44,988 nucleotides of DNA from positions 1 through 44,988 of the IMG/VR virus record IMGVR_UViG_3300035161_000033; one strand, given 5' to 3'. A model generated the notes under the pieces. It saw only the letters and a list, made by a program, of their open reading frames with translations, had not been told where the DNA came from and made no database searches. Origin of the DNA: a virus. A program made the translations under genes and the position numbers. Below, piece after piece: positions 1 through 44,988 of this stretch (position 1 is the first letter of the stretch; each line of letters begins with the position of its first letter).

Positions 1-24
1 CGGTGAGCGAGTAACGAGTAAGGA

Positions 25-60
25 GGGGTGTCGGAATCTTACCGCACTTTCCGACACCCC
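25..60. repeat. Perfect 10-bp inverted repeat (hairpin)
   Basis: GGGGTGTCGG at 25-34 pairs perfectly with CCGACACCCC at 51-60 across a 16-base loop. It lies beyond the stop of the last minus-strand early gene. It could end or stabilise the transcript, but no T-run follows on either strand, so a classical Rho-independent terminator is not supported. Confidence 0.5.
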
Positions 61-82
61 ATTGTTCCATGTGGAACGGCTC

Positions 83-292
83 TTATTGCTCAGGTTGTTG
101 CTCCTGGGCCGGTTCCTCGGCGGTGTGGGGCCCGGGGCAGGGTGCCGATCCGTCTGCCGTTTCGGGGGCCGAATCGCAGCATTCGGGTTCCGGCGCGGCC
201 GGTTCGGGTTCCTTTTCCGGTGTCGGGGCCGCTTTGGCAGCCGTTTCGGGGCTCAGTTCCGTGGGATCCACGGGTTTTTCGTTTTCGGACAC
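83..292 (-). CDS. Small acidic Pro/Glu-rich protein, unknown function
   Basis: This is a 69-residue protein, last in the minus-strand early operon. I chose a GTG start at 292 because AAAGGA lies about 7 bases upstream on the minus strand. A longer version from a GTG at 334 lacks that signal and would run into the hairpin at 328-353. The protein is rich in Glu, Pro and Ala, with a Cys-Cys pair in the middle and a Gln/Glu/Pro tail, and is probably disordered. I recognise no domain. The alternative frame on the plus strand gives an Arg/Pro-rich product typical of a shadow reading. Confidence 0.5.
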   Translation of the reverse strand: MSENEKPVDPTELSPETAAKAAPTPEKEPEPAAPEPECCDSAPETADGSAPCPGPHTAEEPAQEQQPEQ

Positions 293-327
293 GTTCGTTC
301 CTTTCTTTGGGGGTTTCGTTTCAGGGA

Positions 328-353
328 CTGACACCCCACTAGCAGGGTGTCAG
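328..353. repeat. Perfect 9-bp inverted repeat between two early genes
   Basis: CTGACACCC at 328-336 pairs with GGGTGTCAG at 345-353 across an 8-base loop. It sits between the 84-residue gene and the Pro/Glu-rich gene. The stem shares GGTGTC/GACACC with the hairpin at 25-60, so the two hairpins bracket the terminal gene of the operon. RNA processing or partial termination are possible roles. There is no T-run. Confidence 0.45.
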
Positions 354-355
354 GA

Positions 356-610
356 TTACGGGTCAGATTCCTCGTCGTAGTCGTCAAAGGTGGGCACCAC
401 ATGGACGGGGCGAGCTTTGTGGCCGCCCAGGTCGGTGTTGAAGTCGTGCTCGCGGATGCGGGGATAGCCACCTTCGAGCCGTTCCAACCGGTGGATCAAG
501 GCCTGGGCCTCGGCTTTCCAGTTGGCGGGACGCTCCCGCTTGAGCTTTTCGATCAAGGCCAGGATACGGGAGCGGTCTTCGGGCCGCGCTTTGTTCCAGT
601 ATCTGCCCAT
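356..610 (-). CDS. Hypothetical early phage protein (84 aa)
   Basis: The start at 610 is supported by GAGG five bases upstream on the minus strand. A longer reading from 736 overlaps the HAD gene and looks non-coding. The protein opens MGRYWNK, then has a basic, probably helical region rich in Lys, Arg, Glu and Leu, and ends in an acidic tail (DDYDEESDP). It follows the HAD gene by 7 bases, so it is probably co-transcribed. I do not recognise a family. Confidence 0.6.
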   Translation of the reverse strand: MGRYWNKARPEDRSRILALIEKLKRERPANWKAEAQALIHRLERLEGGYPRIREHDFNTDLGGHKARPVHVVPTFDDYDEESDP

Positions 611-617
611 GGCAACC

Positions 618-1025
618 TCAGATTCCCGGGTCGATGGCACTGGGCTCATCATCCTCGAACTCGGGGGGTTCCAGGCGGATCCCGGTATTGGGCAGCACCT
701 GGGTGCACCGGTCATCGAACATCCAGGCCATGGCATAGTCCTTTTCGTGGGTCGATTCGAGCTCTACGCCGATATGCCGGAAGGTCCAGACCCGAATGGC
801 CTGGGCGGCATGGACCCGATCTTGGGGTTGCTTTTGGGGGCCTACCCGGGCGGTGAAGATCTTCACTTTCCAGCCCTTGGCGAGCAGATCCTGCACAAAA
901 GCCACCATTTTTGGGATCGGCGGCCCGATGTGGTCGGGGCCTTTGAAGCCATCGTAATGGGCCAGGGTTCCATCCAGATCGACGCCGATCCAGCCTCCGT
1001 TCTTGTTGGGGTCTTTGATGATCAT
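618..1025 (-). CDS. HAD-superfamily phosphatase
   Basis: This 135-residue protein carries the HAD nucleophile motif DLDGT with Asp16 and Asp18, a motif II Thr58 in IFTAR, and a late acidic pair at Asp104-Asp105 (MFDDR). These fit a small HAD hydrolase that removes phosphate through an aspartyl-phosphate intermediate. Phage members of this size are often placed with polynucleotide phosphatases or nucleotidases. Here the substrate is unknown, and a role in nucleotide or DNA-end metabolism is inference. It overlaps the upstream 98-residue gene by 4 bases (ATGA), so translation is probably coupled. Confidence 0.8.
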   Translation of the reverse strand: MIIKDPNKNGGWIGVDLDGTLAHYDGFKGPDHIGPPIPKMVAFVQDLLAKGWKVKIFTARVGPQKQPQDRVHAAQAIRVWTFRHIGVELESTHEKDYAMAWMFDDRCTQVLPNTGIRLEPPEFEDDEPSAIDPGI

Positions 1026-1318
1026 GAGTGTTTCCTCGGTTCCAGATCATGGGCCAGCATGGCCGTGACGTTAAGGTGGACTTCGAGTCTGAAGGCTTCG
1101 GACTCACTGGAAGTGGTGATTTGGCCGCATTTAGGGAAGGTTTTCTTCCATCGCCAAACCGCATCCGGCCAAGCAGATGTCTGCGACCAGCCTCGGCGTT
1201 GGATGAATCGTCGCATCATGTCGTCCGACTGGTCGGAGTGGTCCTCGACTTCTGCGATTTCCTCATCGATTTGCATAAGCAATTCGCGTGTCACGATCTC
1301 GTTGATGTCTTCAGGCAT
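1022..1318 (-). CDS. Hypothetical early phage protein (98 aa)
   Basis: The N-terminal third is acidic and helical (MPEDINEIV, then EEIAEVEDHSDQSDD). A basic Trp-containing middle and a polar tail follow. It overlaps the start of the HAD gene by ATGA and begins 2 bases after the end of the 217-residue gene, which marks it as a member of the same polycistronic unit. I recognise no domain. Confidence 0.55.
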   Translation of the reverse strand: MPEDINEIVTRELLMQIDEEIAEVEDHSDQSDDMMRRFIQRRGWSQTSAWPDAVWRWKKTFPKCGQITTSSESEAFRLEVHLNVTAMLAHDLEPRKHS

Positions 1319-1320
1319 TT

Positions 1321-1974
1321 TTAGGAAGTTTGAGGTGGTTGCTGCGGTTGCCGGGGTTCCAGGTCTTTGGCAAAGACCCCTCGGAGGTGATTGATGATCG
1401 CCGGCGCATCAGCCGTGCGAAAGGTCATTTCCTTGAACGGGAAGGTCGGGGCTTGGGTTCGAGCGGCCGTTTGATAAGCCACGGTGAACTCCTGCAGCAT
1501 GGAGAGGGTCCACATCATCGGCTTCTCCTGCGTGGTGGTCCCCTCCTGCACCTGGCCGCTCGGGGTCGGCGCGGGTTGCGGCGGGGTTTGGGTGATGACG
1601 ACGTGCCGGTTGGGGTCCGGTGCCGGCGGGGGCAGATCCATCCCGGGCGACTGGGCCGACCGCGGTTCTTTTGGGGTCGCCGCGGCGGGTCGATTTAGCC
1701 AGGGAGCGGCCGCATTCCGCGCAGCCTCATCGACCAGCTCCTTGTAGAGTCGGCTGATGTGGGTGGTGGCTTCGGCCGGGGTCATCTTCTGGGCTTTGTG
1801 CACCAGGCTCTTCATGTAGATCGCCCCGGCAAAGAAAGCGTGGCGGATCTCATCGGCATCCATGGGGTTTTCCGGCGGTTCATACCAGGTCTTGAGGAAG
1901 TGAGCCCAGGCCGTGGCCATTGAGGTGTAATCGGCTGGGAACGTGGGGCCTTTTTGTCTGAGTTTGAGGGGCAT
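1321..1974 (-). CDS. Hypothetical early phage protein (217 aa)
   Basis: There is an ordered N-terminal region to about residue 90, with Trp/Tyr-rich and helical stretches including FFAGAIYMKSLVHKA. A Pro/Ala/Thr-rich linker runs from about residue 92 to 150, and a second ordered segment from about 155 to 205. The C-terminus is Pro/Gln-rich. The layout suggests two small domains joined by a flexible linker. It lies 24 bases downstream of the primase-helicase and is probably co-transcribed. I cannot assign a function. Confidence 0.6.
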   Translation of the reverse strand: MPLKLRQKGPTFPADYTSMATAWAHFLKTWYEPPENPMDADEIRHAFFAGAIYMKSLVHKAQKMTPAEATTHISRLYKELVDEAARNAAAPWLNRPAAATPKEPRSAQSPGMDLPPPAPDPNRHVVITQTPPQPAPTPSGQVQEGTTTQEKPMMWTLSMLQEFTVAYQTAARTQAPTFPFKEMTFRTADAPAIINHLRGVFAKDLEPRQPQQPPQTS

Positions 1975-1998
1975 TGCGATTCCTTTCTAGGTTTGGTT

Positions 1999-4107
1999 TT
2001 AACTGTTCGATCCTTTGGTGTATAGACCTTGCTCGTTTTTGCCGAGCTTCTTGTTGTCCACCAAAAGGGCTATCGCCTTCTTGGCGTTGGTTTCCTGAAC
2101 GTCGATGCCCAGGACATTGGCCGCATACGTGCGCAGCCGGCTCCAGATCGAGGTGTGCGTTTCTCCCTCGGGTGGAATCAGGGCGGTGAACTCATGCAGG
2201 TTGGCGGCCGCGATCCGCTCGGCCGCTGGACCCAGCTTGCGGCTCTTGACCGCGACCTCGCCGGTGGTTGTGGCCGAGGCCACTTCCTCGGGTGGATCGG
2301 TCTGAATCCAAAAGATGTCACTCTTGGAATGCTGCAGCAGCACAATCTGGGTCGGATCCCCGTTGGGATGGACCGCCTGGGCGCGGGAACCGCGCTTGGA
2401 AAAGATCAGCTCATAGGTCTGGTCGGGCAGCTGGTTGAGGATCATCACCGCCCTGGCCCAGTTGGTCAGCTCGCTGGAGCCCATCATCACATAACTCCAC
2501 TCGGCCATGGATCGCTGGGCCCGGGGCTTCTTGCTCGAGGGCTGATACTCCTTGGGCGGTTTGCCGGTGTGATGGATGCCCAGGAAAGCCACGCCGGAAT
2601 TGGTCAGGATCGGATTGAGCCAGTTGCGGCAGAACCGGCCGACCACCTCCTGCTTGGAAATGTCATCGCCGATGAAGGAGAGCAGAGGATCCACCACCAC
2701 CACATCGGGTTCATGATGGTCCACCAGCTTCTGCAGGGAATGGATGAAGGCCTCGCCGGTGTCACTCACGTTGTGGTTGGTCACCAGGTTAGCGTCCACC
2801 ATCTTCAAGGAGGGTTCATGCTCGAGGATCTCCAGGCCACGGTAAATTCCGATGTCCATGTCGTGCATGTCGGCCAGGTCGTTCTCGGCCTGGATCATCA
2901 AAACCTTGAGCGGACCAGGTGGGGTCACGCCGAAGACCGGTTTGCCGATCGACCAGGCCATGGCGATCTGCCGGCCCAGGCTCGACTTGCCGATCCCCGA
3001 GGGGCCGACCAGGATCGCGGATCCACCTTTGCGCAGCCAGCCATTGCCGGCCACGGTTTGACTGTCGTCCTCGGGCCGATAGAGCCGGATCGTCTGCGCG
3101 TCGTAAGTCTTGCCGATGCCCTGGACCAGGAGGTGCCGGCTCCATTCACTGAAGGAGCTGCAGCCGATGTCAGTGGCCAGGAGCATCTGCTTTGTGTCGC
3201 CACGCTTGGCATCGGGGCAGCGGGAGAACCGGGAGGGATTCTTGTTGTGCGTGTCCGGTTCATACTTGGCAAAGTGGTTGTAGACGATCGCGACCCGCTC
3301 GTCGTATTCCTTCCGGTCCTTGGCATCGATCTTGACCCAGGCGTGGAGGCTCTTCTTTCCCGAGTAAAGAACGGCCGCGCATGGCAGGTTGCTCTTGGTG
3401 AAAAGGAGCCACTGCTCGCGCAGTGGGATCTTGTCGAACTCCAAAAGGCAGTGCCGGTGAACCGTGACGTCGTCGTCGCGGCCGCGCCCCTCGGGGTTCA
3501 TGGGGTTGACTCTGATATAAACGCCGACCGGAGGACCGCCCAGGCGATAATACATGGCATTGATGTCCCCATACTTCTCGAGCTTGGCCAGCCACTCCTC
3601 CTGCAGGAGCACACAGCCACCTCGGGGATCGCAGCCGACCAGACCGTCTTCGGTGATGCCACTCATAACCGACACGCCTTCACCTGGTCGGAAGCAGGTT
3701 TTGAGGAGCTGCTCGAACCCGTCGAGCTTGCCCTTGGGTAAATCGATCTTGGAGGCCTCGCTTAAGTCATACTCGAACTTCGGTGCCTCGGGTCGCCACG
3801 CCGCACCAGGTGCGATGTAAGAGGGTCGACCAGGTCGAGTGGATCGGTGGGTCAGAAGGTAGCCCCGGGGTTTGTCGAAAGGTTTATTCTGCGCCTCAGT
3901 GATCTTGTGCTGGAGCTCGCGCTGGCTCCATGGAGGCTGGCAGCTTTGGTTCCACTCCTGCAGCAATGCCATGGCCTCGTTTTCGGGCAGGTTGAAACCT
4001 ACCACCAAAGCCCGGGCGGCGTTGAGAGTTTGGGAATGTCCTTGTTGTCCGCTGACTGCCGGCGGAATCGCTTTGAGATATTTTCTGGCTTGTTCGTATA
4101 CGTCCAT
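1999..4107 (-). CDS. Primase-helicase: AEP-type primase plus RepA-like RecA ATPase
   Basis: This 702-residue protein probably starts DNA replication. Residues 1-90 resemble a small helical primase-associated domain. Residues about 150-310 look like an archaeo-eukaryotic primase, with acidic LLEFD at 221-225, a GKKSLHAWV motif near 250-258 (the usual S-x-H element) and SRFSRCPDAKR near 292-302. Residues about 350-640 are a RecA/RepA-like ATPase, with Walker A GPSGIGKS at about 368-375 and Walker B VVVVDP near 469-474. The C-terminal 60 residues resemble a small winged helix. The AATG-like start has SD AAGGAG inside a palindrome. The gene lies just downstream of the GC-periodic array. The family call is secure; the primase part rests on motif reading only. 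Confidence 0.85.
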   Translation of the reverse strand: MDVYEQARKYLKAIPPAVSGQQGHSQTLNAARALVVGFNLPENEAMALLQEWNQSCQPPWSQRELQHKITEAQNKPFDKPRGYLLTHRSTRPGRPSYIAPGAAWRPEAPKFEYDLSEASKIDLPKGKLDGFEQLLKTCFRPGEGVSVMSGITEDGLVGCDPRGGCVLLQEEWLAKLEKYGDINAMYYRLGGPPVGVYIRVNPMNPEGRGRDDDVTVHRHCLLEFDKIPLREQWLLFTKSNLPCAAVLYSGKKSLHAWVKIDAKDRKEYDERVAIVYNHFAKYEPDTHNKNPSRFSRCPDAKRGDTKQMLLATDIGCSSFSEWSRHLLVQGIGKTYDAQTIRLYRPEDDSQTVAGNGWLRKGGSAILVGPSGIGKSSLGRQIAMAWSIGKPVFGVTPPGPLKVLMIQAENDLADMHDMDIGIYRGLEILEHEPSLKMVDANLVTNHNVSDTGEAFIHSLQKLVDHHEPDVVVVDPLLSFIGDDISKQEVVGRFCRNWLNPILTNSGVAFLGIHHTGKPPKEYQPSSKKPRAQRSMAEWSYVMMGSSELTNWARAVMILNQLPDQTYELIFSKRGSRAQAVHPNGDPTQIVLLQHSKSDIFWIQTDPPEEVASATTTGEVAVKSRKLGPAAERIAAANLHEFTALIPPEGETHTSIWSRLRTYAANVLGIDVQETNAKKAIALLVDNKKLGKNEQGLYTKGSNS

Positions 4108-4112
4108 GATTA

Positions 4113-4124
4113 CTCCTTAAGGAG
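4113..4124 (-). promoter_or_regulatory. Shine-Dalgarno of the primase-helicase inside a 12-bp palindrome
   Basis: CTCCTTAAGGAG is a perfect 12-base palindrome that contains the ribosome binding site AAGGAG, placed 5 bases before the ATG at 4107. In RNA it could fold as CTCC/GGAG with a TTAA loop, covering part of the SD. Translation could therefore be tuned by folding or by a symmetric binding protein. That role is inference. Confidence 0.5.
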
Positions 4125-4139
4125 CGACGAGCGGGGATG

Positions 4140-5649
4140 AACCCACCCGTCGCTTTGTTGTGCCCTGCTTTGCCCAGCCGCGCCACCGCCGAGCAACTAC
4201 CCGTGCGGCGTCGCACGACTGCGCCTTTGCGTTGGGCCGTAGTGTGCTACCCAGCCAGGCCAACGCCAGGCCTGGACTTGCTTCGACGTGAGATGCAAAG
4301 CCCTTGCTTTGCCATCAGGGCCCCGCCCCGCTCGGCCTTCGCATTGACATGGCGTGACTTGCCTGGCCTTGCCATCGCTTGGTACCGATTCGCTGGGCCC
4401 CGCTTCGCCTTGGCAATGCTCAGACTGGCTCGGACGGGCGCAGCAACTCAATGCCTCTGCATCGCATTGATTGGCTTCGAGCGGCCATGCCGGCGCGAGG
4501 TTTCGACTTGCCTTGACGTGCCGTCGCCGAGGTCGTGCGAGGCTTAGCCGGACTCTGCCTTTGCAAGGCGGGGATTCACGTAGCGTCGCCGTTGCGGTAC
4601 TGAGTGGTGCTGTAACAGGCGTCGCGATGACTGGCCGTTGCTTAGCACCGTACTGCCGTGCCGTGCCGTCGCGGAGTGATGAGCCGCTTTGCCTTCGCCC
4701 AGCGGTTCTGAACCGTGCCACCGCATTGTCACGTTGAGCCCCGCCTTTGCTGTGCTGGTCAAGGATCGGCGTGGCGACGCCATCGCTTCGCGTTGTCGGG
4801 ACTGGCCATGCCACTGCCCATCGGGGCAATGCCAATCGGGGCTGAGCTGTGCCGGGGCAGAACTGTGATTCGCCACGCCATCGCCTAGCAGTCCGAGGGC
4901 TGCCTTCGCAAGGCTTTGCTGAGCTGTGCCTTTGCTGGGCGTTGGCAAGATGGGCCGGGACATGCTCGGCCATCGCCCTGCGAGTCTCTGCATAGCCGAA
5001 ACTACGCTTCGCCGTGCTTGGCTTCGCCACTGCCCTGCTAGTCAAGGCCACGCCTTCGCATCGTGAAACTATGCTTAGCGTTGCCAAGGCCCCGTGTAGC
5101 GGAACTGCACTGAGCCGGTGCGCGGACGAGCGTTGGGGTGCTTTGCGTTGCCCAATGCCTTGTATCGCGGAGCAAAGACCGGCCCAGCCCCAGCGGAGCG
5201 GAACGGATCCATGCGCTACCATCGCGCTGCGAGTCTCGGCGTAGCCGATACTGGGCATGGCTTTGCGGGGAGTTGCATCGCCGGAACCGCGCTCGGCTGG
5301 GCTGTGCGCTGAAGTGCCGTGGCGATTCGTCGTGTCGCGGGGCATCGCCGTTGCTAAGCAATGAGAGGGACTGCCATCGCGTCGCGTCGACCCGGGCCGC
5401 TTTGCCTTCGCGAGGCTGTGGTGTTTTGCGCCAGACCATGCCGCCGCCACCCAGAGCCGCTCGCCGCCCTGCCCAGGCAGATCGGTGCGAGGAGCAGCCT
5501 TTGCTTTGCGTTGTGGGTTACGGTTCATCCCAAAGCCTGGCCAGTGCCATGCGAATCGCGGCTATGCCAAACGTAGGTCCACGGTGTTGCGCACCTCAGT
5601 GCCTTTGCTTTGCTCAGGTACGCGCCGTGACGCCTCGCCCAGACGTGCC
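4140..5649. repeat. GC-periodic array: GC every 5-6 bases over about 1.5 kb, no convincing gene
   Basis: Across this stretch the dinucleotide GC recurs with a spacing of 5 bases, and sometimes 6. From 4902 to 5038 I count 23 GC dinucleotides. Almost all steps are 5 or 6, and the longer steps of 9-11 fit one missing unit, usually with G kept. The same spacing is seen at 4162-4193 and 4300-4420. Frequent units on the plus strand are GCCTT, GCTTT, GCATT, GCCAT, and six-base forms such as GCCTTC and GCCATC. Short hairpins GCCTTYGCAAGGC occur at 4557-4569 and 4902-4914. Long open frames on both strands (up to 443 codons, minus) have no domain-like composition and follow from the rarity of stop codons in such a pattern. 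The array starts at the stop codon of the 199-residue gene and ends before the primase-helicase, so it should be part of the early transcript. Function is unknown. Confidence 0.85.
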
Positions 5650-6249
5650 TTAGCCATCGAGTTGGCCCCAAGTGAATCGACCTTTGCCGCTATTGCGCCA
5701 TTGGCCGAGGCCTCGGAGCTTGCCGTAATCGAGCCAGAGTTGAATCCACCGGCCCAATTCCTTGGTGAACCATTCTATCTCGCACTCGAGAGTGCTGTCA
5801 GGTGGAACGGTTTCGCTTCGGGCAACCGAAACACGGCGACCTTGGGCGGTGTCCGCAATGAGCGGCCGCTCGCAAAGACTGATTTGACCGCCCTCCGGTA
5901 TTGTGATGGGGATGAATCGCGGGAAGACAAAGATGCACCCGTCGATCTTACTCTTGTAAGCCGACAGCTTGTCCATGCCGTCCCGAAATTCCTTATCGAA
6001 ACGGTTCATGGCACCACAGGCATCTTTGAAGAAGCCCTTGATTTGGTAGTCGTAGATCCCCGGGCAGTCCTCCTGCCGGTGAAAAACCGAAGTGCCTCGC
6101 TGTTCTACATTCTCGGCATTTTCGAGTTCATCTTTGGCAGGGTGACCATCGGGGTGTTTGCTGGCCACGTAATCGGCAAACACATCTGGATTGTCCGGTT
6201 TAGTAGCCAGAAGCTCCTCGAACAGTTTGATTTTAATCTTCATTTTCAT
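5650..6249 (-). CDS. Conserved-looking phage early protein (199 aa), next to the GC array
   Basis: The protein opens MKMKIKIKLFEELLA, then has a segment IYDYQIKGFFKDACGAM (about residues 65-81), whose style I associate with phage early proteins of unknown function. The middle is mixed alpha/beta with FVFPRFIPI and IADTAQGRRVSVARSETVPPDS. The C-terminal half has Trp-rich helices. Its stop codon touches the GC-periodic array, which makes it the natural partner to examine if the array has a protein partner. The start has GAAAGAAG about 6 bases upstream. No enzymatic motif was recognised. Confidence 0.7.
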   Translation of the reverse strand: MKMKIKIKLFEELLATKPDNPDVFADYVASKHPDGHPAKDELENAENVEQRGTSVFHRQEDCPGIYDYQIKGFFKDACGAMNRFDKEFRDGMDKLSAYKSKIDGCIFVFPRFIPITIPEGGQISLCERPLIADTAQGRRVSVARSETVPPDSTLECEIEWFTKELGRWIQLWLDYGKLRGLGQWRNSGKGRFTWGQLDG

Positions 6250-6342
6250 GGAGACTTCTTTCTGGTTTTTGGTTTTTGTCTTGCACTCAACCCCTCCAAT
6301 TTGCGAAGAAACTTACGCGAACTGTGGTTTTGAGTATTTGGC

Positions 6343-6378
6343 GAGCGATTGGTTTTGGCACCTGCCAGCCAGTCGCTC
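6343..6378. repeat. Inverted repeat in the 6250-6413 intergenic gap
   Basis: GAGCGATTGG at 6343-6352 pairs with CCAGTCGCTC at 6369-6378 (10 bp with one G-U type mismatch, 16-base loop). On the plus strand it is followed by CAATTTTTAT. A second short repeat, GATTTC/GAAATC, lies at about 6397-6411. In the minus-strand transcript these structures lie between the 124- and 199-residue genes. They could attenuate or process the early mRNA. The rest of the 164-base gap shows no gene. Confidence 0.45.
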
Positions 6379-6413
6379 GTCAATTTTTATCAGCTGATTT
6401 CGCTGAAATCTGT

Positions 6414-6788
6414 TCATGGGATAAGTGAAAAATCCACAAAGTCGAAGGCTGATTCTTTAATAACGAACAACCCCTCGAATTCAGGGAAACGATACATCAG
6501 GAGCCGTGCATAAAAGGCACGGTATTCATTCCTGAGTTTAAAGATCGGATCGGTTGTTTGGATCCGTGTCCAATGGCGCAATTGCTCCCACAGCGGACTG
6601 ATGCCGTAATGTTCTTTGTGCCGGATGATGTCAAAGCAGGCCCCCACCAGAAGATAGTAGACCGTTGGGTTCTCCTGGTGGAATTTAACTGCTGCATCGA
6701 TAAGAACTGTCTGCTGCTCGGTTGGTTCGCCTGTAATGGGGCGACGTCCTCTTGGATCGTTCAAAGGGAATTCAGATTGATCATCCAT
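6414..6788 (-). CDS. Hypothetical early phage protein (124 aa)
   Basis: This compact, mostly helical protein has an N-terminal polar segment and then YYLLVGACFDIIRH. The C-terminal half contains YRAFYARLLMYRFPEFEGLF, a style I associate with small conserved phage proteins near replication genes. I cannot name a family. It is the first gene after a promoter-like sequence at 6810-6838, so it may head a separate transcript that reads through the GC array into the primase-helicase. Confidence 0.65.
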   Translation of the reverse strand: MDDQSEFPLNDPRGRRPITGEPTEQQTVLIDAAVKFHQENPTVYYLLVGACFDIIRHKEHYGISPLWEQLRHWTRIQTTDPIFKLRNEYRAFYARLLMYRFPEFEGLFVIKESAFDFVDFSLIP

Positions 6789-6809
6789 AACTGTGTTTCG
6801 AGTGCGGTT

Positions 6810-6838
6810 TGTATATACACGCGCATGTGTAATGACAA
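6810..6838 (-). promoter_or_regulatory. Sigma70-like promoter inside the early operon
   Basis: On the minus strand, TTGTCA (5 of 6 matches to TTGACA) is followed after 17 bases by TATACA (4 of 6 to TATAAT). It ends about 21 bases before the ATG at 6788. The 59-base gap is the longest gap between neighbouring genes in this part of the operon. The -10 region lies in GTGTATATACAAA, which also occurs in the divergent region at 13486-13498. Confidence 0.5.
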
Positions 6839-6847
6839 ATCTTTTTT

Positions 6848-7090
6848 TTACCAGAGGCTGGATCTGTTGCCACTTGTTGCCAAATGCCAGCTGAATTTCT
6901 CGATCACGGTCGTGGTGGTTTTCTTCACCACAGTGAATTTCTCGCGATCGAGTCCACTGGGAAAATTTTTGGCTTTCTCAATGACGGCTTTCAAATCCGG
7001 CTCATAGGGGGTCGCGCAAACCATTCCATCACGTTCCGGCGGTCCTTCTACGCGATAAAGGACTTCATAGTGACGATAGGGATATCTCAT
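6848..7090 (-). CDS. Hypothetical early phage protein (80 aa)
   Basis: This small basic protein (MRYPYRHYEVLYRVEG) has a beta-like N-terminus and a helix EPDLKAVIEKAKNF. A Thr run at TTTTVIEKF comes before a polar tail. It overlaps the stop of the DHH gene by ATGA, so it is translationally coupled and very probably real. No family recognised. Confidence 0.6.
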   Translation of the reverse strand: MRYPYRHYEVLYRVEGPPERDGMVCATPYEPDLKAVIEKAKNFPSGLDREKFTVVKKTTTTVIEKFSWHLATSGNRSSLW

Positions 7091-8052
7091 GCCCCGATGG
7101 GTTCAACAAACCCGCTGGATTGTTTGTGGCCACCTCCACCAAAGGCCTTGGCAATGGCCGAGCAGTCGAAGTCATCCCGCGATCGCAGGCCCCACTGGCG
7201 CATACCGTCTTTGCGATCGAGATAATAGGCTGCGAACTTAGCTCGGGGGTGCCGCAACAAAAGCTCATTGCCGACCTCGGAAAAGAAAACCGTCGCGTTG
7301 CTGACCGGCACTAGATACTGGCCTTCTTGGGGCTCGAAGTCGGCCGGCACGATCCTGGGAGGATCGTTGCGCATGTCGAAGAGCATCATCCGCGCATGGT
7401 CAGCCATCATGTCCACCATCTGCCTGGTGAGCTTGAGGCAGGCGACGCCGGCAGAGACAATCTCTCGTTTCCCGATCTCGCTATCCATCTCGCTCATGAC
7501 ATGCCTCCAGACCCCGAAGTCGAACGGGAGTGTCCGCATGTAAATGCTGATCGCTTCCGAATGTGGCAGTTTGAACTGCCAAAGGTCGCGGTCCTGCAGG
7601 TACTGGAACATCTTCGGCACCTTGAGCGTGGGGTGCCAATACTCCCAGGCCATGACCGCGCCGGATTTGGTCATATCGAACTTGAGGTGGATGTTCTTAC
7701 ACTGCAGCCAGCCAGTCGGATCTTTTTTGGCAAGATTGATCGTCTGCATTGGGCCCAAGGCTGCCAGCCAGGATTCAAAGGAGAGATCCTTTTCGGCCGT
7801 TGCGTGATGATCTAGGACCACCACTGTGTTTTTGTCCTGGGCGATCTCCAGCAGGACCGCCGGCGGATAGCTGAAGTCAACGATGAAGACGTCAGACAGC
7901 TTTTCCATCTTGGGCGGTTCCTTGCCGTAGAGAACCGGGATGTATTCGGCGTTAATGGCTTGGTTGTTGAAGTGGATCCATGCCGCCAGGGCGGCACCGA
8001 ATCCATCGTAACAATTGCCGTGATAGAGCACGTAGACTTTTTGTCCATTCAT
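7087..8052 (-). CDS. DHH/DHHA1-family phosphoesterase
   Basis: At 321 residues it has the DHH motifs in order: HGNCYDG at 11-17, FIVDFS with Asp59, LDHHA with the DHH triad at 81-83, and DRDLW in the middle. A DHHA1-type GGGGHKQSSG loop starts near 305. DHH enzymes use two metal ions to cut phosphoester bonds in nano-RNA, pAp, oligonucleotides or c-di-nucleotides. The substrate here is unknown; degrading short oligonucleotides, or signal dinucleotides such as those made by host defence, are both possible. The start at 8052 was chosen over a longer one because it overlaps the previous stop by ATGA and opens with the canonical beta strand KVYVLYHG. Confidence 0.88.
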   Translation of the reverse strand: MNGQKVYVLYHGNCYDGFGAALAAWIHFNNQAINAEYIPVLYGKEPPKMEKLSDVFIVDFSYPPAVLLEIAQDKNTVVVLDHHATAEKDLSFESWLAALGPMQTINLAKKDPTGWLQCKNIHLKFDMTKSGAVMAWEYWHPTLKVPKMFQYLQDRDLWQFKLPHSEAISIYMRTLPFDFGVWRHVMSEMDSEIGKREIVSAGVACLKLTRQMVDMMADHARMMLFDMRNDPPRIVPADFEPQEGQYLVPVSNATVFFSEVGNELLLRHPRAKFAAYYLDRKDGMRQWGLRSRDDFDCSAIAKAFGGGGHKQSSGFVEPIGA

Positions 8053-8330
8053 AACTTGAGTTGGGTTTGTTCGTTTTGTTTTTGGCGTTTTTCCTCCAGG
8101 GCGATCATTTCCTCGGAGGCCTCCTGCAGTTCTTTTAGGCGGAAAAGTGTGTAGTAGATACATTCCATGGTTTCGATTTCATGGTTGGCTTTTTCGGCAG
8201 TCATCCTGCCTCCCTCGACCCATCGAGGGTAAACCCGCTTCCGCATGTTGAACTCGCGCCGAGCGCAGGCAACCATTTCCGCGAGAGTCTTCTCGCAGTC
8301 CTGCATGGTGTAATAGCTAGATTGTGTCAT
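8049..8330 (-). CDS. Small helical phage protein (93 aa)
   Basis: It is mostly helical and charged, with RKRVYPRWVEGGRMTAEKA near residues 31-49 followed by a long helix of Glu, Lys and Leu. I associate this segment with small phage proteins near recombination genes, but its function is not known to me. It overlaps the sulfotransferase end by 14 bases and the DHH start by 4, in a tight operon. Confidence 0.7.
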   Translation of the reverse strand: MTQSSYYTMQDCEKTLAEMVACARREFNMRKRVYPRWVEGGRMTAEKANHEIETMECIYYTLFRLKELQEASEEMIALEEKRQKQNEQTQLKL

Positions 8331-8868
8331 AGGGAACCGGCTTCGATTCTCGGGGGCTCAATTTCTCATCTCCTAACGCAACCGTGAGCTTGGCCAGGTC
8401 GGGTTCGGCCTTGGTCATGAAAACGATGATCCGGCTGAAAGCGTAGACCGGATTGGCGGTGAGCTTTTCGTAAGGCACGACCAGGCGATTGGGCACTGGG
8501 CTGTAAAGCCACTTGTGGGTGAATTGCATCCAATATCTGGCCTTCTGCCGGAACCACGGCCGCCAATCCTTCTTCGTCACGCCTTCGTCCAGGTGCATGA
8601 CTTTCCATCCGGCCAAGGCATTGAATGGATTTCTGATTTGGACCAAATACAACCGATCCGGTTTGATTGGGACGTCCAGGTCGAAATCATGGGTTTTCTC
8701 CAGGTTGCATTCCTTGTTCTTCGCAAACCCGCGCTCGGGCCATTTGTAGACATCGGTCCAGTTGAGTTTGTCGCCGAAATACTTTTTCAGCACTCGCTGG
8801 AGGATGATGTGGCCGGATCTCGGGAAGGTCACGCACTGGGTGGGATAGATGCCATTGATGGGTTTCAT
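8317..8868 (-). CDS. Sulfotransferase-like protein
   Basis: This 183-residue protein has the hallmarks of PAPS-dependent sulfotransferases. TFPRSGHIILQRVL (about 14-27) is a P-loop-like 5'-phosphosulfate binding site, and LVQIRNPFNALAGW (about 75-90) matches the 3'-phosphate binding region. VPYEKLTANPVYAFSRI near 137-153 fits the C-terminal RYEDL-type element. Such enzymes move sulfate from PAPS to a hydroxyl or amine on a sugar, lipid or peptide. At 183 residues it is short for the family. It sits among replication genes, yet its chemistry fits the glycan cassette at 14.7-19.8 kb. The acceptor is unknown. Confidence 0.72.
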   Translation of the reverse strand: MKPINGIYPTQCVTFPRSGHIILQRVLKKYFGDKLNWTDVYKWPERGFAKNKECNLEKTHDFDLDVPIKPDRLYLVQIRNPFNALAGWKVMHLDEGVTKKDWRPWFRQKARYWMQFTHKWLYSPVPNRLVVPYEKLTANPVYAFSRIIVFMTKAEPDLAKLTVALGDEKLSPRESKPVPYDTI

Positions 8869-8872
8869 AGGA

Positions 8873-10375
8873 TTAGCGTTTTCGGTTCACGTCTGCAAAA
8901 AACTGTCTGGCCTCGGATTTGGTTGCTTTCCATGGGTCAGGGTGCCCCCTCTGATACATCGCCCACCGTTGCTTGTGGCTGGCGAGCTCCAGGTCTTTGT
9001 CCTGAAAAACCATGTCCAGCAGCACCGATGCATGACCTCTTCCTCGAACGGTTTCAATGTCAATGTTTGCCTCCTCGAGGTACTTGGCCTGCTTCTCTGT
9101 GACCGACTGCGTTTCCCAGTGCATGGTGGGCTGATAATCGGCAGCCTCGAAGTTGTCATGCGACATACAGAATTGCTCGGCACTGATGTATTTGGCTTTG
9201 CGTTTGGCAAGCCTTTCGAGCCGCTCGCGCAGGGTCGCTTCGCGTTCTGCGACGGCATCCCGGTAAAGATCGACCAGGTCGCGCTCCTCGCCGGCCCCGG
9301 CCGCCATATCCGTTGCTCGGTCGGCATCCTCGCGCTCTTTAGCCAGCAGATCGGCAGGATGGACAATGCGGTGTTTTTCATGAAGCCAGAGGAAATCCAG
9401 CAGGAGCAGGTTGTCCTTGGTTTCATGGATTCTGGTGCCACGGCCGACCATCTGAGCAAAGAGTGGCCTGGACCTGGTGGGTCGCAGGACTACCACGCAG
9501 TCGATTGTGGGGTCGTCATAGCCCTCAGTCAGGAGCATGGCGTTGCTCAGGACATCGAATTCCCCGGCGGCATACCTGGCCAGGATCTCCTGGCGGTCGG
9601 GGGATCCACCGTCCACATGCTGGGCGACCAGGCCGACGTTTCTGCAGGCGTCGACAAACTTGTGGCTGGTGGCGATGAGCGGCAGGAAAGCCAGGACTTT
9701 GCGGAAGCTGGCGTGTTTGCGGATCGACCAGGCGATGTCATCCAAGTATGGCTCCAAGATGTGCCCAAGCTGTTTGTCGTTGAAGTCGCCGGCCAGGAGC
9801 CTGACTTTTGAAAGGTCGATTTTGAGCGGGAGGCTTTTGATTGTGATTGGGCAAAGGAAACGCTCCTTGATCAATTCGATGAGCGGGACATCGATGGCAA
9901 CACTCTCGAAATACTCGGCGAGGGTTCGTTTGTCGCCTCGGTCTGGCGTGGCCGTGCAGCCCAGCACATGTGCCTCGAAGTGTGAGAGCACTCCCTGCCA
10001 GCTCTCGCTTATGGCGTGGTGGGCCTCGTCAGCTACCACCAGGTGAAAGTGATTGGACGGCCACCGGTCGAGTCTCCTGATCATGGTTTGCACCGACGCG
10101 ACAACGATCGGCGCATACACAGAGGCCTTTTGCTCTGCCTTCTCGATTTCAGGAACGATCCCGGTGGTCGCCCAAATCTTATCCCTGGCCTGGTTGATCA
10201 ACTCCTCCCTGTGGCACAAGATCAATGTGCGCTTAGGCTGGATGAGTTGAGCTAGCCAAGCAAAGATAATGGTCTTCCCAGAGCCAGTTGGGAGGACCGC
10301 TAACAGTCGCTTGAATTCTTTGAATGCTGACTGGATGCATTCGAGTGCCTTTGCCTGATACGGCCGGGGCTTCAT
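8873..10375 (-). CDS. Superfamily 2 DNA/RNA helicase (DEAH box)
   Basis: This 500-residue helicase has a Q-type start RPYQ, motif I GSGKT at 31-35, motif II DEAH at 116-119, motif III TATP at 141-144, and motif VI VGRGTRIH at 310-317. Its organisation resembles RadD/UvsW/Rad25-like branched-DNA helicases. The C-terminal part (about 340-500) is charged and family-specific. It probably unwinds or remodels DNA in replication and recombination. I chose the start at 10375, which lies one base after the stop of the DUF669-like gene, over a 10-codon longer version that overlaps that gene. The SD is weak, so coupling is likely. Confidence 0.88.
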   Translation of the reverse strand: MKPRPYQAKALECIQSAFKEFKRLLAVLPTGSGKTIIFAWLAQLIQPKRTLILCHREELINQARDKIWATTGIVPEIEKAEQKASVYAPIVVASVQTMIRRLDRWPSNHFHLVVADEAHHAISESWQGVLSHFEAHVLGCTATPDRGDKRTLAEYFESVAIDVPLIELIKERFLCPITIKSLPLKIDLSKVRLLAGDFNDKQLGHILEPYLDDIAWSIRKHASFRKVLAFLPLIATSHKFVDACRNVGLVAQHVDGGSPDRQEILARYAAGEFDVLSNAMLLTEGYDDPTIDCVVVLRPTRSRPLFAQMVGRGTRIHETKDNLLLLDFLWLHEKHRIVHPADLLAKEREDADRATDMAAGAGEERDLVDLYRDAVAEREATLRERLERLAKRKAKYISAEQFCMSHDNFEAADYQPTMHWETQSVTEKQAKYLEEANIDIETVRGRGHASVLLDMVFQDKDLELASHKQRWAMYQRGHPDPWKATKSEARQFFADVNRKR

Positions 10376-10376
10376 C

Positions 10377-10880
10377 TTAGAACGGAGTTTTCTTCTGCTC
10401 TCCATTGCTGTCGGCAGTGCCGGTCGGCTTACCGCGCAATTCTGGGTCGGGTTTAAGAACCTCGCGGTCGGTGTAAAAGGTTCCGACCTTGTTCTTCGTC
10501 ACCTCGCGGCCGGATCGCTCGGAGGTGTATTTGTCATGGATGACCTGGGCCCAGCAACGCAGCCCCATCGGATTGATCCAGGGCACTCCCAGCTCCTCGG
10601 CTTTGTCCTCGAGGAAGTGGAACGACTGGCCTTTCTTAAGGCTTCGGATGCCGGCTGATTTCAGGAACGTATCGATTTTCCATAACGTCGATTCATGGTC
10701 GATCAAGACTTCCTTGAGCTTGGACTTTGTCCCCTCAATGTTGAACACGATATTGTAGCGTTCAGCACCGGAGGTCTTTTTCCCGCTGGAAAAGTCCATG
10801 GTGAATTCGTACACGCAAAGGATGTAATCGCCTTCGGGCACGACCTCATAGGCGGATTGGGAATCTTGGAAAACTGGCAT
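10377..10880 (-). CDS. DUF669-like single-strand-binding-type phage protein
   Basis: It starts MPVFQDSQSAYEVVPEGDY, the pattern of phage DUF669 proteins, then has strands YILCVYEFTMDFSSGKK and YNIVFNIEG, and ends in a polar Lys-rich tail. It lies between an annealing protein plus exonuclease on one side and a helicase on the other. DUF669 proteins are repeatedly found in such modules and are often suspected to bind single-stranded DNA. Both the family link and the role are moderate inference from style and context. Confidence 0.65.
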   Translation of the reverse strand: MPVFQDSQSAYEVVPEGDYILCVYEFTMDFSSGKKTSGAERYNIVFNIEGTKSKLKEVLIDHESTLWKIDTFLKSAGIRSLKKGQSFHFLEDKAEELGVPWINPMGLRCWAQVIHDKYTSERSGREVTKNKVGTFYTDREVLKPDPELRGKPTGTADSNGEQKKTPF

Positions 10881-10882
10881 GG

Positions 10883-11941
10883 TTACTTGTCTTTCTTTTT
10901 GGAGGTTCTTTCGGTGACGAGAAAAGAGGACGGGGCCTTGCGTTGCATGATCGCGCCCAACTTCTGCTCGAGTTCGCGTTCGGCCGCTTTCTTGGCCATC
11001 CCATGGAATGCGGCGTAAGTGTCAAAGAGAATCCTGGGCTTAACCGCGCAGGCCTTGATGAATTCGTCTTGCGGCAAAGTGCTGGATTTGAACGCTGCCG
11101 AAACGTCATCGATGAACCGGTTTCCTTGCCGGTTTTGGATCGCAAAGCCAGTGGGCACCATGCCCTGCTTGATCGCCATTTCTTTGGCGTGATATTCGAC
11201 CGACTCGCACCAATCAGCCAGCGTTCTGGCAATCCGTAATGCCATGCCCATTTGCTCGGCGGTCTTGATTTCCGAAGAGTGCCATTGCGGCAGGTTCCAT
11301 TCGGGGTTACTGGCCAGGGCGATGTTCACCTGCTGGATCAGTGCCTCGCACTTGTCCGGTCGCTTGGCGCACCATCCGCAATATTCGCATGGTATAGGAG
11401 CTGCCCAGGCTGACTCTACGTTCGCGATGATTTCGCGGATGCAGTCCCAGGCTGACTCCTTGGTCCATTTGTGCTTTCGCACGGTTTGGGTGCTCCCGAA
11501 AAGGAGGTGGGTTCTGATTTCGGTGATTGCCTCTTGGCTATCCAAAATCATGTAAGCATAGGCTGCCATTTGGGGACGGTAGTCTCGAGGCCTCCACTTA
11601 AGGTCAAAGACCTCTGGTCCGATTACCACGTCCGGTGTGCCTCTGATCGGCAGGCCGTTTGGCAGCACCCCCTCTTGCATGGTTTCGATGATGGTCGGAT
11701 GATCGAGTTTGGGGCCATTGATATCGATGTATTCAAGTGCCCACTCCAGGTCTTCCCTGAAGTTTTCGTTCACCTCCTCGAGCACCTTTTTGTTGCCTTT
11801 CAGGTACTCGGCCAGGACGTTGTGGCGTTTTTTGCCCTCATCCGTGTACTCGCTCGGTGCGCCTTCAAACTTGGGGCACTGGGCGAGCATGGGCAATGCG
11901 GACGGTCTATATCTGCTTGCTGTGGGTTTGAGTTTGTTCAT
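10883..11941 (-). CDS. PD-(D/E)XK exonuclease, Cas4/RecB-like, four-cysteine
   Basis: The 352-residue protein carries a nuclease core GTPDVVIGPEVFDLKWR with Asp105, Asp114 and Lys116, followed by RPQMAAYAYM with the RecB-type Gln. Cys22 (AQCP) and three or four later cysteines (CEYCGWC at 186-192, then Cys199) match the split pattern of iron-sulfur nucleases such as Cas4 and AddB. It resembles the phage DUF2800 group. The likely role is resecting DNA ends for the RecT-like partner encoded just upstream; the ATGA overlap supports coupled synthesis. The start at 11941 is set by that overlap. Cluster binding is inference from cysteine spacing. Confidence 0.78.
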   Translation of the reverse strand: MNKLKPTASRYRPSALPMLAQCPKFEGAPSEYTDEGKKRHNVLAEYLKGNKKVLEEVNENFREDLEWALEYIDINGPKLDHPTIIETMQEGVLPNGLPIRGTPDVVIGPEVFDLKWRPRDYRPQMAAYAYMILDSQEAITEIRTHLLFGSTQTVRKHKWTKESAWDCIREIIANVESAWAAPIPCEYCGWCAKRPDKCEALIQQVNIALASNPEWNLPQWHSSEIKTAEQMGMALRIARTLADWCESVEYHAKEMAIKQGMVPTGFAIQNRQGNRFIDDVSAAFKSSTLPQDEFIKACAVKPRILFDTYAAFHGMAKKAAERELEQKLGAIMQRKAPSSFLVTERTSKKKDK

Positions 11942-12987
11942 GGTTCGATTGATTCGATGGCTCGCATGAAAGCCATCTTTTGGGTTAGTACTTTTTTCGC
12001 TTTGGCGGGGCTTAGGGTTGGAAGTGTCTTCTGGAGGTGGGCTCCAGCCTGGGCTTCGGTCTTGAGCTCCTTGCTCGCAGGCTCGATCCATTGGTTCTCA
12101 ATCATCCAATTGGCAACCTTAACGAAGTTGCCTTGCATGATGTGGCCCATCTGATCGACCAGGTCGGGGCTCAGGGTTTCTGCCTCGGGCCCGGGCCCAG
12201 GTTCGACCGAGGGTGCCGGCTCGGCGGCCGCTTCCGGCTCGATGGTCTTTTGCGGTGGAGGGATCGGTTCGTCCCCGTCGTCACCAGGCTCGATGGTCGG
12301 CTTGGCCTTCTTTGCCTTCTTGGGTTTTGGCGTCGCCGGCGCGAGGCCTTGATCGGCCAGCTCCTCCTCCTCGGTTTTGATTTCCTTGGGTTTCTCGGGT
12401 TCCACGACCTCGGCATCGACAACCTTGCCGGTTGCCTGCGCGGTCGGCTTCGAGGGCTCGGATTGACCGAGATCAAGTCCCGGCTCGGCGGTCACGGTTG
12501 TGACTCCCTCGTCTTCTTCGCTGCCAGCCCAGACTTCAGGCGCGAGCATTCCAACGGCCGTTGTGATGACCCGGGCGCGGAGCATGTTGGCTGGTGTCTT
12601 TTCCCAGCCAGAATCCTTTTTGACCAGGCCTTGGCGTTTCGCATCTTCGATGCTGAAGCTGACCTCGATCGTGTTTCCCTCAAAGGTGAATTCGGCCGTG
12701 GCTTTCTTGCCGTCAAAGCCACCGTCGATCCATTTGTGCCTGCCTCCAAGCCGGCGGAAGTCGGCCAGGACGGTGCTGGACTTCTTGGAGATCTTGCCGT
12801 CGATCAGGTGGTACCTGGCGGCGACCTCATCGGGTGTCATGTTCTTGGTCATGCACACCATGGCCAGCACCTTGCCCTGCTCGGTTCTGGTGCAGCCAAA
12901 CATGCCTGACCTGGTGAAGAATTCGCCCACTCGGTCGATAGCGGCCAGCGGGTCTTCCATTTTCTTGTAGATTGCGATTTCGTTCAT
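11938..12987 (-). CDS. RecT-like single-strand annealing protein with disordered linker
   Basis: Residues 1-185 resemble phage RecT/Bet-type recombinases: KVLAMVCMTKNMTPDEVAARYHLIDGKIS, then FRRLGGRHKWI, then NMLRARVITTAVGMLAPEV. Residues about 190-290 form a Pro/Glu/Lys-rich linker, and the last 65 residues form a helical tail that could bind a partner. The family call is by pattern and context, since a nuclease gene follows directly with an ATGA overlap. Annealing proteins pair single strands during phage recombination and replication restart. A distant relative with another function is possible. Confidence 0.65.
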   Translation of the reverse strand: MNEIAIYKKMEDPLAAIDRVGEFFTRSGMFGCTRTEQGKVLAMVCMTKNMTPDEVAARYHLIDGKISKKSSTVLADFRRLGGRHKWIDGGFDGKKATAEFTFEGNTIEVSFSIEDAKRQGLVKKDSGWEKTPANMLRARVITTAVGMLAPEVWAGSEEDEGVTTVTAEPGLDLGQSEPSKPTAQATGKVVDAEVVEPEKPKEIKTEEEELADQGLAPATPKPKKAKKAKPTIEPGDDGDEPIPPPQKTIEPEAAAEPAPSVEPGPGPEAETLSPDLVDQMGHIMQGNFVKVANWMIENQWIEPASKELKTEAQAGAHLQKTLPTLSPAKAKKVLTQKMAFMRAIESIEP

Positions 12988-13040
12988 AGTCGTTGGGAGT
13001 AGGAGTCGGTTCCGAGGGCGTTTTGCCCCCTCGATTGAGG

Positions 13041-13060
13041 TTCACAGATCCACCTGTGAA
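13041..13060. repeat. Perfect 7-bp hairpin after the HTH gene
   Basis: TTCACAG at 13041-13047 pairs with CTGTGAA at 13054-13060 across a 6-base loop, directly after the HTH stop codon. A second, imperfect stem (CGAGGGC with GCCCCCTCG) lies at about 13014-13033. Both are in the 73-base gap before the RecT-like gene and may modulate read-through from the regulators into the recombination genes. There is no T-run. Confidence 0.4.
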
Positions 13061-13264
13061 TTATTCGGAGGATTTCCCCTGGTTGAGTGCCTTTAGGACA
13101 GTCGGCCAGTGAAAGCGTTTGATCTGATGCCCCATGTCGATGACTGGGATTTTGCCCTCCCGCACTTTGCGGCGAAGGGTCGATTCAGAAATTCCCATCC
13201 GTTCTGCAGTCTCTCCATAAGACAGCAGTCGGTCCTCGTTCGGTTGGTTGGTTTGATCCGTCAT
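13061..13264 (-). CDS. Excisionase/MerR-like helix-turn-helix protein
   Basis: This 67-residue protein has RLLSYGETAERMGISESTLRRKVREGKIPVIDMGHQIKRF, the typical helix-turn-helix and wing of small excisionase or DNA-binding AlpA/MerR-type proteins. It should bind DNA as a regulator or recombination directionality factor. No integrase is seen here, so regulation of the early operon is more likely. It overlaps the stop of the RHH gene by ATGA and is the second gene of the operon. Confidence 0.78.
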   Translation of the reverse strand: MTDQTNQPNEDRLLSYGETAERMGISESTLRRKVREGKIPVIDMGHQIKRFHWPTVLKALNQGKSSE

Positions 13265-13422
13265 GGCTTTAGATTTTGAACCTCTGGGTACTTGGCAGCA
13301 AGCGCATCGAGGAGGATCCAGGTGTGGGTTCTACCACTCTCCTTTTTCTTCCTTTCAAGCCAGCGGCAGATCTTGGGTGGGAATCGAAAACTCTTGGTTT
13401 CGGTCTTGGGTTTTCTCGGCAT
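13261..13422 (-). CDS. Small ribbon-helix-helix (Arc/CopG-type) protein, 53 aa
   Basis: From the ATG at 13422 the minus strand encodes MPRKPKTETKSFRFPPKICR, then a helix WLERKKKESG, a turn RTHTW, and a second helix ILLDALAAKYPEV. This is the length and order of a ribbon-helix-helix repressor: a beta strand KSFRFPP and two helices. The stop overlaps the HTH start by ATGA, which strongly supports it. As the first gene of the minus-strand early operon it may control its own promoter. An imperfect inverted repeat (ATAGGGCT/AGCCCCCTAT, 13421-13446) lies at its start. Confidence 0.7.
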   Translation of the reverse strand: MPRKPKTETKSFRFPPKICRWLERKKKESGRTHTWILLDALAAKYPEVQNLKP

Positions 13423-13485
13423 AGGGCTCGAATTACAGCCCCCTATTTTCAGGCTGACAAGTCGGGAAGTAATGATTTGGCTTGC

Positions 13486-13498
13486 TTTGTATATACAC
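13486..13498. promoter_or_regulatory. TTTGTATATACAC motif in the divergent control region
   Basis: This 13-base sequence is identical to 6808-6820, where it overlaps a good minus-strand -10 box. Here the matching -35 position is poor on both strands. It contains the palindrome GTATATAC. It may be a promoter element or operator shared by two early transcripts. Confidence 0.45.
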
Positions 13499-13519
13499 TT
13501 CCAGGCAAGGTCTTTGGGT

Positions 13520-13534
13520 GGCGGAAGTTCCGCC
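13520..13534. promoter_or_regulatory. Perfect 15-base palindrome, probable operator
   Basis: GGCGGAA and TTCCGCC are perfect 7-base half-sites around a single central G. The site lies between the divergent RHH gene (minus) and zinc-finger gene (plus), 98 and 35 bases from their starts. Symmetric 7-base half-sites fit a dimeric repressor. Candidates in the window are the RHH, HTH and zinc-finger proteins. Confidence 0.55.
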
Positions 13535-13568
13535 GCGAAAATAGTTATTAACAGTCAAAACCACAGTT

Positions 13569-13928
13569 ATGCGAATAAGTTGTGAACAGTGCGGGAAGGA
13601 ATTCCAGAAGCGCACTAAAAAGGAGGCCGAAATGGCCATTCGGATGCACGTAGGACGAGTGCATGGAAACATCAAAAACGGTGGCACCAATTTGCACCAG
13701 GATGCACCAACTGTCACCACCGGCAGAAAACCGCTCACCGAAGAACAGAAGGAACGTCGCCGGCAATACCAGCGCGATCGGAGGGCTCAGCTAAAATCAG
13801 GCAGACTTCCCCGTCGTCGCATCGACGTGTTCCAAAATGGTCATTCGGTTGAATTGCACCATTGCCCTCGATGCGGTCTGGATCTGGACAAGCTGGCCAT
13901 TGCTATGATGGCGGCAGCGAAGGTGTGA
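13569..13928 (+). CDS. C2H2 zinc-finger phage protein (119 aa)
   Basis: The N-terminus has Cys5-x2-Cys8 and His27-x4-His32, a C2H2-like finger. The middle is Lys/Arg-rich (EQKERRRQYQRDRRAQLKSG). Near residue 97 there is HHCPRCG, a second CxxC. The protein should bind DNA or RNA with zinc, and it is the first gene of the short plus-strand unit, divergent from the early operon. A regulator is the natural guess. The SD is weak. Confidence 0.72.
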   Translation: MRISCEQCGKEFQKRTKKEAEMAIRMHVGRVHGNIKNGGTNLHQDAPTVTTGRKPLTEEQKERRRQYQRDRRAQLKSGRLPRRRIDVFQNGHSVELHHCPRCGLDLDKLAIAMMAAAKV

Positions 13929-13941
13929 ACAAGGTGTGAGT

Positions 13942-14277
13942 ATGCCAAAAGGTAAAAGCCAGAAGTCTGGCAATGGCAAGGCTAACCGGCATCAGATCAG
14001 GTTCCCAATAACTCGGGAAACTGCCACATTCGAGAAGGCTGTGGAAGAGGTCCGATGCGTGGTATTGGCTAGGGCAGGGGTGAGCACCAAGCGCATTTCC
14101 GAGATTTTGCGTATTAGCAAAAGCAAGGTCCAGTATCGGATCTGGAAGGGCGAGGCTATTGGTGCCAGGGCTAGATTCCGAAATGGCGAAAGCTGGGAAA
14201 CGGAAGTTGCTGTTCGAGCGATCCAGCGAAAAGTCATTCAGGAGATCTCAGAAACGGTCACACCGAAGTACCTCTAG
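13942..14277 (+). CDS. HTH-type DNA-binding protein (111 aa)
   Basis: The basic start MPKGKSQKSGNGKANRH is followed by a helix-turn-helix-like segment, VSTKRISEILRISKSKVQYRIWKGEAIG (about 48-75). The rest is basic and helical. The ATG at 13942 is preferred to a GTG two codons earlier because AAGG lies 7 bases upstream. It follows the zinc-finger gene by 13 bases within a direct repeat AAGGTGTGA (13920, 13931). It probably regulates phage genes. Its 3' end overlaps the convergent nuclease gene by 20 bases. Confidence 0.65.
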   Translation: MPKGKSQKSGNGKANRHQIRFPITRETATFEKAVEEVRCVVLARAGVSTKRISEILRISKSKVQYRIWKGEAIGARARFRNGESWETEVAVRAIQRKVIQEISETVTPKYL

Positions 14278-14689
14278 GCGGCATTCCTAGTTGTTTTCGG
14301 GCCCAATCGATTGCCTGGGCCAGGTTTGAAGACACCAGGCATGGAACTTTGGATTTTTCCATCCATGCTTGAATGGTCGTTTTCTGTTCATCGGTCAGCT
14401 TGCCGTGGGGGCCTTTGAGTTCGATCGCGCAGCCTCGGCCGTTCCAGAGCAGGACAAAGTCAGGGGTGCCTTTCTTTGTCGTGGACTTCTTGTCGGTGCG
14501 GCTGTGGACGATCGCAATGTCGGCCACGTTGCAATAGGCCTCGAGCTGCCGGTGCATTTCCAGTTCCTCTTTGCGGTCCTGCTTTTCGAGGGCTTCGTCA
14601 ACCGTGGGTGTTTTGAGCTCCTTGCGGACCCGGGGCTCCATGCACCGCCGGATGTTCTCGGGAAGATTCTTCGGATCCAGTTTACTCAT
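14258..14689 (-). CDS. VRR-NUC domain nuclease
   Basis: In this 143-residue protein, GTPDF at 74-78 supplies the catalytic Asp77, and AIELKGP supplies Glu90 and Lys92. LTDEQKTTIQAW includes the conserved Gln102, and a helical N-terminus carries a Glu before the core. This is the stand-alone VRR-NUC arrangement of phage nucleases, a PD-(D/E)XK type related to Holliday-junction and repair nucleases. It probably trims or resolves replication or recombination intermediates. It is the last gene of the minus-strand glycan cluster, 4 bases after the FkbM gene. Confidence 0.85.
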   Translation of the reverse strand: MSKLDPKNLPENIRRCMEPRVRKELKTPTVDEALEKQDRKEELEMHRQLEAYCNVADIAIVHSRTDKKSTTKKGTPDFVLLWNGRGCAIELKGPHGKLTDEQKTTIQAWMEKSKVPCLVSSNLAQAIDWARKQLGMPPRGTSV

Positions 14690-14693
14690 GGCC

Positions 14694-15356
14694 TCAACGA
14701 CAGATCATGTCGCAATGACTGTTATACCCCTCATCGTGATGATGCACCACCTGCTGGCTAAGGTAGCCCAAATTCGCCAGCATTTTGCGGGTTATTTCAG
14801 GGGTCGCGCCAAAACGCTTTAGTCCATTGACGTTGAGTTCGATGTGGATAATCGGATGAAACCGCCTGATGGTTTCAGCGGCCCCCTCGAGCACCTTCAG
14901 CTCAAAGCCTTCCACGTCGATCTTGAGGACGTCGAGCCGTTCCACGTTCAGGTCATCGAGGCGGATGCTGTAACGCTGGCCAGGTAGCAGTGATTGGCCG
15001 CCCATGTTCCCGGTTTTATTGGAGAGGTCGAACCTGGTGCCGTCACCGATTGCGAGATTGTAGCAAAAGGCTCTAGGGCAGTTGTGGAGAAGGCAGACAA
15101 ACATATCCGGCTTAGGCTCGAAGGCGTGGACCTCGCATTGTCGATCGAGAAAAACCGGGGCTGTGTCGCCAATGAATGCGCCAATATCAAATACAACTGA
15201 CCCGGGTTTAAGCTCATTCCAAACTTTGAGTCCGGTGAAAGCCGGATTCCAGGCCAGCTTGCCTGTTTTGCGAATGTGCTTGCAGGCGGATGTGTCTTTC
15301 CTGGGAATCAAAAGGCCGTGGATCTCTTCGAGGTCGAGCAGGGAGTTAAGACTCAT
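14694..15356 (-). CDS. FkbM-family methyltransferase
   Basis: At 220 residues it has the SAM-binding loop VVFDIGAFIGDT and the acidic HAFEPKPDMF. DVLKIDVEGFELKVLEGA is the signature of FkbM O-methyltransferases, and IIHIELN follows it. These enzymes methylate hydroxyls, often on sugars of surface glycans or natural products. The start at 15356 overlaps the glycosyltransferase stop by ATGA. A longer reading begins inside that gene and is rejected. Its place in a run of glycosyltransferases suggests that the acceptor is a sugar. Confidence 0.85.
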   Translation of the reverse strand: MSLNSLLDLEEIHGLLIPRKDTSACKHIRKTGKLAWNPAFTGLKVWNELKPGSVVFDIGAFIGDTAPVFLDRQCEVHAFEPKPDMFVCLLHNCPRAFCYNLAIGDGTRFDLSNKTGNMGGQSLLPGQRYSIRLDDLNVERLDVLKIDVEGFELKVLEGAAETIRRFHPIIHIELNVNGLKRFGATPEITRKMLANLGYLSQQVVHHHDEGYNSHCDMICR

Positions 15357-16018
15357 ATTCCGATGCTGCGGGGATTGTGCCCGAAACTCAACATCCAATC
15401 CCTGGCGACACTGATATTGAGGAGCTGGCTCGGTATCCTCCTGCGATTTTGTGGGTTCTCCCAGACCGATGCATGTCGCTCATGATAGATCAGGTTGTGC
15501 AGGGTGACGTTCTGTTTTGGGTGCGTCATTTCGATGAGGATCCGCAAAACCGAGTCCCAGGCCTCGCGGCCGAGGAGCATGTCTGGAAAGTCTGGGCCGT
15601 TTTCGAGCCACCATCCAACCCTGAAAGCGTAGAAGTCACTGCCGCAATATGGGTAGCCCCTCTTGATCTGGTCATCTGGAATTGGCTCAGTGAATTTGTG
15701 GAAATCCCGGCGAAAGCAATAGGCGGCATCGATGCTCTGAAAAGCCATGACTACCTTGAAGCTGCAGGCCTCCGCAACGCAGATGTCTGAGTTGGTGAAT
15801 ACGATGATGTCTTCAGGCTTTTTGCCGGCGACTCCTTTGGCTATTAGATCCCTGACATAGGGCACCTGGCCCATGTGATCCCTGTAGCATCTGACCTCGT
15901 CATCAGTGATTGGTATTTCTTCCCATGGTTGCTTTGACCAGGTGATTTGAGCCAGACGCATTCTCCTGGCCGTATTAGGATCCTTCGGTTTGTAGGTGGA
16001 ATAAACGTGATAGATCAT
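15353..16018 (-). CDS. Glycosyltransferase-like protein (221 aa)
   Basis: It starts MIYHVYSTYKPKDPNTARRMRLAQ, then IIVFTNSDICVA with an Asp in the position of the GT-A metal site, then YPYCGSDFYAFRVGWW and the later acidic GREAWDS. The pattern suggests a GT-A fold transferase that reads a nucleotide sugar, but the family is uncertain. Overlaps of ATGA at both ends tie it to the fused glycosyltransferase upstream and the FkbM gene downstream. An inactive relative or a non-sugar nucleotidyl transferase cannot be excluded. Confidence 0.6.
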   Translation of the reverse strand: MIYHVYSTYKPKDPNTARRMRLAQITWSKQPWEEIPITDDEVRCYRDHMGQVPYVRDLIAKGVAGKKPEDIIVFTNSDICVAEACSFKVVMAFQSIDAAYCFRRDFHKFTEPIPDDQIKRGYPYCGSDFYAFRVGWWLENGPDFPDMLLGREAWDSVLRILIEMTHPKQNVTLHNLIYHERHASVWENPQNRRRIPSQLLNISVARDWMLSFGHNPRSIGI

Positions 16019-17505
16019 AGCCACTTCTCTACGGTTTCCACGATGGCGGCCAGTGACCCCATGAATCGCGAGTACTTCACTTCTAGAACACAATTGCCTC
16101 TTGGACTGCTAGTGCACCAACCGTCGACGGTGAGTGCAATGTAGGGTTTTGGAGATCCATGGGCCAAGTGCAACGTGGCGGTGTCGGTAGTAATCATGCC
16201 AACGGCCGCATCGATCGGGCCCAGTAGGTCAAAGATGCGGTGGCACCGAATCCGACTCATGTCGATGATTGCCACCTGGGTCATTAGGTGCTTGAGGGCT
16301 GAGAAGATTTTTGGGCCATGAGGAAATGGACTGGAGACTCCAAGGGTATTGACCAGGATGTAGGGCTTGCCGTTGGTCCTGGGTATGGCTGCCTTTTCTC
16401 GTTCAGAGTTGCGCCGATCGAAAACCAGCGGAAGTTCCCGAAACAGGTGAAGCGGTACCCCCGTGCGATCCAGCATCGATGTCATGAAGTTTGGCCATTG
16501 CTTCAGATTGATTCCCCACTGGTGACCGTGGCATTGAAGCACGGTGTGCCCTCCGAATCTCTCGTCTGCCCATTCCCGGGCCCGGGGCATCCCCATGAAC
16601 CAATGAACCGGCAGAGACAGCCGTTCCACATAGGAAACCCCATCCAGCACTGAGCCGTAATCTTTCGACACGATCATTTTGGGTCGGACTCCGGTCGTGT
16701 CGTAGAGATACTTCATTGCCGGCAGCAGTAGGATGATGTCCCCGAAGCGGCCCAGCTGGATGAACGGTTTGTCCAGGTTGACTTTGGTCACCACCCCGAG
16801 CTGCCGGCGCAGGAGCTCGATCAAGTTGCCGTCTTTGGTCCGGTGGAAAAGGACCGCATCCTTGCGCAGGTAGTTCAAATCGAAAACCTCTGTCCTCGGG
16901 ATCCCACGTTCTGCGAATGTTGGCGGATTGCCCACCTCACCCCAAAGATGCTGAAACAGGTTGCTGTGGGTCGCCTTCGGCACCAGGACTTGTGCCGTAG
17001 AAATATCGAAAGCCATGTCGGGTCTTTTACGGACATAAGGCGCAACCTCATCGAAGGCATTGGCCGGGTAAACCCCAACGCCGGTGAAGTGGCTTGGAGG
17101 CAAGTCTGGCTTGTTGCATGGCACCACCTGGCCGAAGTAAATGGCTCCTTTGGCGCGGTAGTGGATATCGATCTTGTCCAGCCAACCCGGGCAGAGTGGC
17201 ACTGCATCAGGCTCCAAAAAGAGCCAGTGCATGTGGTGCGACCTTGCTACCTCTGCAGCTCGAAGGAAGAGTTCGTTGGGGCCTTGCGGCCAGCCATTGA
17301 CCGACTTGGCGGTCGTTGAGACTTCGACGCAGTGGAAGGATTTCTGCGCTTCCTGCTGGAGGTCAAAGATCGCCGGGGCCGACGTGGCTGCATCGGCCAC
17401 AATGATGGCGGAATGATCCTTGCATCCACCGAGCTGGTGGATCCATTTCAGCAGGTTAAGCAGTCGAGGGACGTCCTTTGTGTAGACTGGCAGGACACAC
17501 AGCAT
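16015..17505 (-). CDS. Two-domain glycosyltransferase: GT-A-like plus GT9 (heptosyltransferase-like)
   Basis: The 496-residue protein joins two transferase-like halves. Residues 1-235 look like a GT-A domain, with MLCVLPVYTKDVPRLLNLL and WLFLEPDAVPL as the metal and substrate loop. Residues about 245-496 match GT9 (heptosyltransferase) style: IQLGRFGDIILLLPAMKYL, then KPYILVNTLGVSSPF, then TDTATLHLAHGSPKPYIAL, the usual DTxxxHLA element. Heptosyltransferases build the inner core of lipopolysaccharide, so a Gram-negative surface glycan is the likely acceptor. The fusion in one chain suggests that two sugar additions are linked. Both activities are inferred. Confidence 0.75.
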   Translation of the reverse strand: MLCVLPVYTKDVPRLLNLLKWIHQLGGCKDHSAIIVADAATSAPAIFDLQQEAQKSFHCVEVSTTAKSVNGWPQGPNELFLRAAEVARSHHMHWLFLEPDAVPLCPGWLDKIDIHYRAKGAIYFGQVVPCNKPDLPPSHFTGVGVYPANAFDEVAPYVRKRPDMAFDISTAQVLVPKATHSNLFQHLWGEVGNPPTFAERGIPRTEVFDLNYLRKDAVLFHRTKDGNLIELLRRQLGVVTKVNLDKPFIQLGRFGDIILLLPAMKYLYDTTGVRPKMIVSKDYGSVLDGVSYVERLSLPVHWFMGMPRAREWADERFGGHTVLQCHGHQWGINLKQWPNFMTSMLDRTGVPLHLFRELPLVFDRRNSEREKAAIPRTNGKPYILVNTLGVSSPFPHGPKIFSALKHLMTQVAIIDMSRIRCHRIFDLLGPIDAAVGMITTDTATLHLAHGSPKPYIALTVDGWCTSSPRGNCVLEVKYSRFMGSLAAIVETVEKWL

Positions 17506-17519
17506 GGCGGTTTGAGTCC

Positions 17520-18203
17520 TTACTCCTCCTCATGCAAAATCCAGCATCGTTCGTCCAGCCTGCTCGAGGCCTCAACTGTGATGTGCTTTTTGACGATGTG
17601 AAGCGGGGCCCAGACTTTGGCTTTCAGTGGGCAATCGCAGGCTTTGCACACTTTGAGCTTATCGTCTTGGGAGGTGTGCATGTTCAAGTCGTTTAGGGCA
17701 GAAAAGATCGCCTTGATCTCAGCCACGGCCTTTCCGGTAAACCACGCGAAGACTCCTTTCTTCTGATCGTTTTGGGGGCAGGTGGCGCAGATGCCGGCGC
17801 GATTTTCTGCAAGGGTTTTATCGACCGGCTTGCCTTCGCCAAACCAATCGATCCAGATTTTGATCCCAGCTCCTGCGTTCTTGAGGAACCTAGCTCCTCC
17901 CGCAACATCGCCTGCCCCTGCGCGGAGGGATCGACTCGGCAGGGGCACTGTAAAAGACGGCGGCACGGTTAGATTTGCACACCAGGAAGGGTTGTCGTTC
18001 AACCTGGCACAAGTGAAGTCATCGAGTTGCTGGGCCACAACATCGGGATCGGTCGAGAGCCGATGCTGCTTGTTGGCAAGTCGGTGCTGGATGATACGCG
18101 CAACTACCTGCTGGAAAGTCAAACCTACTGGTGCTTTCCACCCTGTAGCCGGCTCGAAGTATTGCCACCCTCCAGGTGGCCACATTGTTCTCGACTTGAG
18201 CAT
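17520..18203 (-). CDS. Cysteine-rich phage protein (227 aa), unknown function
   Basis: It opens near MWPPGGWQYFEPATGW, a segment whose style I associate with uncharacterised phage proteins. An N-terminal helical region follows. The C-terminal half holds CATCPQN (near residue 142), KVCKACDCPLKAKVW (near 188) and a late Cys in ERCWILHE. The spacing suggests a zinc or iron-sulfur site. It is the promoter-proximal gene of the minus-strand glycan run. No enzymatic motif is seen. The ATG at 18185 (MWPPGG) is an alternative start. Confidence 0.65.
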   Translation of the reverse strand: MLKSRTMWPPGGWQYFEPATGWKAPVGLTFQQVVARIIQHRLANKQHRLSTDPDVVAQQLDDFTCARLNDNPSWCANLTVPPSFTVPLPSRSLRAGAGDVAGGARFLKNAGAGIKIWIDWFGEGKPVDKTLAENRAGICATCPQNDQKKGVFAWFTGKAVAEIKAIFSALNDLNMHTSQDDKLKVCKACDCPLKAKVWAPLHIVKKHITVEASSRLDERCWILHEEE

Positions 18204-18307
18204 GACCAGGGTTAGCCCAAATGGGCAGAGATTTGCAAGCGTTCAAATGTGTTGCCGTCTATGCTGATCAGAAGTAGTGTTCAGCTGTGAAGATGGAAGG
18301 CATACAT

Positions 18308-18502
18308 ATGGCAGTGACGAAGGTTGGCGAGCTGGGAAAGCCTGGTTCTCCTAATCACGCCGTGGAGTACGAGGCCAGGGTGTCTCGCCGCCAGCTTTTC
18401 AGGTTTGTTGTGCCCTTTTTGGTTGCATCGGTAGGCATTGGTGCGGAAAAGGTGGTGCAGAATGATACCGACGATCAGCTGGATGACGGTGAACCCCGAT
18501 AA
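18308..18502 (+). CDS. Possible small membrane or Tat-signal peptide protein (64 aa)
   Basis: AAGG lies 7 bases before the ATG at 18308, a good ribosome binding site. The peptide has a polar N-terminus, then SRRQLF followed by a hydrophobic stretch FVVPFLVASVGIGA. It resembles a twin-arginine signal but is followed by only a short acidic tail. It overlaps the pyruvyl transferase-like gene by 41 bases. It could be a real small membrane protein or a leader that sets the translation of the next gene. Evidence is limited. Confidence 0.4.
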   Translation: MAVTKVGELGKPGSPNHAVEYEARVSRRQLFRFVVPFLVASVGIGAEKVVQNDTDDQLDDGEPR

Positions 18503-19241
18503 CCTGGCCGAGCAGGTTTGCCGCCCCACAACCTACTTCAAAGAGCTCGCCGATGTGGAGGTTTTGCCCAATGACGTGGAGGATCTGGACATATTCGGCG
18601 AGAAAGCGGCCATCTTCGGTGGCAGCGGCCTTTTCTACCCAGACACGGCAGAAGTGCTCCGAAAAGCACTGAACCGGAAGAACCATCCAATGGTCTTATG
18701 GGGAGTCGGGGCCAACGATCACCTCGAGCACCTGGTCAAATGGCCAGAGTGGACCAAGGAGTTTGACCTCATCGGCCTGCGCGATTTTGGCAATCCGTGG
18801 GATTACGTCCCGTGCCCGAGCTGCATGAGTCCGCTTTTCGATGAGGCCCGGGATACCGCGCCGAGTCATGACGTGGTGGTCTACGAGCATCCACTCTGCC
18901 AGATCAAGGAGATCAAAGGCCGAGCCAAGATGAACAACAAACATCCGGCCGAGAAATACCGGGAGGTGCTGATGTTCCTGGCTTCGGGTAAAACCGTCGT
19001 GACCAGCTCCTACCACGGGGTTTACTGGGCGATGCTCCTGGCCAGGAAGGTGCTTTGCTGGAAACCGTTCTCGTCAAAATTCTACAGCTTGGAGCCCCTC
19101 CACTATCGGGTGAACGAGCAAAACTGGTACAAGGTCCATTCGACTATGAGGGCTCCTGCGCAGGTCTATGACTACCTGGAACGATGCAGACAGCATAATG
19201 TGCTGTTTGCCCAGAAGGTGTTCAAATTGCTCAAGATGTGA
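18462..19241 (+). CDS. Polysaccharide pyruvyl transferase-like protein
   Basis: The 259-residue product has GEKAAIFGGSGLFYPDT, MVLWGVGANDHLEH, DLIGLRDFGNP and VVTSSYHGVYWAMLLARKVL. The order GxGxN, then a conserved Arg-Asp, then SxxHG is that of polysaccharide pyruvyl transferases, which place a pyruvate ketal on surface sugars. The N-terminus is short for the family, so the first domain may be reduced. GGTGG six bases before ATG 18462 supports this start. It is on the plus strand, against the neighbouring glycosyltransferases, and converges on the methyltransferase with an 11-base overlap. Confidence 0.7.
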   Translation: MIPTISWMTVNPDNLAEQVCRPTTYFKELADVEVLPNDVEDLDIFGEKAAIFGGSGLFYPDTAEVLRKALNRKNHPMVLWGVGANDHLEHLVKWPEWTKEFDLIGLRDFGNPWDYVPCPSCMSPLFDEARDTAPSHDVVVYEHPLCQIKEIKGRAKMNNKHPAEKYREVLMFLASGKTVVTSSYHGVYWAMLLARKVLCWKPFSSKFYSLEPLHYRVNEQNWYKVHSTMRAPAQVYDYLERCRQHNVLFAQKVFKLLKM

Positions 19242-19845
19242 GTTTCCTGGCAACAAAGAACCCGTTGGAAACTTCCGGTTCGTATTTGGTCATCCGACCG
19301 GACCAACCGGGGAACTTGTTGTCCAGCAGTCCCAGCAGTTTGAGCGCATCGACTACCGCGACCTGGAGCGGCATGGATTCATGATCCTTGCTGGCATGGT
19401 GTTGGGGCACATGTTGGAAGGCTGGATTGATATCGTGAAATAGCGCATACCCGCCAGGAGTGACCAGGGATTGGTAGCAAAGGAAATCCATGCAGGCATG
19501 AGTCAGACAATGGCAACCATCGATGAGCACCAGGTCAAATTGCTGGTAGTCGTAGACCTGGGCCCGGGCAGCGATCGAGTCGGCCTTGATGATTCTGCAG
19601 GCACCATCGAAGGGCGGTTTGAGTTCGGATTCGGAACCCACTCCGTTTTCGATTCCAGTGTACGCAATCGGTGTTCCTTTGCTTTTCAGGAAGTCGCGCA
19701 TCGACCTGGCAGTGTTCCCGTTCCAGACACCAATCTCGAGAATCGTGACCGCCAGACCGGCCACTCGGGCCTCCACAATGTCGGTCAAAATGCGCTCGAG
19801 GATTTCGATATCGGTCTTGCTGAGTAGGCCGTAAGTTGAGGGCAT
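19231..19845 (-). CDS. Class I SAM-dependent methyltransferase
   Basis: This 204-residue protein has ILEIGVWNGNTARSM as motif I, then DLVLIDGCHCLTHACMDF, then LVTPGGYALFHDI. This is the Methyltransf_24-type arrangement used by sugar and small-molecule methyltransferases. The start at 19845 was chosen because the longer frame runs into the portal gene region on the other strand. No clear SD is present. With the FkbM protein it is the second methyltransferase of the glycan cassette. Confidence 0.75.
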   Translation of the reverse strand: MPSTYGLLSKTDIEILERILTDIVEARVAGLAVTILEIGVWNGNTARSMRDFLKSKGTPIAYTGIENGVGSESELKPPFDGACRIIKADSIAARAQVYDYQQFDLVLIDGCHCLTHACMDFLCYQSLVTPGGYALFHDINPAFQHVPQHHASKDHESMPLQVAVVDALKLLGLLDNKFPGWSGRMTKYEPEVSNGFFVARKLTS

Positions 19846-19860
19846 ACGGCCGTTATGGGC

Positions 19861-19889
19861 TTGAAACGGACGGTCTTCAAGCCAATATG
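19861..19889 (+). promoter_or_regulatory. Weak candidate promoter for the portal gene
   Basis: TTGAAA (5 of 6 to TTGACA) is followed after 17 bases by AATATG, a poor -10 (3 of 6). It lies in the 87-base gap between the divergent methyltransferase and portal genes, which is where a late promoter is expected. Low confidence on sequence alone. Confidence 0.3.
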
Positions 19890-19932
19890 GGATTCCAGTG
19901 AACAGACAACTTAGGATTGATTGGATTAAGCC

Positions 19933-22275
19933 ATGAACTTTTCGACTGCCTCCTACGTGGATCAGATAGTCCAAGAAATGCGCCAGGCTGACTTCCCCCG
20001 GGCGACAAATCGGGCACTTATCGACAGACTTTTTAACGGGTTCCCGCCCTGGACCAACGAAGAAGCCGAGTCGGCCAGGATCAATACAAACGTCAATTTC
20101 TTGGATGCCCCCAAGCTCGGTGCCGATGCCAGGCGCAGCTATTACAACGCTTACATCAAGCCGGCACATTACTTCACCCTGACTTTGAACTATGGGCCCA
20201 GCCGAATGCGGGGCACCTGGGGCGCGATCGTAACCGATGAGATTAATCGGATCCTCAAGAATTCCCTGGTCTACTTTGAGATGGTTCGATCCCAAATGGC
20301 GGCCACGGTTCTGCACGGGATTGGTCCGGTTCACTGGGCGGATAAATACAGATGGAAACCACGGCCGCTCGAAATCGCGGATTTGCTCATCCCGTCGAAC
20401 ACGCTCTTATCGATGGAGAACCTGAACCACTTCGCGATCTTCCGGCAATACACTGCCTATGAAATGTCGGACATGATCGAGCGCAAGCATGTGGATCCAG
20501 GCTGGAACACAGAGCTGGCCAGGAAGGCGGTTAAGTGGTGCGTGGCGCAACCAACCGGACAGATCACTGATTGGGATTCACTGCGACCCGAGAAGCTGGT
20601 GGAGCAGATCAAGCAGGACGGGGTCTACTATTCATCCGACGTGGTTCCTACTATTGACACCTGGGACTTCTACTTCTATTCGACCGAAGGCAAGAATCAC
20701 GGCTGGCGCAGACGCATGATTTTGGACACTCCCCCGAGGGGCGAAATCAATGATAGCAAGATCACACTGCAAAAGCTCGGCCTGGACACGCAGCAGTGGT
20801 TATACAATGGCAAAAACAGGATCTATGCGAATCAATTGAACGAGATCCTACACTTTCAGTTTGGCGATCTCAGTCCGAAGTCTCCGTTCAAGTATCATAG
20901 CGTCCGATCACTTGGCTGGCTGATTTACGCAGTATGCAACCTTCAGAATCGACTGCGCTGTAAGGTCAATGATGCGACCTTCGAGAACCTACTCAACTAC
21001 TTCCGAGTCTCCAATGCTGATGATGCAGAGAGGTTGACTAAGATCGATCTACATAACTATGGGGTGGTGCCCGAGGGTGTAGACTTCGTCAATCAGAATG
21101 ATAGGTGGCAGATCAATCACAACCTGGTCATGGGCACCATGGCCGACAACCGGCAGCAAATGAATGAAGCGGCCGCGCAATTCCGAGAAGGCAGGGACAC
21201 GGGGGTTCAAAAGGAAAAGACAGCTACGGAGATCATGGCGGAAGTCAACGCCGCTAATGCTTTGGTGGGAACCATGCTCTCCCTTTCCTATACCTATCAA
21301 AAGCAGCAATACCTCGAGATCGTGCGCCGGTTCATGAAAAAGAATTCGGATGATCCCGAGGTCCGAAAATTCAGACTGCGTTGTTTGAAGCAGGAAGTCC
21401 CTCCTCAGTACCTCGATGCCGATTACTGGGACGTTGACCCCGAGCAAGTCCTGGGATCAGGCAACAAGATGCTGCAAGTGGCCATGGCTGACAAACTCAT
21501 GGCCGTGCGGCCGCTTTTGGACCCCGATGCTCAGCGCGACGTCTTGCGCATGTATGTTCAGGCGAACAGCGACGATCCACGACTGGCGACCAGGTGGATT
21601 CCCAACAAGCCGATTTTGGTTACCGAAACCGTGCACGATGCCGAATTGATGGTTGGATCCCTCATGGCTGGTGTCCAGGTCAGGCCGCGCCGGGGCCAGG
21701 ATCCCGCGCAGATGGTTATGGCTTTGATCAATGCTCTCAACCAGGTCATGCGAAAAATCCAGGTTACCACGGGAACGCCGACCATGGGCGAGCTGGCCGG
21801 CTTGGCCAACTTCGGGGTGACGATCCAGAAGTACATGGCGGTCGCTGCCCAGGACGAGGCCAACAAGCAGCTCATCGAGGCCGCTACCATCCAGCTCGAT
21901 CAAATCGGGCAGCAGCTGCAGAAGTGGTTCCAGGCGGTCCAGCAGCAGGCTCAGCAGAACGGCCAGGGAACCGATCCCAAGGTCCAACGGGAACTGGCTC
22001 TCACCCAGGCCAAGGTCCAGGGGTTGCAGATCCAGGCCCAGTCCAAGGCTCAGATCGAGGAGCAGAAGAATCAGCAGCGGCTGCGTCAAAGCGAGGAACG
22101 ATTCCAGCAGGGGCAACGACTGAAGGAGGAGGAACACCTCGGCAAGATGCGCGGCCAGTTAACCGAAAGCCAAGTCGATACCACAATCAAGGATGCCGAG
22201 GCTGCCGCCGCGATCGAGAACCAAAGGTTGAAGGCGCAGTTCGAGGCAGCGCAGGAAGAACCGCCAAATGCCTGA
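19933..22275 (+). CDS. Portal protein
   Basis: This 780-residue protein is the first gene of the head block. The N-terminal half has the mixed aromatic and charged character of large podovirus-type portals: RLFNGFPPW, AYIKPAHYFTLTLNYG, and YFYSTEGKNHGWRRR. Residues about 640-780 are Gln, Lys and Glu-rich with long helices (QKWFQAVQQQAQQ, then RLKEEEHLGKMRGQL), fitting the helical barrel end. The portal forms the ring through which DNA enters the head. The call comes from size, composition and its place before scaffold-like and capsid genes. The SD is weak. Confidence 0.75.
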   Translation: MNFSTASYVDQIVQEMRQADFPRATNRALIDRLFNGFPPWTNEEAESARINTNVNFLDAPKLGADARRSYYNAYIKPAHYFTLTLNYGPSRMRGTWGAIVTDEINRILKNSLVYFEMVRSQMAATVLHGIGPVHWADKYRWKPRPLEIADLLIPSNTLLSMENLNHFAIFRQYTAYEMSDMIERKHVDPGWNTELARKAVKWCVAQPTGQITDWDSLRPEKLVEQIKQDGVYYSSDVVPTIDTWDFYFYSTEGKNHGWRRRMILDTPPRGEINDSKITLQKLGLDTQQWLYNGKNRIYANQLNEILHFQFGDLSPKSPFKYHSVRSLGWLIYAVCNLQNRLRCKVNDATFENLLNYFRVSNADDAERLTKIDLHNYGVVPEGVDFVNQNDRWQINHNLVMGTMADNRQQMNEAAAQFREGRDTGVQKEKTATEIMAEVNAANALVGTMLSLSYTYQKQQYLEIVRRFMKKNSDDPEVRKFRLRCLKQEVPPQYLDADYWDVDPEQVLGSGNKMLQVAMADKLMAVRPLLDPDAQRDVLRMYVQANSDDPRLATRWIPNKPILVTETVHDAELMVGSLMAGVQVRPRRGQDPAQMVMALINALNQVMRKIQVTTGTPTMGELAGLANFGVTIQKYMAVAAQDEANKQLIEAATIQLDQIGQQLQKWFQAVQQQAQQNGQGTDPKVQRELALTQAKVQGLQIQAQSKAQIEEQKNQQRLRQSEERFQQGQRLKEEEHLGKMRGQLTESQVDTTIKDAEAAAAIENQRLKAQFEAAQEEPPNA

Positions 22276-22540
22276 ATCACCGAAGAAGCGTTTCTTACAG
22301 TCGCCTCACGCCAAGAAGGTGGCTGAACTCAGCACCGATCCATCTGTCCTCGCGGCACTGGATGCGGCCATACTGCAGATGTCCTGGGAGCATGGAACCG
22401 CCAAACATCCAGACACGGCCAGTGCGTGTCATTGGCAGCTCACAGGAGCTCACAAGTTGCGGGAACTATTCCTGAACATCGGGATTCCCGAGAAACCGAT
22501 ACCAAGACCCCGAGGCGACAACCTCCCTAACCAAGTCTGA
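22268..22540 (+). CDS. Hypothetical head-block protein (90 aa)
   Basis: It overlaps the portal end by 8 bases and has GGAAG about 8 bases upstream. The N-terminus is basic (PKKRFLQSPHAKK), and the rest is one or two helices with HWQLTGAHKLRELFLNIG. Small helical genes directly after portals are common in podovirus-like phages, and their function is often unknown. It may assist portal or scaffold assembly. Confidence 0.65.
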   Translation: MPESPKKRFLQSPHAKKVAELSTDPSVLAALDAAILQMSWEHGTAKHPDTASACHWQLTGAHKLRELFLNIGIPEKPIPRPRGDNLPNQV

Positions 22541-22542
22541 CC

Positions 22543-23811
22543 ATGCCTGATCCACAACCCAATCCCCCAACTGAACCGCCGGCACCGCCGGCACCGCCAG
22601 CAGAACCGCCAAAACCGTCATTTCGCGGAATTGACGAGGATTTGGCCGATTTTGCGGGGTCGCCGCCGGAACCGCCAAAACCGCCAGAACCGCCAAAATC
22701 ACCGCCAGAGGGGTCAGAACCCCCGCCGGAACCTGGAGCCCCACAGGAGCCTTCAAAACCTTCAGAGAAGCCACCTGAAGGTGATGAGGATTACCTGGGC
22801 ATCCCTAAGCCAAAGCCCAAGGAACCGCCCAAACCACCGGAAGAACCGGAGCCCAGCGGCCCCCTCAAGGCTCCTGAGCTTCGGGCCGAGTATAAGCGGG
22901 TCAAGGAGCGTCTGGCCGAGGCCGAAAAGGAGCTGTCGTCCTACAAATCTGGTGGAAAACCAGTCGATGAGGGAGAGAAGAAAGTCTATGTGGAGCAGAT
23001 AGATGCGCTCAAAAAGCAGCTCGATGAGGCTCACGGTCATTTGAGAACCGTGGCTTATGAGCAAAGCCAGGAGTACAAGGACAAATACGAGAAGCCCTTC
23101 ATCGACGCCTGGCAGGAAGGGGCCGCACAGGTGGCCACCTTCAACGTCACCGACCAGGAGGGGAATGTCCGAAAAGGCACTCCAGAGGACTTCGCCGCCA
23201 TTATGCAAACTGCTGATAATGAGCAGGCTGCAAATCTGGCGCAGGAAATGTTCGGTTCCAATGCCTTCTACGTTCTGGCCCAACGCCGGGACATCATCAA
23301 GCTCCATACAGCGCGATCTCGGGCCTTGGAGGAATTCCGAGCCAACCTGGGTGAGCGGCAAAAAGCCGAGCTGGAAAAGCTCAAGCAGCAGGCCGAGCAT
23401 CAGGAGCAACGGAGGATCCAGGCGAATACCCTCTGGAAGAAGTTCAACTCCGAGACAGCAGAGAAATACCCCGATCTGTTCAAACCGACCGAGGGTGACG
23501 ATGAGGGAAACAATCTTCTGGCTAAGGGCTACCGCGAGGCTGACTTGGCGTTTAGTGGCGCACCGGATCTGCCCGAGGAAAGTCGAATCAGGCTCCATTC
23601 AGCAGTCCGAAATCGAGCGGCCGCTTTTGGTCGCCTGGTTCATCGTCTGAGAACCAAGGACGAAGAAATCGCGTCACTGAAAGCCGAGTTGGATGAGATC
23701 AGGGGCAGTACCCCTGGACCTGGCCAGGAGGGCAGAGATAAAAACGAAAACCGGCGACCGACTGCCGATGAGGAAATCGAAGCGGCCGCCATGAGGACAA
23801 CCCCGAGGTAA
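22543..23811 (+). CDS. Scaffold-like protein: Pro-rich arm plus coiled coil
   Basis: The 422-residue protein has a Pro/Glu/Lys-rich disordered arm to about residue 105. A long helical, coiled-coil-rich region follows to about 390 (LRAEYKRVKERLAEAEKELSS, then ERQKAELEKLKQQAEH). The tail is ADEEIEAAAMRTTPR. Gene order (portal, this gene, capsid) and helical content fit a scaffolding protein that templates the procapsid. Its C-terminal TADEEIEAAAM closely matches SADEEIERAAM in the small protein encoded just after the capsid gene, so this tail is a candidate capsid-binding element. Confidence 0.7.
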   Translation: MPDPQPNPPTEPPAPPAPPAEPPKPSFRGIDEDLADFAGSPPEPPKPPEPPKSPPEGSEPPPEPGAPQEPSKPSEKPPEGDEDYLGIPKPKPKEPPKPPEEPEPSGPLKAPELRAEYKRVKERLAEAEKELSSYKSGGKPVDEGEKKVYVEQIDALKKQLDEAHGHLRTVAYEQSQEYKDKYEKPFIDAWQEGAAQVATFNVTDQEGNVRKGTPEDFAAIMQTADNEQAANLAQEMFGSNAFYVLAQRRDIIKLHTARSRALEEFRANLGERQKAELEKLKQQAEHQEQRRIQANTLWKKFNSETAEKYPDLFKPTEGDDEGNNLLAKGYREADLAFSGAPDLPEESRIRLHSAVRNRAAAFGRLVHRLRTKDEEIASLKAELDEIRGSTPGPGQEGRDKNENRRPTADEEIEAAAMRTTPR

Positions 23812-23813
23812 CT

Positions 23814-23960
23814 ATGCCGAAAGTACTCCACAGAAAACTAGCCAGGTCGGCCAAAAAAGCCGGCCTCAAACCTGGTTCCGAAAGATCCGATGCATATGTC
23901 TACGGAACGATGAACAAGATCGAGAAGGCCAGAGCTCGAAAACGGAAAAGCCGACGTTAG
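23814..23960 (+). CDS. Small basic phage protein (48 aa)
   Basis: It begins MPKVLHRKLARSAKKAGLKP, continues DAYVYGTMNKIEKA, and ends in a run of Lys and Arg. GAGG lies 6 bases before the ATG. The AYVYGTM pattern resembles that of small basic proteins in phage head blocks, which may bind DNA or RNA. It is the last gene before a strong terminator. Confidence 0.6.
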   Translation: MPKVLHRKLARSAKKAGLKPGSERSDAYVYGTMNKIEKARARKRKSRR

Positions 23961-23987
23961 CTATAACTGAGCAATTCAGAGCTGATC

Positions 23988-24021
23988 GTGGCGTGTTGAA
24001 CTACTTGACACGCCACTTTTT
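23988..24021 (+). terminator. Rho-independent terminator after the scaffold block
   Basis: GTGGCGTGT at 23988-23996 pairs perfectly with ACACGCCAC at 24008-24016 over an 11-base loop, and is followed by TTTTT at 24017-24021. This is the strongest terminator in the window. It separates the portal-scaffold genes from the capsid gene, so capsid needs its own promoter or controlled read-through. Confidence 0.8.
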
Positions 24022-24273
24022 CTGATCTAAGGCAGCCACAAGACGTAACTGGGTTCGTCACCAGCTGGAACGTAGCAGCCTCGGGATCGTTCCTCCCGGC
24101 GTGGGCAGCTCGATATGCTGCACCTGGTCGACCACGCGATGACCAGGTAAAGCGGCTCGCAACCGCAAGCGTAGGCCTCAGTGCCAGGGCCGGTTGGCCT
24201 GCTTCGCAAGCGAAATACTCACAGTCGAATTGTAACCAGCGGCCATGAAGGTCGCGTAACTGAGTTTTTGCGT
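24022..24273 (+). promoter_or_regulatory. Structured 5' leader of the capsid gene
   Basis: About 250 bases without a convincing gene contain at least four stems: GGAACG/CGTTCC (24067-24093), GCAGC/GCTGC (24105-24121), ACCTGGTC/GACCAGGT (24122-24148, perfect 8 bp), and GCTT/AAGC (24201-24211). The minus-strand frame through it has no domain-like content. No SD precedes the capsid ATG; the nearest AAGG is about 24 bases upstream and is followed by a four-codon ATG AAG GTC GCG TAA. The leader may hold a promoter and control capsid output. Confidence 0.5.
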
Positions 24274-25599
24274 ATGCCAAGTTTAGGCTGTACTCCTAAC
24301 ATTTCCTGCGCCGACTTCACCAATATCATCATGCGGCGAACGGAGCATCTGGATGAGGAAATCCTGAAGGATATCACTCCAGTTGGTTCGATTAACGGCA
24401 TGATGGAAATCGGCCAGTTCAAAGCGTTCGATGGGTATTCTCATACCTACGATCGTTTCAACCGTGTCGCGGTTGATCACTCCCGGGCCTGGCAAAATAT
24501 CACTGACGAGAATTGCGTTGGCCAACCTTGCGATCCTTGCGAAACGGAAATCGGATTCGGCTCGACTCGAGACGAATATCACCTGGAGCAAAAATCCTTC
24601 ACCTCCCAGCTCTTCTGCTATGACCAAATGCTCACGATGGATAGGGCCAAAGAGCACTATGCCAATGCGGTCGAGCAATTGAGAGCGGCCCAGGAGCTGA
24701 TCATTGGAAACCGGATCCGTTCCGAGGCTTTCCGATACGCCGGCTACCACTGGGTTGCTGGTGGAGGTGCTGGCCAGGCCATGACCTCTTTCACGTTCAC
24801 CGAAACGGGGAACTTGATCAATGTCGTGCCCTCGGTGCTCCCAACTTCAAAGCTGACGGTGAACATGCTTCGCCGGCGGTTGCAAACCCAGATCCTCAAC
24901 GGGGCCACCGGCAAGGTTCCCATGGGTCAGCCTCCTGAACTGGAAGTTCTGACCGACATGGAAACCATCTGGGATCTCATTGAGGGTGATTCCAACTTGA
25001 AAGACTCCTGGCGGTTCCAGGCCTTCGGGGCTGGCGCGGAGGAGTATTACAAGTATGGATGGGCCGGCCGAGTGGGCAATTTCATGCTCAAGGCTGACCT
25101 CCATCCGATCCGGTTCCAGATCCTGAATGACGGTGTGACCCTCAATCAGGTCTTCCCCTACCACAACGAGGCAGCTTCGAGTGGTATTCGCGGCGTGGTC
25201 AACGATGCGTATATCAATGCGCCAATCCAGGCCACGTTCATCTGGCACCGTCGAGCCATGAAGCAATTGGTTCTCGATGCGGCCCAGGTGCATCCGATGA
25301 TGCCCTTTGTCCCGCGCAGCTTTGGTGGTCGATGGCAGTTTGTCATGGACAACCTGACCTGCGGAACGGCGGTCGATGCCAACGGTCAGACCTTCCCAAT
25401 TGCGGTCGATAACGCTCGCCGCAACAAGGGTAAGTTTATCGCAGACTTCAAATTCTCGACCAAGAAGCAGTATCCCGAGTTCATGGAGTGCATCCTGCAC
25501 CTGCGCGAGCCGGCTTGCGTGATTAACGTCCCGGTTTGCCAGCCTGCGCCCACTTACGTGACTCAGGATTACTCGAGTGCGAATGATCCTTGCCCGTAA
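24274..25599 (+). CDS. Major capsid protein
   Basis: At 441 residues it has the size and position of an HK97-type coat protein. It has a polar helical N-terminus (CADFTNIIMRRTEHLDEEIL), a central domain with DRAKEHYANAVEQLRAAQELI and LEVLTDMETIWDLI, and a C-terminal strand-rich part. The start MPSLGC at 24274 is chosen; upstream codons in frame belong to the leader. Eleven cysteines lie near the ends (Cys6, Cys12, a CDPC-type cluster near 90, and four in the last 45 residues), unusual for a coat protein. Capsid subunits may be cross-linked or metal-bound. I infer the fold from gene order, not from a recognised motif. Confidence 0.75.
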   Translation: MPSLGCTPNISCADFTNIIMRRTEHLDEEILKDITPVGSINGMMEIGQFKAFDGYSHTYDRFNRVAVDHSRAWQNITDENCVGQPCDPCETEIGFGSTRDEYHLEQKSFTSQLFCYDQMLTMDRAKEHYANAVEQLRAAQELIIGNRIRSEAFRYAGYHWVAGGGAGQAMTSFTFTETGNLINVVPSVLPTSKLTVNMLRRRLQTQILNGATGKVPMGQPPELEVLTDMETIWDLIEGDSNLKDSWRFQAFGAGAEEYYKYGWAGRVGNFMLKADLHPIRFQILNDGVTLNQVFPYHNEAASSGIRGVVNDAYINAPIQATFIWHRRAMKQLVLDAAQVHPMMPFVPRSFGGRWQFVMDNLTCGTAVDANGQTFPIAVDNARRNKGKFIADFKFSTKKQYPEFMECILHLREPACVINVPVCQPAPTYVTQDYSSANDPCP

Positions 25600-25616
25600 G
25601 GCGTGAACGGCAGTGG

Positions 25617-25649
25617 GGGCTTGGTCGGATGAGCAGGCCGGCCAAGCCC
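25617..25649. repeat. 12-bp hairpin between capsid and the next gene
   Basis: GGGCTTGGTCGG at 25617-25628 pairs with CCGGCCAAGCCC at 25638-25649 with one G-U type pair and a 9-base loop. No T-run follows. It sits between the stop of capsid and a good ribosome binding site (AAAGGA) of the next gene. It may stabilise the capsid mRNA end or lower downstream expression. Confidence 0.55.
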
Positions 25650-25671
25650 TCCATCTTGAAAGGAACCGATT

Positions 25672-25902
25672 ATGCCTAGTCAAAACGCACTCCTGCCTCG
25701 CAGCTTGTTTGCTGAAGAGGTCAAGCCAGGGGACACCATCACCCTGAAGGTATCCGCTGTTTTCGGGGACGAAGTGGAAGTCTCGGCCACCGCTTCGTCT
25801 GGAGAGTCCGAAGAAATGGAAGAGGAAGAAGAGTCGCCCAGGATGTCTGCCGACGAAGAAATCGAAAGGGCGGCCATGGAAGGATCTGAATATGGCTATT
25901 GA
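25672..25902 (+). CDS. Small acidic protein sharing the scaffold C-terminal motif (76 aa)
   Basis: The N-terminus is MPSQNALLPRSLFAEEVKPGD, followed by strand-like TITLKVSAVFGDEVEV. The rest is acidic (SEEMEEEEESPRM) and ends SADEEIERAAMEGSEYGY. The segment SADEEIERAAM matches TADEEIEAAAM at the C-terminus of the scaffold-like protein, and the DNA is partly conserved too. Location right after capsid suggests a decoration or assembly protein that binds the coat through this shared tail. The SD AAAGGA is strong. Confidence 0.6.
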   Translation: MPSQNALLPRSLFAEEVKPGDTITLKVSAVFGDEVEVSATASSGESEEMEEEEESPRMSADEEIERAAMEGSEYGY

Positions 25903-26290
25903 AAATCCCACCCGATGGGCTGCGGCCGGGACCATCACCGCACTGCAAGATTTCCCTTGTTTGCGGTGCCTTTCCGATCAGCAGCTTGTCATGGTTCTCG
26001 CATACCTGCTTTGCAGGATTGTATCGACCGATCGCGACAACGAGTGCACGGCTGCCGAGATGATGGAAAATGCATCTTGCTCCGATTGTTTCAGTCGCCG
26101 CCAGAAGATGCAGTATCTGGTCCAAATGGTCGCCACCTATGCCCTCAACAATTCATTGATTACGGATTTCGACGCAGTCACGCAGGAAATTGCCTGCCTT
26201 GTTTGCGCCGACTCCAGCAAGTTGCTGGCTATGGTGGTTGACCAGGTTGAGATCGGAATCAACAACGGCACGTTGTTCAATCCCAGTTAA
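25892..26290 (+). CDS. Three-module cysteine-repeat protein (132 aa)
   Basis: Three modules of a cysteine repeat are visible: Cys23-x2-Cys26 followed by LSDQQLVMVLAYLLCRI, Cys63-x2-Cys66 followed by FSRRQKMQYLVQMV, and Cys102-x2-Cys105 followed by ADSSKLLAMVVDQVEI. Each is CxxC plus a polar turn and an amphipathic helix. The same module occurs in three more genes nearby. GGAAGG upstream supports the start. A structural or head-tail role is suggested only by context, and the cysteines could bind metal or form disulfides. Confidence 0.65.
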   Translation: MAIENPTRWAAAGTITALQDFPCLRCLSDQQLVMVLAYLLCRIVSTDRDNECTAAEMMENASCSDCFSRRQKMQYLVQMVATYALNNSLITDFDAVTQEIACLVCADSSKLLAMVVDQVEIGINNGTLFNPS

Positions 26291-26303
26291 TTGGTCAGAG
26301 GTC

Positions 26304-26375
26304 GGTTGGGTATTGGCGAAGGCCAGGTCAGCATCGAGGTTTTGGCGGCCCCCGGTGCTGACCGGCCTAACCTTT
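26304..26375 (+). terminator. Hairpin with short T-run between two cysteine-module genes
   Basis: GGCCAGGTCAGCA (26321-26333) pairs with TGCTGACCGGCC (26356-26367) with a one-base bulge. An outer GGTTGGG at 26304 can pair with CCTAACC at 26366-26372 as an alternative. TTTT follows at 26373-26376. It lies in a 92-base gap. It may terminate part of the capsid transcript or adjust expression of later genes. Confidence 0.45.
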
Positions 26376-26382
26376 TAATGTT

Positions 26383-26766
26383 ATGGCAACCTGTAATCCT
26401 ACCACTGTCCTGCAGGATTCAGACTGTCTTCTCTGTCTTAGTGAGAAGCAGCTCCTGGTCGCGGTTCTCACCATTCTCTGTCAAATTCAACGAACCCTTA
26501 ATCCCATGGCTACTTGCAATGTTGAAGATCTAGCCTCGGACTCCAGCCCTTACCTTTCGATGACCAACAAGCAGTTGCTGGCCGCGCAGCTGGAGATGCT
26601 TTGCCAACTCGTCGCCGCACCAGGTGCCCTCGGTGGGGTCGTTATCGATACGGTGGATCCTGTAGCGGATCCCGGCGTTGAATCTCAAATCTGGATAAAC
26701 CGCACCTCGGGTCAGATGTGGTATTGGAATGACACCACTGGAGCCTGGGTGCTATTAATCGCCTGA
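26383..26766 (+). CDS. Two-module cysteine-repeat protein (127 aa)
   Basis: Module one is MATCNPTTVLQDSDCLLCLSEKQLLVAVLTILCQI. Module two restarts internally as MATCNVEDLA and ends KQLLAAQLEMLCQL, with the middle CxxC lost. The repeat of MATCN within one frame suggests that two genes have fused. Residues 85-127 (VVIDTVDPVAD, then QIWINRTSGQMWYWNDTTGAWV) look like a small beta-rich virion element. The motif family is shared with the genes at 25892, 28173 and 28320. Confidence 0.65.
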   Translation: MATCNPTTVLQDSDCLLCLSEKQLLVAVLTILCQIQRTLNPMATCNVEDLASDSSPYLSMTNKQLLAAQLEMLCQLVAAPGALGGVVIDTVDPVADPGVESQIWINRTSGQMWYWNDTTGAWVLLIA

Positions 26767-26767
26767 T

Positions 26768-27886
26768 ATGAAAAAGACCCTCCTTATATTCTTGTTGGCC
26801 TTTCTGACCTGTTTCGCCCAGGCCCAGATGCCAGTCTTCCGAAACATGTTCACGACGAATGTTCCCGGGGCCTACGTGCGCGGGGACGCTACCTTCGGAA
26901 CGGGGGGTTCTGGATCCTATACTTTCAACGGCCAAATGCTGCTCTACGTGGATCCGGCCGGCGGCGTGGATTTCATGATTGGAACCAACGTCTACGGAGT
27001 TGGAGAACCACTGATAATTCTCAGAAACGGAACGTGGGGATTTAATAGGGATTCGATACCTGGTGCCAGCATCGCTTCCGGCACCATCGATGCCACCGCA
27101 TTGAATGCAAGCAATTGGGTCTATGCTGGTGGTTCAGGTGTGACTTTCGGATCCTTGAATTTGAAGCCAAGACTGCAGCTGTATGGTGGTGGGATTAAGG
27201 TCTACCCACAGGTTGGGACAACTAATTGGTGGGTCTGGAATGATACCAATAACGTGCCAAGCAGTGTGGTCAATTCCAATGGATGGTTCGGGATTAAGAC
27301 TCTCACGCCGAATTCCGAGCTGGAGGTCAATGGCCAGGTCCGCGCAACCAATTTTCTTCAGACGGTGCCATCCTGGGATGATGTTAGAATCTCACTCGGC
27401 ACCCTTTCCTCGCCATCTGCCCAACCTGACAAAATCAATCCATGCGGTGGCTTGAATGTCTACGGTTTCGATGATTCCTCCACCGAGCAGCTCGACTTCC
27501 AGCTGCAAATCCCGCACGGCATCGAGACAAACAACGCTTACGGAGTCAGGCTGCATTTGCACTGGAGTGGATCCACTGCCGTAACCCCGCCAAATAGCAA
27601 TGTGGTGTGGGGCGTGGAATGGACCCTGGCCAATCCATTCGAGAATTTCTTCACAACCACAATCACCAATCGGGTGACAAACGGCCTGGCGGCCGCCACG
27701 ACGCACATGGTTGTTCCACTGGTCACGTTCACAAACTACGTGGAATCCTGCGTGGTGGTTGGCAGATTGTTCAGGGAAGGAGGAAATGCTGGCGACACTT
27801 ACGTTGGCGATGCCTGTGGTTTAAGCCTGGATGCACACTTCGGAAGAATCAGACTCGGCAGTGATAACGAGTTTGGAGACTACTAA
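26768..27886 (+). CDS. Fibre-like protein with an N-terminal signal peptide
   Basis: The protein starts MKKTLLIFLLAFLTCFAQAQ, a clear export signal with Lys-Lys, a hydrophobic core and an Ala-x-Ala cut. It then has beta-rich, Gly-rich repeats typical of fibres (SELEVNGQVRATNFLQT). The C-terminal 150 residues (DFQLQIPHGIETNNAYGVRLHLHWSG, then VVWGVEWTLANPF, then CVVVGRLFREGGN) resemble C-terminal domains of phage tail fibres. Export of a virion fibre is unusual. It may instead coat the host surface or act as a secreted decoy. Start and length are supported by the signal. Confidence 0.65.
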   Translation: MKKTLLIFLLAFLTCFAQAQMPVFRNMFTTNVPGAYVRGDATFGTGGSGSYTFNGQMLLYVDPAGGVDFMIGTNVYGVGEPLIILRNGTWGFNRDSIPGASIASGTIDATALNASNWVYAGGSGVTFGSLNLKPRLQLYGGGIKVYPQVGTTNWWVWNDTNNVPSSVVNSNGWFGIKTLTPNSELEVNGQVRATNFLQTVPSWDDVRISLGTLSSPSAQPDKINPCGGLNVYGFDDSSTEQLDFQLQIPHGIETNNAYGVRLHLHWSGSTAVTPPNSNVVWGVEWTLANPFENFFTTTITNRVTNGLAAATTHMVVPLVTFTNYVESCVVVGRLFREGGNAGDTYVGDACGLSLDAHFGRIRLGSDNEFGDY

Positions 27887-27889
27887 GAA

Positions 27890-28171
27890 ATGGGAAGCAT
27901 GGACAAAAATGGAAGTGGGAGAGAATGGTGGAAGGGGTCTTTCCCTACCTGGATTGTGGCAATCATGATTGCCCTAATCGCGTTCTTTTTGAAACGCGAG
28001 GTGGATATCAATGATGACTGCCGCAAAGTCCAAGCTGCAGCCATCCTAGAGTTGAAGGTCAAAGTTGAAGGACTCCAACTGCGAATTGGCAGCTTGGAAA
28101 AAACTGTAGAAGAAAACCATGACCTGCTGAACGAAATCGGCAGGAAGATGGGGGCAACTAGAAGGCCGTAA
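27890..28171 (+). CDS. Membrane protein with coiled coil (93 aa)
   Basis: A polar N-terminus is followed by one membrane segment, FPTWIVAIMIALIAFFLK (about residues 18-35), and then by a long charged coiled coil (EVDINDDCRKVQAAAILELKV and LEKTVEENHDLLNEIGRKMG). The form, one N-terminal helix and a coiled coil, fits i-spanin-like or haemolysin/holin-accessory proteins, but no lysis partner is obvious. A virion or membrane anchor is also possible. Confidence 0.5.
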   Translation: MGSMDKNGSGREWWKGSFPTWIVAIMIALIAFFLKREVDINDDCRKVQAAAILELKVKVEGLQLRIGSLEKTVEENHDLLNEIGRKMGATRRP

Positions 28172-28172
28172 T

Positions 28173-28307
28173 ATGGCAACGTGCAACGTACAAGACTTGA
28201 TGGATGATGCCGCTTGCTGGTTTTGCCTGGAGCCGAAGATCCAAGAGGCTTTGGAGCTGCAGCTTCTTTGTGAGATCTGGCAAGCCATCGTGAACGCAAC
28301 TCCGTAA
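28173..28307 (+). CDS. Single-module cysteine-repeat protein (44 aa)
   Basis: It encodes MATCNVQDLMDDAACWFCLE, then PKIQEALELQLLCEIWQAIV. The pattern MATCN, a CxxC, then an amphipathic helix ending LLCEI is that of the genes at 26383 and 28320. The ATG lies 2 bases after the stop of the membrane protein gene, so coupling is likely. It is too short for standard gene callers at common settings. Confidence 0.6.
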   Translation: MATCNVQDLMDDAACWFCLEPKIQEALELQLLCEIWQAIVNATP

Positions 28308-28319
28308 CCAGGAATCGAT

Positions 28320-28784
28320 ATGGCAAACTGTGATCCGCAAACCCTGATGAACAATGGCAAGTGCTTCTTTGGCGTAAAGCCAAAGGAGGCAATGGCTCTT
28401 AAACTGCAGCTGCTTTGCGAAATCCAAGCTGCGATCGCCTCCTTGGGTTCGGTGGTGGCAAACCTGGGCCCAACTGTCGAGGCTATTGCCTATGCTGCGT
28501 CTATTGATATCGATCTGGATGGAGCCGACTACCAGACCCTGGCTTTAACAGGGGACATCGATTTCAACGCCACCTTGAACAGGCCAGTGGCCGGGAGAGC
28601 CAAGGCCGTGGCCGTGGTCATGACGGCAGATGGATCTGATAGGAACATCACGTTCAACGCCAACTGGACTGTGATCGGATCTACCCCCTCAGTCATTGCG
28701 GCCGGCAAGACTGGTGTCTTTTCCCTTACGGCCATTGGGCCCGATGAAACCGATGTCCTGATCGTTTACCAAGAAGAGCCATAA
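28320..28784 (+). CDS. Cysteine-module plus beta-rich tail protein (154 aa)
   Basis: The first 40 residues are one cysteine module (MANCDPQTLMNNGKCFFGVK, then LKLQLLCEIQAA). Its CxxC position reads C-F-F-G, so the second Cys is lost. Residues 55-154 form a beta-rich domain (DIDLDGADYQTLALTGDIDF, then IVYQEEP), typical of a fibre or head decoration part. CAGGAA upstream supports the start. Confidence 0.6.
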   Translation: MANCDPQTLMNNGKCFFGVKPKEAMALKLQLLCEIQAAIASLGSVVANLGPTVEAIAYAASIDIDLDGADYQTLALTGDIDFNATLNRPVAGRAKAVAVVMTADGSDRNITFNANWTVIGSTPSVIAAGKTGVFSLTAIGPDETDVLIVYQEEP

Positions 28785-28785
28785 A

Positions 28786-30015
28786 ATGCATTTGCTCCGA
28801 TTCAAGTCGCTAGGCCTTCGGGATCCTGCTTTTTTGCAGGGTGCTGCTGGCTGTGTGTGTCCCTTGGTGACCAGTGATCCAAACATCAATTCCTGGTACA
28901 ACGCATCCACTTCGATTCTCACTGCCACCAGCATAATTGGCGATTTGTCGGACACCACGGTGGACAAGACCTCACTGGTCGCGCCGAATTTTAATCTGCA
29001 AGTTCAAAGCAGCAATGCCAGATATTTTACTTACCCAAATCAGGCAAACACCAACGCGAATTTCCTGATCAGTTCCAGCAACTTCACCACCAGCTGGACA
29101 GACATCTCAAATGTCACGGTAAATGGCCCAACGCTCTTCACCTTCAATGCGGCGAACGCTTACCTCGGCCAATACATCGGGTTGTGTGAGCCTGGCCGCA
29201 CTTACACGTTCAAGTTCAAGATTCGCAATGTCAGTGGGAACACCACCCTGCAGGTCAGGCACCTCGGATCCGCGACTGGCAACTACACTCCCATCACCAT
29301 CGATGGCACTCTGACTGAAAAGACGGTTACATTCCTTGGGCCAAATCCAACCGCATTGGTTCGAGTGGGGTTTGAGGATCAGAACGTCGCTGGCCACGGC
29401 CAGGTCCAAGTTACCGACTGCCATTTGCGCCGTGATGACCATTCGGACACGTTAGTGGTGAGCCCAGGCAACATTCCTCTTTATGGTGTGCGCGACGGGA
29501 TCCCCGTTTTTGGTGGTGGCGGCCAAGGCCCATCGACGCACGTTTACTGGACCCAGGTAGTGAGTCGCGCCATGACTCAGCCGTTCACGATTTACATGTC
29601 GTACTTCCCGAGAGCCTGGGTGGGCGGTTATATCTATACATCCAATTGGCCAACTCTCTTGAAAATGGTGGGTTCGGGGGGTACCACGCCAAATTACTAC
29701 CTCGGCATTTACGCCACCCCGGCTTGGGGTTACGGCACTGTTTCTTCTCCTCCCCTGCAGTGGCAGGTTTTGACGTACCAATACAACGGTGCAACTAGCA
29801 GGGTTCGGGTGAACAAAAATCCAGCCGATGTGGTGAACATTCCCAATTTGGCTGGCACCATCGACCGGCTCCAATACATGGGCGATTCTTATGCCGGATC
29901 CTGGCAGAACAATGGCGATATCCATGAGATCATCACCAGGAATGTGCTCGATGACACTGCAACCCAAGATGCAATCATTGAATGGATGGCCTGCCAGGTA
30001 GGCCTCTCAGTTTAA
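28786..30015 (+). CDS. Fibre or carbohydrate-binding tail protein (409 aa)
   Basis: It starts MHLLRFKSLGLRDPAFLQGA. Beta-rich sequence dominates, with a jelly-roll-like part (YTFKFKIRNVSGNTTLQVRH) at about 140-220 and a second part (YWTQVVSRAMTQPFTIYMSY, then QWQVLTYQYNGATSRVRVN) like concanavalin/LamG-type carbohydrate-binding folds. The C-terminus (GDIHEIITRNVLDDTATQ) fits such a lectin-like domain. It probably binds glycans on the host, as a tail fibre. It lies directly after the cysteine-module genes. Confidence 0.6.
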   Translation: MHLLRFKSLGLRDPAFLQGAAGCVCPLVTSDPNINSWYNASTSILTATSIIGDLSDTTVDKTSLVAPNFNLQVQSSNARYFTYPNQANTNANFLISSSNFTTSWTDISNVTVNGPTLFTFNAANAYLGQYIGLCEPGRTYTFKFKIRNVSGNTTLQVRHLGSATGNYTPITIDGTLTEKTVTFLGPNPTALVRVGFEDQNVAGHGQVQVTDCHLRRDDHSDTLVVSPGNIPLYGVRDGIPVFGGGGQGPSTHVYWTQVVSRAMTQPFTIYMSYFPRAWVGGYIYTSNWPTLLKMVGSGGTTPNYYLGIYATPAWGYGTVSSPPLQWQVLTYQYNGATSRVRVNKNPADVVNIPNLAGTIDRLQYMGDSYAGSWQNNGDIHEIITRNVLDDTATQDAIIEWMACQVGLSV

Positions 30016-30017
30016 TC

Positions 30018-30602
30018 ATGAAAACCAAAGCTCTACTCCTCGCAATCGTCCTGCCGTTGCTGTCCATCAGCTGCGCGGGTGCTCCCACCGAAGTTGAAAA
30101 GAAGCTGTTCAACATCGAGACTGTTCAAGTGCCGGTGGTCACCTGGTCAACCAACATCGAGGATGGGGTGGCCGTGATTACGGCAAAGACGAATTGGTAT
30201 GAAGCATTCGATTTCACGCCAGGTGACACCGCCGATGCCATTGTCGAAACTGGAACTAATATTGGGAACCTTTTTGGTTTTGGTGGTATTGTCGGCACTC
30301 TGCTTTCTGCTGTTTTTGGTGTGTGGGCTAAACTCAGGTCGAACACCAACCGGAAGACAGCTGCCGTCCTAGCCCAGGTCATCGAGGCCGGCCGCAAGAT
30401 CATGGATAAGACTCCACAGGGTCAGGCCGCTGAGCAGAAATGGGTCGGCTGGATGTCCAAGCATCAGACCGAAGCTGGAGTAGTTCTGGAGGTGTCCAAG
30501 CTCCTCAAGCAGGTGGTCGATAAAGAATCCGCGCAATTGGTGGCTGACCAATTGATCCAGATAACTCAGCCCCATGCGCCGAAACCTCAACCCAAAAAGT
30601 AA
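30018..30602 (+). CDS. Exported, probably lipoprotein, with membrane segment (194 aa)
   Basis: MKTKALLLAIVLPLLSISCAG is a signal peptide with a Cys at the end; the lipobox (S-I-S-C) is imperfect but plausible. After about residue 75 there is a Gly-rich segment (NIGNLFGFGGIVGTLLSAVFGVWAKL) that could span or associate with a membrane. The C-terminus is helical with Lys and Glu. The start at 30018 follows the fibre stop by 2 bases. A phage membrane or spanin-like protein is possible; a role in blocking superinfection is also possible. Function unproven. Confidence 0.6.
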   Translation: MKTKALLLAIVLPLLSISCAGAPTEVEKKLFNIETVQVPVVTWSTNIEDGVAVITAKTNWYEAFDFTPGDTADAIVETGTNIGNLFGFGGIVGTLLSAVFGVWAKLRSNTNRKTAAVLAQVIEAGRKIMDKTPQGQAAEQKWVGWMSKHQTEAGVVLEVSKLLKQVVDKESAQLVADQLIQITQPHAPKPQPKK

Positions 30603-30643
30603 TGCCCAAGAAAGGTTGCAAAAAAGGCGGCAGGCGCAAGTAG
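30602..30643 (+). CDS. Possible 13-residue basic peptide
   Basis: The start overlaps the previous stop as TAATG. The product, MPKKGCKKGGRRK, is very basic with one Cys and ends 1 base before the converging terminase stop. Such micro-genes are hard to prove; the reinitiation-type overlap and strong bias to Lys and Arg are the only support. Confidence 0.35.
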   Translation: MPKKGCKKGGRRK

Positions 30644-30644
30644 C

Positions 30645-32426
30645 CTACCGATACACCAGCTGGTGACTTTGATGAGTGGTTGCCTCGTCCCGCATCTTGC
30701 GCAGCCACTCATTATTTCTTTCGATCGTTTCTGCGTTCAGTAGTCGACTGATCTGGAAGCCGCGCCGGCGGGCCCCCTCGAAGCAGATCGAGCACCAATC
30801 AGCCTCGTCAGGCGATCGGCCGACTCGCTCCTTCATTTCCTCTTTGGTTTCCACTTCGATCTTGTCGCCCTTCACCTTGCACCATTCCCTCATGCAGAAT
30901 TCCTCCATGACGCTTTCCGGCAGGCCTCGGACCTGGTCAGCCTCCACCGCATACCTCACGGTGAACCACAGCTCGGTGACGAACTTTGAATAATGCTCCT
31001 TGCACGTCTTGAGCCTGCGTTTCTTTTGCTGCTGGTCCCAGATGTAGAGGTCCAGGGAAACCGGCCTGGTGGTCGGGGCCCCACCAAACTCGATCGGATT
31101 ACAGTCTGCCGACCAGATCCTGGCCAGGGCAGTGCCCAGGCTGCCGCGCCCCGTGGAGTCATGGAAGAAGTTCCCAGCCGTGATCCGATTGCGCCGGCAG
31201 TAATCCTTGACCCACCTGGCAATCTGATCTTCTGGATCCCCGCCGGTGGCAAGGATCGGAACGATCTCGGGTTTATTGATGAGGATGCGCAGCTTGCCTT
31301 CGACGTCCTTCCCAAACTCGATATGGCCGCACATGCAACGGTCCCCGCCATAGGCAGCATCGAGGCCGCCGATCTTGGTCGGTGCACCGTCCCAGGCCAG
31401 ATCTCGGTTCAAAGCGTTGAATTTGACGCAGAGATCCCGGGTCAAAACCCGTTTCGCCATGGTCCCAATCTTCATCGCCCCGATGCATTGGGAGTAGTAT
31501 TCGACTGAGTCCTTGCCGAAAAATGACTCGGTATTGGCGATCTTTTCTCGGGAAATCAAGTATGGATAGCGCACGGGGCTGCCTGGCGGATCGTCAAAAT
31601 TCGGAGAGTCGGTGCCGATCAGATTAACGCAGCGGCCGTTCATGAACCTGGTGTCCCAGACAGAGGTCTTTTCAGGCTCCATGTGGGATCCCCACCCATC
31701 CTTCGGCTCGGCCGCACGGCCCAGCGGATCCAAGATATCGCTCGGATTGCCTAGGACCATGGCTTTGAAATCCTCGTTCTTGTCCAGGTTGGCGAAGGCA
31801 TTCAAGAAGCCGGCACCCATGAATTGCGCTTCGTCCGCGACCAGGCGCATTCTGCGCTGTTTGATCCCGAGATATTTCCCAAGGCCAACAAATTTTCCGT
31901 TCTGAACGCATGGTATTCCGATGATCCCTTTGCGCAGATCGCGGATGGACATCTCGTCCACCAGGTCGGTGCTGATTGCGTGTTTGCTCTCGACCAGGTG
32001 GCCAGGAAGGTCAAACTCACTGGTCGCCAAATTGTGCAGGGATTTGATCTCGCCCCATACTCGAAGCTCGAGTCCGCGCAGATCGGTGGAGGAAATCAGA
32101 ATGCAGGTGTGCTCTGGAAAGCAGTAGTAGTCACAGAGTGCCCACCAGGCAGCAAAGTGGGTCTTCCCGGTGGATCCGGCCCCCATGAGCACGGTGACCT
32201 TTGATTTGGTCACTTCATGCAGGCACAACTCGACCCATCTGTGGTTGTCCAGATGCGGCCAAAGGATCTCCCGCATAGCGTTATAGTGGTATTCAAGCCC
32301 CCTCCCGCACTCGCGATTGTCCTTGAACCAGGTGCCTCCTTGTTGGATGCAACCCATCTCGATTCTAAGCTCGGACGTCCCGGCCGGCCAAAAAGCATTA
32401 TACTTGAAGATTTTTTCGGTGGGCAT
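30645..32426 (-). CDS. Terminase large subunit
   Basis: The 593-residue protein has Walker A GAGSTGKTH at 82-90, Walker B RLVADEAQ at 194-201, and a nuclease domain with GGLDAAYGGDRC, including Asp356. A late acidic motif SPDEADW completes the metal site. The order ATPase then nuclease is that of phage DNA-packaging motors. The protein should cut and pump DNA into the procapsid through the portal. It is on the minus strand while head and tail genes around it are on plus, so it must use its own promoter. No small subunit was recognised in the window. Confidence 0.9.
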   Translation of the reverse strand: MPTEKIFKYNAFWPAGTSELRIEMGCIQQGGTWFKDNRECGRGLEYHYNAMREILWPHLDNHRWVELCLHEVTKSKVTVLMGAGSTGKTHFAAWWALCDYYCFPEHTCILISSTDLRGLELRVWGEIKSLHNLATSEFDLPGHLVESKHAISTDLVDEMSIRDLRKGIIGIPCVQNGKFVGLGKYLGIKQRRMRLVADEAQFMGAGFLNAFANLDKNEDFKAMVLGNPSDILDPLGRAAEPKDGWGSHMEPEKTSVWDTRFMNGRCVNLIGTDSPNFDDPPGSPVRYPYLISREKIANTESFFGKDSVEYYSQCIGAMKIGTMAKRVLTRDLCVKFNALNRDLAWDGAPTKIGGLDAAYGGDRCMCGHIEFGKDVEGKLRILINKPEIVPILATGGDPEDQIARWVKDYCRRNRITAGNFFHDSTGRGSLGTALARIWSADCNPIEFGGAPTTRPVSLDLYIWDQQQKKRRLKTCKEHYSKFVTELWFTVRYAVEADQVRGLPESVMEEFCMREWCKVKGDKIEVETKEEMKERVGRSPDEADWCSICFEGARRRGFQISRLLNAETIERNNEWLRKMRDEATTHQSHQLVYR

Positions 32427-32503
32427 ACATTCGCCTCAGACGTAATGCGCTAGTCGTCACAGTGCACCACAGTTCCGCGCATGTGCAACTCGAAAGCTAG
32501 CGT
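32427..32503. promoter_or_regulatory. Divergent control region between terminase and tail genes
   Basis: These 77 bases must hold promoters for both the terminase (minus) and the tail hub-like gene (plus). CGCTAG and CTAGCG form a 6-bp inverted repeat near the two ends. GCGCATGTGCAA at 32477 resembles GCGCATGTGTAA at 6821, beside the early promoter. No strong -10 or -35 pair is visible. Confidence 0.4.
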
Positions 32504-34762
32504 ATGGCATCGAACGTCAGAATCACAGACGGTTCTTGGAATTGGCTAGGGGGAGTCGATGCAGGCAAGGTTCCCACAATCCGATCAGAGATAATCCCAA
32601 ATGGGCTTCGGAGGGACCAGCTTGCATGGGCAACTAACTGCACGGTGCGTGGTGGCGGAATCCTACCTCGCACTGGGTGGATCCGCTTGGCGAAAGTTCA
32701 TCCTGGCAATGCGCTCTATCAAGGCGGTTTTCTCTACGACAATTTCATCAATAACACGTTCCCTTACTTGGTTCTCTCCATTGGCGGTGATCTCTACCAG
32801 GTTCGCGTTGACTCAGATAATAGCGTTCGGAATCTCTCGGATGTATTCGGTCTGTCGGATCCGGCGAACGTGGCACAGGCCTGGTTTGTCCAGGGAGAAG
32901 AATTCCTGATCAAGCAGGCTGGTGATGGAACCACCCTCCCGCTCTTTTGGGATGGGAATACCCTGCGCAGATCCACTGGCCAGGGAGGTGTGGTGGGGGT
33001 TACGGCTGCGAATTTCAACGTGCCGGCAGTCGGAGGCTGGGTGGATGTGACACTTTATGGGCCGTATGCTGGTGCTCAGAATCAGATCGTCATGATCCTG
33101 AACGAATCCTACATCCATGTGGATTCGACCCAATCGATCACCCTCCAAAACAATACGGCAGGCCTGCCGGTCGGCTACGTGGTCCCGGCTGGCACAATCA
33201 TTCGGGATGCCGGCGGCGCGGTCCTTTGCACGACCCTGGCCAACTTCGTCATTCCTGCCTTTGGCAATCCGGTTGCGTTGCCGGTCTGGGTTAATCCAGC
33301 AGTGGGCGCACCGCAAGCAGTGACCATCGATGGCAATGCCTGGCAGATCACGGCCGTGGCCCCGGTGGCCCCGCCAGCTGCCAATCATGTCCTCCTGGTC
33401 AACATCTCAGCCACGCCTGCAGACGTTGTCCCAGCTGACAGCGAGCTTTCCACGGTGTCAGAGCTGCCGGCCGCCACCTGCATGGACTACTACATGGGCC
33501 GCATCTGGTATGCCCAGGACCGGCAATACACGGCTGGAGACATCGTCCTGGGCCCAGCAGGCACCACTGCTTACCGGAAGCGGGATTCGATCCTGAAGAT
33601 CACCGAGAACCCTCTGGCACTGGCCGGGGACGGGTTCGTCGTTCCGACCGAGGACGGCATCATCCGCGCTCTTAAGCACACGGCAAATCTGGACACGGCT
33701 TTAGGTGAGGGTCAGCTGTTCGCTTTTACCAGGAAGACCATCTACTCCCTTTCAGTGCCGGTCACCCGGGCAAACTGGATCACCACGACTGAGCCCCTCC
33801 AGAAAGTTGCCCAGCTTCGGAACGGCACCTTTGGCGATCGCAACGTCGTTAACATTAACGGCGACCTCTTCTATTTGTCCTGGGATGGTTACCGGAGCTT
33901 GTTCGTTGCTGTCCGCGACTTCAGCCAATGGGGCAATACTCCGATCAGTCGTAACATCAATCGCCTCCTCAACTTCAACGATCGAGGCCTGCTGAGCTTG
34001 AGCAGTGGGGTTTACTTCGATAACCGGATGCTGCAGACAACGCTGCCACAGCAGACCGAGGTTGGGATTGCCTACGATGGAATGGCCGTTTTGGACTTCG
34101 ACCTGGTCAGCTCGCTCGAGGACACGGCAACCAATGTGCAGCGGCAGCCGCCGGCGTGGGAGGGCTGGTGGCAGGGGGTCAAGTTGCTTCAGCTCTTCGA
34201 GGGGGATTATGGCGGCCTGCAAAGAGCTTTTGCGGTGGTCCTGGCCCAGGATGGGGGGATCGAGGTTTGGGAGCTGACCACAAATCAGCGCAATGACCAG
34301 GACGATAATCGCGTCGAATGGTTCATCGAAACGCCGGCGTGGACATGGGACACGCCATTTGAATTGAAACGGCTCGATGGTGGAGAGATATGGTTCGATC
34401 GCGTTTACGGGACAGTTTACCTCGACGTCTTTTATCGCCCCGATTCCGAGGCCTGCTGGCAGCCATGGTATCGGACGGAATTTTGCTCCGCGCGTACCAG
34501 CTGCGAAGACGTCGTAAATCCCATCTGCTATCCAGAGCAACCCTACGGTGAGAACTACAAGTTCCCGGTGACTTTGCCGACGCCGCCCTATGCTACTTGC
34601 CAGTACCTAAACGCTCGCCCGATGAACTACGGGTACCAGTTCCAAATGAAGATCGTTGTTAAGGGCTGGTGCCGGATCCGAGGGATCATGGTTCATGCTA
34701 TCCCAGTTCAAAAGCCACCGTTCCAAGGCATGGCCTGCGCGACTCCATCCTCCACGCTATGA
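32504..34762 (+). CDS. Podovirus-type tail hub or nozzle protein
   Basis: The 752-residue protein starts MASNVRITDGSWNWLGGVDA, then TVRGGGILPRTGWIRL and ALYQGGFLYDN. This opening resembles short-tailed phage hub/nozzle and P22 gp10-like stabilisation proteins. Beta-rich repeats follow, with an insertion near 200-310 and a C-terminal cysteine-rich part (FCSARTSCEDVVNPICYPEQ). It would close and stabilise the tail after DNA packaging. The match is in pattern and context. The next start overlaps its stop by ATGA. Confidence 0.65.
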   Translation: MASNVRITDGSWNWLGGVDAGKVPTIRSEIIPNGLRRDQLAWATNCTVRGGGILPRTGWIRLAKVHPGNALYQGGFLYDNFINNTFPYLVLSIGGDLYQVRVDSDNSVRNLSDVFGLSDPANVAQAWFVQGEEFLIKQAGDGTTLPLFWDGNTLRRSTGQGGVVGVTAANFNVPAVGGWVDVTLYGPYAGAQNQIVMILNESYIHVDSTQSITLQNNTAGLPVGYVVPAGTIIRDAGGAVLCTTLANFVIPAFGNPVALPVWVNPAVGAPQAVTIDGNAWQITAVAPVAPPAANHVLLVNISATPADVVPADSELSTVSELPAATCMDYYMGRIWYAQDRQYTAGDIVLGPAGTTAYRKRDSILKITENPLALAGDGFVVPTEDGIIRALKHTANLDTALGEGQLFAFTRKTIYSLSVPVTRANWITTTEPLQKVAQLRNGTFGDRNVVNINGDLFYLSWDGYRSLFVAVRDFSQWGNTPISRNINRLLNFNDRGLLSLSSGVYFDNRMLQTTLPQQTEVGIAYDGMAVLDFDLVSSLEDTATNVQRQPPAWEGWWQGVKLLQLFEGDYGGLQRAFAVVLAQDGGIEVWELTTNQRNDQDDNRVEWFIETPAWTWDTPFELKRLDGGEIWFDRVYGTVYLDVFYRPDSEACWQPWYRTEFCSARTSCEDVVNPICYPEQPYGENYKFPVTLPTPPYATCQYLNARPMNYGYQFQMKIVVKGWCRIRGIMVHAIPVQKPPFQGMACATPSSTL

Positions 34763-36420
34763 ATATCCCGTGCCCATACAACGCACCATGCATCGATGAT
34801 GCGAATTCATTGGGGAACTATTCCTCCGAGGATCCAGATCGTTTTCTGTTCAGGAGTTCCTACTTTCCGAATCAGATCTTCGATGATGATTTTGATATCT
34901 GGCTGGCTTGTGATGGTTACTGCGTTTCCACTATTTCGCAGGAGGATGCGGACCTCTGCGCAATGAACAATGCGCTCATCTGCGAGCGATCCAGGCAATA
35001 CATCAACGAACAGTACACCTGCTATCGAACCTGCCCAGATGGCACTCAATACTCTTTCACCATTCCTGCCGGGACGTTCTGGGCTACCACGCAGGCTCAA
35101 GCTGATGCTCTCGCCCAGGAATGGTGCAATCGATATCTCACACTCACCTGTGAATCGGTCGATCCCAACAATCCTAATCCGCCACCGACTCCCGTGTTCC
35201 GGCTGCCCAATCCTCGGGGCAAGCGCGAGTGCAATGATGCCCTCACGATCGAGGTAATTTGCGTGGACGGGAAAAAGGGCGCATCGATCCCGAAGTGCGA
35301 TGTCATGGGTGCGGACAAGATCGATGCGAATATCCGCGCCAGGACCAAGGCCGAGGACTGGTTGTCCTATGGCATTGGGTGTCTCACTCCGCTTTTAAAG
35401 TCAGCCTGCGTGGATGAGGAAATCAACCAGTGGGTGGTCCCAGATCGTGTCGCGGGATTTGTGCGACCAGTCTCTTGGGAAGTGTTCGGGATACCACCTC
35501 CTGGGATTAACTTCGCACCGCAAACCACAGCGATGCGGGTTTACGGCACGTTCACCAAAGCTGGCACCTACGGGTTCCGGCTCACGATGACTGACAAGAA
35601 TGGAACCTTCACTTATAGGGTTTATTTCATTTCGGTCATGGAGATCACAACTCCAGGTGCGCTGCCACCAGGTGAAGTAGGCTCTCCCTATAGCACGTCG
35701 ATCGAGGTGCTCGGCGGTTGGGATCCCAAATCCTGGGGCATCAGCAATGTTTTAGGTTCACTCCCGCCTGGTCTGGCGATAGATGGAAGCACTGGTGTAA
35801 TTTCAGGCACTCCGACTGCGACCGGCACTTATACCTTCAAAGTCGTAGTAGTCGACAATGAGGGTGGATCCTGCAACAAGGATTTCACCCTGATCATCAC
35901 AGATAACACCTTTGCTGCTTGGGCATGGAGCAACAATACTTCCTGCACCGGATGCGCGACCTGCGAGATTAGTCCGAGCGGACTTTTGCAGCCATCCAGC
36001 TCTGCATTTGGTAGTGTTTCGCTCCCGGTATCTGCGACAGTTTGTGGAAGCGGAGTTGCCCGTCTTCAACCAGGCGACTTCTCGTTTACTAACGCCACAG
36101 GTTCTCCGATCAATTGCAAGCTGACCGTGGTTGTGGCGAAAACCAATTGGCCAGCAGCTCCCAATGGGATTCAGTGCGGCAGTGAAACAATCTACTTTGC
36201 CAGAACCTTCCCGAGTTCAATCGTGATAGCTAACACCGGGAGCGGGGATGTACCTCCTGGCACCTACGAATATTCATTCACACTGCCTGTTGGGAACAGT
36301 GTTTGGACGGCACTGTTTCTGATTCAGGCAGCCTATTCTGGTTACCCTCCGAGCCCACCTGATTTTATACCCTACATTGGAGGCTCAAGCGCATTTGCTG
36401 TGAGCTTCGGACTAGCATGA
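34759..36420 (+). CDS. Cysteine-rich tail-block protein with Ig-like domain (553 aa)
   Basis: The start at 34759 overlaps the tail hub stop by ATGA and is preferred to a longer one inside that gene. I count 22 cysteines, most in the first 240 residues and again near 430. Residues about 300-390 contain ITTPGALPPGEVGSPYSTSI, then SLPPGLAIDGSTGVISGTPT, a He_PIG-type Ig/cadherin-like fold common in phage and surface adhesins. The C-terminal part is beta-rich. It is likely a tail appendage. The cysteines suggest disulfide or metal stabilisation outside the cell. Confidence 0.6.
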   Translation: MNIPCPYNAPCIDDANSLGNYSSEDPDRFLFRSSYFPNQIFDDDFDIWLACDGYCVSTISQEDADLCAMNNALICERSRQYINEQYTCYRTCPDGTQYSFTIPAGTFWATTQAQADALAQEWCNRYLTLTCESVDPNNPNPPPTPVFRLPNPRGKRECNDALTIEVICVDGKKGASIPKCDVMGADKIDANIRARTKAEDWLSYGIGCLTPLLKSACVDEEINQWVVPDRVAGFVRPVSWEVFGIPPPGINFAPQTTAMRVYGTFTKAGTYGFRLTMTDKNGTFTYRVYFISVMEITTPGALPPGEVGSPYSTSIEVLGGWDPKSWGISNVLGSLPPGLAIDGSTGVISGTPTATGTYTFKVVVVDNEGGSCNKDFTLIITDNTFAAWAWSNNTSCTGCATCEISPSGLLQPSSSAFGSVSLPVSATVCGSGVARLQPGDFSFTNATGSPINCKLTVVVAKTNWPAAPNGIQCGSETIYFARTFPSSIVIANTGSGDVPPGTYEYSFTLPVGNSVWTALFLIQAAYSGYPPSPPDFIPYIGGSSAFAVSFGLA

Positions 36421-37442
36421 GAAAGACGCTACACGATATCAAAACGAGCCGGATCCCAGAGCTCCTGGGTATCTGCGCCGATGACACCTATCGCCTGGCC
36501 AGCATCGTCAATGATGCCCAGCAACGTCTGGTCTATGCTGGGAAGGAGGCCGGCTGGTGGGAGGGGTGGGTAAAGGTCCGGTTCTCAGTAACCAGTGCCG
36601 CCCCATACATCACGCTGCCTCGGGACTTTGCCAGAATCATCAATATGGCTTTGTGCTCGACGCCGCTTTACATCCACAACGAATTCTACGAGGTGCTCCC
36701 GGGTGGACCTGGCCCAATGCGGGATCAGGATCTTTGCTGCTGCGATGACTGGTGCGGATCGGTCGCCGGCTATGAGCGCGGAGTTCACCCCACCTCGAGG
36801 GATTTGGATTCGACCAACCAAAAGCTCAGGCTTTACGTGACCGATGAAAGAGATCTCGGCATGAACGTGATCTTTTCAGGGGAAGATCAGAACGGTCATG
36901 TGATCTATGGCATGGATGGGCTGCATCAAATCCAGGGATTCAAAATCACGACACTGAGCCCTTATGCAGATTCGGATTTCATCGTGACCAAGCTGACCCG
37001 GGTTCTCAAGCCGATGAGCTATGGGGACATCCTCCTCTACCAGGTCGATAACACGACCGGGGCCCAGGTTCTGCTTTCTCGCTACCTGGCAAGCGAAACC
37101 AACCCAGCGTATCGACGCTATTACATCAATCCGATTTGCAGCACCTGCGGCAGCTACACGGTCAATGCGCTAGCCAAACTGGAGTTCATCCCGGCTGCCA
37201 GGGATACGGATCCATTGATCATCGGGAACATCCCAGCACTGACCGAGATGGTGCAAGCCCTGCGCGGATACAGCCAGGAAGTGGAGGCTGCGCACAAGAT
37301 GGCGATCGCGCATGAAGCTCGAGCAATCAAGCTCATGAAGCGGGAAATGGACCACTACCTCGGAAACCAGCAACCAGCTGTCACGGTTGACCGCTTGCAG
37401 CAGGCTTCGTTCAAACGCATCGGACTCTCAACAATGATCTAA
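36417..37442 (+). CDS. Head-tail adaptor or tail-tube-like protein (341 aa)
   Basis: It starts MRKTLHDIKTSRIPELLGIC and has INDAQQRLVYAGKEAGWWEG-like helices (SIVNDAQQRLVYAG), then ITLPRDFARIINMALC, similar in style to phage adaptor and T7 gp11-type proteins. A CCCDDWC cluster lies near residue 105. The C-terminus is helical (VEAAHKMAIAHEARAIKLMK). It probably joins head or hub to tail. It overlaps the previous gene by 4 bases (ATGA). The family is uncertain. Confidence 0.55.
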   Translation: MRKTLHDIKTSRIPELLGICADDTYRLASIVNDAQQRLVYAGKEAGWWEGWVKVRFSVTSAAPYITLPRDFARIINMALCSTPLYIHNEFYEVLPGGPGPMRDQDLCCCDDWCGSVAGYERGVHPTSRDLDSTNQKLRLYVTDERDLGMNVIFSGEDQNGHVIYGMDGLHQIQGFKITTLSPYADSDFIVTKLTRVLKPMSYGDILLYQVDNTTGAQVLLSRYLASETNPAYRRYYINPICSTCGSYTVNALAKLEFIPAARDTDPLIIGNIPALTEMVQALRGYSQEVEAAHKMAIAHEARAIKLMKREMDHYLGNQQPAVTVDRLQQASFKRIGLSTMI

Positions 37443-37445
37443 GTT

Positions 37446-38390
37446 ATGGCACTCTACGATCCAGCCCTTTTTGTCAATGGCAGATACCAAGCGGCACCAA
37501 CCACGCCTGCCGCTGGCCGTGCCCCGTACCCTGGCAACCCCGAGACTTTTTCCTACGACCCAAATGCTGTCGGAGGTGGAGTTGCCCAGTATTACAACCT
37601 TGCGCTGGCCGGTCAGCCGACGTTTGAGCCGATCATGCGAAACATCAGCGGGATTCCCAATCCCATGGTGGCGGCAGAGGTGGCACAGCAGGCTGCGGAG
37701 CGCGGCGTTGGAATCGGCAGTTACGGTGGGCCCAACGACGCGACTGCTTATTTGCGAGCTCTTGGCCTGACCGGCCAGGCCTTGCAGGACATCGGCATCG
37801 AACAGTACCGCCAGGCCTACGCGACTGTTCCTCAATTGTCTCCCACCAGCTTGTTCATTTCGCCGACCGATTTGTCGCAGATGAACCTGCAGTGGAACCT
37901 GAACGAGGCCGATATCGTAGCAGCCATGGCTCGGCAACGTGCGGCCGATGAAGCAGCCATGGCTCGAGCTCGCCTGGCCGCCAGCACTCAGACCACTCTG
38001 CAAAGGGAAAACATTTCTGCCCAGAATTACTGGGCCAGTGTGAATCGATCTGACACCCAGGCTTATCTCAATCGAATTCGAGGTGACGTGGGCGGAATTT
38101 CTGGAATGTACAACCAGATGTATGGCGGGGGAGTTTCTGCGCCAGGTGTAGCCGAGAATCCACTAATCGCCCGTGGCACTGCGACTGAGCCGATTTACTG
38201 GCCTGATTTCGGCGAGGGAGTTTACACCGGCGGCGGCGGCGTGGGAGGTGCTGTGGTGCCCGAATCCGCACCCGCTACCTACGGATCCGCCGGCAGTGCG
38301 GTTGGCTATGAATATCCACCAACCGGTGGCATTTACATGGGGCCATCTCTCGGATCACCCGAGGCTGAGTACAATGCTTTGCTCGAATAA
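37446..38390 (+). CDS. Gly/Ala-rich virion-type protein (314 aa)
   Basis: It has many Gly, Ala, Pro and Tyr residues, with a central helical part (ADIVAAMARQRAADEAAMARAR) and a Gly-rich end (GGGGVGGAVVPE). Such proteins lie before the internal ejection proteins of short-tailed phages and may be ejected with the DNA. It starts 3 bases after the adaptor stop. No domain recognised. Confidence 0.55.
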   Translation: MALYDPALFVNGRYQAAPTTPAAGRAPYPGNPETFSYDPNAVGGGVAQYYNLALAGQPTFEPIMRNISGIPNPMVAAEVAQQAAERGVGIGSYGGPNDATAYLRALGLTGQALQDIGIEQYRQAYATVPQLSPTSLFISPTDLSQMNLQWNLNEADIVAAMARQRAADEAAMARARLAASTQTTLQRENISAQNYWASVNRSDTQAYLNRIRGDVGGISGMYNQMYGGGVSAPGVAENPLIARGTATEPIYWPDFGEGVYTGGGGVGGAVVPESAPATYGSAGSAVGYEYPPTGGIYMGPSLGSPEAEYNALLE

Positions 38391-38418
38391 GAATCAATCA
38401 GTGAACACAGGATCTTAA

Positions 38419-39798
38419 ATGCCAATCGCATACAACGCACCCTACGAAGACCCAAATTGGATGCGAGCCTATTTGGGCGGAATCGATGCCGCGAAGCAAT
38501 TTCAGGCGAATCAGGCGGCCCGGGCAATCCAGTGGCAAGGCACCCAGGAATACAATTCTTTGGTGCAAGGTGGCATGGATCCTCGGGAGGCTCTTCAACG
38601 TGTCGCGCCCCGGCTTTTCTTCAGTGACCCGCGAGCTCTGTCTGGCGCACTGCCTTCTTTGCTCACCCAGCCAGGTGGACTTTATACCGACCCGAGTGGC
38701 CGGCAATTTACCGTGGACAGATGGGGTGTGCCTCGAGCTCTCCCCCAAGAGCAACTTGGCTGGACTACCTATCAGGATCCCGATACTGGCCAGATCTTCA
38801 AGGTTCCAATCCAGCGTAATCAACCAACTCCGACTCAGACTGGGCCGGTTACGCCTCCGGTTGTGACGATGCCTGATGGCACTCAATATTTCGTTTCGCC
38901 TGGCAAACCTCCGCAACGGGTGATGCCGAATCCAAACGCAACTGTCCAGGTGCCCACGGGGCCGCTCGGGGTGAAAGTGCCGACGCCGACCGGTAAGTAC
39001 ATTCTCGATGTGGAAAAAGCCAAAGTCCAAGACAAGCTCTCCAGGTGGGAGCAGCTCGCCGGCAGAGTGGCTCGAGGTGAAAAGGAAAGCTGGCTCGCCA
39101 CCGATTACTTCACCAATCAGTTGAAGGCCATTGAGGCTGATTTGGCTGCCGAAGGTTGGTCCACAAACGGCACCCCGCTCCCGGGAACCGACCTGCACGA
39201 AAAGGTCTACGGCCAGCGTGGAGTCGCGCCGACCCCGGGCCAGAGTCCTTATCAATTAACGCCGCCGGCCGCTCCTGTTACTCCTCCAGCTGCTACCCCT
39301 GCGCCGGCAGGTCCACCAGCTCCAGTGCCAGTGCCTCAACCTGGAGGGGGTGTCTTTCCTTCTGCTCCCGGCAGGAGCTGGGTTCCTACTCCAACGCCAG
39401 GAATAATTGCGACGCAGCCCAGGACGGTTGTCACCACTCCTGCTCCAACGCCGGCTGCCCCGGCCCCGCCGACTCCGACGCCACCGCCTGGTGGCGGAAT
39501 CAATATCACACTGCCCAGGTATACGCCGACGCCGGCTACCGTCAGGCCGCCCACTCGAAACATCCAGCGACGGAGGCCGGATGGAACCTGGGAGCGGGTG
39601 CCAGGATCTGTCTCGAGGCAGGCGATGCAGCAGCACATCGAGCGCAACAAGAGAATGATCATCGAGCAGATTGGTCCACCTCCAGCTATCCAGCTGCCAG
39701 CCAACCAAGGCCTGTTCATCACTGCTGACGAGTTCAACAATCCGCGCTACGGGATCTTTAACATCCAAACCGGAGAGTTTGTAGGTTATGCCGACTAA
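38419..39798 (+). CDS. Pro-rich virion-type protein (459 aa)
   Basis: The ordered N-terminus (MPIAYNAPYEDPNWMRAYLG and KQFQANQAARAIQWQG) is followed by Pro/Thr/Ala-rich regions (about 135-180 and 275-375). Between them is a helical part (LDVEKAKVQDKLSRWEQLAG). The end is ordered again (ITADEFNNPRYGIFNIQTGEF). It overlaps the giant gene by 11 bases, so the two are probably translated together. It is likely a structural or ejected protein, with no known motif. Confidence 0.55.
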   Translation: MPIAYNAPYEDPNWMRAYLGGIDAAKQFQANQAARAIQWQGTQEYNSLVQGGMDPREALQRVAPRLFFSDPRALSGALPSLLTQPGGLYTDPSGRQFTVDRWGVPRALPQEQLGWTTYQDPDTGQIFKVPIQRNQPTPTQTGPVTPPVVTMPDGTQYFVSPGKPPQRVMPNPNATVQVPTGPLGVKVPTPTGKYILDVEKAKVQDKLSRWEQLAGRVARGEKESWLATDYFTNQLKAIEADLAAEGWSTNGTPLPGTDLHEKVYGQRGVAPTPGQSPYQLTPPAAPVTPPAATPAPAGPPAPVPVPQPGGGVFPSAPGRSWVPTPTPGIIATQPRTVVTTPAPTPAAPAPPTPTPPPGGGINITLPRYTPTPATVRPPTRNIQRRRPDGTWERVPGSVSRQAMQQHIERNKRMIIEQIGPPPAIQLPANQGLFITADEFNNPRYGIFNIQTGEFVGYAD

Positions 39799-42700
39799 AC
39801 CCGCGATTGACCCACTGGCAATTCGGTTTGATCAGCCGAATGTCATTCCAGGTCCACCAGGTGAAGAGTATACGCCTGGAGTGATTGATCAGTACTGGCC
39901 GACCAGTCCCGAGGAGCTGGCCCCTCCAACGCAACCAGTCCAACCTGCGCAACCTGGCCGCTATACACCATCCATCCAGAACGCGATCCCCATTCGGATG
40001 GGAACAGCCCCCGCGCAGCCAGTGCCATTGTTCCAGGTTCAACCAGGTGGACCACCGGCTTTGCCCGAAGAAGAGGCAGCGTGGCCGGATCCAGCTGAGC
40101 AATTGCCGATTGAGTCGTTGCCCAAAGGTTCTTTAGGGGCCGAGCAAGTATGGGATGAACAGCAGCAACGCTGGACCTGGCGCGAGCTGACTGAAGAGGA
40201 GCGCGAGGCAGGTGCAAGATACATTGGGCCGGCCAGGCCATGGAGCTTGTGGAGGTCTGCGAAAGGTCTTTTCCGAAATCTGTTCATTCCGATCCTGGGC
40301 AGCACCCAGGCTCAAATGGATGAGGACGCTCGCCGGTTCTTACAAGTCCATCCAGAAGACACCGACAAGTTTTTCGACAAGAAAGGCAATCTTACCACCA
40401 AGGGTGCCAACGCTTGGCGCAGTGCAATGCGTGGCATCGATCAGCTGCAGATGACAGCTTACGGTGTGGGAATGCTCTCGGCTGACCTGGTTGGTTTGAA
40501 AGTTCTGGCTGACCGGATGTATGAGGGGGTCAAGCAGCAGATGGAGGAGATCGAGGAAAATGCGCCAGAGGTGCCATCTCTTAAATCCATCAGCGAAGGT
40601 TACGAGTCAGGATTCAGGGATGTTGGCCCAAGGACACGCCGGCTGGCTGTTTATGGATCCCAGGCCTTTTTCGAGAATGTGCCTACGATGCTCATGACCA
40701 TGGGCGTTGGAGGCCTCGCCGGCCTGGCAGTCAAAAAGATCCTAAAGCGGCAGCTTTCCAAGAGAATTGTCGAGGAGGCTCTTTCGCGGGTGGCAATCAA
40801 GAAGGCCCAAGAGGCTGCAGCAAAAAAAGTCATGCTCGCCCAGACCGGTGGCGTCGTAGCGGCAGCAACTTTTCAAGAAGCCGGATCGATTTACGCCGAC
40901 ATGGCTAATGACGGGATCCGAGGCCCAGTCCCAGCCTTGGTTGCTGCAGCTGCTGCATTGCCTGCCGGATTTCTTGAAGGCATCACTCCATTACTTTTGA
41001 TCAGGAGGGTTGGGAACGAGCCCATCAAAGGTCCGATCGAGGCCTTGGTGCGCAGCACACTCGGCGAAGCCATCATGGAAAAGGGCATCGTCAAAATGGG
41101 GGTTGGTGGCTTTGAAGCTGCGATGTCCGAGGGTGTGACTGAGTACCTCCAGACAGCAATCGAGATCGCCGCCAGGCTTTCCCAGGATCCTGATGTCCAA
41201 GGTCGCTTTTGGGAGGCCTTCCTACAGGGTTACGACGTGCGGGAGGAGCTCAAGGAAGGCTTTGCCAAGGGATTCTTTGCTGGTGGTGGCATGGGGATGG
41301 GAGCAGGGGTCATTCAATCCTACGTGGATAAAGTTTCTGGTGAGGCCGAAAAACGTGCGCTCAGGCTCGGGGCTCAACATGCGATTGCCAATGCGAACAA
41401 GCCTCGAATGCAGCCGATCACTCTGCGCAAGAGTGACGGTGGCACCATGACCATTTTTGTTCCGGTCAATCCCAGTCCTACTGCTCAACCTCAATTGATG
41501 CCGGCGGTCCCAGGTGTGAGGGGTGCGGATGTGGTCAATCAGGCAATCGGAATGGGGCTGCCGGCCACGGCAGAAGCCCTTAACCGACCACGCTTTTTCA
41601 CCCGAGGTCAACCAATCCCAGGAATCGATATCCAAGCGGGTGCACAGATTGCACCGGAGTTCACGCCACGGCCGATGACGGCAACGGAGTGGGCGGCACG
41701 TCAGGCTGCCCCCGAAGTCTCCCCGGCGGCCCAGGCAGAGCCGGTTCCACCGGTCGCCCAGCCAACCCCGGCTGAAGAGGCAGAAGCAAGAGCTGCCCGA
41801 GAGGCCGCCGGGATCCCCGCTGAGCCCACTGAGCAAGCCCTCGGAGTGCAAAGCTACATCCAGAGGGATTATCCAGATCTGCAGAATTGGAGGGTGGTTA
41901 ACAGTCCAGCAGACTTTCCTGCCGAGGTTCTTCAAGATCTGAGGGAGCAGGGGATGAAACCTGAAAACATGGATGCCGTTTATTACAACGGCCAGGTCAT
42001 CTTCAATGCCGCCAATTTCCCGCTCGGGGATCCAGCCCTGGTCAGGCAGAAAGTGTTTCATGAGTCGGCCACTCATCTTGGGCTGAGAAGGACTCTTGGG
42101 GAGGCGCGGTTCAAGCGGCTATCAAAGCAGATCTATCGCAGCTTGAACGACAGTGAGCGAGCCCAAGTGGCGATCCAGAACAACCTGGACATCACCGACC
42201 CCGAAGTCGTGGGAGAGGAATGGCTGGCCTATGAGGCCGAGCGGATCCTTGGATTGGATGTGCCAGATTCGCTTTGGGGTAGAATCGCGGACAGCGTCCG
42301 ATCGGCTCTTCGCGCCCTTCGGATTCCGGTCAGGTTCAACGATCGGGAGCTGGCCAGGATCCTGAGTCGCGGATTTGAAGCAGCTCGCGGCCGGCCTGGT
42401 CGCAGGCTATATGCTACAACCCCTGCAACCCGCGCCTCTGCCGTTTCCGAATACGGCCCGGGCAGTCCGCTCGCACCGGTCAGCGAGATCCGCTACAGCG
42501 TAGCAGATGTTAGGAGAGCCACGCTCGAGGGTGTGAGGGAATACACTCCCGAGGTCAAAGGTTCGGAACTGGAGAATGCGTTCACGGCGGTCAAGAACAT
42601 CCTCTACATCGAGGCCGAAACTCTTTCGGATCTGATCCCGCCGGAAACCTCCTGGTGGCAGCCTACGGAGGGCATGTCTTTGATTGAATACGTGCGCCGA

Positions 42701-44988
42701 TTCTACTCTCCAGAGGGCATCGATCTCCTTCGCGAAACCTTTTCGCGTGACACGCCCCCCGGGTTCATCAGGACCAAGAAGGGCAAGCAAACCTGGAAGA
42801 TGATCAAAGCCGAATTGAACGAGGTGGACAAGGGCATGGCCAGTCCCAACTCGGGATTCGGTGCAACCTTCCTTGCCATGAACCGCAAGACCGGTGGTGT
42901 GTCCTGGGACTTCGGTCTGGGCACTTGTATGCCAACCGAGAATTGCATCGTCTGTTACGCAAAAGGCCTAAGTGATCCGACCGCTGGATCGAAAGCCAGG
43001 GTGCGTCATTCGATCGTGACAGCACTGCAGCCCGAGGCGGTCGGCGAGCTGGTGGCTCGATACATTCGGAACCGCCCCAAGGCCGACCAGGCCTTTCTCC
43101 GAGTCAACGGTGCTGGTGATACGACTTTTCCCTGGCAAGCCATCGCAGTGAACACGGCGATCCGAAACATGGATCGGCCAGTGCACATCTTCAGCCGGTC
43201 GCATGTGTCCCGGGCCCCCGGCACAGTCGGTTTGGATTCGATCATCAATGGGCAGTATGACCCCAACGATATCGAGAACGGCGTGGTGGTCTACAAGATG
43301 GGCTCGATCGACCGGCAGCTGGTCACCGAATACATCGACAAATACGGAATCGATTTCCTGAAGAACAACCTTCGCGACCGGGGGATCATTAACAGCTACC
43401 TGGTCAAGGATGTGGATGACATCCCAATTCTGCAGGATCTCAAGCGGCAGGGCGTTTTCATGGTCCTGCACATCAATAAGAAGAACAGCCTGGTCAAAGC
43501 CCTGCACGACGCCGGCATCCTGGCGAGCGCAGAGAATCCAGAGATGGTCACGCCTTCTTGCTACTGCGCATTGGAATCTGGTCCATTCTACAATGGCTGC
43601 GCGACTTGCCTGCTCGGCGGCGGTCCATGCTTTGCGATGGGAACCGCCATCGGCATGACTCCCCAAGGCCAGTTTTTCTACTTGCCGGATCTCTACGACG
43701 GGGCGATCGAACCGCCATCGGAGCAGCTGGTGGAAATGAGCCGAATTGGTGTCCGAGAGGATCGTGAGCAGGCTCTCCTCGATGCGGCCGCCAGGTCGTA
43801 TGCCATGGCCGCATCCAACCTCCAGGGATCCGTTGCCCAATGGAAGCGTGGCGACCTGCAGAGGGTCAAGGTGGAGAACCCGCGATCGCGGGAGCTGCTC
43901 TATTACGCTTCGACGCAGGAAGAGATCGACCAGGTGACGCAGCTGATCGCCGATTGGAGAGCGTTTGCCAAGACGCTCAAAAACTACACCAAGCAGTGGA
44001 AATCTCTGAGTGGTGACGAGCGGTACAAGGTGCGCCGGCAGATGAAGAAGGCTCTCACCATGGACCAGGCGGTCACCGAAGGCATCGCCGAGGCCAAACG
44101 CGCAGTGGAAGCGGCCAAACCGAAATATTCCATGCGGCCCAACGAGCCTGACCCGGGCACCATGGCCTATCCCGAGGAGGGACCGCCGGCAAACACTCCA
44201 GGCAGCGTCAAGGTGGCCCCGCCCAATAATCCCCTGATCACGGTGCCGGAACATGACAAAGAGTACCTCCTGCGCTACTCGATCAGCTGGATGGGCAAGG
44301 ATCCTTTGGACGTCCTCGAGCCGAAGCCCTTCTCCAATGAGGGCATGGAGCAAGCCATGCGCGAGCTCAAGCTCAATACCACGATCGAGGAGGCGATCGG
44401 CAAGCCTGATGCCGAGCTCATGGCCAATGTCCAGAGGCGCATGGATCGAGATCCCACCTGGGCCAGGAGCATCATCGAGCGCGAACGCCGGCGGCCTGGT
44501 TTTTTGGATGATGAGGAAACCATGGCGTTGGACCTGGTCGCACTCCAGGTTCGGCACAGAGTGCACTATCACTCCAAGAGGGCTGATGACCTGATCGAAG
44601 CTGGCAGGCCCGATGAGGCTTGGGGCGATCGCGCCACGGCCGACTCCTATGCGGCCGCCCTCGAGGAGCTCAAGAACATCAGCCGGCAGAGCGGCACCCT
44701 GGCCGGTCGCGCCTTCCGAGCTCGCCAACTGGCGGCCAGGTGGGACTTCACGGTCGATACCCTTTTCTACGAGAAACGCCGCGCCTCCCAATGGTCATCC
44801 CTAAGCAGAGAAGAACGCGCAAAGCTCTGGCAAGAGATGGAGCGCAAGGCTCGCAAGTACGACGAGCTGACCGCGCAGATCCAAGCTCAAGAAGCTGAGC
44901 AACGGCAGGCCGAGGTGGACCAGAAAGTGGACCAGGCTCGCCGGGATGCCGAAGATATCAATCCCGAGGTCATCGCCTATGCCAAGGA
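39788..44988 (+). CDS. Giant virion/polyvalent protein, partial: metallopeptidase motif and GP88-like domain
   Basis: From the ATG at 39788 the frame stays open to the window edge, at least 1,733 codons. Residues 1-90 are Pro-rich. Membrane-active-looking Gly-rich helices (TMLMTMGVGGLAGLAV near 300, LPAGFLEGITPLLLI near 390) fit an ejected protein. At 758-763 is HESATH, an HExxxH zinc-peptidase motif as seen in phage polyvalent proteins, followed by GEEWLAYEAERI, a possible third ligand. Residues about 1030-1290 resemble phage GP88: Cys1047-x5-Cys1053-x2-Cys1056-Tyr, then LRVNGAGDTT, then VHIFSRSH, then a second cysteine cluster near 1258-1281. The tail is charged and helical. It probably enters the host with DNA. 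The C-terminus is not seen. Confidence 0.8.
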   Translation, partial: MPTKPAIDPLAIRFDQPNVIPGPPGEEYTPGVIDQYWPTSPEELAPPTQPVQPAQPGRYTPSIQNAIPIRMGTAPAQPVPLFQVQPGGPPALPEEEAAWPDPAEQLPIESLPKGSLGAEQVWDEQQQRWTWRELTEEEREAGARYIGPARPWSLWRSAKGLFRNLFIPILGSTQAQMDEDARRFLQVHPEDTDKFFDKKGNLTTKGANAWRSAMRGIDQLQMTAYGVGMLSADLVGLKVLADRMYEGVKQQMEEIEENAPEVPSLKSISEGYESGFRDVGPRTRRLAVYGSQAFFENVPTMLMTMGVGGLAGLAVKKILKRQLSKRIVEEALSRVAIKKAQEAAAKKVMLAQTGGVVAAATFQEAGSIYADMANDGIRGPVPALVAAAAALPAGFLEGITPLLLIRRVGNEPIKGPIEALVRSTLGEAIMEKGIVKMGVGGFEAAMSEGVTEYLQTAIEIAARLSQDPDVQGRFWEAFLQGYDVREELKEGFAKGFFAGGGMGMGAGVIQSYVDKVSGEAEKRALRLGAQHAIANANKPRMQPITLRKSDGGTMTIFVPVNPSPTAQPQLMPAVPGVRGADVVNQAIGMGLPATAEALNRPRFFTRGQPIPGIDIQAGAQIAPEFTPRPMTATEWAARQAAPEVSPAAQAEPVPPVAQPTPAEEAEARAAREAAGIPAEPTEQALGVQSYIQRDYPDLQNWRVVNSPADFPAEVLQDLREQGMKPENMDAVYYNGQVIFNAANFPLGDPALVRQKVFHESATHLGLRRTLGEARFKRLSKQIYRSLNDSERAQVAIQNNLDITDPEVVGEEWLAYEAERILGLDVPDSLWGRIADSVRSALRALRIPVRFNDRELARILSRGFEAARGRPGRRLYATTPATRASAVSEYGPGSPLAPVSEIRYSVADVRRATLEGVREYTPEVKGSELENAFTAVKNILYIEAETLSDLIPPETSWWQPTEGMSLIEYVRRFYSPEGIDLLRETFSRDTPPGFIRTKKGKQTWKMIKAELNEVDKGMASPNSGFGATFLAMNRKTGGVSWDFGLGTCMPTENCIVCYAKGLSDPTAGSKARVRHSIVTALQPEAVGELVARYIRNRPKADQAFLRVNGAGDTTFPWQAIAVNTAIRNMDRPVHIFSRSHVSRAPGTVGLDSIINGQYDPNDIENGVVVYKMGSIDRQLVTEYIDKYGIDFLKNNLRDRGIINSYLVKDVDDIPILQDLKRQGVFMVLHINKKNSLVKALHDAGILASAENPEMVTPSCYCALESGPFYNGCATCLLGGGPCFAMGTAIGMTPQGQFFYLPDLYDGAIEPPSEQLVEMSRIGVREDREQALLDAAARSYAMAASNLQGSVAQWKRGDLQRVKVENPRSRELLYYASTQEEIDQVTQLIADWRAFAKTLKNYTKQWKSLSGDERYKVRRQMKKALTMDQAVTEGIAEAKRAVEAAKPKYSMRPNEPDPGTMAYPEEGPPANTPGSVKVAPPNNPLITVPEHDKEYLLRYSISWMGKDPLDVLEPKPFSNEGMEQAMRELKLNTTIEEAIGKPDAELMANVQRRMDRDPTWARSIIERERRRPGFLDDEETMALDLVALQVRHRVHYHSKRADDLIEAGRPDEAWGDRATADSYAAALEELKNISRQSGTLAGRAFRARQLAARWDFTVDTLFYEKRRASQWSSLSREERAKLWQEMERKARKYDELTAQIQAQEAEQRQAEVDQKVDQARRDAEDINPEVIAYAK

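Follow-up and report, generated by a model that had tools for sequence, protein, structure and literature searches.

The analysed stretch (the window) is an entire IMG/VR virus record of 44,988 bases, and it ends inside a giant open reading frame. The locus raises the question of what kind of protein this frame encodes, whether that protein enters the host together with the phage DNA, and what a cysteine-bearing domain resembling the phage protein GP88 might do within it. The best explanation, to which we assign a probability of about one half, is a packaged and ejected polyvalent protein that carries a GP88/DUF5131-like domain in an exchangeable slot and acts by the mechanism proposed below.

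The giant protein and its exchangeable slot

The giant ORF runs on the plus strand from an ATG at 39788 to 44986 and stays open for 1,733 codons, as the first-pass annotation had stated in counting at least that many. It has no stop codon because the contig ends there; complete homologues measure 2,729 aa (L002) and 2,769 aa (L183). Among the relatives found, contig IMGVR_UViG_3300034351_000046 (L002) is the nearest; its genes are arranged as in the window, and its positions 7271-15457 encode the complete homologue. Since most of the frame aligns with L002 and the differences pile up at the third codon position (0.28, 0.21 and 0.54 at positions 1, 2 and 3 in the domain region), the giant ORF is, judged by this comparison, a genuine gene. 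An antisense ORF of 607 aa (42968-44791) was set aside, as a single frame is not kept there in L002.

The window and L002 proteins are 44% identical overall. By region, identity amounts to 30% in the N-terminal part, 45% in the peptidase-type region, 53% in the linker, 65% in the GP88-like domain and 37-43% in the later parts; the GP88-like domain is the best conserved region of the giant protein. It spans 42740..43777 on the plus strand (residues about 985-1330). The giant protein of L034, which is complete as L183, is homologous to the window protein up to residue ~919 and again from residue ~1328, and between these points L034/L183 carry an unrelated-looking domain. L002 and L183 share 48% identity across ~1,290 C-terminal residues. 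As the content of this segment differs in L034/L183 while the flanks remain, the GP88-like domain occupies an exchangeable slot, and exchange between window/L002 and L034/L183 is of the kind that characterises polyvalent proteins.

Upstream of the slot lies a putative zincin-type (MPTase-like) region (41828..42427, plus strand; residues 681-880). The HExxxH motif that had been reported at residues 758-763 is present there as HESATH (42059-42076, plus strand). Both this motif and a downstream helix, GEEWLAYEAE (42212-42241, plus strand), are conserved in L002 and L034: the three relatives read HESATH, HEVGIH and HEAFVH, and the helix is unchanged in all of them. No profile matched the peptidase-type region. 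Nevertheless, judging by its motifs, the combination of HEXXXH with a downstream Glu-bearing helix fits the zincin-type MPTase domain of the HEXXXH sub-type that has been described for polyvalent proteins (Iyer et al. 2017, PMC5512222).

The giant protein most likely belongs to a known type, the polyvalent ejected proteins. It shares with those covered by the survey a giant multidomain chain, a zincin-type domain of the HEXXXH sub-type, exchangeable domains and predicted injection (PMC5512222). It differs in that the main text of the survey features no cysteine domain of the GP88/DUF5131 type; this main text mentions neither radical SAM, GP88 and DUF5131 nor iron-sulfur or cysteine.

Scans with the peptidase region and with the slot domain of L034 yielded no contigs beyond the relatives already found. 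A two-row domain profile had no match among 398 genomes, in a run that included no positive control.

Cysteine distribution and a probable ejection cassette

All eight cysteines of the window giant protein lie inside the GP88-like domain. The same is true of the 2,729-aa protein of L002, where the eight cysteines are identically spaced, and the only three cysteines of the 2,769-aa L183 protein (978, 1025 and 1028) fall inside its own slot domain. A more distant giant protein (L035) has no cysteine in 1,614 aa. The genome is not cysteine-poor, given a mean of 1.57% over 18 other large ORFs of the window; at that rate ~22 cysteines would be expected outside the domain, against none observed (P about 4e-10).

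On the plus strand, the first cluster, GTCMPTENCIVCYAK (42920..42964), contains C1047, C1053 and C1056 in the arrangement C-x5-C-x2-C-Y-A. It is followed by the element GAGDTTFPW (43109..43135; GAGD at residues 1108-1111), the equivalent of the RxxxxGD of GP88, and by the second cluster (43556..43630) with C1258, C1260, C1271, C1274 and C1281. The first-pass annotation had named the three cysteines, the GAGD element and a second cluster, and each is found at these residues. It had further proposed that the clusters could hold a metal or iron-sulfur site. The sequence strongly suggests that they do bind metal: because all the cysteines of an otherwise cysteine-free chain sit in them, the two clusters are probably metal ligands.

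The genes that precede the giant gene bear on its delivery. The plus strand of the window encodes a conserved tail-type protein (32504..34762; 752 aa, 79% identical in L002), which is nozzle-like by position only, and a tail adaptor-like protein (36417..37442) with a weak, below-cut-off match to SU10_adaptor (E 9e-4). Next come candidates for a first (37446..38390; 314 aa) and a second ejection protein (38419..39798; 459 aa). These last two genes, immediately upstream of the giant gene, encode no cysteine in the window, L002 or L034; the tail-type genes that precede them, three in number, encode 8-23 cysteines each. Thus, if the slot domain is left aside, three consecutive cysteine-free genes end the tail cassette in all three genomes. 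One of the proteins of this stretch, of 583 aa and with 23 cysteines (34669-36420), matches He_PIG putative Ig (E 7e-16) and DUF5977; its gene starts about 90 bases before the gene of the 752-aa tail-type protein ends.

Proteins gp14-16 of phage T7 are known ejection proteins. Among them, gp15 and gp16 contain no cysteine and gp14 contains one, and cysteine is also absent from gp50 (3,500 aa), gp51 and gp52 of phage N4; the comparison covers these two model phages. The N4 proteins are likewise ejection proteins, and gp50 carries an HExxH domain (PMC12633501). Absence of cysteine alone is no proof of ejection, because cysteine is also missing from ORF 22543-23811 of the window and from N4's major coat protein. 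What we take as telling is the arrangement: a cysteine-free run that mirrors the ejection proteins of N4 and T7, preceded by cysteine-rich tail genes. In the window, as with the N4 virion RNA polymerase gp50 and its companions gp51 and gp52, and with T7 gp15/gp16, a giant protein ends such a run. There are two differences from these systems: no sequence homology to their proteins was detected, and the slot domain of the window breaks the no-cysteine rule.

By analogy, the giant protein is probably injected with the DNA by a short-tailed phage. The earlier suggestion of an ejected protein is strongly supported in this form, through gene order and the cysteine-free signature common to N4 and T7. 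Alternatively, the giant protein might not be ejected, if it were a structural protein of the tail that is produced late or did not belong to the virion. Profiles of known internal virion proteins do not match it, as this would predict. Yet the giant gene is placed after the tail genes, three consecutive genes are cysteine-free as in N4 and T7, and the C-terminal part matches (28%, E 4e-10) a cysteine-free 1,582-aa protein that is also sited after tail genes in an environmental phage, which together make a protein that is not ejected very unlikely.

Consecutive cysteine-free genes before the giant gene occur in the window (37446-39798), L002, L034, N4 (gp51, gp52) and T7 (gp15). It is possible that such runs are a general signature of ejection proteins.

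A probable remote kinship with GP88 and DUF5131

GP88 (PF17338) was founded on gp88 of mycobacteriophage D29, which scores 188 bits against the Pfam profile and is matched by 387 phage records; when further family members were used to scan viral contigs, at least 314 relatives came up. In the 80 IMG/VR loci that were kept, the GP88 ORF always measures 214-269 aa, which agrees with the earlier description of GP88 as a separate small protein.

DUF5131 proteins of Actinomycetota score up to 30.6 bits with the Pfam GP88 profile, which exceeds its curated cut-off of 24.4 bits; the two families are therefore homologous. Bacterial DUF5131 (Gp37/Gp68) proteins above or near the cut-off were collected as loci L173-L182. 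A text search of the open-licence literature returned no paper on PF17338 and none that combines Gp37, Gp68 and radical SAM.

For the window itself the evidence is more remote. The whole protein gave no match to Pfam GP88, and trimmed pieces of the domain reached 14.1-15.0 bits (E 0.043-0.022); since its best score lies below the cut-off, we refer to the domain as GP88-like and not as a member of the family. The L002 homologue scored 20.6 bits as a whole protein (E 4.5e-4); shortening it step by step gave 23.2, 24.3 and 25.6 bits, the best of these (E 1.3e-5) passing the cut-off only after trimming and in one of four queries.

The shared residues are more specific. In an alignment of 16 sequences (window, L002 and 14 GP88 proteins), C1047, C1053 and C1056 are invariant together with the Y and A that follow, R and GD within RxxxxGD, an R and an N further on, and three cysteines of the second cluster. 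The window domain thus carries the motif set of GP88, namely C..C..CYA, RxxxxGD and a second cysteine cluster, in the order found in that family. It differs from GP88 in being a domain within a 2,700-aa chain instead of a free-standing protein of about 215-270 aa, in its longer insertions, in having five cluster-2 cysteines and not four, and in its sub-threshold score.

Profile comparison of the domain with two GP88 sets gave E 0.0026 and 0.0044, as single comparisons, and aligned the same residues. GP88 profiles of our own making, less sensitive than that of Pfam, gave a weak signal against shuffles for L002 and did not separate the window from shuffles. Window residues 961-1410 folded with L002 and 14 GP88 rows yielded a model with a pLDDT of 62 and a pTM of 0.55. 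Its top match in a viral library was the GP88-domain protein of Halogranum tailed virus 1 (probability 0.90, E 0.13), a result that comes from a pLDDT-62 model and is partly circular because GP88 rows were used in building it; the third match was a Radical_SAM phage protein. The PDB fold search with this model returned nothing useful. A tblastn search of cultured phages with the window domain gave no GP88 match, and a Bacteroides phage match with an E of 5 was judged to be chance.

These results also have to be read against the possibility that the domain is unrelated to GP88, a separate cysteine-cluster enzyme whose CYA and GD motifs arose by convergence. The sub-cut-off window score, the failure of our own profiles to separate the window from shuffles and the restriction of most of the similarity to about 80 residues would all fit such an origin. 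We nevertheless regard it as unlikely: trimmed L002 exceeds the Pfam cut-off, the comparisons with the two GP88 sets align identical residues, and the invariant positions include residues of cluster 2. Hence the similarity to GP88 noted in the first-pass annotation holds as a remote one, beyond chance, that rests on the L002 homologue, the shared motifs and a low-confidence model, while the score of the window itself stays below the Pfam threshold.

DUF5131 (PF07505; phage Gp37/Gp68) shares with the window domain the three-cysteine CYA motif, an SD/GD after the second strand and a TK/TR motif. It differs in that its direct comparison with the window domain was not significant and that the aligned set shows no second cysteine cluster.

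The alternative slot domain (L034:13585-14900; L183 residues about 900-1340) contains exactly three cysteines, spaced C-x46-C-x2-C and including CVLCYVE; together with an SxSDF element and a YTK motif, these reproduce the motif order of GP88/DUF5131. It has no profile match, and a link to GP88 or DUF5131 was rejected as its score did not exceed shuffles. Its motifs suggest that it is possibly a diverged member of the GP88/DUF5131 fold.

In one metagenome bin (L119:3256-6720) an ORF of 1,155 aa contains GP88 in frame behind an Hpt/chemotaxis-type chain. We rejected it as an ejection protein, since it joins GP88 to a chemotaxis-type Hpt chain; it is possibly an assembly chimera.

A radical SAM hypothesis and a proposed mechanism

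An AlphaFold2 model built from 34 GP88 rows (pLDDT 90.7) begins with a strand, the Cys loop, helices, a strand ending near GD, a helix, a strand ending near TR and a helix, and continues with two strands, a helix, a strand and a helix. The cysteines come after strand 1 and GD after strand 2, an order that fits a half barrel of the radical-SAM type and suggests such a fold. The window has the three-cysteine cluster, C-x5-C-x2-C, that in radical SAM enzymes follows the first strand, its predicted strand position being taken from the GP88 model. Foldseek matches of the GP88 model in the PDB were weak and mostly barrels (best E 0.022), and neither this model nor that of the window had a PDB match with E <= 0.001. 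The top 50 matches include the radical SAM enzymes 7bi7 (NifB, judged from the entry title), MqnE, TM_1862, which we take to be RimO, and AprD4.

The Pfam Radical_SAM profile (PF04055) did not match the window domain. Between the DUF5131 profile and one bacterial SPL-like radical SAM protein, an alignment of 129 columns brought four motifs into register. A first comparison with radical SAM proteins seemed significant, with controls that lacked the cysteine motif; most of this signal was gone once the shuffles kept the motif. Against such motif-preserving shuffles, 31 radical SAM proteins did not score clearly above chance (p 0.13, 0.03, 0.57 and 0.07 for four queries), and for this reason we keep radical SAM identity as a hypothesis and not as a result. 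It is a good hypothesis, at even odds or somewhat less.

A different reading dispenses with radical chemistry and makes the domain a structural zinc-binding module: zinc in the clusters would stabilise a fold for binding nucleic acid or protein, of host or phage. Clusters with CxxC pairs are compatible with zinc too, and there was no significant radical SAM fold or profile match. On the other hand, the window domain, GP88 and DUF5131 all conserve three cysteines in cluster 1 instead of four, like SAM-binding [4Fe-4S] sites, and the GP88 model has the barrel order with its GD and TR/TK motifs at strand ends. We therefore consider a zinc module rather unlikely, though a stronger competitor than an origin apart from GP88.

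In a DNA-pattern search for CYAKG, the only meaningful matches besides the L002 contig were SPL-like radical SAM genes. Three of them, L026:2-763, L030:1-798 and L031, are phage-borne genes with PF04055 and the CYAKG motif on viral contigs. The proteins of L026 and L030 follow the motif order of the window domain, with CxxCYAKGL first, then G-x-x-D, then TKS/SRS; as they were found by a window-derived pattern, the first motif is shared by construction, and the rest does not exceed shuffles.

We propose that the giant protein is the third and largest member of a podovirus-type ejection cassette, and that it would be packaged in the virion and delivered with the DNA. Its polyvalent layout would comprise a cysteine-free chain, a zincin-type HExxxH region that possibly processes the chain, a swappable effector slot, filled in the window phage by a remote GP88/DUF5131 relative, and a long C-terminal half. 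Within a radical-SAM-like barrel, a [4Fe-4S] cluster would be bound by the three cysteines of cluster 1 where the first strand ends, and cluster 2 may be an auxiliary cluster or a structural metal site. As a chain largely without cysteines, the protein would pass through the tail and bring the slot domain to the cytoplasm, where the iron-sulfur cluster may be loaded or kept; loading after entry would be one answer to how it survives packaging and passage. There the domain might act early in infection by modifying either a small molecule or a nucleic acid. That the target is nucleic acid is a hypothesis for which the resemblance to SPL-like proteins is the sole argument.

Taken to its full extent, the proposal is that the phage packages and ejects a radical-SAM enzyme inside a giant that is otherwise cysteine-free, that the slot swaps cysteine-bearing enzyme domains among related phages, and that GP88 and DUF5131 are free-standing members of the same radical-SAM branch; we put this forward tentatively, with somewhat less confidence than the best explanation given at the outset. 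If it is true, an oxygen-sensitive enzyme class joins the cargo injected by phages, and GP88 and DUF5131, families of unknown function, gain a testable chemistry. Moreover, cysteine-free gene runs whose exceptions are limited to effector domains would become a signature by which ejected proteins and their effectors can be found in environmental phages.

Elsewhere in the window, two minus-strand genes stand out. A large terminase-like gene (30645-32426; phrog_2, E 5e-8) is located inside the plus-strand late region, and a DHH phosphoesterase gene (7087-8163; phrog_4771, E 1e-67) is found among the early replication genes.
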